A DNA stretch of 64,000 bases from Roseateles sp. (lineage in GTDB: Bacteria; Pseudomonadota; Gammaproteobacteria; Burkholderiales; Burkholderiaceae_C), in assembly GCA_016790285.1 (NCBI GenBank), contig JAEUPJ010000050.1, forward strand, positions 155,895 through 219,894, written 5' to 3'. Under the pieces are notes generated by a model that did no database searches, was not told the origin of the DNA, and saw only the letters and a list, made by a program, of their open reading frames with translations. The translations under genes were made by a program, and so were the position numbers. Below are positions 1-64,000 of the stretch, in pieces (the stretch's first letter is position 1; each line of letters begins with the position of its first letter).

Positions 1-2
1 AT

Positions 3-446
3 GCGGTGTGGATCGCCTCCAACGATCGCGGCCGCCTCCACCAGGGTGTGCCCCTGGGAGACGGATGCCTGACGCAGCTGCCGGTCGGCGCCCAGGCCGG
101 CGCCGAGGCGGTCAAGCTGATCGATGTGGTCTGGGTCGATCCGGCAACGCAGTCGGTCGCCGCAGCGTTCGAAGTTGAGCACTCCACCTCCATCTATTCC
201 GGCATCGTGCGCATGCTGGACCTGGCCTTGGGCACGGAGGTCGGTGCCAAGAGCACGCTGTTCCTGGTTGCGCCCGACAACCGCCGCGACGAGGTGGCGC
301 AGCAGCTGCGTCGGCCTGCATTTTCCCGCGTGTCGGAGCTGGGTATCCGCTACCTGCCTTACAGCCAGCTGCAGCAGCACCGCGAGTCGATCGCGCGCTT
401 TGGCACCGGCTTGAAGCCGCTGATGGAGATCTCCCAGACGCTGTAG
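3..446 (+). CDS. C-terminal part of a nuclease-like hypothetical protein (5' end outside window)
   Basis: The reading frame is open to the left edge, so only the last ~147 residues are present; the GTG at position 6 is probably internal. The visible part holds a segment reading FEVEHSTSIYSGIVRMLDL, preceded by a hydrophobic strand and an acidic residue (IDVVWVD). This resembles the core of PD-(D/E)XK-like restriction-type nucleases, in which an E-x-E/E-x-K strand supplies metal ligands. That assignment is inference from a short motif. It ends nine bases before the stop of the convergent sensor kinase. Its function and any link to metal resistance are unknown. Confidence 0.6.
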   Translation, partial: AVWIASNDRGRLHQGVPLGDGCLTQLPVGAQAGAEAVKLIDVVWVDPATQSVAAAFEVEHSTSIYSGIVRMLDLALGTEVGAKSTLFLVAPDNRRDEVAQQLRRPAFSRVSELGIRYLPYSQLQQHRESIARFGTGLKPLMEISQTL

Positions 447-455
447 GTGGTCGCG

Positions 456-1811
456 TCAAGGGTCGCGGGGCGCCTGCTGCATTGTCAAACCGACGCGGGT
501 CTTCTCATCGCTGGACTCGGCGAACGGCTCGCCGCCGTGCATGCGGGCGATGGCGGCGACGATGGACAGGCCCAGGCCATGGTTGACGCTGGCCTGGGAG
601 CGCGAAGGGTCGGCACGGTAGAAGCGGTCGAACAGGCGAGGCAGGTGTTCCGCTGGAATGCTTGGACCGTGGTTGGCCACGGACAGCTCGAGCATGCCGG
701 ACTGCGGCGCCGCGATGCGCACGATGACTGTGGAGTTCGGGGCCGCGTAGCGGGTGGCGTTTCCCAGGAGGTTGGAGAGCGCGCGCTTGAGAAGGGACGC
801 GTCAACCTGGCCGGCACCGTCGCCCTGGACCTCGACGGTCAGGCCAGCCTCGGCGAGTGCGGCCTCGTGGTAGTCCACTACGTCGCCGGCAAGAGCCGCA
901 AGGCTGGCCACCGGTTGGCGGCGGGCGACGGCGCCACTGTTCGCATGCGACAGGAAGAGCATGTCGTTGACGATGCCGGTCATGCGGCGCAGCTCCTCGA
1001 GGTTGGAGCCCAGCAGGTCGGCCGTGGCATGCGGCAAGGACGGATCCCGCAGCGCGACCTCGGTGCTCGTGATGAGGGTGGCCAGCGGCGTGCGAAGTTC
1101 ATGCGCGACGTCCGCGTTGAAGCCTTCGAGCTGGGCGTAGGCGCGGCTCAGGCGGGCGAGCAAGGCGTTGAACTGGTCCACCAGGGGCTGCAATTCCTGC
1201 GGCTGCATGGAGCCGTCCAGCCGTTCATGCAGCTTCTCTGCGGCCAGGCGGCGCGTCTGGTCGACCAGGTGGCGGACAGGTCCAAGGCCGCGGCGCACGA
1301 GCAGGAAACTGCCTGCCGACACGATTGCGGCGCCGATCATGGCGGCCGTCATCAGCGTAAATCCGAGTCGGCGCAGGAACTTCTGGTCTGGCGAGATGTC
1401 CAGCACCATCTCCGCGGCCAGCATTGCGCCACCGGGTTCCCAGTAGGCCAGCTCGAACGTGTTGCGCTTGATCCGTCCGAAAGCATGCGCCGAGGCGGCG
1501 TTGTCATAAAGGATGCTGCCGTCAGGATGGCGCAGGGTCAGCGCCAGGTCTCGGTGGCCGAGGAAGAAGTCGTCGAGCTTGTGCTTGAGCGTTGCAAGGT
1601 CCCGGTCACTGCGGGCCTCCGAGAGCACATGCTCGATCAGCTCGCGCTTTTGCTGAAACGATTCGGTCTGCCGGTTGTCCAGGTCAATGGCGGTCAGCAG
1701 GTAGACCACCGTGGAGACCAGCGTCAAGCCCAGGAAGGTCTGGGCCGCAAGCCACAGGGACAAACGCTGGCCGAGCGCGCGAGGCGCGTTGTGAGCGAGC
1801 GGCAAGGTCAC
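456..1811 (-). CDS. copS: heavy-metal sensor histidine kinase (CopS/CusS type)
   Basis: Membrane sensor kinase of 451 aa. Two transmembrane segments (about residues 17-41 and 148-173) flank a ~105-residue periplasmic sensor loop. A HAMP linker follows, then an H-box with the phospho-accepting His near residue 237 (AHELRTPLATL), and a HATPase domain with N-box (LSNLLGNATRYA) and a G-box reading GLGLSI. The GTG start at 1811 is chosen because a good ribosome site (AAGGAG) lies just upstream and it follows the regulator stop by 10 bases; a longer frame would overlap the regulator. By family (CusS, CopS, PcoS) it senses periplasmic Cu/Ag and phosphorylates the partner regulator. The precise metal is inferred from the neighbours. 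Confidence 0.88.
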   Translation of the reverse strand: MTLPLAHNAPRALGQRLSLWLAAQTFLGLTLVSTVVYLLTAIDLDNRQTESFQQKRELIEHVLSEARSDRDLATLKHKLDDFFLGHRDLALTLRHPDGSILYDNAASAHAFGRIKRNTFELAYWEPGGAMLAAEMVLDISPDQKFLRRLGFTLMTAAMIGAAIVSAGSFLLVRRGLGPVRHLVDQTRRLAAEKLHERLDGSMQPQELQPLVDQFNALLARLSRAYAQLEGFNADVAHELRTPLATLITSTEVALRDPSLPHATADLLGSNLEELRRMTGIVNDMLFLSHANSGAVARRQPVASLAALAGDVVDYHEAALAEAGLTVEVQGDGAGQVDASLLKRALSNLLGNATRYAAPNSTVIVRIAAPQSGMLELSVANHGPSIPAEHLPRLFDRFYRADPSRSQASVNHGLGLSIVAAIARMHGGEPFAESSDEKTRVGLTMQQAPRDP

Positions 1812-1821
1812 CGCCTCTCCT

Positions 1822-2502
1822 TCATGGCCGGTCTTCAAGCACGTAACCCATGCCCCTGACGGTGTGCAACAGGGGTCGCTCGAATGGCACGTCAATCTTG
1901 CCGCGCAGCCGCCGGATCGCGACTTCCACGACGTTGGTCTCGCTGTCGAAGTTCATGTCCCAGACCTGCGAGGCCAGCTCGGTGCGCGACAGCACCTCAC
2001 CCTGGCGCCGCAACAGCAGCGTCAACAGATTGAACTCCTTGGCCGTCAGGTCCAGCCGCTGGCCGGCGCGGGCCGCCTTGCGCCTGAGCAGGTCCACCTC
2101 CAGATCGGCGAGTTGCAAGGTCGTGGACTCGACGCCGCCGCGCGGGCCGGCACGTCGCAGCAGAACCTGGATGCGGGCCAGCAGTTCCGAGAAGGCGAAG
2201 GGCTTGCCCAGGTAGTCGTCCGCGCCGGTCTGCAGGCCTTGCACCCGGTCGTCGACGGCCGAGCGAGCCGTCAGCATGAGCACGGGCGTCTGCTTGGTGC
2301 GGCGCAGGGTGGCGAGCAGGCTCAGCCCGTCAATGCCTGGGAGCATGCTGTCGAGCAACAGCAGGTCGTGATCACCTTCCAGGGCCAGATGCAGGCCTTC
2401 AATGCCGTCGTTGGCGACCTCCACGACATAGCCCGCTTCGGTCAGGCCCTTGCGAAGGTAGTCCGCCAGTTTGACCTCGTCTTCGATCACCAGCAGCTTC
2501 AT
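1822..2502 (-). CDS. copR: heavy-metal response regulator (CopR/CusR type)
   Basis: OmpR-family response regulator of 226 aa. The receiver domain (1-115) has the acidic pair after IE (residues 7-8), the phospho-acceptor Asp at 51 ([10 protein letters not shown]) and the Lys of the LGKPFAF motif. The C-terminal half is a winged-helix DNA-binding domain with the family hallmark [14 protein letters not shown] and ends near GMGYVLE. The ATG at 2502 starts MKLLVIEDE; the longer open frame upstream is non-homologous. The kinase gene follows in the same operon. It lies divergently from the copper genes starting at 2705, which suggests control of both directions from the intervening region. Confidence 0.9.
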
Positions 2503-2536
2503 CCAGGCATTTTGCGAGGAAGCGCATCCGCCATAG

Positions 2537-2552
2537 ATGACAAATTCGTAAT
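2537..2552. promoter_or_regulatory. candidate CusR/CopR-box upstream of copR
   Basis: The sequence ATGACAAATTCGTAAT resembles the published CusR box (ATGACAA-NN-TTGTCAT): a perfect left half and a degenerate right half. It is 34 bp upstream of the copR start, inside the divergent intergenic region, so autoregulation and control of the rightward copper genes are both possible. Assigned by eye only. Confidence 0.45.
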
Positions 2553-2704
2553 GTGCGGGACGGCCGGCAGTCTGCGGCTTGTCCTTACAGTTCACTCCAT
2601 CGCGCCGGCTTCCGGCGCCTCACTGCCCCGGAGGACGGCAAGTCCTCGGATGGTCATGTTGACCACGACAGTGTCTTTCCGTTTTTAGACCTTAGACTCC
2701 GGAA

Positions 2705-3124
2705 ATGAGCAAACTCTTGCGCATCGTGCTGACGTGGGTCCTTGCAGTGGCGCTGCCACTGCAGGGCTACGCCGTCCATGCCATGACAGCCTGCGGGCCC
2801 GCTCACAATCAGGGCAAAGCCGCCGCGGCTCAAAGTTCCGCTCAGCATCTCGACAAGGCGGCGGCTGATCACGGTCGTCATGGTCACGACCATGTCAGCT
2901 CTACAGATGGTGCCCATGCCGAGGTTGCCAAATCCGGCACGGCCGGTCATGCGGACAAATGCAGTGCCTGTGCCTCGTGCTGCCATTTGACGGCCATGGC
3001 GTCGACGGCGGTGCACTTCGACGTGATCCCCTCGCGCCCCGTGGGTGTGGCCACGACGCCGACCGCGCATGACCGCGTATTGCTCGGCAGGCTGGACCGC
3101 CCCCCTCGATCCCTGCACGCCTGA
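2705..3124 (+). CDS. small exported Cys/His-rich protein, DUF2946-like
   Basis: 139-aa protein with an N-terminal hydrophobic signal (about residues 5-26), then a His/Ala-rich stretch (HGRHGHDHV) and a Cys cluster CSACASCCH near residues 95-103. These are candidate soft-metal ligands in the periplasm or membrane surface. Short proteins with this layout often sit at the head of copper-resistance operons and several belong to DUF2946; family membership here is judged from layout, not a search. It is the first rightward gene after the copR divergence, ~200 bp away. It has no recognisable enzymatic motif. A metal-buffering or sensing role is inference. Confidence 0.6.
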   Translation: MSKLLRIVLTWVLAVALPLQGYAVHAMTACGPAHNQGKAAAAQSSAQHLDKAAADHGRHGHDHVSSTDGAHAEVAKSGTAGHADKCSACASCCHLTAMASTAVHFDVIPSRPVGVATTPTAHDRVLLGRLDRPPRSLHA

Positions 3125-3239
3125 GCACGGCTTGCCGCTGCATTGGCAGCGTGCGTGCTCGCTTTGAACTTCCCCAGACGATGAAGTCCGCGCGAGCGTG
3201 AATCCTCGTCGCCCCCCGCCGTTCAACAGCAGGATCACC

Positions 3240-3647
3240 ATGACCGAAATTTCTACGCGACAGCGCGTGGCCGTGGCGTGCGCCATGCTGGCCACCGCCC
3301 TGTCGGCCACCGCGCAAGCTCAGCCCCCAAATCCGGCCGCCTCAGCCGTGCAAGCCGCCCCAGGGCAGCGTGGCGACCCGACCGACGCCCGCTCCGACGT
3401 CCCGCTTCTCGTCTACCGCTCGCCGCTCCAGGGCTACCGCCCGTATGCAGACACGGAGCCGGCCTCGTGGGTCGAGACCAACAAAACCGTGGCGACGGTT
3501 GGCGGCTGGCGGGTATATGCCAAGGAAGCTCGCCAACCGGATGCGCCCGACGCTGCCAGCGCGCCAGCGTCCGGTACCAAGTCCGATGCCAAACCGGACG
3601 CAGGCAAGCCGCAGCCAGCAGGCCATGCAGGCCACAAGATGAAATGA
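3240..3647 (+). CDS. small periplasmic protein of the copper locus, unknown function
   Basis: 135 aa from the ATG at 3240, which follows an AGGAT ribosome site; the frame extends further upstream without a better start. A signal peptide (ends near AQAQ), a Pro/Ala-rich linker and a compact middle with LVYRSPLQGYRPY and SWVETNKTVATVGGW are visible. The tail is Lys/Pro/Ala-rich and ends HAGHKMK, with His/Met as possible Cu ligands. It ends 11 bases before the efflux lipoprotein gene. Proteins of this type are commonly found next to TolC-like channels in copper/silver islands; I recognise no defined family. A helper role in periplasmic copper handling is inferred from context. Confidence 0.65.
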   Translation: MTEISTRQRVAVACAMLATALSATAQAQPPNPAASAVQAAPGQRGDPTDARSDVPLLVYRSPLQGYRPYADTEPASWVETNKTVATVGGWRVYAKEARQPDAPDAASAPASGTKSDAKPDAGKPQPAGHAGHKMK

Positions 3648-3658
3648 GGACCCGCCGC

Positions 3659-5056
3659 ATGAGCACAACAAACCCGTCTTACCCCGTCCTGCGACGGCTG
3701 CGAAATGTGGCGCTGGCCGCCTCCCCGCTGCTGCTCGCCGGTTGCGCCACCCTGAGCGCCGATGGCGGCATGCAGCCGGTGCAGTCCGCCGCCCAGCAGC
3801 ACCTCGGCCAAAACGTCGAGGTCGTCAAGACAGCCGCCGACCAGGACCGCGTCGCCACCCGTGTGGCGGAACTCCTGGCTCGGCCACTGAACGCCGACAG
3901 TGCGGTGCAGATTGCGCTGCTGAACAACCGCGGCCTGCAGGCGAGCTTCCAGGAGCTGGGCATCGCCGAGGCCGAACTCGTCCAGGCCAGCCGGCTGCCG
4001 AACCCGGGATTCAGCTTTGCCAAGGTCCGCCAGGGGGATACCCGCGAGATCGATCGCAGCTTTTCTTTCGACCTGGCACACCTGATCGCGCTGCCACTGA
4101 CGCGCCAGCTCGAGGCACGGCGGTTTGCCGCCACGCAGCGTGCCGTGTCGTCGGAGATGCTGTCGCTGGCTGCCCAGACCCGCAAGGCGTTCTACGCCGC
4201 CGTGGCTGCCGAGCAGACCGCCCGCTACATGCGCGACGTCCGCGAAACCGCCGACGCCGGCGCCGAACTCGCCAAGCGCCTCACCCTGGCGGGCAATTGG
4301 AGCAAGCTGCAACAAGCCCGTGAGCATGGCTTCTTCGCGGAGGCCGCGTTGAATTTTGCGCGTGCCGAGCAGAACCGCCTCGGCTCGCGAGAGCACCTCA
4401 TCCGCTTGTTGGGCCTGTGGGGCACGCAGACGCAGTTCACGCTGCCCGAGCGCCTGCCGGACCTGCCGGCAGCGCTGCAGGACCAACCCGACATCGAGAA
4501 CGTCGCGATGGCGCAGCGCCTGGACGTGCAGGCCGCCAAGCTGCAAGCTGAGGCGACCGCCAAGAACCTGGGCCTGACCAAAGTCACGCGCCTGATCAAC
4601 GTACTGGAGTTCGGCTACCAGCGCAACACCTTCAACGACGCTCCTCGCCAAACTGGATACGCAGTCAGCTTCGAGTTGCCGCTATTTGATTGGGGCACGG
4701 CACGCGTCGCCCGTAGTGAGGCGCTCTATATGCGCAGCGTTCAGCGGGCCGCACAGATCGCCATCGAAGCGCGCTCCGAAGTCCGCCAAGCTTATCTTGG
4801 GTATCACAGCAGCTATGACGTCGCGCGCCACTATCGCGACGACATCGTGCCGACGGCAAAAAGGATCTCCGAGGAGAACGTTCTTTTGTACAACGGCATG
4901 TTCATCAGCGTGTTCGAACTGCTGGCCGATGCACGAGCCCAAATCTCGGCCGTTAACGGCGCAATTGAAGCTCAGCGGGATTTCTGGATGGCTAAGGCCG
5001 ACCTCGACATGGCTCTCGTAGGCAAGCCCGTATCCGACAGCACTGCTGTCAACTGA
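3659..5056 (+). CDS. TolC-family outer-membrane efflux lipoprotein
   Basis: 465-aa outer membrane factor. The signal peptide ends in a lipobox (LLLAGC), so the mature protein should be lipid-anchored. Two long helical repeats with the outer-membrane-efflux pattern follow (NNRGLQASFQELGIAEAELV in the first half, VARSEALYMRSVQRAAQIA in the second). Size and lipidation match the CusC/NodT group. No adaptor or RND gene is adjacent; the pump genes cusBA are at 12.9-17.5 kb with their own channel, so the island carries two outer-membrane factors. The ATG at 3659 is preceded by AGGAC. It precedes the multicopper oxidase by 16 bases and is probably co-transcribed. Confidence 0.85.
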   Translation: MSTTNPSYPVLRRLRNVALAASPLLLAGCATLSADGGMQPVQSAAQQHLGQNVEVVKTAADQDRVATRVAELLARPLNADSAVQIALLNNRGLQASFQELGIAEAELVQASRLPNPGFSFAKVRQGDTREIDRSFSFDLAHLIALPLTRQLEARRFAATQRAVSSEMLSLAAQTRKAFYAAVAAEQTARYMRDVRETADAGAELAKRLTLAGNWSKLQQAREHGFFAEAALNFARAEQNRLGSREHLIRLLGLWGTQTQFTLPERLPDLPAALQDQPDIENVAMAQRLDVQAAKLQAEATAKNLGLTKVTRLINVLEFGYQRNTFNDAPRQTGYAVSFELPLFDWGTARVARSEALYMRSVQRAAQIAIEARSEVRQAYLGYHSSYDVARHYRDDIVPTAKRISEENVLLYNGMFISVFELLADARAQISAVNGAIEAQRDFWMAKADLDMALVGKPVSDSTAVN

Positions 5057-5072
5057 ATCAGGAGGATTGACG

Positions 5073-6482
5073 ATGGTTTCTCGACGCGATTTTTTCCGCA
5101 ATGCCGGGGTGGTTACTGCGGCCGTATCAGCAGCCTCCGTGAGCCGCGTGGCCATGGCTGCACTGCCCGAGCCAGTGCTACAGACGACGCCAGACACAGG
5201 TGCCCCGCTGCTGCCTGAGACCGGGCGCCCGTACAACCCTGTCGTGACCCTCAACGGTTGGACCTTACCTTGGCGAATGAACCAGGGTGTCAAGGAGTTT
5301 CATCTGGTGGCCGAGCCTGTTGTGCGCGAGTTAGCCCCTGGGATGAAGGCGCACCTGTGGGGCTACAACGGCCAGTCGCCCGGCCCCACGATTGAGGTGG
5401 TCGAAGGTGACCGCGTGCGAGTGTTCGTCACCAATAAGTTGCCTGAACACACGAGCATCCACTGGCATGGGCAACGCCTGCCGAATGGTATGGATGGAGT
5501 AGCCGGACTGAATCAGAAGTCGATCCAGCCGGGCAAGACGTTCGTCTATGAATTCGTTGCGCGGCGTCCAGGCACCTTCATGTACCACCCCCATGCCGAT
5601 GAAATGACGCAAATGGCGATGGGAATGATGGGCTTCTGGATTACCCATCCGAAGGCCAAGCACCCGCTGATAAGCACTGTTGACCGAGATTTCTGCTTTC
5701 TGCTCAACGCCTTTGACATCGATCCTGGTACGGCCACACCCAAGATCATGACGATGTTGAATTTCAATCTGTGGTGCTGGAACAGTCGAGTATTCCCCGG
5801 CATTGACACGCTCAATGTACGCAAGAACGACAAAGTGCGCATTCGGGTTGGCAACCTCACCATGACAAACCATCCGATACACCTGCATGGACATGAGTTC
5901 CATGTGACAGGTACTGACGGGGGGCCCACACCCATCAGCTCGCGCTGGTATGAGGTAACGACCGATATCGCCGTCGGCCAGATGCGCCAGATCGAGTTCC
6001 TTGCCGATGAGGAAGGCGATTGGGCCTTCCATTGCCACAAGAGCCACCACACGATGAACGCGATGGGGCACGAAGTCCCCACCATGATTGGAGTCGATCA
6101 CCGTAGTGTTTCCAGAAAGATCACCAAACTGGTGCCCGATTACATGGTCATGGGGGAACGGGGTATGGCAGACATGGCAGAAATGGAGATGCCGCTACCC
6201 GACAACACGATCCCCATGATGACCGGCGAAGGTCCGTTCGGCGGCGTCGAGATGGGCGGCATGTTCTCGGTCGTGAAGGTGCGCAAGAACCAGAAGCCGG
6301 GCGACTACAGCAACCCAGGCTGGTACCAGCACCCCAGGGGTGAAGTCGCGTTCGAGTGGACCGGTGCACTGCCTGAGCCGGCGCGGTTCGCGGCCGAGGG
6401 CGGGCAGTCCATGCCGCGCAAGAAGCCATCGCCGCCTGCCGAAGTCACCGTCCGAAAGCCCACGGGTCATTCTGAGCACTGA
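5073..6482 (+). CDS. Tat-exported multicopper oxidase (CopA/CumA-like)
   Basis: 469 aa from the ATG at 5073, seven bases after GGAGG; the frame also allows an upstream TTG. The N-terminus has a twin-arginine signal (SRRDFF). Copper-site motifs are complete: HWHGQ (H130, H132), MYHPHAD, HPIHLHGHEFH from H267, and HCHKSHH from H320. They bind one type-1 copper and the trinuclear cluster. The tail is Met/Gly/Pro-rich (MGERGMADMAEMEMP), a feature of cuprous oxidases. By family it oxidises periplasmic Cu(I) to less toxic Cu(II). At ~470 aa it is shorter than PcoA/CopA (~600 aa). Codon use and base composition look slightly more AT-rich than its neighbours. Confidence 0.88.
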   Translation: MVSRRDFFRNAGVVTAAVSAASVSRVAMAALPEPVLQTTPDTGAPLLPETGRPYNPVVTLNGWTLPWRMNQGVKEFHLVAEPVVRELAPGMKAHLWGYNGQSPGPTIEVVEGDRVRVFVTNKLPEHTSIHWHGQRLPNGMDGVAGLNQKSIQPGKTFVYEFVARRPGTFMYHPHADEMTQMAMGMMGFWITHPKAKHPLISTVDRDFCFLLNAFDIDPGTATPKIMTMLNFNLWCWNSRVFPGIDTLNVRKNDKVRIRVGNLTMTNHPIHLHGHEFHVTGTDGGPTPISSRWYEVTTDIAVGQMRQIEFLADEEGDWAFHCHKSHHTMNAMGHEVPTMIGVDHRSVSRKITKLVPDYMVMGERGMADMAEMEMPLPDNTIPMMTGEGPFGGVEMGGMFSVVKVRKNQKPGDYSNPGWYQHPRGEVAFEWTGALPEPARFAAEGGQSMPRKKPSPPAEVTVRKPTGHSEH

Positions 6483-6537
6483 TCTTTTCCCTGTCTTTGA
6501 TTCAACAGCCGTGCACACGGCGCTCCCAAGGAAAACC

Positions 6538-7062
6538 ATGAAACTGAAGTCCCTTTCCGTCATCACCGCTCTGACCCTTGCCGTTGGCTCAGGCGCGGCA
6601 TTTGCCAGTGGCAACCATCCCGGTGGCCACGGTCACGACAGCGACGCCATCGGCAAGCCCGGCGTTGCGGCCAAGGCCACCCGAACCGTGCAGATCGACA
6701 TGACGGACGCGATGCGCTTCACGCCGTCAAGCGTGGACGTGAAGCAAAACGAAACCGTGCGCTTCGTCGTGAAGAACTCGGGCCAGCTCAAGCACGAGAT
6801 GGTGCTGGGCACCGAGAAGGAGCTCAAGGAACACTACGAGGTCATGAAGAAGAACCCGGAGATGGAGCACGCGGATCCCAACATGGTCACCGTCGCCCCG
6901 GGCAAGACCGGCGAGATCGTGTGGCAGTTCACCAAGGCGGGCAAGATCGACTTTGCGTGCCTGCAGCCGGGCCACTACGACGCCGGCATGAAGGGTGCCG
7001 TGAACGTGGCCGGCAAGGCCGGCGCTGCCAAGCCTGACGGCCATGCCGACCACAAGCACTGA
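6538..7062 (+). CDS. copI: periplasmic cupredoxin, CopI-like
   Basis: 174-aa small blue-copper-type protein. Signal peptide ends near AFAS; a His-rich stretch (GNHPGGHGHDSD) follows, then a plastocyanin-like fold. Putative type-1 ligands are His in LKHEMVLG, Cys in FACLQPGHYDAGM, the His of that segment and the distal Met. An insertion with MKKNPEMEHADPNM adds Met/His. This matches CopI of Rubrivivax-type copper resistance, a periplasmic cupredoxin needed for copper tolerance; the name is assigned from layout. The ATG at 6538 is used because it begins the signal sequence. It overlaps the next gene by 20 bases, suggesting translational coupling. Confidence 0.82.
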   Translation: MKLKSLSVITALTLAVGSGAAFASGNHPGGHGHDSDAIGKPGVAAKATRTVQIDMTDAMRFTPSSVDVKQNETVRFVVKNSGQLKHEMVLGTEKELKEHYEVMKKNPEMEHADPNMVTVAPGKTGEIVWQFTKAGKIDFACLQPGHYDAGMKGAVNVAGKAGAAKPDGHADHKH

Positions 7063-7522
7063 AAGCCGGCGCCAGATGCTGCTGTGCGGCGTGGCTTTGG
7101 CCATGCTTCCTCGATTCGCATGGGCGCAGGCCGCTTCGCAGTCGCCGATGGTGACGGTCTGGAAAGACCCGAATTGCGGCTGCTGCAAGCTCTGGGTGGA
7201 GCATCTGCGTGCCAACGGCTTGAGCGTGCAAGTACGCGATACCGGGAACATCGGCGCAAGGCGCCGCCTCGGTGTGCCGTCTGGCCTGGCGTCCTGCCAC
7301 ACAGCCGAAGTGGCTGGCTATGTCGTCGAAGGCCACGTGCCGGCACGCGAGATCCAGCGCCTGCTCAAGGAAAAGCCCGACGCCCTGGGCTTGGCTGTTC
7401 CCGCCATGCCCATCGGTTCACCCGGTATGGATGGTCCCGTCTACGGCGGCCGCAAGGACGCCTATGAAGTGCTGCTGATGACCAAAGACGGCGGCACCCG
7501 TGTTTATCAACGCTACCCCTGA
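7043..7522 (+). CDS. DUF411 metal-binding protein
   Basis: 159-aa exported protein with a Tat-like N-terminus (ESRRQMLLCGVALAM) and a DUF411 core: VWKDPNCGCCKLWVEHL holds the CxCC metal-binding motif, followed by VPSGLASCHTAEVAGYVVEGHVP, given here in part as LASCHTAEV and YVVEGHVP, and VPAMPIGSPGMDG. DUF411 proteins (sometimes called CopG) occur in copper and silver loci and are thought to handle Cu in the periplasm. The start overlaps the cupredoxin end by 20 bases and the gene ends 10 bases before the CusF-like gene, so the three look co-translated. Family call is firm; biochemical role is from family context. Confidence 0.88.
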   Translation: MPTTSTESRRQMLLCGVALAMLPRFAWAQAASQSPMVTVWKDPNCGCCKLWVEHLRANGLSVQVRDTGNIGARRRLGVPSGLASCHTAEVAGYVVEGHVPAREIQRLLKEKPDALGLAVPAMPIGSPGMDGPVYGGRKDAYEVLLMTKDGGTRVYQRYP

Positions 7523-7532
7523 AGGAGATCCC

Positions 7533-7892
7533 ATGAAAGCATCCAAGAAACTCACCCTGTCCACCCTCGCTGGCCTTGCCCTGGCCGTGGGCGCAACGCT
7601 GAGCCTGCCGGCGCGGGCGCAGGCCATGGACCACAGCAAGATGCCGGCGGCCAGCGCCGCAGCGACCGAGATGACCGACGGCGAGATCAAGAAGGTCGAC
7701 AAGGACACCAAGAAGATCACCATCAAGCATGGCGAGATCAAGAACCTGGAAATGCCGGGCATGACGATGGTGTTCCAGGTCAAGGACCCGGCCATGCTCG
7801 ACCAGGTCAAGACGGGTGACAAGGTGCGCTTCAAGGCCGAGAAGGCCAACGGCGCCATCGTGGTCACCGAGATCCGGCCTGCCGGCAAGTAG
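7533..7892 (+). CDS. CusF-like periplasmic copper-binding protein
   Basis: 119 aa from the ATG at 7533, placed by an AAGGAG six bases upstream. A signal peptide ends at ARAQA. The mature part has the CusF/CopB_2 fold pattern: GEIKKVDKDTKKITIKHGEI, then NLEMPGMTMVFQVKDPAML with the Met residues of the Cu(I)/Ag(I) site, and DKVRFKAEKANG. In CusF-type proteins one His, two Met and a nearby Trp bind Cu(I); no Trp is visible in the core here, so the site may differ. It would ferry Cu(I) to the CusB adaptor. The adaptor at 12,875 carries a second, fused copy of this domain. Confidence 0.85.
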   Translation: MKASKKLTLSTLAGLALAVGATLSLPARAQAMDHSKMPAASAAATEMTDGEIKKVDKDTKKITIKHGEIKNLEMPGMTMVFQVKDPAMLDQVKTGDKVRFKAEKANGAIVVTEIRPAGK

Positions 7893-7993
7893 TCCACGCG
7901 AGCGCCCTGGCTCGCTCTTCGAACGCCGTTTCACCGTCCTGAACGGTCGGTTGAAGCGGTGCAGGAGTCGACGACACGCGCGCAAACGAATGG

Positions 7994-8025
7994 TTGACCT
8001 TGCCACGTTGGCAAGGTCCACAGTG
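7994..8025 (+). promoter_or_regulatory. MerR/CueR-type promoter of the copper ATPase gene
   Basis: TTGACC at 7994-7999 overlaps a near-perfect dyad, ACCTTGCCA (7997-8005) and TGGCAAGGT (8009-8017), and a -10-like CACAGT or ACAGTG begins 19-20 bp after the -35. A long 19-20 bp spacer with an ACCTT...AAGGT dyad is the signature of promoters twisted open by MerR-family activators such as CueR. The downstream ATPase is the classical CueR target. No CueR gene lies in the window. Confidence 0.72.
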
Positions 8026-8063
8026 GAGCTGGACGCCACTTCACACAGCGACAGGGGAGCCGA

Positions 8064-10487
8064 ATGAAGCACCAGCATCACCATCCCGCTGCGGACACCG
8101 GGCCGGGCGCGAGCGGCGTCACCGCTGGCCAGTCCGCCCCGGTCTATACCTGCCCGATGCATCCCGAGGTCCGGCAAGACCAGCCGGGGCGTTGCCCGAC
8201 CTGCGGCATGACGCTCGTGCTCGCCGGGGCTGGCGAGCCATCGACGGCGCAGATGCATCCCGCGCACGGTTCTGAGCCTGCACATCACGGGCATCACGGT
8301 GACCATGTCCGCCATCCGCCCGCCGCGGCAGGCCACGTGCCGGCCGAGCCACCGCCCCACTCGGGGGGCGACGGCACTCAAACCCAGGACGGCGCCACGA
8401 CCTACACCTGCCCGATGCACCCGGAGATCCGGCAGGACCACCCCGGCAACTGCCCCAAGTGCGGCATGACGCTGGAGCCGCTGCTGCCGAGCCTCGAGGA
8501 CGATGGCAACCCGGAACTCCACGACTTCCAGCGGCGTTTCTGGGGCACGTTGCCGCTGACCGTGGTGGTGACGGTGCTCGCGATGCTCGGCCACCGGCTG
8601 CAGTGGTTCGAGATGAGCACCCAGAGCTGGATCGAGCTGGTGCTCACATTGCCCATCGTGCTGTGGGCGGGTTGGCCGTTCTTCCAGCGCGGCTGGCAGT
8701 CCCTGGTCAATCGCAGCCTGAACATGTGGACCCTGATCAGCCTGGGAACCGGCGCAGCGTTCGTCTACAGCGTCGTGGCCACCGTCGTGCCCGAGGTCTT
8801 CCCGCAGTCGTTCCTGGCGATGGGACGGGTGGCGGTGTATTTCGAAGCGGCGGCCGTCATCATCTCCCTGACGCTGCTCGGGCAGCTGCTGGAACTGCGG
8901 GCCAGGTCGCAGACCTCTGGCGCGATCAAGGCCTTGCTCGGCTTGGCGCCCAAGACGGCGCGACGCATCGATGCAAAGGGCAACGAGAGCGACATACCGC
9001 TGTCCCATGTCCACGTGGGTGACCTGCTGCGGGTGCGGCCGGGCGAGAAGGTGCCGGCGGACGGTTTCGTGGTCGAAGGCAGCAGCTCGGTTGACGAGTC
9101 GATGCTGACGGGTGAGCCGATACCCATCGTCAAGAAGGCGGGGGATCGCGTCATCGGCGCGACGCTCAACACGAGCGGCACCCTGGTCATGCGGTCCGAA
9201 CGCGTCGGCGCCTCCACCATGCTGTCGCAGATCGTCCAGATGGTGACCGAGGCGCAGCGATCACGAGCCCCCATGCAACGCATGGCCGACCAGGTGGCCG
9301 GCTACTTCGTCGCGGCGGTGCTGGGCGTGGCCGTGCTGACGCTCTTGGCCTGGGGCATCTGGGGGCCGGAGCCCAGCTGGGTGTACGGCCTGATCAATGC
9401 GGTGTCCGTCCTGATCATCGCCTGCCCCTGTGCGCTGGGATTGGCGACGCCGATGTCCATCATGGTGGCCACGGGACGTGGCGCGGCCAACGGGGTGCTG
9501 TTCCGCGACGCGGCGGCCATCGAGAACCTGCGCAAGGTGGACACGCTCATCATCGACAAGACCGGGACGCTGACCGAAGGCCGTCCGGTCTTCGACAAGG
9601 TGGTGCCCGCTGCGGGCATCGAGGCGGAAGAGGTCTTGCGGCTGGCAGGCAGCCTCGACCAGGGCAGCGAACACCCGCTGGCGGATGCCATCGTGCGGGC
9701 GGCGCGCGACCAGGGGCTGGCGCTCGAGAAGGCAGAAGAATTCGAATCCGGGTCCGGTATCGGCGTGCGGGGCCGGGTTTCGGGCCGCACGCTGGCGCTG
9801 GGCAACACCGTGCTGATGGAGCAGTCGGGCGTCAGCGTCGAGGCGCTGAAAGCGCAGGCCGAATCGCTGCGCAGCCAGGGCGCGAGCGTGATGTACCTTG
9901 CCGCCGACGGCCAGTTGCTGGGCCTGCTGGCCGTTTCCGACCCGGTCAAGGCCAGCACGCCGGAGGCCCTGCAGCAGCTCCATGCCGCCGGCCTGCGCAT
10001 CATCATGGCGACGGGCGACGGCATGACCACCGCGCAGGCGGTCGGCACCCGGCTTGGCATCGACGAAGTCCACGGCGAGGTGAAGCCGGCCGACAAGCTG
10101 GACCTCGTCAACCGGCTGCAGGCCGAGGGCCGGGTGGTTGCGATGGCGGGCGACGGCATCAACGACGCGCCGGCGCTGGCCAAGGCGGATGTCGGGATCG
10201 CCATGGGCACCGGCACCGACGTCGCCATGAACAGCGCCCAGGTGACCCTGGTCAAGGGCGACCTGCGCGGCATCTCCGTGGCGCGTGACCTGTCGGAGGC
10301 GACGGTCGCCAACATGAAGCAGAACCTGATGTTCGCCTTCCTCTACAACGCGCTGGGCATTCCCCTCGCGGCCGGGCTGCTGTATCCGGTGACCGGCTGG
10401 CTGCTGTCGCCGATGATTGCCGCTCTCGCGATGAGCCTGAGCTCCGCGTCGGTGATCGGCAATGCCCTGCGCCTGCGTCGCGGCTGA
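8064..10487 (+). CDS. copA: Cu(I)/Ag(I)-exporting P1B-type ATPase with two N-terminal CPMHP metal-binding domains
   Basis: 807-aa heavy-metal ATPase. Instead of the usual CxxC domains the N-terminus carries two short heavy-metal-binding modules, each with CPMHPE and CGMTL (about residues 28-51 and 114-137), joined by a His-rich linker. The transport site CPC lies at about 454-456 ([11 protein letters not shown]), the phosphorylated Asp at about 498 (DKTGTLTEG), and the hinge reads [16 protein letters not shown]. The actuator motif is LTGEPIP. It would move Cu(I) or Ag(I) from cytoplasm to periplasm. The ATG at 8064 follows AGGGGAG. It is preceded by a CueR-type promoter, so it is probably its own transcription unit. 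Confidence 0.92.
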
Positions 10488-10546
10488 CACCCGATCTCAC
10501 ACCGGATCTGACACCCGACGATCCCATCTACAACGAAGGAGACCCC

Positions 10547-10930
10547 TTGAAGATCACCATGATTCCCACCCTCCTGGCAGGCGCTGCCATGTTGATGATC
10601 GCCGTGCAGGCACGGGCAGAGCTTGTCGAGATCCGCTTCAATGAGCAGGGCCGCTTCGAGCACAGCGCGACGGTGGCGGCCGGCAAGTTCGTCGAGATCT
10701 GCAGCAAGCTGACCAAGGGGCAGGCGCTGCCCTGGACCTTCAAGTCCGACCAGCCGATGCAGTTCAACATTCACTATCACGAGGACAAGAAGGTCGAGTT
10801 CCCGGCGAAGCTGCAAAGCGCGACCTCTGCCGAGGCGCGCCTGGAGGTACCAATCGATCAGCACTACTGCTGGATGTGGGCCAACAAGGGCAGCACGGAC
10901 GCCCAGCTGACGTTCTCGGTGCAGAAGTGA
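10547..10930 (+). CDS. small periplasmic protein with GOLD-like pattern, unknown function
   Basis: 127 aa starting at TTG 10547, chosen because AAGGAG sits seven bases upstream; the ATG at 10559 would be too distant and would shorten the signal peptide. Signal peptide ends at ARA. The mature part reads like a small beta-sandwich: FVEICSKLTKG, then PMQFNIHYHEDKKVEF, then DQHYCWMWANKG. This arrangement, with NIHYH and YCWMW, recalls GOLD/emp24-like domains; that comparison is from pattern only. Two Cys and an HYH motif could bind copper. It follows the ATPase by ~60 bases and may be co-transcribed with it. I do not recognise a named family. Confidence 0.7.
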   Translation: MKITMIPTLLAGAAMLMIAVQARAELVEIRFNEQGRFEHSATVAAGKFVEICSKLTKGQALPWTFKSDQPMQFNIHYHEDKKVEFPAKLQSATSAEARLEVPIDQHYCWMWANKGSTDAQLTFSVQK

Positions 10931-11007
10931 CGCTTGCCTGCCACTCGTTCGCCCGGATCTTGATCTGTAGCAAATCCGGCTGTTCTCGGCCGCGCTAGGC
11001 TACGCCC

Positions 11008-11460
11008 ATGTTCGCCGCAAGACGCATCGTCAAAGCCTGGGGACGCCGGATCATCGGCGGCTTCATTGCGACCTTGCTGCTCAGCCAGCTTGCGCTGGCG
11101 GCGTACGCGTGTCCGAAACTCGGCGCCAGCCACGCGGCCGCGATGCAGGCATCCGGCATGGCGATGAGTGCTGCGGCCGAGATGGCCTCGATGCCGGACT
11201 GCCATGCGATGCCGGGCACGATGGACGAGAAGGCGCCGCAGCTGTGCCGCGCGCATTGCAGCAACGACGGGTCCGCGGCCTCGGTGCCGCATGCTAAGGA
11301 CTTCAAGCCCAGCGCCGTGCAGCTGATCGGGTTGGCCTATGTGGCGGCGCCCGTCCTGATCGTGCCGGAAGCAGCCGAGCCTGGCCGCTTCACGCTCCAG
11401 CCGGACGAGCGATCCGGCTTCCCACCGCGCTACCTCACCCTGCAGGTCCTCCGAAATTGA
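11008..11460 (+). CDS. exported Met/Cys-rich protein at the head of the cus operon, DUF2946-like
   Basis: 150-aa protein with a hydrophobic N-terminal segment (about 16-33, GGFIATLLLSQLALAAYA) followed by CPKLG and a Met/Ala-rich stretch containing MPDCHAMPG and LCRAHCSNDG. Cys, His and Met are spaced as in candidate copper-binding proteins. The tail reads GRFTLQPDERSGFPPRYLTLQ, typical of small proteins placed just before CusC-like genes. The gene precedes the efflux channel by 75 bp. Family assignment to DUF2946-type proteins is tentative. Role in sensing or buffering periplasmic copper is inference. Confidence 0.6.
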   Translation: MFAARRIVKAWGRRIIGGFIATLLLSQLALAAYACPKLGASHAAAMQASGMAMSAAAEMASMPDCHAMPGTMDEKAPQLCRAHCSNDGSAASVPHAKDFKPSAVQLIGLAYVAAPVLIVPEAAEPGRFTLQPDERSGFPPRYLTLQVLRN

Positions 11461-11534
11461 CGCCTTGAGACGCGTCTGCCGCGCCGTTGTCGCGGTAGGC
11501 GGGCTGTTTGCGGCTTTCAGTTTCGAGGACCACC

Positions 11535-12863
11535 ATGAACATCTCTTATCCCGCTGCGATGGCGCGGCGGTGCTGCGGCCAACGGGCCAAACCGTTCCCG
11601 CCTGCGTTCCCGTCCACGTGCCCATCAGCTACCCGTGCGCGGCGAGTCCCGGGCCTGCTGCTGGCCACCTTTCTGGCATGTTTACCGGCCGCATCCCAAG
11701 CTCTCAGCTTCAGTGAGGCGGTCGCATTGGCGCAGGGCCAGAGCCCCGCACTGTCGGCACAGCAGCTGCAGATCGCTGCAGCGGCCTCGGTTCAGGTGTC
11801 AGCCGGCGCTCTGCCTGATCCGAAGCTGTCGGTCGGCGTCGAGAACCTGCCGGTCAGCGGCATGGATCGCTGGAGCCTGACGCGGGACTTCATGACGATG
11901 CAGCGCATTGCGCTGATGCAGGACGTGCCCAACGCGGCCAAGCGAGAGGCGCAGCGGCAGACCGCCCAGGCGCGCACCGAACGCGAACGGGCCTTGCTGG
12001 TGATTCAGCGGCTGCAGCTTCAGCTCGATCTCAGCCTGGCATGGATCGCTGCGCAGTCGGCCGACCAGCGCAAGTCGCTGCTGGATGAATTGCTGGCCGA
12101 AAACCAGCGACTTCAGGAGAGCCTGCCCGCGCGCATCGCCGCCGGCAGCGCCCAAGCGACGGACCTGTTGATGGCACGTCAGGAAGCCCTGGGCCTCAAG
12201 GATCGGCAGGACGAGCTGGCACGAGATCGCCTCAAGGCGCGGTCCGCGCTGCGCCGCTGGCTGGGCGCCCGCGCCGACGAACCGCTCGCGGACCCGCCGC
12301 CAACCCTGCGCATCCCTTTGGAGCAGCTGCGTGCCAATCTCGACCGGCACGCCGAGCTGGCGCTGTACCCGGCGATGCGGCAGATGGCGCAGGCCGAAAT
12401 GAGCGAAGCACAGGCGGAGAACCGCGGTGATTGGGGCTGGGAGGTGGCCTACAGCCGGCGCGGCCGGCAATGGGGTGACATGGTGTCGGTGCAGTTGAGC
12501 TTCGACCTGCCGTGGCAGAAGGAGCGCCGGCAGCAGCCGCAGATCCGGGCCAAGCAGTTGGAGGCGCAGCGTGTCGAGGCGGAGCAGGAAGACGTGGCCC
12601 GTCGCCACCTGCAGGAGTTGGATGACGCCGCTGCAGAGCTGTCCACCTTGGAGCGCCAGATCGAACGGCTGGTGTCCACCGGCATCAGCCTGAGCCGTGA
12701 GCGCGCCTCGCTGGCACTGACCAACTACCAAACCGCCAAGGGTGACCTGAGCAACGTGCTCGGCGCGCGAGCCCAGGTGCTGGAGAGCCGACTGCGGCTG
12801 ATTGACCTGACCGCGCAGCGCGATGTCCTCATCGCCCGCCTGAACAGCCTGACCGCGCCCTGA
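11535..12863 (+). CDS. cusC: CusC-like outer-membrane efflux channel
   Basis: 442-aa TolC-family channel. The signal peptide is unusually far in: a ~35-residue Arg/Pro/Cys-rich leader precedes the hydrophobic core GLLLATFLACLPAASQA, so the true start may be later or the leader real; ATG 11535 is used because GAGGA lies upstream. Coiled-coil repeats are clear (AVALAQGQSPALSAQQLQIA; EAQRQTAQARTERERALLV; YQTAKGDLSNVLGARAQVLE). There is no lipobox Cys at the signal end, unlike the channel at 3659. The gene ends 11 bases before the adaptor, giving the order C-B-A of a metal-efflux RND system. It forms the outer-membrane exit duct. Confidence 0.85.
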   Translation: MNISYPAAMARRCCGQRAKPFPPAFPSTCPSATRARRVPGLLLATFLACLPAASQALSFSEAVALAQGQSPALSAQQLQIAAAASVQVSAGALPDPKLSVGVENLPVSGMDRWSLTRDFMTMQRIALMQDVPNAAKREAQRQTAQARTERERALLVIQRLQLQLDLSLAWIAAQSADQRKSLLDELLAENQRLQESLPARIAAGSAQATDLLMARQEALGLKDRQDELARDRLKARSALRRWLGARADEPLADPPPTLRIPLEQLRANLDRHAELALYPAMRQMAQAEMSEAQAENRGDWGWEVAYSRRGRQWGDMVSVQLSFDLPWQKERRQQPQIRAKQLEAQRVEAEQEDVARRHLQELDDAAAELSTLERQIERLVSTGISLSRERASLALTNYQTAKGDLSNVLGARAQVLESRLRLIDLTAQRDVLIARLNSLTAP

Positions 12864-12874
12864 GGAGCACGACC

Positions 12875-14359
12875 ATGAACACGAAGAAGATCATCGCCGG
12901 GCTCACGCTGCTGGCCGCCGGCATCGCGATCGGCTATGGCGCCTCACAGTGGCGCAGCTCACACTCGACGGGCGATACCCAGGGGCCGGGCGCCTCGGAA
13001 ACCCCTGACCGCAAGGTGCTGTACTGGTACGACCCCATGCAGCCGACACAGAAGTTCGCCAAGCCCGGCAAGTCGCCCTTCATGGACATGCAGTTGCAGC
13101 CCAAGTACGCCGACGAAGGCGGTCAGGCCGACAACGGCGTGACGGTGTCCGGGCAGACCATTCAGTCGCTGGGCCTGCGCACTGCACCTGTCGAGCGCGG
13201 CCGGTTCGCCGCCAGCGTCGATGTGGTGGGCACGGTGCAGCTCAACGACCGCGATGTCAGCATCGTGCAGGCCAGGTCCGGCGGCTTCGTCGAGCGCGTC
13301 TACGCCCGGGCGCCCGGCGACGTCATCGCGGCAGGCGCGCCCCTGGTGGACCTGCTCTTGCCGGAGTGGATCGGCGCGCAACGAGAGTTCCTCGCCGTGC
13401 GCGCCCTGAAAGACGAAACCCTGCTGGCAGCGGCCCGGCAGCGCCTGCAGTTGCTCGGCATGCCGGCGACGGTCATCGACCAGGTCGAGCGCAGCGGGGA
13501 TGTCCAGGGCCGGTACACGGTGACGGCGCCCCAGGGTGGCCTGATCGCCGAACTGATGGTTCGCCAGGGCATGACGGTGTCTGCCGGCATGAGCCTGGCG
13601 CGCATCAACGGACTCTCGACGGTCTGGCTCGAGGCGGCCGTGCCGGAGGCGCAAAGCGGGACCACCCAGGTCGGGCAATCCGCCGAGGTCCGGCTGGCGG
13701 CGTTCGCGGGCGAGACCTGGCGGGCGCGTGTCGTGAGCATCCTGCCCGAAGCCAACAAAGAGTCCCGCACGGTGCGGGTGCGCCTGGAGGTTCCCAATCC
13801 GGGGCAGCGCCTGAAGGCCGGCATGACCGGTCAGGTGAGCCTCCAGGGCCGCGAGCTTGAAGCCCTGCTGGTTCCGAGCGAAGCCGTGATCCGTACCGGG
13901 CGGCGCGCAGTCGTCTATGTCGTCGACGCGCCGGGCAAGTTCCACCCGGTCGAGGTGCAGCTGGGCGCGGAGGTCGACGACAAGCTGGCCATCCTGGGAG
14001 GGCTGACGGCCGGGCAGCAGGTGGTGGCCTCCGCGCAGTTCCTGATCGACTCCGAGGCCAGCCTCAAGGGCATCCTGCCCGCAGCGGCTGCCGCGTCGGC
14101 GGCAGGTGGTGCGGCATCGGCCGCCACGGTGCCGGCGGCGTTCTCGGTGACCGGTGTCATCCAGAACGTCTCGCCGACGGAGATGACTTTGGCGCACGAG
14201 GCTGTGCCTGGCTTGAAGTGGCCGGCGATGACCATGGCCTTCAAGCTGGCGGATCCCAAGCTGGCCCAAGGCCGCAAGCCCGAACAGAAAGTCCGGTTCA
14301 CATTCGAGCAGCGGGGGGACGACTACGTCATCACGCGCATCGAGGAGGTGTCGCGATGA
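12875..14359 (+). CDS. cusB: CusB-like RND adaptor with N-terminal metal-binding and C-terminal CusF domains
   Basis: 494-aa periplasmic adaptor. After a membrane anchor (8-25) comes a heavy-metal module with YWYDPMQP and [12 protein letters not shown] (about 48-76). Barrel-sandwich, alpha-hairpin and beta-barrel domains follow ([39 protein letters not shown]). After an Ala-rich linker the last ~75 residues form a CusF-like domain ([32 protein letters not shown]), including the Trp that CusF uses to cap Cu(I). CusB accepts Cu(I)/Ag(I) from CusF; fusion would tether the chaperone. It overlaps cusA by 4 bases (ATGA), so the two are translationally coupled. Confidence 0.9.
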
Positions 14360-17300
14360 TCGCCCGCCTGATTCGCTGGTCGGTCAAGAGCCGCTTCCTC
14401 GTGCTGCTGGCGACGCTGATGCTGACCGCCTGGGGCATCTGGGCGGTGCGCAGCACGCCCGTCGACGCCTTGCCCGACCTGTCCGACGTCCAGGTCATCA
14501 TCCGCACGACCTACCCGGGGCAGGCGCCGCAGATCGTCGAGAACCAGGTGACCTATCCGCTGGCGACGACGATGCTGTCCGTGCCGGGCGCGAAGACGGT
14601 GCGCGGCTTCTCGTTCTTCGGCGACTCTTTCGTGTACGTGCTGTTCGAAGACGGCACGGACTTGTACTGGGCACGGTCGCGCGTATTGGAATACCTCAAC
14701 CAGGTGCAGGGCCGGCTGCCTGCCACGGCCAAGGCCAGCCTCGGGCCCGATGCGACCGGGGTGGGATGGATCTTCCAGTACGCGCTGGTCGACCGCAGCG
14801 GCAAGAACGACCTGGCACAGCTGCGTGCGCTGCAGGATTGGTTCCTGAAGTTCGAACTGAAGAGCCTGCCCAATGTGGCAGAGGTCGCCTCCGTCGGCGG
14901 CATGGTCAAGCAGTACCAGGTCGTGGTGAACCCGATCAAGCTGGCGGGCTACGGCCTGAACCAGGCGCAGGTCCGCGACGCGGTGATGCAGGCCAACCAG
15001 GAGTCGGGCGGCTCTGTGCTGGAGCTTGCCGGCGCCGAGTACATGGTGCGGGCCAGCGGCTACCTGAAGACGCTGGATGATTTCCGCGCGATCCCGCTGG
15101 TGTCGCGTGGCGGCGTGCCGGTCAGGCTGGGTGACGTCGCGGTCGTACAGCAGGGACCCGAGATGCGCCGCGGCATCGCGGAGCTGGACGGCGAAGGCGA
15201 GGTAGCGGGCGGCGTGGTGATCCTGCGCTCGGGCAAGAACGCCCAGGAGACCATCGCCGCGGTCAAGGCCAAGCTTGCAGAACTGCAGAGCAGCCTGCCC
15301 AAGGGCGTCGAGATCGTCACGACCTACGACCGCAGCGCGCTCATCGAGCGCGCCATTCGCAACCTGACGACCAAGCTGGGCGAGGAATTCCTGGTGGTGG
15401 CGATCGTCTGCGCCATCTTCCTGTGGCATTTGCGCTCGGCGCTGGTCGCCATCATCTCGTTGCCGCTGGGTGTGATGACGGCCTTCCTCGTGATGCGGTA
15501 CCAGGGCATCAACGCCAACATCATGTCGCTGGGCGGCATCGCCATCGCCGTCGGCGCGATGGTGGACGCGGCCGTCGTGATGATCGAGAACGCGCACAAG
15601 AAGCTGGAAGCCTGGCAGCACCAGAACCCTGGGAAAACGCTCCAAGGCGCCGAGCACTGGGAGGTCATCACGCAGGCGGCCGAGGAGGTTGGGCCGGCGC
15701 TGTTCTTCTCGCTGCTCATCATCACCTTGTCCTTCGTGCCCGTGTTCACGCTGGAAGCCCAGGAGGGGCGCCTGTTCGGGCCGCTGGCGTTCACGAAGAC
15801 CTATGCGATGGCGGCGGCGGCGGGCCTGTCGGTCACGCTGATACCGGTGCTGATGGGCTTTTGGATCCGCGGCCGCATCCCCAATGAGCACAAGAACCCG
15901 ATCACGCGGGCGTTGATTGCCGTCTACCGGCCGTGCCTGGAATGGGTGCTCGGGCGTCCGAAGACGACGCTGATCGTCGCTGTGCTGACACTGTTGACGA
16001 CGGCCTGGCCGCTCAGCCAACTGGGCGGAGAGTTTCTGCCGCGGCTGGACGAAGGCGATCTGCTCTACATGCCGTCGGCGCTGCCGGGCCTGTCCGCCCA
16101 GCGGGCCACCGAGCTGCTGCAGCTGAGCAACCGCATGATCAAGACCGTCCCTGAGGTGGAGCGAGTCTTCGGCAAGGCCGGCCGCGCCGAAACCGCGACC
16201 GACCCTGCGCCCCTGGAAATGTTCGAGACGACCGTCAAGCTCAAGCCGCGCGAACAGTGGCGCGCCGGCATGACGCCGGACCGTCTGGTCGAAGAGTTGG
16301 ACAAGGCGGTCAGGATTCCTGGCCTGTCCAACATCTGGATCCCGCCCATCCGCAACCGCATCGACATGCTGGCCACCGGGATCAAGAGTCCCATCGGCGT
16401 GAAGGTGACCGGCAGCGACCTGCGCGTCATCGACCGGATTGCGAGCGAGGTCGAACAGGTGGCCAAGGGCATCCCCGGTGTGACGTCGGCCCTGGCGGAA
16501 CGGCTCACGGGCGGGCGCTACATCGACGTGCGTATCGACCGCGTGGCGGCTGGCCGCTACGGGCTCAACATCGCCGAAATCCAGTCAGTGGTCGCGGGTG
16601 CAGTGGGCGGCGAGAACGTCTCGGAGACTATCGAGGGCCTGGCGCGATTCCCCATCAACATCCGCTACCCCAGGGAGTGGCGGGACTCGCCCGAGCGGCT
16701 GACGCAACTGCCGATCTCCACGCCGATGGGCCAGCAGATCACGCTGGGGACCGTGGCGACCGTCGTCATCACGGACGGTCCGCCGATGCTCAAGAGCGAG
16801 AACGCGCGGCCCTCCGGGTGGGTCTACGTCGACGTGCGTGGCCGGGACCTGGCGTCAGTGGCGAACGAACTGCGGGCCGCCGTTGCCCGGCAGGTGAAGC
16901 TGGAACCGGGTGTCAGCGTCGCCTATTCGGGCCAGTTCGAGTACCTGGAGCGAGCCAACGCCCGGCTCAAGGTCGTCGTGCCGGCCACGCTGCTGATCAT
17001 CTTCGTGCTGCTGTACCTGACCTTCGGCCGATGGGACGAGGCGGCACTGATCATGGCGACCTTGCCGTTCGCGCTGACGGGCGGCATCTGGTTCCTGTAC
17101 CTGCTGGGCTACAACCTCTCCATCGCGACGGGCGTCGGCTTCATCGCGCTGGCGGGCGTGGCGGCCGAGTTCGGCGTCGTCATGCTCATCTACCTCAAGC
17201 ATGCCGTCGCGGACCGGCGCCCCGACGGCGCGGCGCTGACGTTGGCTGAACTGCTGGATGCGATCCGCGAGGGCGCGGTGCTTCGGGTGCGACCCAAGGC

Positions 17301-17523
17301 CATGACGGTGGCGGTGATCCTGGCCGGCCTGGTGCCCATCGTCTGGGGCAGCGGAACAGGTTCGGAGGTGATGAGCCGCATCGCAGCGCCCATGCTGGGC
17401 GGCATGGTGACGGCGCCGCTGCTGTCCCTGTTCGTCATTCCAGCGGCCTACCTGCTGATGCGTCGGCCGCGCAGGAAAGCAGCCATGGCCGGCGCGCCGG
17501 CCGGGCAAGGCCCCGCCGCCTGA
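14356..17523 (+). CDS. cusA: CusA-like heavy-metal RND efflux pump
   Basis: 1055-aa inner-membrane RND transporter, normal length for the HME subgroup. Twelve transmembrane helices with the RND layout are visible: TM1 near 13-33, a large periplasmic loop, TM2-6 ([17 protein letters not shown] and following), a second loop and TM7-12. TM4 keeps the acidic relay in [21 protein letters not shown] Met-rich porter segment ([20 protein letters not shown]) fits Cu(I)/Ag(I) selectivity. It uses the proton gradient to expel metal through CusBC. Start at ATG 14356 inside the cusB stop. A hairpin follows the stop. Confidence 0.93.
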
Positions 17524-17529
17524 AAGGAA

Positions 17530-17552
17530 GAAGCCCTGCGGCGCAGGGCTTC
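17530..17552 (+). terminator. hairpin after cusA
   Basis: Perfect 10-bp stem GAAGCCCTGC / GCAGGGCTTC with a 3-base loop, six bases after the cusA stop. There is no T tract, so it may stabilise the 3' end or act with Rho. It lies between cusA and the convergent DUF305 gene. Confidence 0.6.
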
Positions 17553-17701
17553 GAAGAACTGGGAGCTTGAGCCATCCGGCGTCGGCAGCGTGGAGCTGCA
17601 TCTGCCATCCGGGTCGCGCTCCGCTAGACGGAGGGTCGACTGACCGATGGCGAATGATATTTCAGCGGGCTGGCATGGATGAGTGCAAGCCGGCTAGTGC
17701 G

Positions 17702-18112
17702 TCACGGATGCTTCTTCATCCACGCGTCGAGCTGCGCGATTTCCTTGGTCTGATCCTTGATGATCTTGCGCGCCATCGCCTTGAGCTCCGGCGACTTGCC
17801 ATGCTCTGCTTCGGGCTTGGCCATGTCGATGGCCTGCTGATGGTGCATCTTCATCATCATGGCGAAGTCCTTGTCGAGGTCGCCGCTCATCGGCATGTTC
17901 TTCATGCTCTCCATGCCGCTCATCATGGTGCCGTGCATCTCCTTGGACACGTCCGCGTGAGAGCCCGTCATGGGCTTCTTGTCCATCGGTGCGCTGGCGG
18001 ATGCTGCCGGCGAGGCGGTGCTCTGTGCGCTGGCGCTGCCAGCGGACAGGGTTGCGAGAACTGAAACGCTCAGGCCGACGGCAAGGCGGATACAACGGCG
18101 GGTCGGGTTCAT
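17702..18112 (-). CDS. DUF305 family periplasmic protein
   Basis: 136 aa from the ATG at 18112, preceded by AGGAG. Signal peptide (ends ASAQS), Ser/Ala-rich linker, then a four-helix DUF305 segment with Met/His clusters: EMHGTMMSGMESMKNMPM, DFAMMMKMHHQQAIDMAK, and AEHGKSPELKAMARKIIKDQ. DUF305 proteins (DUF4142/ferritin-like group) recur in copper and silver islands and probably bind Cu through the Met/His faces. It follows the multicopper oxidase by 65 bp on the same strand, so the two likely share a transcript. Convergent with cusA. Confidence 0.85.
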   Translation of the reverse strand: MNPTRRCIRLAVGLSVSVLATLSAGSASAQSTASPAASASAPMDKKPMTGSHADVSKEMHGTMMSGMESMKNMPMSGDLDKDFAMMMKMHHQQAIDMAKPEAEHGKSPELKAMARKIIKDQTKEIAQLDAWMKKHP

Positions 18113-18177
18113 GGTGCTCTCCTGGGGTGGTTGGAAAAACTTGGCCAGGAACCTGCTGCGCAGCCTGGCCGGGATGC

Positions 18178-19944
18178 TCAGCTGGCGGGATCGCCTTCGA
18201 CGTCGATGTGCATCATCAAACCGCCACCGCCTTTCGTTTCCACGTTGTTGTTCGTGGTGTGGTGGGAGATGTGGCAATGGATCATCCACTTGCCCGGCTT
18301 GAGCGCCGTCCAGATCACGTCGTAGCGCTGGCCGGGACCGACGTTGACGGTGTCGGCCTTGTAGCGGGCGGCAGGCGGCAGTGTTTCACCGTCGCGAGCC
18401 ACGACGACGAACGGCCCGCCGTGGATGTGCATCGGATGGATGAAGCCGCTGTTCGAGCCGATGAAGCGCACTTTGAGCGTCTCGCCGACCTTCATCTTGA
18501 TCGTGTCGGTCTCGGGAAAGGCGCGCCCGTTGATGGTGAAGTAGTTCGGCATGCCACCTTCCATCGGCATCGCCGGGTAGGTCAGCCCTTCGCGCTTGAG
18601 CCATTCCTGCAGCATCAGCGTGTACTCGTGGTCCGCGGGGATCTCGTCCTTGGGGGTTGCCGGGTCGATGATGAGCGCGCCATACAGACCCAGCGCCTGC
18701 TGCCGGTCCACGTGGTCGTGCGAGTGATAGAAGTAGGTGCCGGACTGGACGGCGGTGAACTCGTAGCGGTAGAGCTCGCCGTTCCCGATCGGCATTTGCG
18801 TGACGCGCGCCGGGCCGTCCATGACATTGGGAAGCACCAGTCCGTGCCAGTGCACCGTGGTGGACTCGGGCAAGCGGTTGGTCACGTTGATGCGTACCCG
18901 GTCACCCTGCTTGAAGCGCAGTCGCGGGCCCGGGACCTGGCCGTTGAAGGCGAAGGCCTCCATCGAGACGTTCGGCAGGATCTGCCATCGGATGACGGAG
19001 GTCTCCAGGTCGAAGACCTTGACGCCGTCCTCGATGCGAGGCGTGAGTTCCTGGTCACCGCGCTTGTCGAGACCGTAGGTTGCCGTCACGAAGCGCGGCG
19101 GCACAGCGGCCATGTCGCGCATCGCTTCGCCCGGCGTGTCGCGGTCCATGATCATGCCCGGCGGCATGATGGCGCCGCCCACGTCGCGCGCACTGAGGCT
19201 CATGTTGACGAAGTTCGCTGGAGCCGCCATGCCTGTGAGGAGCAGCAACACGGAGATCCCGCCCACCGCCGCGAGTTGTGGGCGGGTCAAGTCGGTGGAC
19301 ATGGCGCCATCGTGCCCGCCATGCTTGCCGCCGCCGTGCTTCATGCCTGCGTGCCCGCCAGCAGGCTTGCTTTTATCTGCGCCGTCGTGCGGCTTGTCAG
19401 CCTCGGCCATGGCCATGGCGGGCGCGCCCGAGTGACCGTGATCGGCCGAGTGCGGCGCAGGAGCGGCGCTCGCAGCGTCGTGAGCCGCGTGGGCGGGCAT
19501 GGCGCCCTGGTGCCCATGGGCAGAGTGGTCCTCGTGCTCGGCCATCTTGCCCGCACTCTCGCCGGCCTTCTCGCCCACCTCAAACCGGCTGCCAGGCTTG
19601 CGCTCGGTCATCAGGCCGTGTTTCATCTTCTGGGCGACCATCCAGACATTGACCGGGTAGGCCAAGGCAAAGCCGGCCATCACGCCCAGGGACATAACGC
19701 CCCAGAACAGCAGCTCAGTCGGCTCCATCGCGCGCATGTCGCGGCCCATCATCAGCAGGCTCATGACTGGCGCCATCCCGGCCATCATGAAATTCATGCT
19801 GATGAACTCAGGGACGAAGCTTTTGCGGACGTTCTCCCAGTAGGTGCCGCCCATCATGCTTTTCATGAAAAGCGACTGGAAGATGAAAAGGCCGAATGCA
19901 AAGCCGGCGACATACTCGACGATCAGATCGACCCACATCGGCAA
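18178..19944 (-). CDS. DUF4396 C-terminal half fused to a multicopper oxidase (downstream of an in-frame TGA)
   Basis: From the ATG at 19944 this reads 588 aa; the homologous frame continues upstream to the TGA at 20002-20004. The N-terminal part is the last third of a DUF4396 membrane domain (VDLIVEYVAGFAFGLFIFQS, then GVMAGFALAYPVNVWM). A ~100-residue His/Ala/Met-rich linker, one more hydrophobic segment (LAAVGGISVLLLLTGM) and a multicopper oxidase follow. Copper motifs are complete: HWHGLVLP, FYHSHDHVD, HPMHIHGG and HCHISHHT. It would be a membrane-tethered cuprous oxidase with a metal-rich arm. The first DUF4396 half is the entry at 20002. Expression needs readthrough, recoding or re-initiation. 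Confidence 0.8.
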   Translation of the reverse strand: MPMWVDLIVEYVAGFAFGLFIFQSLFMKSMMGGTYWENVRKSFVPEFISMNFMMAGMAPVMSLLMMGRDMRAMEPTELLFWGVMSLGVMAGFALAYPVNVWMVAQKMKHGLMTERKPGSRFEVGEKAGESAGKMAEHEDHSAHGHQGAMPAHAAHDAASAAPAPHSADHGHSGAPAMAMAEADKPHDGADKSKPAGGHAGMKHGGGKHGGHDGAMSTDLTRPQLAAVGGISVLLLLTGMAAPANFVNMSLSARDVGGAIMPPGMIMDRDTPGEAMRDMAAVPPRFVTATYGLDKRGDQELTPRIEDGVKVFDLETSVIRWQILPNVSMEAFAFNGQVPGPRLRFKQGDRVRINVTNRLPESTTVHWHGLVLPNVMDGPARVTQMPIGNGELYRYEFTAVQSGTYFYHSHDHVDRQQALGLYGALIIDPATPKDEIPADHEYTLMLQEWLKREGLTYPAMPMEGGMPNYFTINGRAFPETDTIKMKVGETLKVRFIGSNSGFIHPMHIHGGPFVVVARDGETLPPAARYKADTVNVGPGQRYDVIWTALKPGKWMIHCHISHHTTNNNVETKGGGGLMMHIDVEGDPAS

Positions 19945-20001
19945 GCCAAGGGCGGCGGTGATGACGGCGGCGAGGATGATGCCGGTGGCGTCTCCGGCGA
20001 C

Positions 20002-20262
20002 TCAGTGGATCGTCGATCCGACACCCTGTCTCCATAGAGGGGCCACGAAGGTTTCGTGCGTGCCAGGCCGGGGCTCCTTGTCCGACATCACGTACAGCAA
20101 CAGGCCGAAGGGACCCATGTACAGCGTGACGAGGATGAAGCCCCACCGCATGACGGTCGGCTCGGGGTTGTTGCGGAACTGGTCGTACGCCACGAAGAGC
20201 GTGGACGCACCGGCCAGAAGAAACCAGACAACGAGGAAGTAGTCGATCGGCTGAATAAGCAT
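20002..20262 (-). CDS. N-terminal half of the DUF4396-multicopper oxidase, ending at an in-frame TGA
   Basis: 86 aa from ATG 20262 (the frame also opens at TTG 20343). Two transmembrane segments are visible: PIDYFLVVWFLLAGASTLFV and WGFILVTLYMGPFGLLLYVM. It ends QGVGSTIH-stop. Translation resumes in the same frame with no shift as VAGDATGIILAAVIT and runs into the oxidase at 18178. In DUF4396 proteins as I know them, the His here is followed by a conserved Cys (HC...GD/GC). The TGA would be codon 87 of a 694-residue product. It could be a nonsense mutation, a sequence error or selenocysteine. Confidence 0.7.
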   Translation of the reverse strand: MLIQPIDYFLVVWFLLAGASTLFVAYDQFRNNPEPTVMRWGFILVTLYMGPFGLLLYVMSDKEPRPGTHETFVAPLWRQGVGSTIH

Positions 20263-20497
20263 GTGTCGGCGGTCCGTCTGCACGAGCGCGTTGACGTCGA
20301 TGCGAGGCGCGAGCGTCACGTCTTCAAGCGCGGGGTCTCGCAAACTGCCGCCAATGCTAGGAGTCGGGTCCCGCGCACCAAGGTGTTGAACGCGCTACGG
20401 CCATGTAGGAAATGACTGATGCGTCGCCTCAGCTGACGCGAAAGACAGTTCATTGATACGCGCTCGCGCGGACAGCAGGTCGAAACTGGTTCTTGTA

Positions 20498-20619
20498 CTA
20501 ATGCCACGGGTGCAACGACTCGGGTAACCGCTTGTCATGGGCGATCTCGTTCGGGCCCCGGCGCACCAAGCGCGAAAGGAAGCTGAACCCATGGGTCAGC
20601 ACGTTGGTCAAGCGGGCAC
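20498..20619 (-). pseudogene. C-terminal fragment of a gene cut by the IS21-type element
   Basis: On the minus strand an open frame runs from the element boundary to a TAG at 20498-20500 and encodes about 40 residues, including THGFSFLSRLVRRGPNEIA and DKRLPESLHPW. The Arg-rich tail after a hydrophobic stretch resembles the C-terminus of a membrane protein, but I cannot name it. No start codon or ribosome site is present before the IS border. The sequence on the other side of the element does not obviously supply the missing 5' part. Confidence 0.4.
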
Positions 20620-20649
20620 TGTTGGCGCCGATCTAAATTTGACCCACCC
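20620..20649 (+). repeat. left terminal inverted repeat of the IS21-type element
   Basis: Begins TGTTGGCGCC and ends AAATTTGACCCACCC; matches the right terminus at 27 of 30 positions, with the mismatches clustered at positions 13-15. Confidence 0.9.
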
Positions 20650-20728
20650 TGCCGATTGAACTCTGACCCAGGGCTTGGGGCCAGCATCGCGTGATGCCGG
20701 CTGTGGACAACTGTAGTGGTGAGCTTCC

Positions 20729-21520
20729 TCAGGCCGCTTCGTCGCCCTTGTTGCGCCGCTCCTGCTCCCTCGCCTTGATGCGCTTGCGCGTTGCCGCCGT
20801 GGCCTGCGTGACGCGGTAGCTCTCGTTGCCGGTCTCCACGATGTGGCAATGGTGCGTGAGCCGGTCCAGCAGCGCCGTGGTCATCTTGGCGTCTCCGAAC
20901 ACGGTGCTCCATTCGGCGAAGTCCAGGTTGGTCGTGATGACGACGCTGGTGTGCTCGTAGAGCTTGGACATCAGATGGAACAGCAAGGCGCCGCCGCTCT
21001 GGCTGAACGGCAGGTAGCCCAGTTCATCGAGGATCACCAGGTCCAGGCGCAGCAGGCTGGCCGCGATGCGCCCGGCCTTGCCCTCGGCCTTCTCCCGCTC
21101 CAGCGCGTTGACCAGGTCCACCGTGCTGTAGAAGCGGACCCGCTTGCCGTGCGTGCCGATGCCCGTCACGCCGAGGGCCGTGGCCAGGTGGGTCTTGCCC
21201 GTGCCCGGTCCGCCCACCAGCACCACGTTGTGCGCCGCGGCCGTGAACTCGCAGGTGGCCAGTTGCGTGACCAGCTTGCGGTCCACGGGCGAGACCTCGA
21301 AGTCGAAGCTGGCCAGGTCGCGGTGCACCGGGAAGCGGGCCGCGCTCATCTGGTGCTGCACCGAGCGCGTGGCGCGGTCGCTGGCCTCGGCCTGCAGCAT
21401 GTGCTCCAGCAGCCAACGCGAGCGCTCGACTTCAGCGTTGCGCTGCTCGCCGAGTTCGGCCCAGGTGGCGGCCATGCCGTGCAGGCGCAGGGCCTTCAGC
21501 TCTGCAATGACATCAGCCAT
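20729..21520 (-). CDS. istB: IstB-type transposition ATPase
   Basis: 263-aa AAA+ helper of IS21 transposition. Walker A GGPGTGKT is at about 103-110, Walker B reads [11 protein letters not shown], and the sensor region has [13 protein letters not shown]. An N-terminal helical domain ([20 protein letters not shown]) is typical of IstB. IstB forms ATP-dependent filaments or decamers that select target DNA and recruit the transposase. Its start overlaps the istA stop by 8 bp, which implies translational coupling. The tail is Lys/Arg/Glu-rich. No damage is visible, so it may be active. Confidence 0.93.
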
Positions 21521-23033
21521 GGTCGACCTCCTGCTCGGCCAGCCGGCGCAGACGGTCGTAGCGGCCCGGGTCGGCCTGCGGTGGCGTGGTCATGCTCAGC
21601 GGTGTGGCAACGTTGGGCGGTCGCTCGGGCGCCGTGAGCCGCGCCAGCACGTTGGCCACGTGTTCCGGGCTGATGCGCCCGCCAGGCCCTGCGCGTTCCA
21701 GCGCCAACTCGGCCGCCACCAGCACCTCGTCCAGCCCCGCCGTGCTGCTCAGCGCCAGCACTTGCGCCATCAGCCGGTCGCCGCCCGCGTGGCGAAGCAA
21801 GGCCTGGCGCAGCCTGGCCAGCGGCTCGGGCAGGTCCACGAACGGGGCGCCGTTGCGCAGCGCGCCGGGCTTGCGTTGGACCAGCGGCACATAGTGCTGC
21901 CAGTCGTAGGCCGTGCGGCCCTTGCCGCTGAGCCGCACATGCTCAGCCACCACACGCTCATCGGCCACGATCACCACGCGCTGCGGGTACAGCCGCGTGC
22001 TGACCGTCTGCCGGGCCAACTCGCAGGGCACCGAGTAGCGGTTGCGCGCCACCGTCACCAGGCAGGTGCTGCTCACGCGCGCAACGTCCTGCACATAACC
22101 GTCGAAGTCAACGGGCTTTGGCATCAGGTGGCTGCGCTCCAGCTCCAGCATCTCTGCCACGCTGAAGGCCTTGTGCTCGGGGTGGCGCAACTCGGCCCAC
22201 AGCGCCTTGCAGCGCTCGCCCAGCCAGGCGTTGAGTTCCTCCAGGCTGCCGAAGCGCTGCTCGCGCGCCGCCAGCCAGATGCGACGCCGGCTGTCCTGCA
22301 CGTTCTTCTCGACGACACCCTTCTCCCAGCCGCTGGCGACGTTGCAGAAGTCCGGGTCGAAGAGGTAGTGCGCGCACAGCGCGGCGAAGCGGCTGTTGAC
22401 GTCCCGACTCTTGCCGCGACCGACGCGGTCCACGGCGGTCTTCATGTTGTCGTAGATGCCCCGGCGCGCCACGCCGCCCAGGGCCGCGAAGCTGCGCGTG
22501 TGGGCGTCGAACAGCATCTCGTGGCCTTGGCTGGGGTACGCCACCAGCCAGAAGGCCCGGCTGGCGCACAGCTTCATGTGCGCCGCCTGCAGCCGCTGGT
22601 ACACGCCGCCGATGACCAGCGGCTCCTCGCTCCAGTCGAACTGGAAGGCCTCGCCGAGTTCGAAGCTCAGCGGCACGTAGGCATCGCCCACCCCAACGCC
22701 GCCCTGGGCCGCGCGCCAGGCGCGGATGTAGTCGGTCAGCCGGCTGTAGCCGCCGTCGTACCCAGCGGCCTTCAACTGCTCCAGCAGCGCCTTGGCACTG
22801 CGCCGCTCCTTCTTGGGCCGACGCGCATCGGCCCGCAGCGATTGCTCCAGTTGCTCGACGTAGGGCGCCAGCTTGGTCGGCACCGTCGGCCGGCGGTACT
22901 GCGGCGGTTCGGCCTTGCCCAGCCTGAGGTACTTGCGAACCGTGTTCCTCGCCAGGCTCGTAGCCTTGGCAATCTCCCGCACCGACTTCTTCTCGCGGTG
23001 GTGCATCCGCAAGACCTTGCCAATCATCACCAT
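21513..23033 (-). CDS. istA: IstA-type DDE transposase
   Basis: 506 aa from ATG 23033 (preceded by GGAG); the longer frame to 23102 reads into the terminal repeat. The N-terminal helix-turn-helix reads [21 protein letters not shown]. The retroviral-integrase-like catalytic core contains QFDWSEEP (first Asp) and [11 protein letters not shown] (second), followed by the acidic segment of the third catalytic residue near [12 protein letters not shown]. The C-terminal part ([14 protein letters not shown]) is the DNA-binding beta domain of IstA. No stops or frameshifts are visible. It cuts and joins the element ends with IstB. Confidence 0.93.
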
Positions 23034-23126
23034 GGTGATCACTCCTCGAACCCCGCCCAGCTGTGGATATCTCGGGCAGGGTAGGTTGAACACCTGGGTC
23101 AAATTTGGGTCGGCAGGGCCCTCACG

Positions 23127-23156
23127 GGTGGGTCAAATTTCAGTCGGCGCCAACAG
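23127..23156 (-). repeat. right terminal inverted repeat of the IS21-type element
   Basis: Reverse complement begins TGTTGGCGCC and shares AAATTTGACCCACCC with the left end. An inner second copy (AAATTTGACCCAGG on the minus strand) lies around 23,092-23,105. Confidence 0.9.
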
Positions 23157-23553
23157 ATGTGTGAATCACGCCGGCCTTCGAACTTGCTCTTTCCCTTGAA
23201 AGGATTGAGCTGCAGACGCAGCCAGCCGGCTGGCGGCGTTGCAGCGTTCTCGGTCGGACTACGCGATTTGTCGTGTGACCGGAAGTTGGCGCATTGCAGT
23301 CGTCAGTACGCAAAGAACCTCATCCAGTTGCTCCGCAGGTGGTCGAAGTGATCCTTCACCAGCGCGAGATGACGAACCGCCGAGGCTAGGCGCGATTGAC
23401 GACGCGTGCACACGCTGAACACCTGTGTGAGTGTCCGATGGGGCATCGCGGCCCGGCTTGTCTGCATGCGGTGTGCCAGTACATCAGTTGCGCACACAAG
23501 CTAGGCCACGTAGCAGGCGAAACCGAACGGGACCGCTTTGTGATCTCTTGGCT
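23157..23553. other. intergenic stretch between the IS element and the second two-component system
   Basis: About 400 bp with no convincing gene. Next to the IS a minus-strand open segment encodes about 45 residues (PPAGWLRLQLNPFKGKSKFE) but is closed upstream by a TGA and has no start. It may be a remnant of a gene broken during insertion. The rest shows no clear promoter, repeat or RNA. Confidence 0.5.
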
Positions 23554-24861
23554 TCACTCGCGGTAGACCGGCAGCGCAAGCCCCAGGCATGCCCCCGCTG
23601 ACCCAGACGCTGTGGGTAGCGGCGCCAGTCGACCTCCGTGCAGGATCGCCACACGTTGCGCGATCGCCAGGCCCAAGCCGCCAATGCCCCCGCCCGCTCG
23701 CGGGAGCGGTAGGCCCCTGAGTGAGGCTCCCGCGGACAAGCGGGCTGCCAGGCCCTCGGGTAGACCGGGTCCATCGTCCTCGACGCGAATGCAGGCGTCT
23801 CCCCCCTCCTGAGTCAACGTCACCCTGACGTGCTTGGCGTAGCGCAACGCGTTCTCAATCAAGTTGCTCAGCGCACGCTCGACCAGTTGCCAATCGCCCT
23901 GCACCTCGATCCGTGGGGGCGCTGGACCATCGAGCCGAACACCGCTGCCGAACTTCTGCACGGTGTCGCTGACCAATTCATCGAGCGCGAAGGGCGCGCG
24001 CTGCGTGACTTCCTGCATCGCCTCCAGCGCCGCCAGTTCGAAGAGCTGCTGCGTCAAGCGGCGCACGCGATTGCTCTGGGCCAGCGCGCGCGACCGCACG
24101 CCTTCGTCTTCCGGGAGCGCTTCGAGGAGTCCATGCAACGCGGTCAGCGGCGTCCGCAGGTCGTGTGCCAACTGCGCCATGTGCTCTCTGTGGGTTGCTG
24201 CGAGCTCACGCTCACGCTCGGCACGGATCAATTCACGTTCGGCATGAGCCTGCCGCGCAAACGCCCAGGCGCCCAGGGCCAAGGTCAGCCCGACCACACC
24301 CAGGGCGAGCGTGGTGCCCACGTACGCCAAGCCGTGGTTCTGGACAGCGCCCGCTGCATCGCGCCTCACGACACCGTCGAGCACGATGTACAGGTAGCCT
24401 GGCGCGGCGGATTCACCCGGTGTCGGGGGAAACATGGCTGCGCTGAACAACCGTGTTCCATGACCCGTCATCGGGTCTGTGCCTCGAACGGGCAGCGGCG
24501 CCCCTGCCAAGAACCGCTGAATGGCCTCCAGCGATACCTGGTGTTCGCGCACCATGCCTGGAGGGCCGAGGTAGGTGACCACTTGGCCCTGGGCATCCAA
24601 GGTGTAGACCTGAATGCCGGGATTCACCGTCATCAGCATCTCGATCAACCGCTCGCGGGAGCCGGTATCGGTCGCATCGACATGCGTCGCGCGGACAACT
24701 GGCCAGTGCTCGACGACGTGTCGCGCCAGGCCCGCCGACAAGGTCTGCAGGGCAGCAGCCTCACGCTCGGCAGCCACATGCGCACCAAGGGTCAGCATTG
24801 CGGTCCCAAAGGCAGCGAGCAGGAGCGCAAACGTCAGCGTGAGGCGACCTGCAAAGCTCAT
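23554..24861 (-). CDS. sensor histidine kinase of an OmpR-type system
   Basis: 435 aa from ATG 24861, which overlaps the regulator stop as ATGA. TM1 is near 8-27 and TM2 near 179-203, with a ~150-residue periplasmic sensor between them. The H-box His is at about 233 (AQLAHDLRTPLTALHG). The HATPase domain has N-box LSNLIENALRYAKHV, G1 VEDDGPGLPEG and G2 GGLGLAIAQRV. No HAMP domain is obvious; a short charged coil (AERELIRAERERELAATHRE) links TM2 to the kinase core. The ligand is unknown. It is coupled to the regulator and to a spondin-domain exported protein, hinting at an envelope signal. Confidence 0.88.
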   Translation of the reverse strand: MSFAGRLTLTFALLLAAFGTAMLTLGAHVAAEREAAALQTLSAGLARHVVEHWPVVRATHVDATDTGSRERLIEMLMTVNPGIQVYTLDAQGQVVTYLGPPGMVREHQVSLEAIQRFLAGAPLPVRGTDPMTGHGTRLFSAAMFPPTPGESAAPGYLYIVLDGVVRRDAAGAVQNHGLAYVGTTLALGVVGLTLALGAWAFARQAHAERELIRAERERELAATHREHMAQLAHDLRTPLTALHGLLEALPEDEGVRSRALAQSNRVRRLTQQLFELAALEAMQEVTQRAPFALDELVSDTVQKFGSGVRLDGPAPPRIEVQGDWQLVERALSNLIENALRYAKHVRVTLTQEGGDACIRVEDDGPGLPEGLAARLSAGASLRGLPLPRAGGGIGGLGLAIAQRVAILHGGRLAPLPTASGSAGACLGLALPVYRE

Positions 24862-25535
24862 GGCACCAACCGGTAACCGACGCCCCACACGGTGAGGAGC
24901 AAGCGCGGTGCGCGCGGATTGGGCTCAAGCTTGGAACGGAGCCGGTTGATGTGCGAATTGACGGTGTGCTCGAAACCATCGAAGCCCGAGCCCCACACTC
25001 GACGCAAGAGCTCTTCACGGCCGAAGGCTTGCCCAGGATGGCGCATCAAGAAGTGAAGGAGGTCGAATTCCCTGAGAGTGAGCTCGATCGGCACGCCGTC
25101 GCGCAACACCGTTCGTTCAGGAAACCGAAGCTCCAGCGATCCGTGTCGCAAAGGTGCCTCGTCGGCGCTGTCGAGCCTCTGGGTACGCCGCAAGTGCGCG
25201 CGCACTCGTGCCACCAATTCGAGCATGGAGAACGGCTTCACCACATAGTCATCGGCACCGAGCTCCAGCCCGAGCACCCGTTGCGCCTCGCCGTCTCGGG
25301 CGCTCAGCATCAAGATGGGCAGCCGTGGATGTCGCTCACGCAACGCGCGACACACGTCCCACCCGTCAGCGCCCGGAAGCACGCCATCGAGCAGCACCAC
25401 ATCGAAGCCCTGGCCGAGTGACATCGCGACCGCGCCATCGCGCTCCCAGTGGACTTCGAACCCTGCCCGTCGCAGGTGCTCGGTCAGGGTGTCCGCAATG
25501 GCTTCGTCGTCTTCGACCAGGAGCAGCTTTGGCAT
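24858..25535 (-). CDS. OmpR-family response regulator
   Basis: 225 aa. Receiver domain with acidic pair ED (8-9), phospho-Asp at 50 (VVLLDGVLPG), Thr/Ser switch in LMLSARDG and Lys in VVKPFSMLE. The C-terminal winged helix has FEHTVNSHINRLRSKLE and ends VWGVGYRLVP. It overlaps its kinase by 4 bp and starts 6 bp after the spondin-like PEP-CTERM gene, so the three form one operon. Target genes are unknown; autoregulation of this operon is the simplest guess. Confidence 0.9.
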   Translation of the reverse strand: MPKLLLVEDDEAIADTLTEHLRRAGFEVHWERDGAVAMSLGQGFDVVLLDGVLPGADGWDVCRALRERHPRLPILMLSARDGEAQRVLGLELGADDYVVKPFSMLELVARVRAHLRRTQRLDSADEAPLRHGSLELRFPERTVLRDGVPIELTLREFDLLHFLMRHPGQAFGREELLRRVWGSGFDGFEHTVNSHINRLRSKLEPNPRAPRLLLTVWGVGYRLVP

Positions 25536-25541
25536 GCGCGC

Positions 25542-26315
25542 TCAGTCGGCCTTCACCCCTCGAAACTTACGCAGCCCGATCACTCCGAGCAGGCCCGACA
25601 GCAGGAGGCCCGCAGAGGCCGGTTCAGGCACGGCGGACACTTCGAAATTGATTCGGTAGACGTCTGTGGCCGCGGAGAGATTGCTGCTGAACACGTACCC
25701 CGCCGCGGTGGTCAGTCCGTTGAAGGCGGCAAGCTCCGCAAAGTTGAGCGCCACCACAGAACCTTGCGGCGTGCGAAGGCTGTTGTTCCCGACAAACGCG
25801 GCGGCAGACGGGTCGAAGACCTCGGAACCCGCGTCCCAGATACCGCTGGCCTTGATCGTCAGCGAGTTCACGGTCAGGTTGCCGTGCTGATCGAAAAGCC
25901 GCAATCCGCTGTCGTTGCCGATGAAGAAGTCGTTGCTCGGCACGACCATGGTGCCGAAGCTGAAGATCCCGTGGTTGTCGGTGTTGACCAGAAAGGTCTG
26001 GCTGGCGCTCGCACCCGCCAGCAGCAGTCCGCCGATGGTGCCGCGGACAGCGCCCGGGTCAGTCGCAGCGAATGCCGACTGCCAAGCGCCACCTGCCCCG
26101 CCTTCGGCGACCGAGATGATGGGCGCTGAAGCGGTTTGGCCGAGGTTGAACGGGTCAAAGCTGCCATTGCCGAATCCGACATGCAGGGGGGCAAACGCGA
26201 TGCCGTTGCTCGGGGCGAGGTTCTCGACCCTCACAGTGACCTGACGTACATCGGCGTGGGACAGGGTTGCAGCAGACAAGGCGGACACGGCCACCAGCAG
26301 ACGGATGACAGACAT
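25542..26315 (-). CDS. spondin-domain PEP-CTERM exported protein
   Basis: 257 aa from ATG 26315. Signal peptide ends LSHA. The mature protein begins with a spondin_N-like pattern (VTVRVENLAPSNGIAFAPLH, then VSVAEGGAGGAW-like region read here as ISVAEGGAGG). It carries a C-terminal sorting signal: VPEPASAGLLLSGLLGV, a hydrophobic helix and an Arg/Lys tail. PEP-CTERM proteins are processed by exosortase and displayed or released with exopolysaccharide. Six bp separate it from the response regulator. The protein may be the sensed or regulated output of the downstream two-component system; that link is inferred from gene order. Confidence 0.85.
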   Translation of the reverse strand: MSVIRLLVAVSALSAATLSHADVRQVTVRVENLAPSNGIAFAPLHVGFGNGSFDPFNLGQTASAPIISVAEGGAGGAWQSAFAATDPGAVRGTIGGLLLAGASASQTFLVNTDNHGIFSFGTMVVPSNDFFIGNDSGLRLFDQHGNLTVNSLTIKASGIWDAGSEVFDPSAAAFVGNNSLRTPQGSVVALNFAELAAFNGLTTAAGYVFSSNLSAATDVYRINFEVSAVPEPASAGLLLSGLLGVIGLRKFRGVKAD

Positions 26316-26464
26316 GAAGAAGCTCCAGGTGTGACGCCAACGCGGCGACGTTCTGGACTCTAGGGACGGGAGTTCCCGTAAGCCTCCTCGGCAGATCACG
26401 GAGCGGTGACATCTATCTTCGCTGCGGGTGCAAGGTCATGACGCACACCGCCCCGTGCCGTGTG

Positions 26465-26740
26465 CTATCGCAGGGTCATCAACGCGACCGTGGCAAGTGC
26501 AACGAGACCAACGACCAACAGCAGCCTCGACATGAATGAACGCCTGACGGATTGGAGCGCTTCCTCGCGTGCCATATCGACGTACAAAGCACCCGATGCG
26601 GTGGTGCGGAGCACTTCCGCCCGTTTCAGGTCCTCCAGCAGATTCAGCGCTTCTCGTGGGAGCGACTCCAGCGCAATGGCGCGCTCCGCGTCCGCATTCC
26701 CTCCTTGCCGAACGATGGACCTCCCGCAGTGAGTTTGCAA
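26465..26740 (-). CDS. possible small membrane-anchored protein downstream of marR
   Basis: An open frame encodes about 91 residues with a plausible protein-like C-terminal part: AERAIALESLPREALNLLED, then YVDMAREEALQSVRRSF and a terminal transmembrane helix LLLVVGLVALATVALM. The start is uncertain; TTG at 26740 is the only upstream candidate before sequence that is the shadow of other frames, and it lacks a clear ribosome site. It sits 80 bp after the MarR gene on the same strand. No family recognised. It could be a tail-anchored helper of the antiporter operon or a non-coding open frame. Confidence 0.42.
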   Translation of the reverse strand: MQTHCGRSIVRQGGNADAERAIALESLPREALNLLEDLKRAEVLRTTASGALYVDMAREEALQSVRRSFMSRLLLVVGLVALATVALMTLR

Positions 26741-26820
26741 AGCCCAGGCCGCAGTCGATTCAAGCCCCTGACTACCCGCTTTGCCGATGGGACCGACGAC
26801 ACCCGGCGGAGCGTCCGTCC

Positions 26821-27333
26821 CTACATTTCGCTCAGCGGGATGCGGGCCGCCTTTTCGTCGGCGTCCAGCAGAACGATGAGTTGTCCCAGGTCTTTGCGAA
26901 GCCGGCGAAGACTGGGCGCGTCCATGGCCTTCAAGGCCTCGGGGAGAACGCCCGAGAACGGCCCGGGCGCGCGGCCCAGCGCCTTGACGCCCTCGGGAAG
27001 GATGCGGAGCTGCACTGCTCGTCGGTCGACGCCTTCCTTGCGCCCCTCCACCATGCCTCGCTCCGTCAACAGCTTGACGAGGTTGCTGGCCGTCGACGGG
27101 TTGATGTCCATCGCACGCGCCAGCTCGCCCACGCCCAGGCCCGGGTGCTGCTGCACCAGCGACAGCGCCCACACCTGCGCCCCGCCCAGGCCGGCCTTGC
27201 GCTCGACTTGCTGGAAATGGGACCTGACCGCGTTCAGGACCTGGCGAAACTGCCGCAACACCTTCGCGGCATCGTCTTGCTGCGCGTCGTCGACGGCAAG
27301 GTCTTGGGCAATCGTCGTGCGTCGTGTGGCCAT
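26821..27333 (-). CDS. MarR-family transcriptional regulator
   Basis: 170 aa from ATG 27333. Winged-helix pattern of MarR: QVWALSLVQQHPGLGVGELA, recognition helix NPSTASNLVKLLTERGMVE, and the wing RKEGVDRRAVQLRILPEG. C-terminal helices form the dimer interface. It begins 7 bp after ybdK and is the third gene of the antiporter-ybdK-marR operon, so it may repress this operon in response to a small organic ligand. No ligand-binding residues can be assigned. Confidence 0.87.
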   Translation of the reverse strand: MATRRTTIAQDLAVDDAQQDDAAKVLRQFRQVLNAVRSHFQQVERKAGLGGAQVWALSLVQQHPGLGVGELARAMDINPSTASNLVKLLTERGMVEGRKEGVDRRAVQLRILPEGVKALGRAPGPFSGVLPEALKAMDAPSLRRLRKDLGQLIVLLDADEKAARIPLSEM

Positions 27334-27340
27334 GGCGGAA

Positions 27341-28480
27341 TCATAGGGAGGCATCCGCCAAGACCGGCTCACGGAAGCGCGCCAGCGCTGCGTCGACCAT
27401 GCCTTCGGGGCTACCCCGTTCCTGGAACTGCTGGCGCAAGTGGCTGGCGTCGCTGCCTTCATGGGTGGCGCGGTACAGATGCTCCAGTGCGTCACGACTG
27501 CCCAGGCGCTCGGCGTACGGCCCCAAATGCCTGAGCGTGGCGAGGATGTCTTCCCTCATGGACAAGGTCTCATAGCTCTTGGGGTGCACCAGCGTCCCGT
27601 CCAACCCGAACCGGCACGCCTGGAACCGGTTGTAGTTGTAGACGAGGTAGTCGCTCTCTTCAGGCGCGGGCTCGTTGCGGTCGAGCAGGTAGGCGCTCAG
27701 CGCCTGCAGATAGCAGGCCAGGGCTGCCGCGCGCTCCACGGTCAGTGGCGTGTCGCACACACGCAGCTCGATGGTGCCGAACTCGGGCTTGGGCCGGATG
27801 TCCCAATAGAAGTCCTTCATGCTCTTGACGATGCCGGTGCGTTCCATGTGGGCGAAGTACCCCAGCGTGAAGCCGCTCCAGTCGAGCACGAAGGGTGCCC
27901 GGCCGCTCAACGGGAAGGCGAAGACCGAGTTCAGGCGGGCTGAATTGAACAAAGTGTCCTTGCCTTGCACGAAGGGCGATGAGGCCGACAGGGCAATGAA
28001 GTGCGGCACGTAACGGTTCAGCGCATGCAACAGGAACATGGCGTCATCACCCGACGCGCAGCCCACATGGACGTGCTGGCCGAAGATGGTGAACTGCTTG
28101 GCCAGGTAGCCATACAGCGCCGACACTTCCTTGAAGCGAGGCTTGGCGAAGATCTTGCGCTGGCTCCATTGCTGAAACGGATGAGTGCCGCCCCCGCAGA
28201 CCCCGACGTTGAGCGTGTCACCCGCTCGCACCAACGCATCGCGGATCTGTCGGAGCTGGGCGATCAGCGACGCGTGGCCTCGATGCACGTCCGTGGAGAT
28301 CTCGATCATGCTTTCGGTGATCTCTGGCACCACATTGCCAGGAAAGCGCGAACGCCCGAGCAGGTCCAGCATGTCCGGGCTGGCGTCGATGAGGTCGAAA
28401 TCGCTGAGCGAAACCAGTTGCAGTTCCAGCTCGACGCCCAGCGTCAAGGAGTCGGACTTGGAGAATTCTTCAAGCGGCAT
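27341..28480 (-). CDS. ybdK: YbdK-type carboxylate-amine ligase (glutamate-cysteine ligase 2 family)
   Basis: 379 aa from ATG 28480, seven bases after GGGAG; a GTG one codon earlier is possible. The GCS2 fold motifs are present: [11 protein letters not shown] with the metal-binding acidic residues, [39 protein letters not shown], and [20 protein letters not shown]. Family members join glutamate to cysteine or other amines using ATP, with weak GCL activity in E. coli YbdK. It overlaps the end of the antiporter gene by one base and precedes marR. Pairing with a CPA2-type antiporter recalls glutathione-gated K+ efflux systems; that functional link is inference. Confidence 0.88.
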
Positions 28481-29667
28481 CACGGCTCTCCCGTCTCATG
28501 GGTTTCGCGAGCCCAGATGAGGGCGCGCTGGGTCACGATGGGGCCTGCGAGTTCCAGCAGGAGCGTCGCGGCGGCCAACGGGGCCAATTGATCCACCAGA
28601 TCCACGCCAAGGTAGCGCGCCTGCTCGAGCAGCAGGATCACGAAGACTGAGATGGGCGTCATCGCGATGCCGGTGAGCACGCCTTTGCGCCACGACACCC
28701 CGCTGAGCCTCGCGAACAGGGTGGTGCCCAGCACCTTGGCCGCAGCACGAACGGCGATCAGCGCGAACGCCAGAGCAAGGCCATTGAGCACCCGACTCCA
28801 CTCCAGGGTGCTGGCGACGAACATGAAGAGCACCACGGTCAGCACGTCGCCCAGCGCACCGAAGTTGCGTTGCGTTGCGCTGAAGGCCACCCGTCGATAC
28901 CGCGCCACCAGGCCGAACGTCAGCGTGGCCAGCACGGGCGACAGCTTGAGCGCGTGGGCCACGGCGACCAGCAGCACCACGGCGATGGCAAACGCGACCG
29001 TCGCGTCACGGCTGAGGCTGCCCAGGCCGCGCATCACCGCGGGCACCCCTATGCCGCAGAGCGCCCCCAGCAAAGCCGAGGCGCCCAGCAGAACCACACT
29101 GTTGAGCGCCGCTTGCAACAGGCTGCCGGAGCTCTGGAACGTCCAGACGCCGACCACCACCTTGAACGTGAACACAGCGATGACGCAGTTCAGCCCCGTC
29201 AGATGGATCAGCCGCTCCGTCACCTGACCAGAGCTACGCTGCTCGTTCACGACCCGCATGACCGCGGCGGGAGACGTGGACATGGCCAGTGAGGCCAGCA
29301 GCAATCCCGTCACCGTCGGCAGATCGGCCAGCATGGCCAGCACCAGCACGCTGGCAAAAGTCAGGGCCGCCTCGAACAAGCCACTGGCAGCCAGCCACGG
29401 GTTGATCCGCAGCCAGTGGATGTTGATGCGGTAGCCAAACTCGAACAGGATGAGTCCGAAGGCCATGTTGGCGAGCAACATCATCGAACCCGAACCCGCC
29501 GAGGGCAGCCATCCTGCCTGCGCCTGTCCGAGTGCGAAACCCACTAGGCCGTACAGGCTGATGCGCGGCAGGCCTGTCCACCGATGGCCGAACTCCCCGA
29601 CAACCCAGGCCAGGGCGATGCCCAACGGCCATCCCAGGTCGCCGAGCATGGTGCTCATGTCGAACAT
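28480..29667 (-). CDS. CPA2-type cation:proton antiporter
   Basis: 395-aa membrane protein with about 12 hydrophobic segments and the Na+/H+-exchanger pattern: [12 protein letters not shown] in helix 3, [17 protein letters not shown] in the ion-binding region, and [14 protein letters not shown]. No C-terminal TrkA-N or USP domain is attached, so it is a membrane-only version. It probably exchanges Na+ or K+ for H+. The ribosome site GAGGAG directly follows the T-run of the upstream terminator, so its promoter may lie inside the upstream lipoprotein gene or expression may depend on readthrough. First gene of the operon with ybdK and marR. Confidence 0.85.
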
Positions 29668-29678
29668 CAGGTCTCCTC

Positions 29679-29705
29679 AAAAAAAGCAGGCACCTTGAAG
29701 GTGCC
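29679..29705 (-). terminator. rho-independent terminator between the OmpA-like gene and the antiporter
   Basis: On the minus strand GGCACCTT-C-AAGGTGCC forms an 8-bp stem with a 1-base centre, followed by GCAGG-free T run (seven T at 29685-29679). The stop of the OmpA-like gene is ~65 bp upstream. The ribosome site of the antiporter starts immediately after the T run, leaving almost no room for a separate promoter. Confidence 0.8.
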
Positions 29706-29770
29706 TCAAGCTGGCTTCCCGGCCAGCGGCAGGCGGGAGCGACGGCGGCTCGAGAGCCGTCGCGCCCACG

Positions 29771-30325
29771 CTATCGGGAGGCAGCGCGGTAGACGATGTC
29801 TGCGCGCCGGTTCAGCGCTCTGGAGCGCTCGTCGCGCCCCGGGTGGCGGGGTTTCTCCTCGCCATAACTGACGGCCTCGATCTGTTCGTCCCTCGCACCG
29901 AGCAAATGAAGCGCTTCCTTCACCGCGTGTGCGCGCCTTTCACCCAGGGCCAGGTTGTATTCGCGGCTTCCACGGTCATCGGTATTGCCCTCGACACGCA
30001 CGCGCAGTTCCGGGTAGCGCCAGAGGTAGATGCCATGCATCTCGACGACCTGTTCGTCCTGCTGCCGCAGGGACCAGCCATCGAAGTCGAAGAACACACT
30101 CCGGTGCCGGTGCAGGTCACTGGCCGGATCGAGATGCGATGGGAAGACCCGGATGTGCCGCGCTGCCACATTGTCGGCCTGCGACTCTGGCAAGGGCGCC
30201 GCCGCTGCGGACGGGAGCGGAGGAACCAGCACGGTCTGTACGGGTCCCAACACCGTCCCCGTTGCGCAGCCGGCCAATAACAGGCAGAGCAAGCTGAGAG
30301 CTGGAGTGGCACGAAAGGAACACAT
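29771..30325 (-). CDS. OmpA/Pal-like peptidoglycan-associated lipoprotein
   Basis: 184 aa from ATG 30325. Lipobox LLLAGC (Cys near 20) marks a lipoprotein. A Pro/Ala linker is followed by an OmpA C-terminal domain: SVFFDFDGWSLRQQDEQVVE, LRVRVEGNTDDRGSREYNLALGERRAHAV in two pieces (RVEGNTDDRGSREYN; LALGERRAHAVKEAL), and SYGEEKP with RALNRRADIVY. The Asp and Arg that bind meso-diaminopimelate are kept. It anchors the outer membrane to peptidoglycan. It is divergent from the ClC gene and followed by a strong terminator. It is a stand-alone copy, not in a tol-pal operon. Confidence 0.87.
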   Translation of the reverse strand: MCSFRATPALSLLCLLLAGCATGTVLGPVQTVLVPPLPSAAAAPLPESQADNVAARHIRVFPSHLDPASDLHRHRSVFFDFDGWSLRQQDEQVVEMHGIYLWRYPELRVRVEGNTDDRGSREYNLALGERRAHAVKEALHLLGARDEQIEAVSYGEEKPRHPGRDERSRALNRRADIVYRAASR

Positions 30326-30350
30326 GCGACAAAGATCCGTTGACTGCGGC

Positions 30351-30388
30351 TTGTGACAAGCGGAGCCTAGCATATACATTTGTACAAA
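30351..30388 (+). promoter_or_regulatory. promoter and palindromic operator of the ClC gene
   Basis: TTGTGA (30351-30356), a 16-bp spacer and TATACA (30373-30378) form a sigma-70-like promoter. A 10-bp palindrome TTTGTACAAA (30379-30388) directly follows the -10, where a bound repressor would block initiation. The stretch is AT-rich against its surroundings. Confidence 0.5.
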
Positions 30389-30408
30389 CATTATTTGAGC
30401 CTCTGCAC

Positions 30409-31803
30409 TTGCCTCAGCCGCCCTTGCCGCACCGCCCCGTTGAGCAGCCCGATGTCGTGGCGTCTATCCGCGATGACCTCGCAGACTGGCGGACCTGGGC
30501 GGCACGTTTTGTCGTCTTGTCCTTTGCCATCCTGGCCGGCCTTGCCGTCGTGGGCTTCACCTGGCTTTGCGAACAGGCGCTGGCGGCGTTCGGTCGACTG
30601 ACGGCGCAGGCGTCATGGCTTCCCTTTGTTTGGACCCCAGCCTGGCTGGCCACGCTGGTCTGGCTGACGCGTCGCTTTGCACCTGGTGCAGCGGGCTCCG
30701 GCATCCCGCAGGTCATGGCCGCTCTCGAGCCTGCCGTCGATGATCAACACCGAGGCCTGTTCGTCTCGCTTCGGCTCAGCATCGCCAAGGCCCTCCTCAC
30801 GGCCGGAGGGTTGCTGGGTGGACTGGCGATGGGGCGTGAAGGGCCCTCCGTTCAGATTGCAGCCGGCGTCATGCACCATGCGCGCCGCTACATGCCCGCC
30901 GGCGCGCCTGTCTCGACCCACGGGCTGCTCGTGGCCGGCGGTGCGGCAGGCATCGCGGCGGCGTTCAATGCGCCACTGGCCGGCATCATGTTCGCCATCG
31001 AGGAACTGAGCCGCCGCTTCGAGCAGCGCAACAGCGGGTTGATCATTGCGGCCATCGTGCTGGCGGGTCTGATGGCGGTCTCGGTCTTCGGCAATTCGAC
31101 GTACTTCGGCGTCATCCGCGTGCCCGAACTCGCTGCCGGGTTCTTGCTGCCCGCATTGCTGGTGACGCTGGCCAGTGGCGCGCTCGGCGGCGTGTTCTCG
31201 CGATTGCTTTACGAATCGCTGACCGGCGTGACGGGGCGCTTGGCTCACTGGCGGCAGTCGAATGCCGTGCCGTTTGCCGCCGCCTGCGGCTTCGTCATCG
31301 CCCTGATCGGCTGGGTCAGCGGTGGTTCGAGCTTCGGCAGCGGCTACGAGTACACACGGCATCTGCTGGATGGCCATGTCGACCTGCCGCTGCTCTACGT
31401 CACGCTGCGCTTCATCGCGACCTGGCTGGCGGTCTGGTCGGGTGTGCCGGGCGGCGTCTTCGCACCCTCTCTCGCGATCGGCGCAGGGCTGGGCGCCGAC
31501 ATCGCGGTGTTCACGGGCTTCGACGGCAATTCGTCGGCGCTGATCGCCCTCGGCATGGCCGGCTTTCTCGCAGCCGTCACGCAAGCACCACTGACGGCCT
31601 TCATCATCGTCATGGAGATGGTCGACGGACATGCCATGGTGCTCACGCTGATGGCCGCGGCACTCGGGGCGAGCCTCGTCTCACGCTGGATCAGCAGCCC
31701 ACTCTATGGTTCCCTGATGCAGGTGCAGCTTGGCCGCCTTGCGGTTGCCCGTGCCCCCGGCGAAACAATAGCTGCCGCGGGACTCGGCACGCCGTTGCGC
31801 TGA
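30409..31803 (+). CDS. ClC-family chloride channel/antiporter
   Basis: About 465 aa, start uncertain: the frame is open from 30340, but a promoter at 30351-30378 argues for a later start; TTG 30409 or GTG 30457 are candidates. Ion-path motifs are visible: GSGIPQVMAAL, GREGPSVQIAAG (the gating Glu), and GVPGGVFAPSLAIGAGLGAD. Ten or more hydrophobic helices. The E of GREGP is the external gating glutamate; a following proton glutamate cannot be fixed by eye. No CBS domains. Divergent from the OmpA-like lipoprotein. It may couple Cl- to H+ movement alongside the neighbouring antiporters in pH or osmotic stress. Confidence 0.88.
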   Translation: MPQPPLPHRPVEQPDVVASIRDDLADWRTWAARFVVLSFAILAGLAVVGFTWLCEQALAAFGRLTAQASWLPFVWTPAWLATLVWLTRRFAPGAAGSGIPQVMAALEPAVDDQHRGLFVSLRLSIAKALLTAGGLLGGLAMGREGPSVQIAAGVMHHARRYMPAGAPVSTHGLLVAGGAAGIAAAFNAPLAGIMFAIEELSRRFEQRNSGLIIAAIVLAGLMAVSVFGNSTYFGVIRVPELAAGFLLPALLVTLASGALGGVFSRLLYESLTGVTGRLAHWRQSNAVPFAAACGFVIALIGWVSGGSSFGSGYEYTRHLLDGHVDLPLLYVTLRFIATWLAVWSGVPGGVFAPSLAIGAGLGADIAVFTGFDGNSSALIALGMAGFLAAVTQAPLTAFIIVMEMVDGHAMVLTLMAAALGASLVSRWISSPLYGSLMQVQLGRLAVARAPGETIAAAGLGTPLR

Positions 31804-32210
31804 GATTGGGCACCCCATCCAGACGCCCATCGCGCTGCATCAAGGCTGCAAGCCAAGGTCGTGCATCATTTCAATTCAGCCCATTTCACGAGCTGAGTCA
31901 GTGGTGCACCGACGCCGAAGCGCAATGAACAATGACACCCTGCAGGCATGCGGATTGATCACGATGGGCATCTGCAGCCGTGCACCCAGCGCGCCGCGGC
32001 GCCACGGGCGAATAGCGAACACTGAGCAAATGGCGGCCGCAAGAGCTCGGCGCAACGTGATCCACACCGGGCCCTGATGGATCGATCGGACTGGCGGCGG
32101 GCTTTTCGACACTTTGGCTACACTGCCAGCCGGGTGCTGGGCCGATTCACGGATCAGCAGGTTGTGCGCGATGGTCGGGCCGCCTCGCGAGCTCAACGCA
32201 ACCATCCCCG
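31804..32210. other. intergenic region with no recognised gene
   Basis: About 400 bp between the ClC and antiporter genes. Open frames exist on both strands but show no family motif, no ribosome sites and no signal peptides. No strong hairpin or tandem repeat was found. Confidence 0.5.
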
Positions 32211-33467
32211 ATGTCCGATCACGCAGTCCAGTACGTCGCCCTTGCCCTGTTCGTGCTGGCTTTGGCCCACACGTTTGCTGCCAAGCAGTTCGAACGGCTT
32301 TCGCACCGATTTCCCAGACACGCCGGCTTGTTCCATCTCCTCGGCGAGGTCGAAGTGGTGTTCGGGTTCTGGGCCATCGTCCTGATCGTCACCATGGGTG
32401 TGATGCAGGGCGGCACTCAAGCGCTGACGTACGCGGAGTCGCGCAATTTCACCGAGCCGCTGTTCGTCTTTGTCGTGATGGTGGTGGCGGCTTCCCGACC
32501 GATACTGCGCACCGTCGTCTGGGCCGTGGCGAGCATTGCTCGCGTATTGCCATTGCCTGTGCCGTTGTCCAGCGCCTGGCTTGGCCTGGCGGCTGTGCCG
32601 TTGCTGGGTTCGCTCATCACTGAGCCTGCCGCCATGACCATTGCTGCACTGATGCTGGCGCCACAGGTCTTCAGGCCATCCGTGCCCGAGCGCCTGAAGT
32701 ACCTTTCGCTGGGTGTGCTGTTCGTCAACGTGTCCATCGGCGGCACGCTTACGTCCTACGCCGCGCCGCCAGTCCTGATGGTCGCGAGCACGTGGCAGTG
32801 GGATAGCGCATTCATGTTCACGCACTTCGGCTGGAAGGCCGCAGTCGCTGTCCTCTGCAACGCTTCAATCGCCACGTTCATGCTTCGCAAGCATCTGCGC
32901 TCGGATTCCGCCGTTGCGGCGGCGCCCGAGGCGGCGGTGCCGTTGATGGTGGTACTTGTCCACCTGATGTTGCTGACTGGCGTCGTGCTGCTCGCCCATC
33001 ACCCCGTCGCATTCTTGGGCCTCTTCCTGATGTTTCTTGGATTCACGCAAGCCTATGAACGTCATCAAAGCCCTCTGATCCTCAAGGAGGCGCTCCTGGT
33101 GGCCTTCTTCCTGGCAGGCCTTGTGGTGCTGGGCGGACTGCAGGGATGGTGGTTGCAGCCAATCGTGTCAGCGCTTGAGCCCCTGGCGCTGTTCTTCGGA
33201 GCCCTTGGATTGACAGCCATCACCGACAACGCGGCCTTGACCTACCTTGGCTCGCTCATCACCGACATCTCTGACGACGCGAAGTACATGCTGGTGGCGG
33301 GTGCCGTGGCTGGCGGGGGATTGACCGTCATTGCGAACGCGCCCAACCCTGCCGGAGTTGCCCTGTTGAAGAGGGGGTTCGAGGACGAGTCCATCGGGGC
33401 CGGTGGCCTTCTCCTGGGTGCCCTTGGCCCGACGGCAATAGCGGCTGCGGCGTTATTGCTGCTTTAG
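32211..33467 (+). CDS. putative Na+/H+ antiporter (Na_H_antiport_2-like)
   Basis: 418-aa integral membrane protein with roughly 11-12 transmembrane segments. Motifs such as GSLITEPAAMTIAALMLAPQ, SIGGTLTSYAAPPVLMVAS, ALGLTAITDNAALTYLGSL and VIANAPNPAGVALLKRGF are those of the ion-transporter superfamily, with two inverted halves carrying TEPA and TDNA/NAPNP hairpins. This resembles the putative Na+/H+ antiporter family PF07399. The substrate is not proven. The gene stands alone between two gene-free stretches, close to the Tn7-like end, so it is the last recognisable cargo gene of the accessory region. Confidence 0.8.
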   Translation: MSDHAVQYVALALFVLALAHTFAAKQFERLSHRFPRHAGLFHLLGEVEVVFGFWAIVLIVTMGVMQGGTQALTYAESRNFTEPLFVFVVMVVAASRPILRTVVWAVASIARVLPLPVPLSSAWLGLAAVPLLGSLITEPAAMTIAALMLAPQVFRPSVPERLKYLSLGVLFVNVSIGGTLTSYAAPPVLMVASTWQWDSAFMFTHFGWKAAVAVLCNASIATFMLRKHLRSDSAVAAAPEAAVPLMVVLVHLMLLTGVVLLAHHPVAFLGLFLMFLGFTQAYERHQSPLILKEALLVAFFLAGLVVLGGLQGWWLQPIVSALEPLALFFGALGLTAITDNAALTYLGSLITDISDDAKYMLVAGAVAGGGLTVIANAPNPAGVALLKRGFEDESIGAGGLLLGALGPTAIAAAALLLL

Positions 33468-33931
33468 CTTTCAAGGGCCTTTGCGCGGTCCGCAGATCAA
33501 GTTGGAGCTGCCGCTGAAGCATGTGCGCGGAACGTGCAATGACACCCCATGGCACACCGGTCACCTCGTCTGAACGGTTAGTTTGAGTTCGATAGCTTCC
33601 TGGCCTCGGCCAGCCGGCCTGAAGCTTTCGTCCCCGTGATCTAGGTGAAGTGCAGAGCCGTATTCGCTGAAGTTGGGGCTCGCAATGATGGCCGCCGCCG
33701 CGCCCCTCCTGGCCCCGTCGACATCCACTACAGGCGCCGGGAGGAAGGCTTGGCTTGGCAATCGCAGGAACGATGGTCACGGCTCACCGCAGGATGAGTG
33801 GAGCCGAGAGCCCGCGCTGGAAGGACATCAGGCGACCCAGCTGAGTCGAGCCTTCGCTGTTGAGATATGCATCGAGCGCTCGAGTACTTCAGACCCGATG
33901 AAGCACGCCCCGGCCGGATCCGACTGAATAT
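33468..33931. other. gene-free stretch inside the transposon-like end
   Basis: Roughly 460 bp without a supported gene. A minus-strand open frame (33561-33761) encodes 66 residues but lacks a credible start and any family motif. The region separates the last cargo gene from the repeat array. Confidence 0.5.
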
Positions 33932-34036
33932 TGTTTACGACATTTTTCGCATCAGCGACGATCGAGTCGCGGTGCCGATCCGCGGTCAATGTTTACGACT
34001 CTATTGACCTGTTTACGACTCTATTTGTCGAGAACA
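33932..34036. mobile_element. Tn7-like transposon end at the glmS attachment site
   Basis: Three direct repeats start TGTTTACGAC: at 33932, 33990 and 34010. The last two share 15 bases (TGTTTACGACTCTAT, then TGACC or TTGTC) and are exactly 20 bp apart. The outer end reads, from the glmS side, TGTTCTCGACAAATAGAGTC, a TGT tip. The tip is at 34036, leaving 24 bp before the glmS stop codon at 34061. Tn7 inserts about 25 bp past glmS and its ends hold adjacent ~20-22 bp TnsB sites. Transposase genes and the other end are not in the window. Confidence 0.7.
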
Positions 34037-34060
34037 AAGGGCGAGTAGCTGCCCCGCCCC

Positions 34061-35920
34061 TCACTCCACCGTCACCGACTTCGCCAGGTTCCGCGGCTTG
34101 TCCACGTCGGTCCCGCGTGCGCAGGCCGTGTGGTACGCCAGCAGCTGCAGCGGCACCACGTGCAGGATGGGGCTCAGGGCGCCGTAGTGCTCGGGCATGC
34201 GGATGACGTGCAGGCCGGCTTCGCTTTCGATTGCCGTGTCGCCGTCGGCAAACACGTAGAGCTGGCCGCCGCGGGCGCGGACTTCCTGCATGTTGCTCTT
34301 GAGCTTTTCCAGCAGCGCGTCGTTGGGCGCCACGGTCACCACGGGCATTTCGGCGGTCACGAGGGCCAGCGGGCCGTGCTTGAGCTCACCGGCCGGGTAG
34401 GCCTCGGCGTGGATGTAGCTGATTTCCTTGAGCTTGAGCGCGCCTTCCAGCGCGATGGGGTAGTGCAGGCCGCGGCCGAGGAAGAGCGCGTTTTCCTTGC
34501 GCGCGAACTCTTCGCTCCAGGCAATGACCTGCGGCTCCAGGGCCAGCACGGCCTGCACGGCCACGGGCAGGTGGCGCAGGTCCTTGAGGTGCTGGGCTTC
34601 GGCTTCGTCACTCAGGTGGCCGCGGGTCTGGGCCAGGGCCAGCGTGAGCAGGAAGAGGCCGACGAGCTGCGTCGTGAAGGCCTTGGTGGAGGCCACGCCG
34701 ATCTCGGCGCCGGCGCGGGTGATGTAGGCCAGCTCGCACTCGCGCACCATGGCACTGGTGGACACGTTGCAGATGGTCAGCGTGTGCAGCATGCCCAAGC
34801 TACGGGCGTGCTTGAGGGCGGCGATGGTGTCGGCCGTCTCGCCGCTCTGGCTGATGGTGACGACCAGGGTCCGCGGGTCGGGCACGCTGTCGCGGTAGCG
34901 GTACTCGCTGGCGATCTCCACGCTGGTGGGGATCTTGGCGATGCTCTCCAGCCAGTACTTGGCGGTGGAGCCGGAGTAGTAGCTGGTGCCGCAGGCGAGG
35001 ATGAGGACCTTGTCCACTTCCTTGAAGACGCGGTAGGCGCCGTCGCCGAAGAGTTCGGGGCTGATGCTGGTCACCGCATCCAGGGTGTTCGCAATGGCCA
35101 CGGGCTGCTCGAAGATTTCCTTCTGCATGTAGTGGCGGTAGGGGCCCAGCTCGGCCGCGCCGCTGTGGGCGTGCACGGTCTTGACCTCGCGCTGCACGGC
35201 CACGTAGCGGCCGGTGGTGGTGTCCAGGCGGCTGAGCCAGTAGCGGCCGAGCTGCAGGTCCACCACGTCGCCCTCTTCGAGGTAGACGATCTGGTCGGTC
35301 ACGCCGGCCAGGGCCATGGCGTCGGAGGCCACGAAGTTCTCCTGCTCACCCACACCCAGCACCAGCGGCGAGCCCTCGCGGGCGGCCACCACGCGGTGGG
35401 GCTCGTCGCGGCAGAACACGGCCACGGCGTAGGCGCCCTTCAGGCGCGGCAGGGCCTGCTGCACGGCGTCGAGCAGGTCGCCGCTGTAGAGGTGGTCGAT
35501 CAGGTGGGCGATGACCTCGGTGTCGGTCTGGCTGGCGAACTGGTAGCCGCGGGCCTTGAGCTCGGCGCGGAGTTCGTCGTGGTTCTCGATGATGCCGTTG
35601 TGCACGAGGGCGATGCGGCCCACGCTGGCCTCGCTGGCGTTGGGGCCGGCGGAGAAGTGTGGGTGGGCGTTGTGCACGGCCGGGGCGCCGTGGGTGGCCC
35701 AGCGGGTGTGGGCAATGCCGGTGCCGGCGCTGATGCCGTCCTGGTCGGCCTGGGCCTGCAGCTCGGCCACGCGCGAGGTGCTGCGGGCGCGCTTGAGGCC
35801 ACCGTCCTGGTGCACGGCCACGCCGCAGGAGTCATAGCCGCGGTACTCGAGGCGCTTCAGGCCTTCGACGAGGATGGGGACGATGTTGCGCTGACTGACC
35901 GCGCCGACGATGCCGCACAT
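34061..35920 (-). CDS. glmS: glutamine-fructose-6-phosphate aminotransferase (isomerizing)
   Basis: 619 aa from ATG 35920, giving MCGIVGAV with the N-terminal nucleophile Cys after Met removal. The glutaminase domain has TRWATHG-type [11 protein letters not shown] and the PHFSAG loop; two SIS domains follow ([43 protein letters not shown]). The C-terminus ends [11 protein letters not shown], the conserved segment whose codons form the TnsD recognition site in Tn7 hosts. It makes glucosamine-6-phosphate for peptidoglycan and LPS. Divergent from the Lrp-type regulator. It marks the start of the chromosomal backbone in this window. Confidence 0.97.
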
Positions 35921-36001
35921 AGAGGGTCTCCGTTGAGGGGTGGCGCATCGTAGGCAAGCCACCGAGACGGATGCGTGCAAAATTCATCAACACTTGAACG
36001 A

Positions 36002-36031
36002 AAATTTCTCGCATCATTGCGAGTGAAATTT
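36002..36031. promoter_or_regulatory. palindromic operator before the Lrp-type gene
   Basis: Imperfect dyad AAATTTCTCGCA - TCAT - TGCGAGTGAAATTT, AT-rich and ending 8 bp before the Lrp start. Lrp/AsnC proteins bind such inverted repeats and often autoregulate. It lies in the divergent glmS-lrp region and could affect both genes. Confidence 0.5.
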
Positions 36032-36039
36032 CCTTTCAA

Positions 36040-36522
36040 ATGCAGCCCATGAATGAAGATATCGACGCCATCGACCTGCGCCTGCTGGAGGCGCTGCAAG
36101 CCGATGCCTCGCTCAGCAACCAGGACCTGGCCGCGCGCGTGGCGGTGTCGCCGGCCACCTGCCTGCGGCGCGTGAAGCGCCTGGTGGACGCCGGCATCAT
36201 CGAGCGTCGCGTGGCGCTCCTGTCCCCCGACAAGCTCGGCGCCGGGCTGCAAGCGCTGCTGGAGATCACGCTGGACCGCCAGGGCGCCGAGCACCTGGAC
36301 GCCTTCGAGGCCCGCGCCGTGCAGGAGGACGCCGTGCAGCAGTGCTGGCGGGTGTCGCCGGGGCCGGACTTCGTGCTGGTGGTGCAGGTGGCCGACATGC
36401 CGGCCTACCACGCCCTCACCCAGCGCCTGCTCACGCAGGACGCGAACGTGCGCAATATCAAGGCCTTCTTCAGCGTGAAGCGGGCCAAGTTCGACACCCG
36501 CATCACGCTGCCGGCGCGCTAA
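36040..36522 (+). CDS. Lrp/AsnC-family transcriptional regulator
   Basis: 160 aa. An N-terminal helix-turn-helix (LLEALQADASLSNQDLAARV, then VSPATCLRRVKRLVDAGII) is followed by a RAM/AsnC ligand domain (QQCWRVSPGPDFVLVVQVAD; TQDANVRNIKAFFSVKRAKF). Start at ATG 36040; a second ATG three codons later is possible. It resembles the Lrp paralogues that respond to amino acids. It is divergent from glmS with a palindromic site just upstream, and a bidirectional hairpin follows the stop. The effector cannot be read from the sequence. Confidence 0.9.
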   Translation: MQPMNEDIDAIDLRLLEALQADASLSNQDLAARVAVSPATCLRRVKRLVDAGIIERRVALLSPDKLGAGLQALLEITLDRQGAEHLDAFEARAVQEDAVQQCWRVSPGPDFVLVVQVADMPAYHALTQRLLTQDANVRNIKAFFSVKRAKFDTRITLPAR

Positions 36523-36542
36523 GGCCCGCACAGGCAAAAGAA

Positions 36543-36562
36543 AAGCGGCCCGCAGGCCGCTT
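36543..36562. terminator. bidirectional hairpin between the Lrp gene and the protease gene
   Basis: AAGCGGCC - CGCA - GGCCGCTT gives a perfect 8-bp stem with a 4-base loop. On the minus strand it is followed by a T-rich run (TTTTCTTTT), so it is a good rho-independent terminator for the protease gene; it also closes the rightward lrp transcript. Confidence 0.8.
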
Positions 36563-36606
36563 GGTCACGGGCGCCTGGGGCGCTCGTCAGTCGCTCGTCA
36601 GTCGTT

Positions 36607-37779
36607 TCAGGCGCGGCGGCGGCGCGCGGCGGCCGCCACCAGGCCCAGGCCAGCCAGCATCAGGGCGTAGGTCTCGGGTTCCGGCACCGGCACGGCGGGG
36701 TTCACCACGGAGTTGATCCAGGCCTGCTGGTCGAACACGGCGGTGGAGCCGGACAGGTCGCCGTAGCTGCTGCCATTGTTCGGGCGCGTGTCGCAGCCGG
36801 TCAGGCCGACGAAGTCGCAGGCGCCCGTGCCGTTGGTCTGGTTGCCGTTCCAGCCCCAGGAGTGCACGGCGCTCAGCAGCCACTGGCCGGAGGCCGCATC
36901 CCAGACGAAGTCGCCACCGCCCGAGTCGCCACCGGCGATCAGGGCTTCGTTGGCGCCGAGGCCGGTGCCACTGGTCCAGGCATTGCCCGTCACGCCGGCA
37001 ATGCGGCCGAGCGTGTTGTTGGCCGCAGCGCCGCTGGCGTTGTCGAAGTCCGACATGTAGGTGGTGCCGGTGTAGTAGGCGGCGTTGTAGCCCCAGCCTG
37101 CCACCACCGAGTCGACCGCCTGGTTGAAGGTCTTGCTGGTGACGTCGAAGGTGTTGTAGCCGTAGTGGCCGTAGTTGCCGTCGTTCCAGTTCGGGCCGGT
37201 CGACGAGGTGGCCGTGCCCGAGGTGCCATAGCCGGCCATCAGGAAGGTCTTGCCGACGTCGTTCGTCGTGCTGAGCTTGTAGCCCTGGATGTTGGTGACG
37301 GGCGCGCTGAGCTTCAGGATGGCCAGGTCGGTGCCGGCGTCAGCGGAGTTGTCGAAACCTTGCCACAGCGGGTGCAGCGTGGCGTTGCCTTGCGAAACGG
37401 TGCGCGTGACGGACGCGACGCCGTTGTAGTAGCCGAACATCACGGTCATGTTGCCGACGAAGTCATCGGCGCAGTGGCCAGCCGTCAGCACATAGGCGCC
37501 ACCTTGCAGCAGCGAGCCCGAGCAGGCGTAGGTGCCGCCATCCGAAGCGGTGAACTCCAGCAGCGCCACGCCGTCGAGGGCGGCCACGCCGTTGAACAGC
37601 TGACCCGGCGCAAAACGCCAGTTCGACGGGGAGCTGGTGTTGCCCGTGGTGGGGGTCAGGGAGCCGATGTCGGCCGACAGCAGGCCGGAGGGCGTGGCCA
37701 TCGCGGCCTGGGCCACGAACAGGGCGGCCGTGAGTGCGCTGAGCTTGAGGATGGACTTCATGGAGGATTTGGACGTCAT
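36607..37779 (-). CDS. secreted trypsin-like serine protease with PEP-CTERM signal
   Basis: 390 aa from ATG 37779 (ATG 37761 also possible). Signal peptide ends AAMA. Catalytic triad: His near 102 (VLTAGHC), Asp near 151 (AGTDLAILKL), Ser near 286 (GGDSGGGDF). The C-terminus has PVPEPETYALMLAGLGLVAA and an RRRR tail, a PEP-CTERM exosortase sorting signal. Substrate specificity is not readable. It is exported and probably surface-associated or released with extracellular matrix. A hairpin at 36543 terminates it. It is the second PEP-CTERM protein in the window, which implies an exosortase elsewhere in the genome. Confidence 0.9.
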   Translation of the reverse strand: MTSKSSMKSILKLSALTAALFVAQAAMATPSGLLSADIGSLTPTTGNTSSPSNWRFAPGQLFNGVAALDGVALLEFTASDGGTYACSGSLLQGGAYVLTAGHCADDFVGNMTVMFGYYNGVASVTRTVSQGNATLHPLWQGFDNSADAGTDLAILKLSAPVTNIQGYKLSTTNDVGKTFLMAGYGTSGTATSSTGPNWNDGNYGHYGYNTFDVTSKTFNQAVDSVVAGWGYNAAYYTGTTYMSDFDNASGAAANNTLGRIAGVTGNAWTSGTGLGANEALIAGGDSGGGDFVWDAASGQWLLSAVHSWGWNGNQTNGTGACDFVGLTGCDTRPNNGSSYGDLSGSTAVFDQQAWINSVVNPAVPVPEPETYALMLAGLGLVAAAARRRRA

Positions 37780-37994
37780 GGAGGAAGTCGCAGCCTTCTG
37801 AGCCGCGAGGAATCGATGCTGGCATGAACTTCTGCTCACGCCGAGTGAAATGACCCCCGGCTTCGAGGGGGAGCGAATCCCCTAGGCGACAGCGGCAGGC
37901 GCGCCGGCTACTCCCGCTGTCGGGTGCGGCCTGGCGCAGCTCAAGGCGCACTCGAATCCCGGGGTCGGGCTGCCTCAGACACTATTGACGAGGA

Positions 37995-40478
<2,484 letters not shown>

Positions 40479-40595
40479 TTGTGGGCGAAAGCTATCAAAA
40501 ATGATTCGCCTTGCCTTCGGATTGCGACAGGGGCGGCGCCTGCACCCGCGAAGTAGTACCGCCTCGCACGGCCGGCACGCCGCGCCGGGTGGCGC

Positions 40596-41777
40596 TCAGC
40601 GCTTGAGGATGCCCAGGCCCTTGAGGTAGTCGCCTTCGGGAAAGCGCACGGTCTGCGGGTGGTCGGCGGCGGCGGACAGCCGCTCGACGATGTAGCCGTC
40701 CACGCCGGCGTCCAGGCCCGCGCCGGCCACGATCTTGTGGAAGAGATCGGGGGCGATGCCGCCTGAGCACGAGAAGGTGTACAGCAGCCCGCCGTCGGCC
40801 AGCAGCATGAAGGCCAGGCGGTTGATGTCCTTGTAGGCGCGGGCCGCGCGCTCGGCGTGCGCCGCGGCGGGGGCGAACTTGGGCGGGTCCAGCACGATGG
40901 CGTCGAAGCGCCGGCCCTCGGCGAGGCAGCGGCGCAACGTGGCGTTCACGTCGGCGTCCCAGGCCTGGTGGCGGCCCGCGTCGAAGCCGTTGAGGGCCAC
41001 GTGGGCCGTCGCGCGCGCGAGCGCCGGGCCGGAGGAGTCGACGCTGATCACCTCGCTCGCACCGCCTGCCAGCGCAGCCACCGAGAAGCCGCCGGTGTAG
41101 CTGAAGCAGTTGAGCACGCTGCGCACGCCGTACTGCTTCACCGCGTCGGCGAAGCGGCGGCGGCTGTCGCGCTGGTCGAGGTAGTAGCCGGTCTTGTGGC
41201 CCTCGGCGACGTCCAGCGTGAGTTGCCAGTCGTGCTCGCGGATGGTCAGCGCCGTGGGGCCTTCGCCGCGCAGCCAGCCGGTCTGCACGGGCAGGCCTTC
41301 CCATTCGCGCGCCTGGGCGTCGGAGCGCTCGTACAGGCGGGTCAGGCCGGTGGCGGCCAGCAGCGCGTCGGCGATGACGGCCTTCCAGCGCTCCACGCCG
41401 GCGCTGGTGAACTGCGCCACCAGGGTGTCGACGTAGCGGTCGACGATGAGCCCGGGCAGGCCGTCGGCCTCGCCGTGGATCAGGCGCACGGCGTCGGATG
41501 CGATCGGCAGCCGCGCGCGCATCGCCAGGGCCTGGGCGATGCGCCGCTGGAAGAAGGCCGCGTCGATGCGCTCGCCTTCGTCGAAGCTCCAGGCGCGCAG
41601 CCGGATCTGAGACTGCGGGCTGAAGGCCGCCCAGGCGAGGAACTGGCCATCGGCCGCCGCCACACGCACGGTCTCGCCCGCGTCGCCGCCGCCCCGCGCG
41701 ACGGAGCTCTCGAAGACCCAAGGGTGGCGCTTGACGAGGGAGCGCTCCTTGCCGGGTCGCAGGGTGACGGTCTTCAT
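40596..41777 (-). CDS. rlmI: 23S rRNA m5C1962 methyltransferase RlmI
   Basis: 393 aa from ATG 41777. An N-terminal PUA domain (VTLRPGKERSLVKRHPWVFE) is followed by an RlmI middle domain and a Rossmann methyltransferase: VLNCFSYTGGFSVAALAGGA for SAM binding, DAIVLDPPKFAP, and catalytic Cys in TFSCSGGIAPDLF. RlmI methylates C1962 of 23S rRNA in E. coli. It overlaps the preceding outer-membrane protein gene by 4 bp (ATGA), so it is at the end of a coupled operon. The symbol is given by the full motif set. Confidence 0.92.
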   Translation of the reverse strand: MKTVTLRPGKERSLVKRHPWVFESSVARGGGDAGETVRVAAADGQFLAWAAFSPQSQIRLRAWSFDEGERIDAAFFQRRIAQALAMRARLPIASDAVRLIHGEADGLPGLIVDRYVDTLVAQFTSAGVERWKAVIADALLAATGLTRLYERSDAQAREWEGLPVQTGWLRGEGPTALTIREHDWQLTLDVAEGHKTGYYLDQRDSRRRFADAVKQYGVRSVLNCFSYTGGFSVAALAGGASEVISVDSSGPALARATAHVALNGFDAGRHQAWDADVNATLRRCLAEGRRFDAIVLDPPKFAPAAAHAERAARAYKDINRLAFMLLADGGLLYTFSCSGGIAPDLFHKIVAGAGLDAGVDGYIVERLSAAADHPQTVRFPEGDYLKGLGILKR

Positions 41778-43288
41778 CGCTGGAGGGTCCCGAAGGCGTA
41801 GCTGAGGGACAGGTGCGTGAGGGACGTGGACTGGCTGCTGCCGCGCAGGGTGCGGAACTCGCCCACCCCCGCGCGCAACCGCAGCCGCTCGCTGACGGGC
41901 CACTGCGCCCACAGCTCCGCCTGCGTGACGGCGCCGCCGCCCACCCGCACGCCGCCGCCGCCGGCCGCCCCCACCAGCCATTCGCCGCCCACGCGCATGC
42001 CGCCCCACAGCGGGTCGCTCTGCACGCCGGCGCCGAAGAGGCCGAACGAATAGGCGCCCGCGCTGCCCGCGGCCGCGCTGCCGGCCTGCGCCGTGCCATA
42101 GAGCCGCGGCGAGAACTCACGCGTCATGCTCACGGCCAGGTGCGACACCGCCTCGACGCGGCCGTCCTTGAAGCGCATGCGCGGCAGGTGCATGACGCTC
42201 GCGCCGAGCTGCTGCACGCGCACGATGCCGCCCGCGTCCTCGCCGAACGCCACGGGCGTGCGGTCCAGCGGCATGGCGAGCACGGCCCGCAGGTAGGGCG
42301 CGCTGTAGGCGCCGCTGTAGGCGTGGGTGTAGCCGGCGTCCAGGCGCAGGCTCGGGCCCCAGGGCGTGATCCAGCGCAGCGTGGGGCCGGCGCGCAGCAG
42401 CACGCCGCTGCCGGTGTCCAGGTTGCCACCGCCGCCCAGGCCCGCGCCCAGCTGCCCGCCGACGCGCAGGCGCGGGCTGCCGAACAAGGGCCAGTCCTGG
42501 CCGATCTGGCCCAGCACTTCCATGTAGCCGTCGGCGCCGCCCTTGGCCGCGCCCGATGCCTCGATGCCCCACCAGCTGCCGTCGACGATGTACTGCCGCA
42601 GCTCGGCGCCGGCCTTGCCGATGCGCCGCTGCATGGGGTTGCCGCTGCGGTCGCGGCTGGAGGCGCTGGGCTTTTCCATGCCGCCCGTCAGGGCGATCTC
42701 GTCGAAGCCCAGGCCGGTGCGCTGGGAAGCGCGGCCAGGCCGGCCGGCGTCGCTGGGCGAGAAGCTCGGGAAGCCCATCGAGCGGCCCAGCGTGAAGGCC
42801 AGGCCCACGCCGCTCTTCACGTTGCCGCTCGGGAAGCGGATCTGCGACACGCCGACGCCCGTGTACCAGGCGCCGACCTCGGTGCGCAGCGACAGCTCCG
42901 GGCGCAGCATCAGCCCGCCGCCAAAGCGCAGCTGCTGGCTGGACAGCCCCCCGCCCGCGCCCACGTACAGGCTCGCGGCCAGGTGGGTGTTGGGCGTGAG
43001 CCGCCAGCGCCGCTGCCCGGTGAAGCCGACCGTGAAGATGCCGCCGTAATTGCCCTTGGCCGCGCCGTACACGCCGGGGCCGAAGCCCCAGTCCTCGTCC
43101 AGCGCCATCAGGTAGTTGATCGACGCAAAGGCCGTGCGACCGCCGTCGGGCATCTTCATGCGCGTCCAGTTGCCCTCCACCGCCGCCGGGCGCACCGTCT
43201 GCAGACGCGCAAACGGCGCATCATCGGGAACCGCCTGGGCCAACACTGGAGCGAGCGCGAAGAGCGCCGCGACGGAGCGAGCGGACAC
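41774..43288 (-). CDS. exported beta-barrel-like protein, unknown function
   Basis: 504 aa from GTG 43288, chosen because it gives a compact signal peptide (ARSVAALFALAPVLAQA); a frame from ATG 43363 would read through a dyad-rich element. The mature protein is Gly-rich with many alternating aromatic strands: VYGAAKGNYGGIFTVGFTGQ, LAASLYVGAGGGL, LRVGGQLGAGLGGGGNL, YAFGTLQ at the C-terminus. This is typical of outer-membrane porin-like barrels ending in an aromatic-rich strand. I recognise no family. It is between rlmI and xerC and overlaps rlmI by 4 bp, so it is co-expressed with housekeeping genes. Confidence 0.72.
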   Translation of the reverse strand: MSARSVAALFALAPVLAQAVPDDAPFARLQTVRPAAVEGNWTRMKMPDGGRTAFASINYLMALDEDWGFGPGVYGAAKGNYGGIFTVGFTGQRRWRLTPNTHLAASLYVGAGGGLSSQQLRFGGGLMLRPELSLRTEVGAWYTGVGVSQIRFPSGNVKSGVGLAFTLGRSMGFPSFSPSDAGRPGRASQRTGLGFDEIALTGGMEKPSASSRDRSGNPMQRRIGKAGAELRQYIVDGSWWGIEASGAAKGGADGYMEVLGQIGQDWPLFGSPRLRVGGQLGAGLGGGGNLDTGSGVLLRAGPTLRWITPWGPSLRLDAGYTHAYSGAYSAPYLRAVLAMPLDRTPVAFGEDAGGIVRVQQLGASVMHLPRMRFKDGRVEAVSHLAVSMTREFSPRLYGTAQAGSAAAGSAGAYSFGLFGAGVQSDPLWGGMRVGGEWLVGAAGGGGVRVGGGAVTQAELWAQWPVSERLRLRAGVGEFRTLRGSSQSTSLTHLSLSYAFGTLQR

Positions 43289-43348
43289 CGCAGGTCCGGC
43301 TTTGCCGGGCTGACGGTGTCGACCCCTGGAGGGGTCCGGCGAAGCCGG
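43284..43348. repeat. dyad-rich element between xerC and the barrel gene
   Basis: Four stacked inverted repeats in 65 bp: GACACCG (43284-43290) with CGGTGTC (43314-43320) enclosing CCGGCTTTGCCGG, then GACCCCTGGAGGGGTC (43321-43336), then CCGGCGAAGCCGG (43336-43348). It looks like a REP/BIME-type intergenic element rather than coding sequence. In RNA it could form three hairpins between the xerC stop and the next gene. Confidence 0.6.
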
Positions 43349-43359
43349 TACGGGATGGG

Positions 43360-44283
43360 TCATTTCTTGGCGCGGGGGTGAGCCGCGTCGTAGATGCGCG
43401 CCAGGTGCTGGTGGTCCAGCTGGGTGTAGACCTGGGTCGTCGTGATGTGGGCGTGGCCCAGCAGCTCCTGCACGGCGCGCAGGTCTCCGCTGGACTGGAG
43501 CAGGTGGGAGGCGAAGCTGTGGCGCAGCATGTGCGGGTGCACGTGGGCCGGGCTGCCGGCGGCCACCGCGCGGCTGCCGAGCATGGCGCGCAACGTGGAG
43601 CCGGCGATGCGGTGGCCGCGCGCGCCGACGAACAACGCCGGCTCGCCCGGCGCGGCCAACTGGGGCCGCACGGCAAGCCAGGCCCGCAGCGCATCGGCCG
43701 CGGCGCGGCCGAGCGGGGTGCTGCGGCGCTTGCCGCCCTTGCCGAGCACGTGCACCTCGCCCGCCTGCAGGTCCACCCAGCCGGCGGCGCCGCCGCTGGC
43801 CTGTGCGTCCAGGCTGGTCAGCTCCGACGCGCGCAGGCCGGCGCCGTAGAGCAGCTCGACCATCGCGCGGTCCCGCGCTTCCAGGCGCGAATCGGCCGCG
43901 TCGTCGGGGGCATAGGCCGCCAGCTGCACGGCGTCGTCCACGCCCAGCGCCTTGGGCAGGGGCTTGGGCGCCTTGGGCGCACGCAGGCCGTCGAAAGGGT
44001 TCAGGGCCACGCGGCCCTGCAGGCCCAGCCAGCGGTAGGCGCTGCGCCAGACGGACAGCAGCAGCGCGATCGACTTCGGCGCCAGCCCCTCGCGGTGCAG
44101 CAGCGCGGCCAGGCGGCGCGCCTGCGCGAGCGTCAGCGCCCGCGCGGGCAACCCGGCGTCCGCCAGCATGGCCTGCAGGCGCGCCAGGCCGTCGGTGTAC
44201 AGGCGCAGCGTGCGTGGACTCAGGCGTTGCTGCACGCGGGCGTGCTGCAGGTAGTCCTGGAAGTCCGGCGCCAGCTCGGTCAT
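43360..44283 (-). CDS. xerC: tyrosine recombinase XerC
   Basis: 307-aa site-specific recombinase. An N-terminal SAM-like domain (FQDYLQHARVQQRLSPRTL) is followed by the catalytic domain with Arg151 (GLRASELT), Lys near 184 (GKGGKRR), H251-x-x-R254 (HMLRHSFASH), His277 and nucleophile Tyr286 (TTQVYTQ). With XerD it resolves chromosome dimers at dif. ATG 44283 overlaps the stop of the DUF484 gene by 4 bp. This lpxL-dapF-DUF484-xerC order is common in betaproteobacteria, which supports orthology. Confidence 0.95.
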   Translation of the reverse strand: MTELAPDFQDYLQHARVQQRLSPRTLRLYTDGLARLQAMLADAGLPARALTLAQARRLAALLHREGLAPKSIALLLSVWRSAYRWLGLQGRVALNPFDGLRAPKAPKPLPKALGVDDAVQLAAYAPDDAADSRLEARDRAMVELLYGAGLRASELTSLDAQASGGAAGWVDLQAGEVHVLGKGGKRRSTPLGRAAADALRAWLAVRPQLAAPGEPALFVGARGHRIAGSTLRAMLGSRAVAAGSPAHVHPHMLRHSFASHLLQSSGDLRAVQELLGHAHITTTQVYTQLDHQHLARIYDAAHPRAKK

Positions 44284-44996
44284 GCGCTGGCCAGCAGCCC
44301 GGCGAGGCCCGCGCTGGCGATCTCGCCGACGCGGGTGAGGAAGTCGGTGCCCATCTCGGCGGTGTAGCGCGTGGGGTCGGGCGAGCCGAGCACGAGCAGG
44401 CCAAAGGGCTTGTCGTCCTGCACGCCCGGCTGGTGCAGCGGGATGAGGGCCAGCGACGTCGCCGTGCCGCCGCTTTCGCTCAGGCCCAGCCAGCGCGCGG
44501 CCTCGAAGCCGGAGTTCACCCCGCAGTAGGGCTGGCTCAGGCTGGAGGCGAAGCTCTTCACGTCGGCACTGACGGAGGCGGCATACTCGGCGCTCTCGAA
44601 CGCCGGCGCCACGCCCCACAGGCGCAGGCTGGCCTGCGGGATCATGAACTGGTGACGCAGCTCGGTCAGCAGCACCTCCGGCAGCGCCGCGGGCGTGCCG
44701 GCCGCGCGCATGACGGCCAGCGTCCAGCGGTGCAGGCGGTCGGCGATGGCGACGTTGTCCTGGCCGTTGCGGATCATCTCGATGATGCGCATCTCCAGGC
44801 CCTTGATCTTCTCGCGCAGCATCTCCGCCTGGCGCTCCTGCAGCGACACGGCGCGCGCGCCATGCGGGTGCTGCAGCTGCACGGTGGCCAGCAGCGCCGC
44901 GTGGCGCTCGAAGAAACCGGGGGTCGCCGCCAGGTAGTTGGCGATGTCGGTCTCGGTGATGCCTTGCACCGCGTCAGCGGCCGGGTTGGAACTCAC
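44280..44996 (-). CDS. DUF484 family protein (GAF-like)
   Basis: 238 aa from GTG 44996, whose first bases overlap the dapF stop. The N-terminus reads [20 protein letters not shown], a short coiled coil follows ([19 protein letters not shown]), and the C-terminal part is GAF-like ([40 protein letters not shown]). DUF484 proteins are almost always encoded between dapF and xerC in proteobacteria, and their function is still unclear. It overlaps xerC by 4 bp. Ligand binding by the GAF-like part is family inference. Confidence 0.9.
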
Positions 44997-45832
44997 AGCT
45001 CGATCTCTCCGTCAAAAACTTTCACTGCGGGGCCGGTCATCAGCACCGGGTTCTCGCCACCCGCCCATTCGATGCGCAGCTGTCCGCCGCGGGTCTGCAC
45101 TTCCACGGCGGCGTCGAGCCACCCCAGGCGGATGCCCGCGACGACCGCCGCGCAGGCGCCCGTGCCGCAGGCCAGCGTCTCACCGGCGTCGCGCTCGTAC
45201 ACGCGCAGCGCGATGCGGTCGCGGGCGAGCACCTGCATGAAGCCCGCATTCACGCGCCTCGGGAAGCTCGCGTGGTGCTCGATGCGAGGCCCGAGCGTGA
45301 GCACCGGCGCCGTCTCGACGTCGTCCACGCGCTGCACGGCGTGCGGGTTGCCCATGGACAACACGGCCACCTCCACGCCCTCGACGGGCCAGAGCTCGAA
45401 GCCGTTCACGCGGCGCGGCTGCAGGCCGGTGGCGTCGAAGGGCAGCGCGGCATGCTCGAACACCGGCGCCCCCATGTTCACGGTCACACGGCCATCGTCC
45501 TGCAGTTGCAGGCGCAGGCGGCGGTTCATGGTGTCGACCTGGATCTCGCGCTTGGCCGACAGGCCGGCGTCGGCCACGTAGCGCACGAAGCAGCGCGCGC
45601 CGTTGCCGCAGTGCTCCACCTCGTCGCCGGTGTTGTTGAAGATGCGATAGCGGAAGTCCGCTCCGGCGTCGATGCTCGGCTCGATGACGAGGATCTGGTC
45701 GCAGCCCACGCCGAAGCGGCGGTCGCCCAGCAGGCGCATCTGCGCCGGCGTCAGCGTGAACGGCTCGCGGGTGGCATCGATGACGACGAAGTCGTTGCCG
45801 GCCCCGTGCATCTTGGTGAAGCGCAATCTCAT
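44993..45832 (-). CDS. dapF: diaminopimelate epimerase
   Basis: 279 aa, full length. Both catalytic Cys are present: C75 in [10 protein letters not shown] and C222 in [11 protein letters not shown]-terminal [13 protein letters not shown] and the central MGNPHAV motif are canonical. It converts LL- to meso-diaminopimelate for lysine and peptidoglycan synthesis. It overlaps lpxL by 4 bp upstream and the DUF484 gene by 4 bp downstream. Start at ATG 45832 within the lpxL stop. Confidence 0.97.
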
Positions 45833-46707
45833 GGGGCCGGATTATCGGGCGCCGCACCGATGTCCAGGCCACGCGGCTGCTTGTAGCGGTGATAGCCCCA
45901 CAGGTATTGCCCCGGCGCGCGGCGGATCAGGCTTTCCATGGCGGCATTGACCGTGGCGGCGGCAGCCTCGGCGGGCGCATCCGGCGCGATCTCGGGCGCC
46001 GGCAGCACATGCACGACGAAGCCCTGCCCGCCCGGGCGTCGCTCGCCCCAGATGAGCAGCACGGCGGCACCCGTCTGCTGCACGAGGCGCGCGGCCAGCG
46101 TCATGGTGTAGGCCGGCTGGCCGAAGAACGGCGCCCACACGCCCAGGCCGTCGGGCGGGACCTGGTCAGGCAGCAGGCCGATGACCTCGCCGCGGCGCAG
46201 CGCGCGGATCATCTGGCGCACGCCAGCCAGCGACGCGGGAGCCGTTGCCAGCCCGGGCCGCTCGCGGGAACCCGCCATCACGTCGCGCAGCGCCGCCTGC
46301 CGCGCCGGGCGGTAGAGCACGGTAATGGGCGACTCGGGCGTGGTGTAGCGCTCGGCGATGGCCTGCGCGCAGATCTCGAAGCAGCCCAGGTGCGGCGTCA
46401 GCATGACCAGGCCGCGCTTCTCGGCCAGGGCCTGGGCGATCAGCTCGCCGCCGTCCCACTGCAGCGCCGTACCCAGCGGCTTGCCGCGCTGGCCCACCCA
46501 CAGCCAGGGCAGCTCCGCCGCCATGCGGCCGGCCGCCGCGATGGCCGGGCGCGCCTGTGCCCACGGGATGCCCGCCTGCGCCACGTTGGCCTGGAAGCGC
46601 CGCCGGTAGGTGGCCGAGGCGAGGTACACGAGCCAGCCCAGCAAGGCGCCCAATGCGTGCAAAACCGCCAGGGGCAAGCGGGACAACAACCGAAAGAGCT
46701 GGGTCAT
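45829..46707 (-). CDS. lpxL: lipid A acyltransferase (LpxL/HtrB family)
   Basis: 292 aa. One N-terminal transmembrane segment (about 12-30), then the acyltransferase motif H106-x4-E111 (TPHLGCFEI), followed by [15 protein letters not shown] and [20 protein letters not shown]. It transfers a secondary acyl chain to Kdo-lipid A at the inner membrane. It is the first gene of the lpxL-dapF-DUF484-xerC run and is divergent from metK, sharing a 129-bp control region. LpxL versus LpxM cannot be separated by eye. Confidence 0.9.
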
Positions 46708-46713
46708 GTTTCC

Positions 46714-46809
46714 TATAATCCGCGAATCGCCGAGTTACTGAACTACTTGCGGGGCGATTCACAAATCCCGCTAAAGCGTTCGCCGCACCTCCAGGAGCAA
46801 CGGCGACGC
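46714..46809 (+). promoter_or_regulatory. metK promoter -10 and structured leader
   Basis: TATAAT at 46714-46719 is a perfect -10; no good -35 precedes it. Two hairpins follow: GAATCGCC (46724-46731) with GGCGATTC (46753-46760), perfect over 8 bp; and GCGTTCGCCG (46776-46785) with CGGCGACGC (46801-46809), one bulge. The second loop contains CTCCAGGAG. It does not match the SAH riboswitch core that I know. Regulatory RNA is possible but unproven. Confidence 0.5.
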
Positions 46810-46836
46810 CGTCTACCAAGCAACCGGAGTTTAAAA

Positions 46837-48018
46837 GTGGCGAACGATTTCCTCTTCACGTCTGAATCCGTCTCGGAAGGGCACCCCGACAAGGTGGCCG
46901 ACCAGATCTCGGACGCCATCCTGGACGCGATCTTCGAGCAGGACCCGCGCAGCCGCGTGGCCGCCGAGACACTGTGCAACACAGGCCTGGTCGTGCTGGC
47001 CGGTGAGATCACCACCAACGCCCACGTCGACTACATCCAGGTCGCCCGCGACACCATCAAGCGCATCGGCTACGACAACACCGAGTACGGCATCGACTAC
47101 AAGGGCTGCGCCGTGCTCGTGGCCTACGACAAGCAGAGCAACGACATCGCGCAGGGCGTGGACCACGCCTCCGACGACCACCTCAACACCGGTGCGGGCG
47201 ACCAGGGCCTGATGTTCGGCTACGCCTGCGACGAGACGCCCGAGCTGATGCCCGCGCCCATCTACTACGCCCACCGGCTGGTGGAGCGCCAGGCCCAGCT
47301 GCGCAAGGACGGCCGCCTGCCCTTCCTGCGCCCGGACGCGAAGAGCCAGGTCACGATGCGCTACGTGGACGGCAAGCCCCACAGCATCGACACCGTGGTG
47401 CTCTCCACCCAGCACGCGCCGGAGTACTCGCTCGGCGACCGCATGACCGACGAGTTCTACGAAGCCATCCGCGAGGAACTCATCAAGCCGGTGCTGCCCA
47501 AGGCATGGCTCACGCCCGAGACCAAGTACCTGATCAACCCGACCGGGCGCTTCGTCATCGGCGGCCCGCAGGGTGACTGCGGCCTGACCGGCCGCAAGAT
47601 CATCGTCGACACCTACGGCGGCGCCTGCCCGCACGGCGGTGGCGCGTTCTCCGGCAAGGACCCGTCCAAGGTCGACCGCAGCGCCGCCTATGCCGCGCGT
47701 TATGTCGCCAAGAACGTCGTCGCTGCCGGCCTGGCCCGCCAGTGCCAGATCCAGGTCGCCTACGCCATCGGCGTGGCCCGCCCGATGAACGTGACGGTCT
47801 ACACCGAAGGCACCGGCGTCATCCCCGACGAGCAGATCGCCAAGCTCGTCAACGAGCACTTCGACCTGCGCCCCAAGGGCATCATCCAGATGCTGGACCT
47901 GCTGCGCCCCATCTACTCCAAGACCGCCGCCTACGGCCACTTTGGCCGCGAAGAGCCTGAGTTCACGTGGGAACGTGTCGACAAGGCAGCGGCCCTGCGG
48001 GCTGCCGCCGGCCTGTAA
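46837..48018 (+). CDS. metK: S-adenosylmethionine synthetase
   Basis: 393 aa from GTG 46837 (reads [19 protein letters not shown] after the start). Catalytic and metal motifs are intact: [27 protein letters not shown] and the P-loop [16 protein letters not shown]. It makes S-adenosylmethionine from methionine and ATP. The GTG is kept because upstream in-frame sequence is the shadow of lpxL and the leader; no strong ribosome site is visible (CCGGAG lies 11 bases upstream). A stable hairpin follows the stop. Confidence 0.97.
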
Positions 48019-48036
48019 AGCGCCCAGCGAAGTGAA

Positions 48037-48060
48037 GGGCCGGGCCGCCCCGCCCGGCCC
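48037..48060 (+). terminator. hairpin after metK
   Basis: GGGCCGGG (48037-48044) pairs perfectly with CCCGGCCC (48053-48060) around an 8-base loop, 18 bp after the metK stop. No T tract follows. Confidence 0.6.
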
Positions 48061-48207
48061 GAGCTCGAACGCCGGCAGCGCCTAACCTCGTGGCGCGCTG
48101 ACCACCTTGCGTACCGGCAGGCTGCTTGAGAAAGTCAACTCCTTCTCGATTGTCGAATTTATCAAATTAACCATATTGCATCGCTTCATCCGCGTCGTTA
48201 GAGTCAC

Positions 48208-48221
48208 CCCGAGTACTCGGG
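48208..48221. promoter_or_regulatory. perfect 14-bp palindrome upstream of the chemoreceptor gene
   Basis: CCCGAGTACTCGGG, 54 bp before the start codon. The preceding ~80 bp are AT-rich for this genome (TTATCAAATTAACCATATTG). A protein-binding site or a short hairpin in the 5' leader are both possible; no FliA-type promoter was convincingly seen. Confidence 0.4.
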
Positions 48222-48275
48222 ATATCGGATCTCACCGAACACCCGTGCCAATTGATTCGAGGCAGGAGACAAGTG

Positions 48276-49817
48276 ATGAAGATGCAATCGCTCAGAATCG
48301 GCACCCGGCTTGGACTGGGCTTCGGCCTGGTGCTGCTGCTGCTGGCCCTTGCGCTCGCGCTGAGCTACCGGCAGATCGGTGCCGTCGGGCCACACATCGA
48401 CAGCCTGGTGGAGTTGCAACGCCGCCAGGACCTGGCGCAGGACTGGCGCACACAGACCCAGCTCAACGTCACGCGCACTGACGCGGTGGCGCGCGCCGGC
48501 GGCACGGGGCCTGTCGCGGAGTTCTTCTCACCGGCCATCAAGTCGACCAGCGCGAAGATCAATGAACTCCAGGAAAACCTGACCAAAGTCGTCAGCAGCG
48601 ACAAGGGCAAGGCCCTGCTCGCGGAGATCGCGGCCGCACGCAAGACCTACGTCGACATCCGCAACGGCGTCTTCGCCCAGCTCAAGGCCGGCGAGGCGGA
48701 AGCCGCGCTGCAGACGCTCGAAAGCAAGATGCGTCCCGCCTCCGAGGCCTATGTCGCCACCATCAGCCGCATGGCCGACTTCCAGGGCGAGCGCGTGCGT
48801 GCCGAGACCCAGCTCGTCATGGAAGAAGCCCGGCGCACGCAGATGCAGATGCTCGTCATCGCGCTGGCCTGCCTGAGCCTGGGCGTGGCGGCGGCCTGGC
48901 TCATCACGCGCTCGGTCGTCGCCCCGCTTCGCGAAGCCATCCACGCGGCCGAGGAAGTCGGCCAGGGCGATCTCTCGCGCGAGATCCACACCACCGGCAG
49001 CGACGAGACCGCGCAGCTCACCCAGGCGCTGGCGCAGATGCAGCAGTCGCTGCGCCACCTCGTGGGCTCGGTGCGCGACAACGCCAGCGGCGTGGCCACG
49101 GCCAGCTCCGAGATCTCGATGGGCAGCAACGACCTCTCCGCCCGCACCGAGCAGCAGGCCAGTGCCATCCAGCAGACGGCGGCGTCGATGGAAGAGCTGT
49201 CCGCCACCGTCAAGCTCAATGCCGACAACGCCGGCGAGGCCGACCAGCTCGCGCATGACGCCAGCGAGGTGGCCCGCCAGGGCGGCGCCGTCGTCGGCGA
49301 GGCCGTGCAGCGCATGAAGGGCATCGAGGAGAGCTCACGCAAGATCGCCGACATCATCGGCACCATCGATGCGATCGCCTTCCAGACCAACATCCTGGCG
49401 CTCAATGCAGCGGTGGAAGCCGCACGTGCGGGCGAGCAGGGCCGGGGCTTTGCGGTCGTGGCCAGCGAGGTGCGCATGCTGGCCCAGCGCAGCGCCGATG
49501 CGGCCAAGGAGATCAAGAGCCTCATCGGCGACAGCGTCGAGCGCGTGGAGCAGGGTGCGGCCCTCGTCAACCAGGCGGGCCAGACGATGGAGCAGGTCGT
49601 CACCTCCATCGGCCGCGTCGCGCAGATCGTGCGCGAGATCAGCTCGGCCAGCCGCGAGCAGAGCAGTGGCGTGACGCAGGTCGGTCAGGCCATCACGCAG
49701 ATGGACCAGGCCACGCAACAGAACGCCGCCCTCGTCGAGGAAAGCGCCGCCGCGGCCGAGAGCCTGAAGAGCCAGGCCGCCGAGCTCGTGCGGCTCGTGT
49801 CGGCCTTCAAGACCTGA
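48276..49817 (+). CDS. methyl-accepting chemotaxis protein
   Basis: 513 aa from ATG 48276, placed by GGAGA. TM1 (about 13-31) and TM2 (about 190-212) flank a four-helix-bundle-type ligand domain (MCP 4HB) of ~155 residues. A HAMP domain ([20 protein letters not shown]) leads to the signalling coiled coil, whose hairpin tip reads [20 protein letters not shown], the CheA/CheW contact. Methylation helices contain [17 protein letters not shown]. No C-terminal CheR-binding pentapeptide is present. It ends 6 bp before the convergent glcF. Ligand unknown. Confidence 0.92.
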
Positions 49818-49823
49818 GCGCGC

Positions 49824-51071
49824 TCAGACGCTCACACCCCTGAGCGCATCGTCCAGCACCTCCACCCAATGCCGCACGGGCTGGGCGGTGCCGCTTTGCA
49901 GGTGCTGGATGCAGCCGATGTTGGCCGAGACGATCTGCCCGGCCTGCAGCGGCGCGAGTGCCGCGAGCTTGCGGTCGCGCAGCTGCTTGGAGAGCTCGGG
50001 CTGCAGCACCGAGTAGGTGCCGGCCGAGCCGCAGCACAGGTGGCTGTCGGTGGGCGCACAGCCGATGGTGAAGCCCAGCTCCCGCAGCGCGCCCTCCACG
50101 CCGCCGCGCAGCTTCTGGCCGTGCTGCAGCGTGCACGGGGGGTGGTAGGCCAGGCTGCCGGGTTTGGCCTTCAGGCGGGATTTCAACGCCGGCACCAGTT
50201 CGGGCAACAGCTCGCTCAGGTCCTTGGTGACCTCGCTGATGCGCGCGGCCTTGTCGGCATAGGCCGGGTCGGCGCTGAGCAGGTGGGCGTAATCCTTGAC
50301 CATCACGCCACAGCCCGAGGCGTTCATCACCAGGGCCTCGACACGCTCACCGCGGCCCGAGACGAGCGGCCACCAGGCGTCGATGTTGCGGCGCATGTCG
50401 TTCAGCGCGGCTTCATGGTCGCCCAGGTGCTCGCGGATGGCGCCGCAGCAGCCGGCGCCGTCGGCCACCACGGTCTGGATGCCGGCGGCGTCCAGCACGC
50501 GGGCGGTGGCGCTGTTGATGTTGGGGGCCATGGCCGGCTGCACGCAGCCCAGCAGCAGCGCGACCTTGCGGTTGAGCTGGCGCGTGGGCCAGTCGTGTGC
50601 GGTCGACGGGGGCTTGGCCGGCACCTTGTCCTTGAGCGACGCCGGCACCAGCGGGCGCAGGGCCTGGCCGAGCTTCATGGCGGGCTTGAAGAGGGGCGAG
50701 GTCAGGCCTTCCTTCAAGAGCCAGCGCACACGCCGCTCGCCGCCCGGGCGCTCCACCTTGGCGTCCACCACGCGGCGGCCGATGTCCACGAGCCGCCCGT
50801 ACTCGACGCCCGACGGGCAGGTCGTCTCGCAGTTGCGGCAGGTGAGGCAGCGGTCCAGGTGCAGCTGCGTCTCGCGCGTGGGCGCGGCGCCTTCGAGCAC
50901 CTGCTTGATGAGGTAGATGCGGCCGCGCGGGCCGTCGAGCTCGTCGCCCAGCAGCTGGTAGGTCGGGCAGGTGGCCGTGCAGAAGCCGCAGTGCACGCAG
51001 CGGCGCAGGATGGCCTCGGCATCGGTGCTGTCGCGGGTGCCGGCGAATTCGGGGGCGAGCGTGGTCTGCAT
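49824..51071 (-). CDS. glcF: glycolate oxidase iron-sulfur subunit GlcF
   Basis: 415 aa. Two 4Fe-4S cluster motifs: CVHCGFCTATCPTYQ and CLTCRNCETTCPSG; two CCG domains follow (GAGCCGAIREHL; LCCGSAGTYSVLQPE), the usual haem-free electron-transfer fold. With GlcD and GlcE it oxidises glycolate to glyoxylate at the membrane. The ATG at 51071 shares its first base with the glcE stop region. Third gene of the D-E-F operon; convergent with the chemoreceptor gene. Confidence 0.95.
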   Translation of the reverse strand: MQTTLAPEFAGTRDSTDAEAILRRCVHCGFCTATCPTYQLLGDELDGPRGRIYLIKQVLEGAAPTRETQLHLDRCLTCRNCETTCPSGVEYGRLVDIGRRVVDAKVERPGGERRVRWLLKEGLTSPLFKPAMKLGQALRPLVPASLKDKVPAKPPSTAHDWPTRQLNRKVALLLGCVQPAMAPNINSATARVLDAAGIQTVVADGAGCCGAIREHLGDHEAALNDMRRNIDAWWPLVSGRGERVEALVMNASGCGVMVKDYAHLLSADPAYADKAARISEVTKDLSELLPELVPALKSRLKAKPGSLAYHPPCTLQHGQKLRGGVEGALRELGFTIGCAPTDSHLCCGSAGTYSVLQPELSKQLRDRKLAALAPLQAGQIVSANIGCIQHLQSGTAQPVRHWVEVLDDALRGVSV

Positions 51072-52162
51072 CAGAGGTCGGGGTAGAGGCGCCCGGGGTT
51101 GAAGACGCCTTGCGGGTCGAAGCTCGCCTTGAGGCGCCGGTGGATGGCCGCGAGCGGTGCCGACAGCGGCGCGAACGCGCCGGGCGACTTGTCCAGCGCG
51201 CGAAAGAGCGTCGCATGGCCGCCCACGCCGGCGGCGGCCTCTCGCACGGCGGCGGGCTCCATCGGCGTGACGACCCAGCGCTGCGCGCCGCCCCATTCGA
51301 TGAGCTGCTCGCCGTGCAGCTTGAGCTCGGGCGCGGTGCTGGGCAGCGACAGCCGCCACAGCCGCGCACCACCGGCCACGGCCCGCTCGGCGCCGGCGAA
51401 GAACTCGTCGGCATGGTCGCGCAGCCCGGTCCAGAAGGGCTCGGCGAGGTCCGCCGGGATGGCGTCGCCACCGAGCTTGCGGCAGGCCGAGGCCACGGCG
51501 GCCTCGGCACCACCCAGACGCAGCAACAACGCGCCATCCCACCAGGCGCTGGCCTCGATGGGCAGGGGCTGGCCGCCCCAGGTGTTGATGGCCTTCAGGG
51601 CCGCGGGCTGGTCCAGCTCGAAGCGCAGCGTGGCTGCAGCCGCGGGCAGCGGCAGCACCTTGAGCGTGACCTCGGTGATGAGGCCGAGCTGCCCCATCGA
51701 GCCCGCGAGCACGCGACTGACGTCAAAACCCGCCACGTTCTTCATGACCGTGCCGCCAAAGCTCAGCAGCTCGCCCTGGCCGTTGAGGATGACGGCGCCG
51801 AGCACGTGGTCGCGCACCGAGCCCAGCGCCGCGCGGCTCGGCCCCGACAGGCCCGCGGCCACCATGCCGCCCACGGTGCCGCGCCCCCCCGGGGCCCCGG
51901 CGAAACGCGGCGGCTGGAACGCCAGGCGCTGGCGCTGCTGGGCCAGCAGGTTCTCGACCTGCACGAGCGGCGTGCCGGCCAGCACGCTGATGTAGAGCTC
52001 GCTGGGCTCATAGGCCGTCACGCCGGCCAGGCTCAGCGTGGACAGCGGCTCGCCCTGCAGCGGGCCGCCGTAGAAATCCTTGCTGCCGTGGCCGGTGATG
52101 CGCAGCGGCGTGCGCGCGTCGCTCGCCGCGCGGATGCGCGTCCGAAGTTCGGCAAGGTTCAA
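51071..52162 (-). CDS. glcE: glycolate oxidase FAD-binding subunit GlcE
   Basis: 363 aa beginning at TTG 52162, which overlaps the glcD stop (TTGA). The PCMH-type FAD-binding half includes GGRGTVGGMVAAGLSGPSRA and SFGGTVMKNVAGFDVSRVL-type segment (read GTVMKNVAGFDVSR). The C-terminal linker ends in FDPQGVFNPGRLYPDL, characteristic of this family. It is shorter than GlcD, as expected. It forms the oxidase with GlcD and GlcF. The rare TTG start within the overlap suggests low, coupled translation. Confidence 0.94.
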   Translation of the reverse strand: MNLAELRTRIRAASDARTPLRITGHGSKDFYGGPLQGEPLSTLSLAGVTAYEPSELYISVLAGTPLVQVENLLAQQRQRLAFQPPRFAGAPGGRGTVGGMVAAGLSGPSRAALGSVRDHVLGAVILNGQGELLSFGGTVMKNVAGFDVSRVLAGSMGQLGLITEVTLKVLPLPAAAATLRFELDQPAALKAINTWGGQPLPIEASAWWDGALLLRLGGAEAAVASACRKLGGDAIPADLAEPFWTGLRDHADEFFAGAERAVAGGARLWRLSLPSTAPELKLHGEQLIEWGGAQRWVVTPMEPAAVREAAAGVGGHATLFRALDKSPGAFAPLSAPLAAIHRRLKASFDPQGVFNPGRLYPDL

Positions 52163-53652
52163 AACCGCTCCAGCTCAGGAAAGGCCAGCAGCCCGCGCTT
52201 GACGTGCATGCGGCCGTATTCGGCGCAGCGGTGCAGCGTCGGGATCTGCTTGCCGGGGTTCAGGGTGCCGGCCGGGTCGAAGGCGGCCTTCAGCGACAGC
52301 ATCTGCGCGCGCTCCTCAGGGCTGAACTGCACGCACATGGAGTTGAGCTTCTCCACGCCCACGCCGTGTTCGCCCGTCACGGTGCCGCCCAGTGCCACGC
52401 TGCGCTCCAGGATCTCGGCGCCGAAGAGCTCGCAGCGGTGCAGCTGGTCGGGGTCGTTGGCATCGAACAGGATCAGCGGGTGCAGGTTGCCGTCACCGGC
52501 GTGGAAGACGTTGGCGCAGCGCAGGCCGTATTTCTTCTCCATCTGCTGGATGTCCAGCAGGATGGTGGCCAGGTGCTTGCGCGGGATGGTGGAGTCCATG
52601 CACATGTAGTCGGGGCTGATGCGGCCGCTCGCCGGGAAGGCGTTCTTGCGGCCGCTCCAGAACTTCAGGCGCTGGGCCTCGTCGGCGCTGACCTGCACGT
52701 CGGTGGCGCCGCTGGCGCGCAGCACGGCCTCCATGCGGGCGATCTCCTCGGCCACCTCCTCCGGGGTGCCATCGCTCTCGCACAGCAGGATGGCCTCGGC
52801 GGTGAGGTCGTAGCCGGCGTGGACGAAGTCCTCCACCGCCGCCGTCATGGGCTTGTCCATCATCTCCAGGCCCGCCGGGATGATGCCCGCGGCGATGATG
52901 GCCGCGACCGCATCACCGGCCTTGCGCACGTCGTCGAAGCTGGCCATCAGGCAGCGCGCGAGCTGGGGCTTGGGCACGAGCTTGACGGTCACTTCCGTGA
53001 CGACGGCCAGCATGCCCTCGCTGCCCACGACGAGCGCCAGCAGGTCCAGGCCCGCGGCGTCGAGCGCCTCGCTGCCGAACTCGATGGGGTCGCCCTCCAC
53101 CGTGAAGCCGCGCACGCGCAGCACGTTGTGCAGCGTCAGGCCGTACTTCAGGCAGTGCACGCCGCCGGAGTTCTCGGCGATGTTGCCGCCGATGGTGCAG
53201 GCGATCTGGCTGCTCGGGTCGGGGGCGTAGTACAGGCCCAGCGGCGCCGCGGCCTCGCTGATGGCGAGGTTGCGCACGCCGCACTGCACGCGGGCCGTGC
53301 GCGCGAGGGGGTCGATGGCGACCACACGGTTGAACTTGGCCAGTGCGAGCGTCAGGCCGGCCTCATGCGGCATCGCGCCGCCCGACAGGCCTGTGCCCGC
53401 ACCGCGTGCCACGACCGGCACACCGAGGGCGTGGCAGGCCTTGAGCACCGCACCCACCTGCGCCTCGGTCTCGGGCAGCGCCACGGCGAGCGGCCGCTGG
53501 CGGTAGGCGGTGAGGCCGTCGCACTCGTAGGGCGTGGTCTGTTCGGCCTGGTAGAGCAGCGCATGGGCTGGCAGCAGCGGCGCCAAGGCAGCCACCAGCT
53601 GTTGCAGCCGCGCAGCGCGGTCGATGCCGGGGTCTTGAAGAGGGGCGTTCAT
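52159..53652 (-). CDS. glcD: glycolate oxidase subunit GlcD
   Basis: 497 aa. FAD-binding motif: VPVVARGAGTGLSGGAMPHE, then GLYYAPDPSSQIACTIGGNI and GVHCLKYGLT. The C-terminal FAD-oxidase domain has NVFHAGDGNLHPLILFD and GTVTGEHGVGVEK, and ends FDPAGTLNPGKQIP. It carries the catalytic flavin site for glycolate (or D-lactate) oxidation. First gene of the operon. It overlaps glcE by 4 bp. D-lactate dehydrogenase activity cannot be excluded from sequence alone, but the three-gene order supports glycolate oxidase. Confidence 0.95.
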   Translation of the reverse strand: MNAPLQDPGIDRAARLQQLVAALAPLLPAHALLYQAEQTTPYECDGLTAYRQRPLAVALPETEAQVGAVLKACHALGVPVVARGAGTGLSGGAMPHEAGLTLALAKFNRVVAIDPLARTARVQCGVRNLAISEAAAPLGLYYAPDPSSQIACTIGGNIAENSGGVHCLKYGLTLHNVLRVRGFTVEGDPIEFGSEALDAAGLDLLALVVGSEGMLAVVTEVTVKLVPKPQLARCLMASFDDVRKAGDAVAAIIAAGIIPAGLEMMDKPMTAAVEDFVHAGYDLTAEAILLCESDGTPEEVAEEIARMEAVLRASGATDVQVSADEAQRLKFWSGRKNAFPASGRISPDYMCMDSTIPRKHLATILLDIQQMEKKYGLRCANVFHAGDGNLHPLILFDANDPDQLHRCELFGAEILERSVALGGTVTGEHGVGVEKLNSMCVQFSPEERAQMLSLKAAFDPAGTLNPGKQIPTLHRCAEYGRMHVKRGLLAFPELERF

Positions 53653-53764
53653 CGGTGCCAGGTGAGGGTGCAGGGCCGTGTGCGGCCAACTGTAGCCCGG
53701 ACCCTGCTGCCGCCCGCCCGGGGGGCTTCTCTGGAAGGCCTCGCGAGCCGGGAGGGCGGCGGGC

Positions 53765-54610
53765 CTACAGCACCAGCCACAGCGCCGGCCGGTGCAGCGG
53801 CGTGGCCGGCGGCAGCAGCGGGTTGCGCAGGGTCAGCGTCACGCGCTGCGCCAGGCGGTGGCGCGTGATCAGGTCGCCGAAGTGGCGCTGGAAGAGCCGC
53901 TGCATGCTGCCGTCGGCCACGGCCGCCTCCAGGCCGCGCTCCAGGTCGGCGGCCAGCTGCGGGCGGTCCGGCCGCACGAAGAGGTAGGAGGCCGCGGGGT
54001 AGCGGATCAGCACATGAGGCTCGATGACCAGGTCCTGCGCGAGCGTGCCGGCGGCCTCGTCGTCGATCTCGAACACCGCGCGGGGGAAGTAGTCGATGCG
54101 GCCCTTGCGCAGCATGTCGAACAACACCTCATACCGGTTGCCCGTCTGCACCGGCAGGCCGTTGTCGCGCAGGATCTCGGTGTCGGGCCAGTCGGCGCCC
54201 TGGCCGGCGGTGAAGCGCTTGAGCTGGTCGAGCGTGCGCAGCTCGGCCCAGCGGTCGACGTGCTCGCGGCGCACGAGGGCGATGCGCAGGCCGATGAGGC
54301 CGCGGTCCACCGGCACGCGCACGGGGATCATCTGCTGCTCGCGATCGACGCTCGTCATGGTCCAGGCCAGGTCCAGCCGCCCGGTGCGGCCGGCCAGCTC
54401 GCGGATCACGCGGGCCTGGGTCATGGGCTCCTGGGACTCCAGGAATTCATGGTCGGCACCCGCGCGCTCGACGGCCAGCTTCATCAGCGCGAGCAGGTAG
54501 CGCCAGTGCGACTCGCGCCCCGGGTCGTGCATGGGGAAGACGAGCGGCGCCGCCGCGCCGCACACGGCGGGCGCGGCGGCGAGCATCAGCAGCAATGGGC
54601 GGCGTTGCAT
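53765..54610 (-). CDS. periplasmic solute-binding-like protein
   Basis: 281 aa. Signal peptide (LLLMLAAAPAVCGAAA), then a two-lobe type-2 periplasmic binding fold as in SBP_bac_3-type proteins (WRYLLALMKLAVERAG; GNRYEVLFDMLRKGRIDYFP; FLFVRPDRP-like segment YLFVRPDRPQLA). The long first lobe and Pro/Leu-rich tail deviate from transport binding proteins. No transporter genes are adjacent, so it may be a stand-alone sensor or ligand buffer. It lies between glcD and phaM on the same strand with 112 and 30 bp gaps. Confidence 0.75.
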   Translation of the reverse strand: MQRRPLLLMLAAAPAVCGAAAPLVFPMHDPGRESHWRYLLALMKLAVERAGADHEFLESQEPMTQARVIRELAGRTGRLDLAWTMTSVDREQQMIPVRVPVDRGLIGLRIALVRREHVDRWAELRTLDQLKRFTAGQGADWPDTEILRDNGLPVQTGNRYEVLFDMLRKGRIDYFPRAVFEIDDEAAGTLAQDLVIEPHVLIRYPAASYLFVRPDRPQLAADLERGLEAAVADGSMQRLFQRHFGDLITRHRLAQRVTLTLRNPLLPPATPLHRPALWLVL

Positions 54611-54640
54611 GACGCCGGGCCTGGCGGTGGCGAGCTCGCC

Positions 54641-55411
54641 TCAGGCCTTGCGGCGGGTCGTCGTGCTGCGCTTGGCCGCCGTGCGGGCGGCCGGCTTGGG
54701 GCGGGGGGCGTCCGCCGGCTTGGGCGCGCCGCTGGCCAGTCCCTTGGCCACGCCGCCGACGACGGCGCCGGGCACGGTGGCGGCCTTGCGCAGCGTGTCG
54801 CTGGCGGCGTCGAAGGATTGCTTCACGAGGTTGCCGGCGAGGTTGCGGGCGGCATCGGTTGCGCCGTCCTTCATGGCCGAGGTGGCGAGCTGGGTGAACT
54901 GCTGCGTGAGCGCCGTCCACCACTGGGTGGGGTCGACGGCGGCGGGCATGCCGGCGGCCTTGGCGGCGTCGCCGGCGGTCTTCACGGTCTTGGCCGCGAC
55001 CTTGGCGGTGCCGGCGGCCGTCTTGACCGCGGTCTTGGCAGCCGCTTGGGCGACAGGGGCCGCAGCGGCCATGATCTCGGGCGGGATGCTGGGCCAGGCC
55101 GGGGCGTCCATGCCCGTGGGCAGCTTGAGGCTGTCGCGCAGGTCGGCCAGCGGCACGTTCATGGATTTGAGCGTGGACAGCGTCATGCGCTGCACCTCCA
55201 GCGCCTGGATCGTGGCGCCCAGCATGCGGGCGTTCTGCTCCAGCCAGAACTGCACCGTGCGCAGCTCCTCGATGCGTTTGGACAGCTCCTCGGGGTTGAG
55301 CGTGGGGGCCACCCACTGGCCGATCCCCGGCAGCGCCGAACCGGCGTTCTTGACGAGCCCCTGCAGGAACTCGAAACCGGGCACGAACTTGGTGAAGCTG
55401 TTGTCGCTCAT
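54641..55411 (-). CDS. phaM: PhaM-type polyhydroxyalkanoate granule protein
   Basis: 256 aa. The N-terminal part (FTKFVPGFEFLQGLVKNAG; LNPEELSKRIEELRTVQFWL; EQNARMLGATIQALEVQRMT) matches PhaM, which activates PHA synthase PhaC. The C-terminal half is Ala/Lys-rich (AKTAVKTAAGTAKVAAKTVK) and ends in a basic KRSTTTRRKA tail, which in PhaM binds nucleoid DNA and ties granules to the chromosome. Stands alone. It implies that the organism accumulates PHA. Confidence 0.85.
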   Translation of the reverse strand: MSDNSFTKFVPGFEFLQGLVKNAGSALPGIGQWVAPTLNPEELSKRIEELRTVQFWLEQNARMLGATIQALEVQRMTLSTLKSMNVPLADLRDSLKLPTGMDAPAWPSIPPEIMAAAAPVAQAAAKTAVKTAAGTAKVAAKTVKTAGDAAKAAGMPAAVDPTQWWTALTQQFTQLATSAMKDGATDAARNLAGNLVKQSFDAASDTLRKAATVPGAVVGGVAKGLASGAPKPADAPRPKPAARTAAKRSTTTRRKA

Positions 55412-55444
55412 CTGTCTCCCCTTCTTGGCCTGGGTCCTGACATC

Positions 55445-56392
55445 CTACTTGCTGGGCAGCAGGGCTTCGACGGTAAAACCCTCGGCCGCCAGCAGCCCGG
55501 GGAGGGCCTGCGGGCCGCTCATGTGCAGGGCGCCCACCGCCACGAGCAGGCGCTGGCCGGCACCATGCAGCGCGGCAATGCGCGCGGCCAGCGGGCCGTT
55601 GCGTCCGTCGTTGACCCGCGCCATCCAGGCCCGCTCGGCGGGGCTGTCCGCGCAGGCGCACCAGCGCGGGTAGTCCGCCAGCGTCTTGAGGTCGCCCCGG
55701 GCCCAGACCTCGGCCAGCCGGCGCAGCGGGCCGCGCACCTGCCCCCGCTGCAGCTGCTTCAGGCTGCCGTCCACCACCGCCTGCAGCTCGCCCAGCGGCG
55801 GGGACAGCGCGTCGAGCTGCTCCTGCACGCTCTCGAGCGACTGCACCGGGCGCCCTTCCGCCTTGGCCCAGGCCAGCAGCATGACGTCCTGGCCGAAGCC
55901 GGCGTCAAAGCCGTCGCGGCGTGCTTCCATCAGCACCAGCGTGCTCAGCTGAAGCATGGCGGGCAGGGCGCCGAGCGCGCCTGGCGGCAGGCAGGCCGCA
56001 CGGGCCTGGGCCTCCAGGCGTCGGGACAGCGGCTCGGGCAGCGGCGCCTGCGGTGGCATGGCGGCCAGCGCGGGCATGACGTCCACCGGGTCCAGCTCCA
56101 CGGCCAGCACCTCGGTGGCCGCCCAGGCCGCCTTCAGGGCTGGCCCCGGGTAGGCCCAGTCGGCGCGGCCGACGTGCAGGCTGCCGTACAGGTAGCTGCT
56201 GTGCCCACCCTTGCTGATGCGCCACAGCACGCCGCGGTCCGGCGCCTTGGCGGCCCAGGTGGCGGCCTGCTCGGCGCTGGGCAGTGCCGGCGGCGGCGGG
56301 CAGGCTGCGTTCGCGGCGCCACACAGCAGCGCCAGCCAGCAAACGCGGCGCAGTCTCTGCACCCAGGTGGCGGAGGGCGACGGTGGCGTCAT
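55445..56392 (-). CDS. TraB/GumN family protein
   Basis: 315 aa. Signal peptide ends NAA with Cys next (CPPPPAL). The family core has GVLWRISKGGHSSYLYGSLH with the conserved GT/GSxH motif, EVLAVELDPVD with conserved Glu, and LVAVGALHMSGPQALPGLL with the second His. TraB/GumN proteins are putative metalloproteases or erythromycin-esterase-like hydrolases of unknown substrate. It overlaps the retropepsin-like gene by 4 bp, so these two putative proteases are co-expressed in the periplasm. Confidence 0.85.
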   Translation of the reverse strand: MTPPSPSATWVQRLRRVCWLALLCGAANAACPPPPALPSAEQAATWAAKAPDRGVLWRISKGGHSSYLYGSLHVGRADWAYPGPALKAAWAATEVLAVELDPVDVMPALAAMPPQAPLPEPLSRRLEAQARAACLPPGALGALPAMLQLSTLVLMEARRDGFDAGFGQDVMLLAWAKAEGRPVQSLESVQEQLDALSPPLGELQAVVDGSLKQLQRGQVRGPLRRLAEVWARGDLKTLADYPRWCACADSPAERAWMARVNDGRNGPLAARIAALHGAGQRLLVAVGALHMSGPQALPGLLAAEGFTVEALLPSK

Positions 56393-56874
56393 GGCTGCGG
56401 CTCGATGCGGAGTTCACCGGGCTTCTGGGAAAAGTGCAGCCGCCCCAGCACATCCATGCCGAGCAGGGGCGCAGCCAGGTCGGGGAGCACGGTGACGGTG
56501 AGCCGGTCGGCGCGCACGCCGCCGTCCAGCGCGATGTCGGCCCGGGCCACGAAGCCACGGGTGGCGCCGGCCGCCGTCTGCGCGCGGATGGCCCCGATCG
56601 GCTTGAGGCCGGCCTGCTCGGCCAGGCGCTGGGGCAGCGCGGTGGAGGTGGCCCCGGTGTCGACGAGGAAGTCCACCTCGATGTCGCCCACCCGGCCGGG
56701 CCAGTGGAAATGGCCGTCGTCGGAGCGCGTGAGCACGATGGTCTGGCCGGCCAGCTGGAAGCGGCTCGACTCGCGGTGCTGCTGCCAGGCCTTGATGCCC
56801 AGGAAGATGACGAGCGTCACCACCAGCCAGATCGTCACCAGCTTGAAAGTGTGGGGCAGGTCCTTCTGGGACAC
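56389..56874 (-). CDS. membrane-anchored retropepsin-like aspartic protease
   Basis: About 161 aa. Start uncertain: GTG 56874 is used; ATG 56949 would collide with the start of the divergent gene. One N-terminal transmembrane helix (LVTIWLVVTLVIFLGI) anchors a periplasmic domain with DTG active site (VDFLVDTGATSTALPQRLA) and a second hydrophobic Gly (LLGMDVLGRLHF). This matches TIGR02281-type clan AA proteases. It overlaps the TraB/GumN gene by 4 bp. Substrate unknown. Confidence 0.82.
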   Translation of the reverse strand: MSQKDLPHTFKLVTIWLVVTLVIFLGIKAWQQHRESSRFQLAGQTIVLTRSDDGHFHWPGRVGDIEVDFLVDTGATSTALPQRLAEQAGLKPIGAIRAQTAAGATRGFVARADIALDGGVRADRLTVTVLPDLAAPLLGMDVLGRLHFSQKPGELRIEPQP

Positions 56875-56947
56875 GGGGCAGGCGGGGCGCGGCGGCAAGG
56901 GTTTGCTTGGGCTCCCACGATAACCGCAGCGCACAGAATCCGCGGAC

Positions 56948-57403
56948 ATGAAGCTGCTCACCGCCCTCCTCCTCGTGGCCTGCGGCACGGTCCGGGCCGA
57001 CCCTTTCGCACCCGTGGCCTGGCTGGCCGGTTGCTGGGACCCGCAGGGCCGCGAGCCCGGCTCCACCGAGCAGTGGATGCCCCCCGCCGGCGGGCTGATG
57101 CTGGGCATGGCACGCACGCTCCGGCAGGGCCGGGTCGTGGAGTTCGAGTTCATGCAGATCCGCGCCGAGGCGGACGGCCAGCTCGTCTATGTCGCCCAGC
57201 CCCAGGGCCGGCCGCCCACCGAGTTCCGGCTGGTGCGCCAGGGCGAGGCCGAAGCCGTGTTCGAGAACCCGATGCACGACTTCCCGCAGCGGGTGATCTA
57301 CCGGCGTGAGTCAGCGCAGCGCCTGGTCGCGCGCATCGAGGGGTCGATGCAGGGCAAGGCCCGCGGCGTCGACTTCCCGATGACGCGGGCCAGCTGTCCC
57401 TGA
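56948..57403 (+). CDS. DUF6265-like exported protein
   Basis: 151 aa with a signal peptide (LLTALLLVACGTVRA). The core reads PVAWLAGCWDPQGREPGSTE, GGLMLGMARTLRQGRVVEFE, and FENPMHDFPQRVIYRRE, a lipocalin-like beta-barrel family often labelled DUF6265. The function is not established. It starts next to the divergent retropepsin gene and is followed by a lipoprotein gene on the same strand. Confidence 0.8.
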   Translation: MKLLTALLLVACGTVRADPFAPVAWLAGCWDPQGREPGSTEQWMPPAGGLMLGMARTLRQGRVVEFEFMQIRAEADGQLVYVAQPQGRPPTEFRLVRQGEAEAVFENPMHDFPQRVIYRRESAQRLVARIEGSMQGKARGVDFPMTRASCP

Positions 57404-57488
57404 GACGGCACACATGGCGCCCTGCCCTACAGGCGCATGCAATGCCCTCGGACATGACAGGCCCGCCGCACTTGGACAAGATGCGCGC

Positions 57489-58319
57489 ATGCAGCTGATC
57501 AAGCGCCTCGCCCTCCTGCTCGTCGCGACGCTGGCCCTGGGGCTGGCCGGCTGCTCCAGCCTGACGCTGGCCTACAACCAGCTGCCCCTGCTCGGGGGCC
57601 TCTGGATCGACAGCTACCTCGACCTGGACAGCACCCAGCAAGCCCGCATGAAGGACAAGCTGCGCGCGTGGCAGGCCTGGCACCGCCGCGAGGAGCTGCC
57701 GCAATGGGTGGCGCTGCTGCGCCAGGCGGGCGCGACGCTGGACGACGGCGTCATGACCGCCGACGAACTGCTGGCCCTGGAGCGGGCGGCGCGGGCGAGC
57801 ATGGAGCGCTGTCTGCAGCACGCTGCGCCGCTGGCCGCCCCCGTGCTGGCCGACCTGCGGCCGCAACAGTGGCAGCACCTGCGCAAGCACATGGACGAGA
57901 AGAGCGCCGAATGGCGGGAGCGCAACACCGGCCATGACGGCCAGGTGGAGCGGGGCAAGCGCTACGTCACGACGCTGGAGCGCTGGCTGGGCGACCTGGA
58001 CCGCCCCACGCGCCGCCAGGCCCGCGCCGACGCCGAAGCCTGGCACTTCGACCTCGCGGCCCTCTCGCAGGGGCGCGACACGCGCGAGGCACGCACGCTG
58101 GAGGCCTTGCACGCCTGGGCCCGCCAGGACCTGGCCGGTGGCACCGCCACGCTCATGAAACTCTCGCAGCCGCTGCCCGTCGAGCAGCCCTACCGCGAGG
58201 AGATCATGGCCAGCCTGCTCAAGCTCATCAACGGGCTGGACGCGCAGCAACGCGAGCAGGTCCGCCGCCACTGGGCCGACTGGCAGTCCCAGCTGCGCGC
58301 ACTGCAGACAGCGAGCTAG
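57489..58319 (+). CDS. DUF6279 lipoprotein
   Basis: 276 aa from ATG 57489. The lipobox LGLAGC gives a lipidated N-terminus. The mature protein is nearly all helical, with SLTLAYNQLPLLGGLWIDSY, DLDSTQQARMKDKLRAWQAW and RRHWADWQSQLRALQ. This is the DUF6279 pattern (YNQLPxLxxWxxDxYxxL). The function is unknown. Its stop overlaps the stop of the convergent cytochrome gene within a CTAG tetramer at 58316-58319. Confidence 0.85.
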   Translation: MQLIKRLALLLVATLALGLAGCSSLTLAYNQLPLLGGLWIDSYLDLDSTQQARMKDKLRAWQAWHRREELPQWVALLRQAGATLDDGVMTADELLALERAARASMERCLQHAAPLAAPVLADLRPQQWQHLRKHMDEKSAEWRERNTGHDGQVERGKRYVTTLERWLGDLDRPTRRQARADAEAWHFDLAALSQGRDTREARTLEALHAWARQDLAGGTATLMKLSQPLPVEQPYREEIMASLLKLINGLDAQQREQVRRHWADWQSQLRALQTAS

Positions 58320-59215
58320 CGGCTGCCGGCCGGTTTCGGGGGCAGCGTCAGCAGGAAGGCGTGCAGCCCGCGCAGGTCGACATCGTTGAGCTGCGACAGC
58401 GACGGGAAGGGCATCACCGCAATCGCACTGCCATCGGGCCGCTTGCCGCTCTTCATCATGGCGATGAAGGCCTCGGCACTGGCATAGCCGCCCATCGCCC
58501 CGCCCGGGCCGGGCGTGAGGTTGGCGGCTGCGGGCCAGTCGGGCGGGCCGCCCGGGATCTTGCCGCCGCCGTAACCCGGGCCATGGCAGCCCACGCACAT
58601 CTGCGCCACGTAGCGGCCATGCTCGGCGGTCGGCCCCTCGGGCACCGGCGCGGCGGGTGGCAGGCGGTGGTCGATCTTGGCCGCGGCGTCCTGGATCAGC
58701 CCGAGGCCGTAGAGCACGCGCACGGGCGGCGGCAGCTGCAGCACGGCGGCCTGGCCGGCGACGGGCGGCATCTGCTTCATGAAGGCGACGAGGGCGCCGA
58801 CGTCGGCGTCGGTGAGGCGGTTGTAGTCCTCGCTGGGCATGATCATCAGCGCGCGGCCCTCGGGCGTCACGCCGTGGCGGATGGCCCGCACCCAGTCTTC
58901 CACGCGGTAAGCCGCCGTGAGCGACCCCGGCCCGGGGCTGATGTGCGGCGCCACGACGAGCAGCCCGCCGCCGTCGATGGCCTTGTGGCCGCCGCCGTCG
59001 GCGCCATGGCACTCGGCGCAGCCGCGCGAGTTGAAGAGGTAGCGCCCGCGCTCGATAGCCGCGGCATCGGTGGGCAGGGCGACGGCGGCCACGGGGACAT
59101 CCACGCGCCGCTTCATCTTGCGCTCGGCCTGCATCCAGCCGAAGGCGGCCACGGCGGCGATGAGCAGCACCAGAGCGCCCAGGGCGATGCCCAGCCATTT
59201 CAGGAACTTGACCAT
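58316..59215 (-). CDS. membrane-anchored dihaem cytochrome c
   Basis: 299 aa from ATG 59215. An N-terminal transmembrane anchor (about 8-27) is followed by two cytochrome c domains with haem motifs CAECH and CVGCH and likely axial Met in ALMIMPSEDY and IAVMPFPSLS. It transfers electrons in the periplasm; partners cannot be identified here. It follows the permease genes by 41 bp on the same strand, so it may be read from the MacB-type operon. Confidence 0.88.
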   Translation of the reverse strand: MVKFLKWLGIALGALVLLIAAVAAFGWMQAERKMKRRVDVPVAAVALPTDAAAIERGRYLFNSRGCAECHGADGGGHKAIDGGGLLVVAPHISPGPGSLTAAYRVEDWVRAIRHGVTPEGRALMIMPSEDYNRLTDADVGALVAFMKQMPPVAGQAAVLQLPPPVRVLYGLGLIQDAAAKIDHRLPPAAPVPEGPTAEHGRYVAQMCVGCHGPGYGGGKIPGGPPDWPAAANLTPGPGGAMGGYASAEAFIAMMKSGKRPDGSAIAVMPFPSLSQLNDVDLRGLHAFLLTLPPKPAGSR

Positions 59216-59256
59216 GTCGTGGATCCCCCCGGCCAACGAGCCGGCCGGATGATGGC

Positions 59257-60483
59257 TCAGCTGCGCAAGGCCGCCACCGGGGACAAACGCGCGGCCCGAC
59301 GCGCGGGCGCCCACACGGCCAGCTGCCCGAGCAGCCACAGCGACACCGCACCGGCGGGGAGGTAGGCCCAGGGCAGGCGCGGCAGCTCGTAGCTCTGCAT
59401 GAGCAGCTGGCTCAGGCCCCAGGCGGCACCCAGGCCGATCAGCACGCCGGTCGTCGTGAGCAGCAGGTTCTCCAGCTGGAAGTAGCGCAGGATCTGCTGC
59501 TCGGTCGCGCCGAGTGCGCGGCGCGTGCCGATCATGCGGGTGCGCTGCTGCACCCAGAAGCTGGCCAGGCCGACGATGCCCATGGCCGTGACGAGCAGCA
59601 GGCACAGGCACACGCCGCCCATCAGCCAGGCCATGGCGCGGTCCTGGGCGTAGAACTGGGCGCGCATCTGCTTGACCGTGCGTGCCTGCGTGACCACGCG
59701 TCCCTGGTCGCCCGCCTCCAGCACGGCCGTGGCGGCCTTGATGACGCGATCGAGCTGGCCCGGCTCGGCGCGCAGGATGTACGAGCCGCCGCCGCGCAAC
59801 GGCAGGATCATGGCCGCACCGCTGCCGTCGCCGCCGCGGGCGCGATGCAGCTGCGTGTGGGTCAGCGTCTCGACGACACCGATGATGGTCGACGGCGAGC
59901 GCCCGAACACGTACACGCGCTGCCCCACCGCCGAGCGGCCGGGGAAGAACTTGTCGGCCATGACCTTGTTGACGATGAGCTGGCCGATGACGGGGTCGGG
60001 CACGCTGAAGGCCTGGTAGCCGTCCAGGATCTCGTCGGCGGTGAAGTTGCGACCTTCCAGCAGCTTGAGCCCGAAGGCGGGGATCATCTGCTCGTCGGCT
60101 GCGTACTGCGCGGCCGTGACGCGCGTGCCCTTGTAGTCGGGCTCCATCGACACGCCGCTGTTGTTGCTGTTGTTGCCATAGACGATCTGGTTGACCACCG
60201 TGACCGCCTTGACGCCGGGCACGGCACGCAGCCGCATGGCGTCCTCCGCCACGATGCCGGCGGTGCGCTCCGGCGGCTGCGGCTTGCTGCCCCGCAGGTT
60301 GAGTACGGCCATCTCCGACTCGGCCAGGCCGCTGTCGGTCTGCAGCGCCTCCACGCGGGTCTGGATGAGGTGCAGCGCGTTGGTGACGATGGCGCAGGTC
60401 AGCGCCACCTCCAGCACGATGAGCCCCGCGGCAATGCGGTGCCGCCGCAGCGTGGAGAGGATGGGTACGAGGTCTTTGAACAT
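59257..60483 (-). CDS. FtsX-like permease of a MacB-type export system (second copy)
   Basis: 408 aa. TM1 near 17-38, a large periplasmic MacB_PCD domain, then three C-terminal helices (LMGGVCLCLLLVTAMGIVGL; ENLLLTTTGVLIGLGAAWGL; YLPAGAVSLWLLGQLAVW). The cytoplasmic coupling motif reads IGTRRALGATEQQILRYF. It pairs with the permease at 60483; two different half-permeases and one ATPase are predicted. Its start overlaps the stop of the previous gene by one base. Confidence 0.88.
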   Translation of the reverse strand: MFKDLVPILSTLRRHRIAAGLIVLEVALTCAIVTNALHLIQTRVEALQTDSGLAESEMAVLNLRGSKPQPPERTAGIVAEDAMRLRAVPGVKAVTVVNQIVYGNNSNNSGVSMEPDYKGTRVTAAQYAADEQMIPAFGLKLLEGRNFTADEILDGYQAFSVPDPVIGQLIVNKVMADKFFPGRSAVGQRVYVFGRSPSTIIGVVETLTHTQLHRARGGDGSGAAMILPLRGGGSYILRAEPGQLDRVIKAATAVLEAGDQGRVVTQARTVKQMRAQFYAQDRAMAWLMGGVCLCLLLVTAMGIVGLASFWVQQRTRMIGTRRALGATEQQILRYFQLENLLLTTTGVLIGLGAAWGLSQLLMQSYELPRLPWAYLPAGAVSLWLLGQLAVWAPARRAARLSPVAALRS

Positions 60484-61790
60484 CACTGCACCTTCAGTTG
60501 CAGGGCGGGCGTGACGAGCGCAGCGCGCCACGCAGGCAGCAGGCCGGCGATGAGGCTGGCCAGCAGCGCCAGGCCCAGGGTCAGGGCCAGCATGGACGCG
60601 TCCAGCTCGGCCAGGCGGGCGTAGTCATTGGGGCTCTGGCGCACCAGCCACAGGCCACCCTGGGCGAACAGCAGGCCCAGCAGCGCGCCGGCCATGCCCA
60701 GCAGCCCGGCCTCGACGACGAACTGCCCGAAGATGTCGCCGCGCGTGGCGCCCAACGCCCGGCGCACGCCGATCTCGCCGCTGCGGCGCAGCGTCTTGGC
60801 CAGCAGCAGGCCCACCATGTTGACCACGCACACCGCCAGGAAGCCGAAGGCCAGCCAGGTCTGCAGCCGCACGTCGGCCGGCAGCACCTTCTGTGCACCC
60901 AGCCACTCCATGACGTTGCGCAGCCGCACATTGGTCGGGCGCTCGAAACGTCCGGCCTTGCGCTGCGCCTCGGAGTAGGCGACGAGGTAGTCGCGGTAGG
61001 CCGCGGCGTCCTCGGGTTTGTCGAACTCGACCCAGTACTGGATCCACGAGCAGCTCGCGTTCAGGTCGAGCGAGCTGCCGCCGTTGGCGCCCTTGCCCCA
61101 GCAGTCCATGTTGCCCCAGTGGCCCATCTTGAGGGCCATGGCGGTGGAGAACGGCAGGTAGAAGTCTTCGGTTTCGGTGTAGCTGCCCAGCGTCAGGTCC
61201 CAGAAGTGCGGCTGCACCTTCCAGGGCTTGAGCACGCCGACGATGCGCAGCGGCTGGCCGCGCACGATGACCTCGCGGCCCAGGCTGTTGGCGCCGCCGA
61301 AGAGCTTCTCGTTGAGCGCGGCGGAGATGACGGCCACGCGCGCCTCGGCCTCGTCGTCGGCCGCGTTCCAGCCGCCGCCGTATTGCCACGGCGCGTCGAA
61401 CATCGCGAAGAAGTCCGCCGAGGTCATGCGCACGCTCGAGAAGATCGGCTTGGTGTGCCCCTCGGGCAGCCCCACCGAGGTGTTGAAGCCGCTGGACATG
61501 ACCTGGCGCGGCGCCTTGCGGTCGCGCAGCAGCGCGGTGGCGTCGTAGCGCGTGAGGTCGAAGGTGGGCTCCTGGCCGGTCTGCCAGCCGACCATGTCAC
61601 CGGCGTCGAGCTGCACGTTGAACAGCCGCGCGCTCTTGTGCGCAATGGGGTCGCCGGAGAGCACGTGGTAGACGGTCAGCGTCGTCATGCAGGCGCCAAT
61701 GCCCAGGGCCAGGGCCAGCACCATCAAGGCTGACAGGCCCTTGGCCGCGCGCGTGTTGCGCCAGGCGAGTTCGAGGTAGTGAAGGAACAT
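60483..61790 (-). CDS. FtsX-like permease of a MacB-type export system (first copy)
   Basis: 435 aa. TM1 near 18-42 ([20 protein letters not shown]), a ~250-residue periplasmic domain with [15 protein letters not shown] and [11 protein letters not shown], and three C-terminal helices. The coupling motif is [20 protein letters not shown]. It differs clearly from its neighbour, so they are diverged paralogues forming a heterodimer. Stop of the TolC gene overlaps its start by one base. Confidence 0.88.
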
Positions 61791-63091
61791 CAGGGCTTCT
61801 CCAGCAGGGCGTTCACGGCGGCCAGTTCGGTGTCGCCGAGCGAGCCGGCGGCCTGGTGCAGGGCCAGCAGGGCCAGCACATGGCGATGGCGGGCCTGGGT
61901 CTGGGCGTTCTGCGCGCCGGCCAGGGTCTGGATGGCGAGCAGCAGGTCGGTCGTGCTGCGGGTGCCCAGCGTCAGACCGGTGCGGGTGGCTTCGAGCGCG
62001 CGCTCGGCGGCTTCCACGGCCACCTGTGTGGAGCGCAGCTGCGCCTCGCCCTGGCCCACGGCCAGGTGCTGGGCGCGCACGTCGCGCAGCACGGCGCGGC
62101 GGCCTGCCTCCAGCTGTTCGCGTGCGGCGTCGCGCTGGAAGCCCGCACGGTCGGCCGCGGCAGCCACCGCACCGCCGGCAAACAGGGGCACGGTCAGGCG
62201 CAAGCCGACGAGCGTGGGCGTGCGGCCCGCATCGAAGGCCGAAACGGCGTCTCCGCGGCGCTGGGTCGTGTCCACGCCCAGGCTGAGCGTGGGCAGGTGG
62301 CCGGCGCGCGCCGCCGAGATGCGCTGCTCGCTGGCCTGCACGTCCAGCTGCAGGGCGCGCAGCTCCGGGTTGGCCTGCAGGGCACGCTGGCCCCAGGCCT
62401 CGGCGTCGTCGGGCAGCGGCTGCGCGGCGAGGTCGCGTCGCAGCGGCTGCAGCGCGGCGGGAGCCGTGCCGGTGAGCTGGGCCAGGGCCTCGCGGGCATC
62501 GGCCACGGCGAGCTCGGCGGCGAGCGTGTTGCCGCGTGCAAGCTCCCGGTAGGCGCGGGACTGGTCGGCCTCGACCTGCGCCGACAGACCCGCCTTGAAG
62601 CGCGACTCGGCCTCGCTCACCTGGCGGGCGAAGGCCTCCTCGTTGGCCCGCGCCGTGGCGAGCTGGGCCTGGGCCGACAGCAGCCCGAAGTAGGCGTCGG
62701 CCACGCGGGCACGCGCCGCCTGCTCGGCCGCCGCGAGCCGCGCCGATTGCGCGGAGGCGAGGCTGCGGCTGGCGTCCCATTCACGCAGGGCGGCCAGGTC
62801 GAACAGCGGCTGGCTGAGGCTGCTGGTGGTGACGCGGCTGCGCCCGCCCCCGGCGTTCTCACGCTGCTCGCTGGCCTGCACGCTCCACTGCGGCAGCAGC
62901 GCGGCACGGGCCTCGCGGGCGGCGGCGTCCTGCGCGCCGCTGTAGGCCGCGGCCTGGCGCAGCAGCGGGTCGGCCGCGCGGGCCTGGGCCCAGACCTGCA
63001 GCAGGTCGTCGGCCCGCGCAGCACCGGCGGCGAGCCATGCCAGCAGCGCAAGCAGGGGGATGCGACGTCGCAGTGGGCGCATGCCGGTCAC
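61790..63091 (-). CDS. TolC-family outer-membrane channel
   Basis: 433 aa from GTG 63091 (ATG 63082 also possible). Signal peptide ends AARA; four long coiled-coil segments are evident ([60 protein letters not shown]). The GxRSTTDLL pattern is typical of TolC-type channels. It overlaps the ATPase gene by 4 bp (GTGA). No membrane-fusion adaptor is in the visible operon. Confidence 0.9.
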
Positions 63092-63783
63092 GCGGCCATG
63101 GCCGTGTTGAGCTCGGCGGCGAGGTCCACCACCTGGCCGTCGATGACGTGCACATTGCGCTGGGCGCGCGCGGCCAGCTGCGGGTCGTGCGTGACCATGA
63201 CGATGGTCGCGCCGTCGCGGTGCAGTTCCTCCAGCAGCTCCATGACGCTGCGGGCCATGGCGCTGTCGAGGTTGCCGGTGGGCTCGTCGGCGAGCAGCAG
63301 GCGCGGCTCGCCGGCCAGCGCGCGGGCAATCGCCACGCGCTGCTGCTGGCCGCCGGAAAGTTCTGCCGGGTAGTGCTTGGCCCGCGCCGACAGGCCCACG
63401 CGGGCCAGGGCATCGGCCGCGCGCTTCCTGCGCTCGGCGCCGTTCATGCCCCGGTAACGCAGCGGGACCTCGATGTTGTCGAGCACGCTGAGGTCGGGGA
63501 TGAGGTTGAAGGCCTGGAAGATGAAGCCGATCTTCTGGTTGCGGATGCGCGAGCGCTCGCCGTCGCCCATGCGGCTGACGTCGATGCCATCGAGCTTGTA
63601 GGTGCCGGCGCTGAAGGCTTCGAGCAGGCCGGCGATGGTCAGGAAGGTGGTCTTGCCGGAGCCGGACGGGCCGGTCACGGCGACGAATTCGCCTTCGTTG
63701 ACGGTGAGGTTGAAGTCGCGCAGGGCGTAGGTCTCGACCATTTCGGTGCGGTAGACCTTCTGCAGTTTTTCCATGTGGAGCAT
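63088..63783 (-). CDS. MacB/LolD-type ABC transporter ATPase
   Basis: 231 aa. Walker [10 protein letters not shown] (38-46), signature [15 protein letters not shown], Walker [14 protein letters not shown], and the H-loop THDPQLAAR. It follows the MacB/LolD/FtsE group. ATG 63783 is preceded by AGGAG. First gene of the export operon (ATPase - TolC - permease - permease). The substrate may be a peptide, lipoprotein or antibiotic, and is not readable. Confidence 0.93.
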
Positions 63784-63892
63784 GGGGTTCTCCTAGCGTT
63801 GTGTTCGGGTGGCGTGGACGGCGGTGCTTTGTGTGGGGGCTTTTGCGTGGAGCCTTTGGACTCGGTGCACCGTGCCGGGACGTCGCCCCGGC

Positions 63893-63939
63893 GGGCGACC
63901 TTCTTTTTGAGCGACCAAAAAGAAGGCAAAAAGTCGCCC
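63893..63939. repeat. dispersed betaproteobacterial hairpin repeat
   Basis: CCTTCTTTTT (63899-63908) pairs with AAAAAGAAGG (63917-63926) around an 8-base loop. The outer GGGCGAC (63893-63899) pairs with GTCGCCC (63933-63939). Hairpins of this sort recur in Burkholderiales intergenic regions. On either strand it could act as a terminator. Confidence 0.7.
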
Positions 63940-64000
63940 CCGTTCCGTCCGGCCCTTTGCTTCGCAGCGGGCTGCCCTGCGCTGCTCAGGCCTTGAGGGC

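Follow-up and report, generated by a model that had tools for sequence, protein, structure and literature searches.

A DUF4396-multicopper oxidase fusion gene on the minus strand of our window (the whole 64,000-nucleotide stretch of Roseateles DNA that was analysed) carries one in-frame TGA, at 20002-20004 within the gene's span of 18178-20262. In our opinion this TGA is most probably an ordinary opal nonsense codon, and the gene a nonsense allele of recent origin on a mobile copper-resistance island. Of the options left open in an earlier note on this DNA, nonsense is the best supported; both premises of the selenocysteine (Sec) option, a conserved Cys and sel genes in the genome, turned out to be right, but that option is left with no recognisable SECIS element, and a sequence error has become unlikely. 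The weights that we give to the different readings are judgements and not computed values. A single disabling change in the gene and the intactness of its close relatives would fit nonsense. Against it speak the position of the stop on a conserved Cys, the otherwise intact frame, the traces of past purifying selection and the apparent ability of both genomes with this TGA to make Sec.

From ATG 20262 the frame runs through 86 codons to GSTIH, meets the TGA at 20004-20002 and goes on in translation as VAGDATGI... until it reaches its stop at 18180-18178, 694 codons with the TGA included. As had been described earlier, there is no frame shift after the TGA and a complete oxidase follows it; the TGA is the sole stop within the frame, and the remainder is intact. 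When a profile search is allowed to read through stops, DUF4396 (PF14342) is matched over profile positions 2-141, with '1 TGA' inside, at 135.7 bits against a gathering score of 27, which places the protein in that family. The 86-codon piece 5' of the TGA (20005-20262, minus strand), the sole product expected under ordinary translation, has no convincing profile match when taken alone. The 607-codon piece 3' of it (18181-20001, minus strand) contains the rest of DUF4396, matched from profile position 13 (E 3.9e-33), a His/Met-rich linker and the copper-oxidase domains, with all three Cu-oxidase models (PF07732, PF07731 and PF00394) over cut-off. These domains and the His-rich copper motifs that can be read in the translation (HWHG, HSH, HPMHIHG and HCHISHH) identify it as a multicopper oxidase.

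Every homologous locus that was examined and extends over the column has a Cys codon in place of the TGA. We built a DUF4396 column profile from 41 loci picked for their His-Cys motif and ran it on 69 loci, a set that omits weak Pfam matches, plasmid loci, the second copy of the TGA gene and matches without a stored locus. The column holds Cys in 64 of them, is not reached in four, and is the TGA in the window. Since the 41 seed loci have Cys by choice, the 28 others are the better measure: here 23 have Cys, four do not reach the column and one is the window, so that all 23 non-window loci that reach it have Cys. The His-Cys of DUF4396, which the earlier note had placed at this point, is thus borne out (64 of 64 reaching loci, 23 of 23 outside the seed). 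The closest relative found, a sister gene in the same genus (L131), has TGC in this column, and among eight further full or partial fusions in the same alignment the codon is TGC in seven and TGT in one. L131 and WP_162590419.1, the latter from plasmid 3 of Variovorax sp. RA8 in copper-resistance surroundings, share with the window gene both the domain order (PF14342 followed by PF07732/PF07731) and the motif GSTIH-x-VAGDATGI, but both encode Cys, as TGC, at the position of the window's TGA.

Such a Cys/TGA pair invites the reading that the host's SelB and tRNA-Sec decode the UGA with the help of a SECIS missed by existing models, Sec replacing a presumed metal-binding Cys of the DUF4396 oxidase. 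We consider this quite unlikely, although its argument from the Cys column is a real one. The window TGA differs by a single base from the Cys codon of L131, and in L131 a stop can arise through 174 different single-base changes, only two of which affect Cys codons; hence a stop on a conserved Cys is uncommon. However, the gene was singled out precisely because its TGA lies on a Cys, and that weakens the coincidence as an argument for Sec. It is nonetheless the best argument that Sec has left.

The capacity of the host also speaks for Sec. The genes that the earlier note made a test of this option, selA, selB, selC and selD, are all four present in the window genome: selA (559 bits), selB (445 bits) and tRNA-Sec (76.6 bits) are clustered on contig 96, and selD (422 bits) lies on the same contig as the window, contig 75. 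Contig 96 also has, a few kilobases ahead of selA, a gene with an in-frame UGA (L125:2702-2704 within 2042-5188), which from there on encodes formate dehydrogenase-N subunit alpha (TIGR01553, 1204 bits). Roseateles saccharophilus DSM 654, the other genome with the TGA, likewise has homology to the selA locus, a tRNA-Sec and a formate dehydrogenase SECIS near selABC (L129:12203-12261), and the 60 bases from the formate dehydrogenase UGA are identical in the two genomes. Both genomes therefore appear able to make Sec. The trait is common in the family: tRNA-Sec matches reach 64 bits or more in 79 of the 299 genomes drawn from it (a hand count of the listing; the next best match has 52.1 bits), and the larger tally of 144 genomes over the tRNA-Sec gathering score is taken to include other long-arm tRNAs. 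The portion of PMC1794560 drawn on here describes selA-selB-selC operons of Betaproteobacteria with a neighbouring fdhA, a description that the formate dehydrogenase near selABC in the window genome fits. The same portion names no selenoprotein other than formate dehydrogenase for the Betaproteobacteria sequenced by that time, and this counts against a second one here.

Codon comparison with L131 tells that the gene was well kept until recent times, if not to this day. Before the TGA the ratio dN/dS is 0.05; for the remainder of DUF4396 it is 0.03, for the loose linker 0.28 and for the oxidase 0.05. Amino-acid changes on the window branch, as compared with those on the L131 branch, number 3 vs 2 before the TGA, 2 vs 4 in the rest of DUF4396, 13 vs 15 in the linker and 7 vs 9 in the oxidase (another 1, 0, 27 and 15, respectively, could be placed on neither branch), so they are not clearly commoner on the window branch. 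By these measures past purifying selection was strong on either side of the TGA, and the low dN/dS together with the balance between branches implies that the gene stayed whole through almost its entire separate history. It was so functional until recently, or is functional still. This pattern fits a recent nonsense change; it would fit a UGA that is still read as well, and in that respect it favours Sec.

The same selection on the oxidase part, which is intact, could be claimed for a gene that is split and nevertheless works: the 86-residue piece would be made, and translation would restart at TTG 19944-19942 or ATG 19938-19936, yielding an oxidase that lacks its first 106-108 residues, is still anchored and works in part. 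The frame opened by TTG 19944 is indeed 588 codons long. Re-initiation had been proposed before at an ATG at 19944, but the codon there reads TTG, and behind the TGA the frame has no ATG before the one at 19938-19936. In our opinion a working split gene is unlikely. By eye there is no clear Shine-Dalgarno sequence before either restart codon, the restart would lose the conserved His-Cys motif together with the start of DUF4396, and none of 14 Cys relatives has a stop at this place (12 are listed as stop-free inside and two are annotated as one gene). A frame that stays intact after the TGA may also be invoked for simple readthrough, in which a near-cognate tRNA or an opal suppressor tRNA would yield enough of the full-length protein. 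The leakiest base after a TGA is C; here it is G, and we hold sufficient readthrough to be very unlikely.

The search for a SECIS speaks against Sec. Rfam SECIS_3 is found at the formate dehydrogenase UGA of the window genome with 84.6 bits (E 6.6e-21) and at that of DSM 654 with 85.6 bits. At the candidate TGA no Rfam SECIS is found up to E 10, the one match being unrelated and of 14.8 bits. The constraints on bacterial SECIS elements set out in the part of PMC13188914 used here (a loop of 3-9 nt with G in its first two positions, an upper stem of 4-16 bp, a UGA-to-loop distance of 16-37 nt and a minimum free energy of at most -7.5 kcal/mol) were applied in a version that we coded ourselves. 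Both formate dehydrogenases pass it (-14.0), and the candidate has no qualifying hairpin. Because the coded test is lax, being passed also by 6 of 14 Cys homologues and by 623 of 2000 synonymous recodings, failing it is more telling than passing it. The candidate's 40 bases fold at -9.7 kcal/mol, while 11 Cys homologues fold at -8.7 to -18.0 kcal/mol, ten of them more strongly. The earlier note had drawn a GCCGG/CCGGC hairpin behind the TGA and at the same time doubted that it could be a SECIS. The doubt was justified by the Rfam search and by the published constraints alike; the host's own formate dehydrogenase UGA does have such an element. The stem itself can be drawn (19981-19998, minus strand; bases 4-8 after the TGA pair with bases 17-21, leaving a loop at 9-16, which does not satisfy the SECIS constraints), but its inner pairs reach a probability of only 0.58 in the 40-base ensemble, and we read it as a by-product of G+C-rich codons.

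It should be said that the models are imperfect. Some bacterial SECIS elements fall outside the model according to the same part of PMC13188914, and bSECISearch missed at least 40 known genes (13.0%) in its test genomes according to the excerpted text of PMC12013277. The latter text also accepts three new selenoprotein families that have no TGA homologues elsewhere, and the former lists Sec in other metal-handling proteins, for example the SO_0444 family Cu/Zn efflux transporter. These statements count in favour of Sec. The part of that selenoproteome review (PMC13188914) at hand mentions neither 'PF14342' nor 'multicopper', and its sole match to 'DUF4' is DUF466. Our literature search on DUF4396 and selenocysteine found no report of a Sec-containing DUF4396 protein; DUF4396 was found once, in a partial text that names it as flanking a metal cluster.

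Comparison among relatives leads in the same direction as the SECIS search. The read-through profile searches match in 19 of 299 genomes of the family, 32 of 399 of the order and 31 of 369 of the class, draws that overlap in part, and among matches over cut-off in these draws only the window's own has an internal stop; in the order search three matches below cut-off have stops as well. Within the genus 6 of 20 genomes match and two have the TGA, one of the two with its match on the contig and at the coordinates expected for the DSM 654 record and hence taken as DSM 654. A pattern scan of GTDB species genomes that demands the TGA, and covers the [VIL]AGD[AG]xGI subfamily only, gave eight hits. 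With the DUF4396 profile one of these, DSM 654 (L100), scores 139.0 bits and is the gene in question, and the other seven score at most 1.9 bits. Thus neither the read-through searches nor the scan of that subfamily found a TGA homologue outside the one island, and the only other TGA that they found in a Sec user is the second copy of the same island. Ten other genomes of the family draw are strong carriers of the gene, and three of them (G238, G282 and G091) reach 64 bits or more for tRNA-Sec. The column codon in these three Sec-capable relatives is TGT, TGC and TGT, respectively, that is, they use Cys.

Sec was consequently left unsupported by every approach that was tried: Rfam, the published constraints, folding in comparison with Cys homologues, the TGA-specific scan and the read-through profile searches. 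We favour nonsense over Sec because there is no recognisable SECIS, because no TGA homologue was found outside the one island, and because three relatives able to make Sec have Cys. The conserved Cys column and the sel genes are necessary for Sec, but they are not sufficient. The window gene resembles a bacterial selenoprotein such as the host's formate dehydrogenase in having an in-frame TGA at its homologues' Cys and a host with selABCD; it differs in all three of the points just named.

The surroundings of the gene are those of a mobile island. Positions 1-20619 of the window are shared with DSM 654 with three mismatches, and the island extends leftwards beyond the window by at least 19.9 kb, over which two more are seen, giving five mismatches in 40.5 kb (window 1-20619 together with G000:C75:136000-155894, L128, against G1051:C16, loci L126, L127 and L134). 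In the selABC region the identity between the two genomes is only 82-88%. With at least 40 kb near-identical against this background, recent transfer is the natural reading, and judging from the identities the island has probably been shared recently between two clearly different Roseateles genomes; strictly, its near-identity means either a very recent transfer or a shared contaminant. The shared island carries copper and heavy-metal genes, among them a copper or heavy-metal export set at 8064-17523 that consists of a P-type ATPase with HMBD domains, an outer membrane factor, CusB with a fused CusF domain and an RND pump.

An error of sequence or assembly at 20002-20004, one of the options left open earlier, would need just the one base by which the codon differs from the sister gene's Cys codon. 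We set it aside as extremely unlikely, since the same TGA is present in the assembly of DSM 654, a second and clearly different genome, in which different DNA adjoins the island. That the two island copies go back to one source through contamination is formally conceivable.

Identity with DSM 654 ends at 20619, exactly where an IS21-family element (20619-23156, minus strand; istA and istB, 31-nt ends of 90% complementarity) starts in the window. Beyond the equivalent point DSM 654 carries further genes that the window genome is missing there, by eye including a second multicopper oxidase (L100:4637-6400). No obvious target duplication is visible by eye at the IS21 element. Since the element sits at the end of the island, in the place where the following DSM 654 genes are missing, the arrangement suggests an insertion with an adjacent deletion.

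If the TGA is an ordinary stop, it would have arisen at the conserved Cys codon after the lineage split from that of L131, and translation begun at ATG 20262 would presumably end there, with 86 residues made. The full-length membrane-anchored oxidase would then not be made, or only in traces through leaky decoding or weak restart. The loss may be tolerable given the copper export encoded on the island (the P-type ATPase and the CusABC-type pump) and a second, stop-free DUF4396 gene, and the allele would have spread with its island between the two Roseateles genomes. Nonsense alleles and young pseudogenes do occur in mobile metal-resistance islands. The window gene is like these in having one stop in an otherwise intact frame, on a recently shared island with an adjoining IS element, and is unlike them in that its stop happens to lie on a conserved Cys.

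Were Sec nevertheless true, a DUF4396 protein containing it would be joined to a copper oxidase and carried from species to species on a copper island, and Betaproteobacteria would gain a new selenoprotein family, linked to metals and with an unusual SECIS. As matters stand, the gene clearly illustrates that the SECIS and comparative tests can be failed even where TGA replaces a conserved Cys codon and the genome is Sec-capable, and it should be useful as a negative case for programs that call selenoproteins by Cys/TGA pairs.

Two minor observations came out of the searches. One of the eight hits of the TGA pattern, in a Proteobacteria MAG (L103:1985-4390, minus strand), is followed by about 800 stop-free codons; it has no likeness to DUF4396 despite this long open frame, and we rejected it as a chance hit. 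A plasmid search for close relatives gave three partial matches and no close copy. Hits on Sinorhizobium meliloti plasmids (H24-H32) consist of two pieces that cover 48-52% of the query, with no listed gene in a gene table that is itself incomplete. These are perhaps decayed copies of the DUF4396-oxidase gene, and it seems that the family decays elsewhere too.
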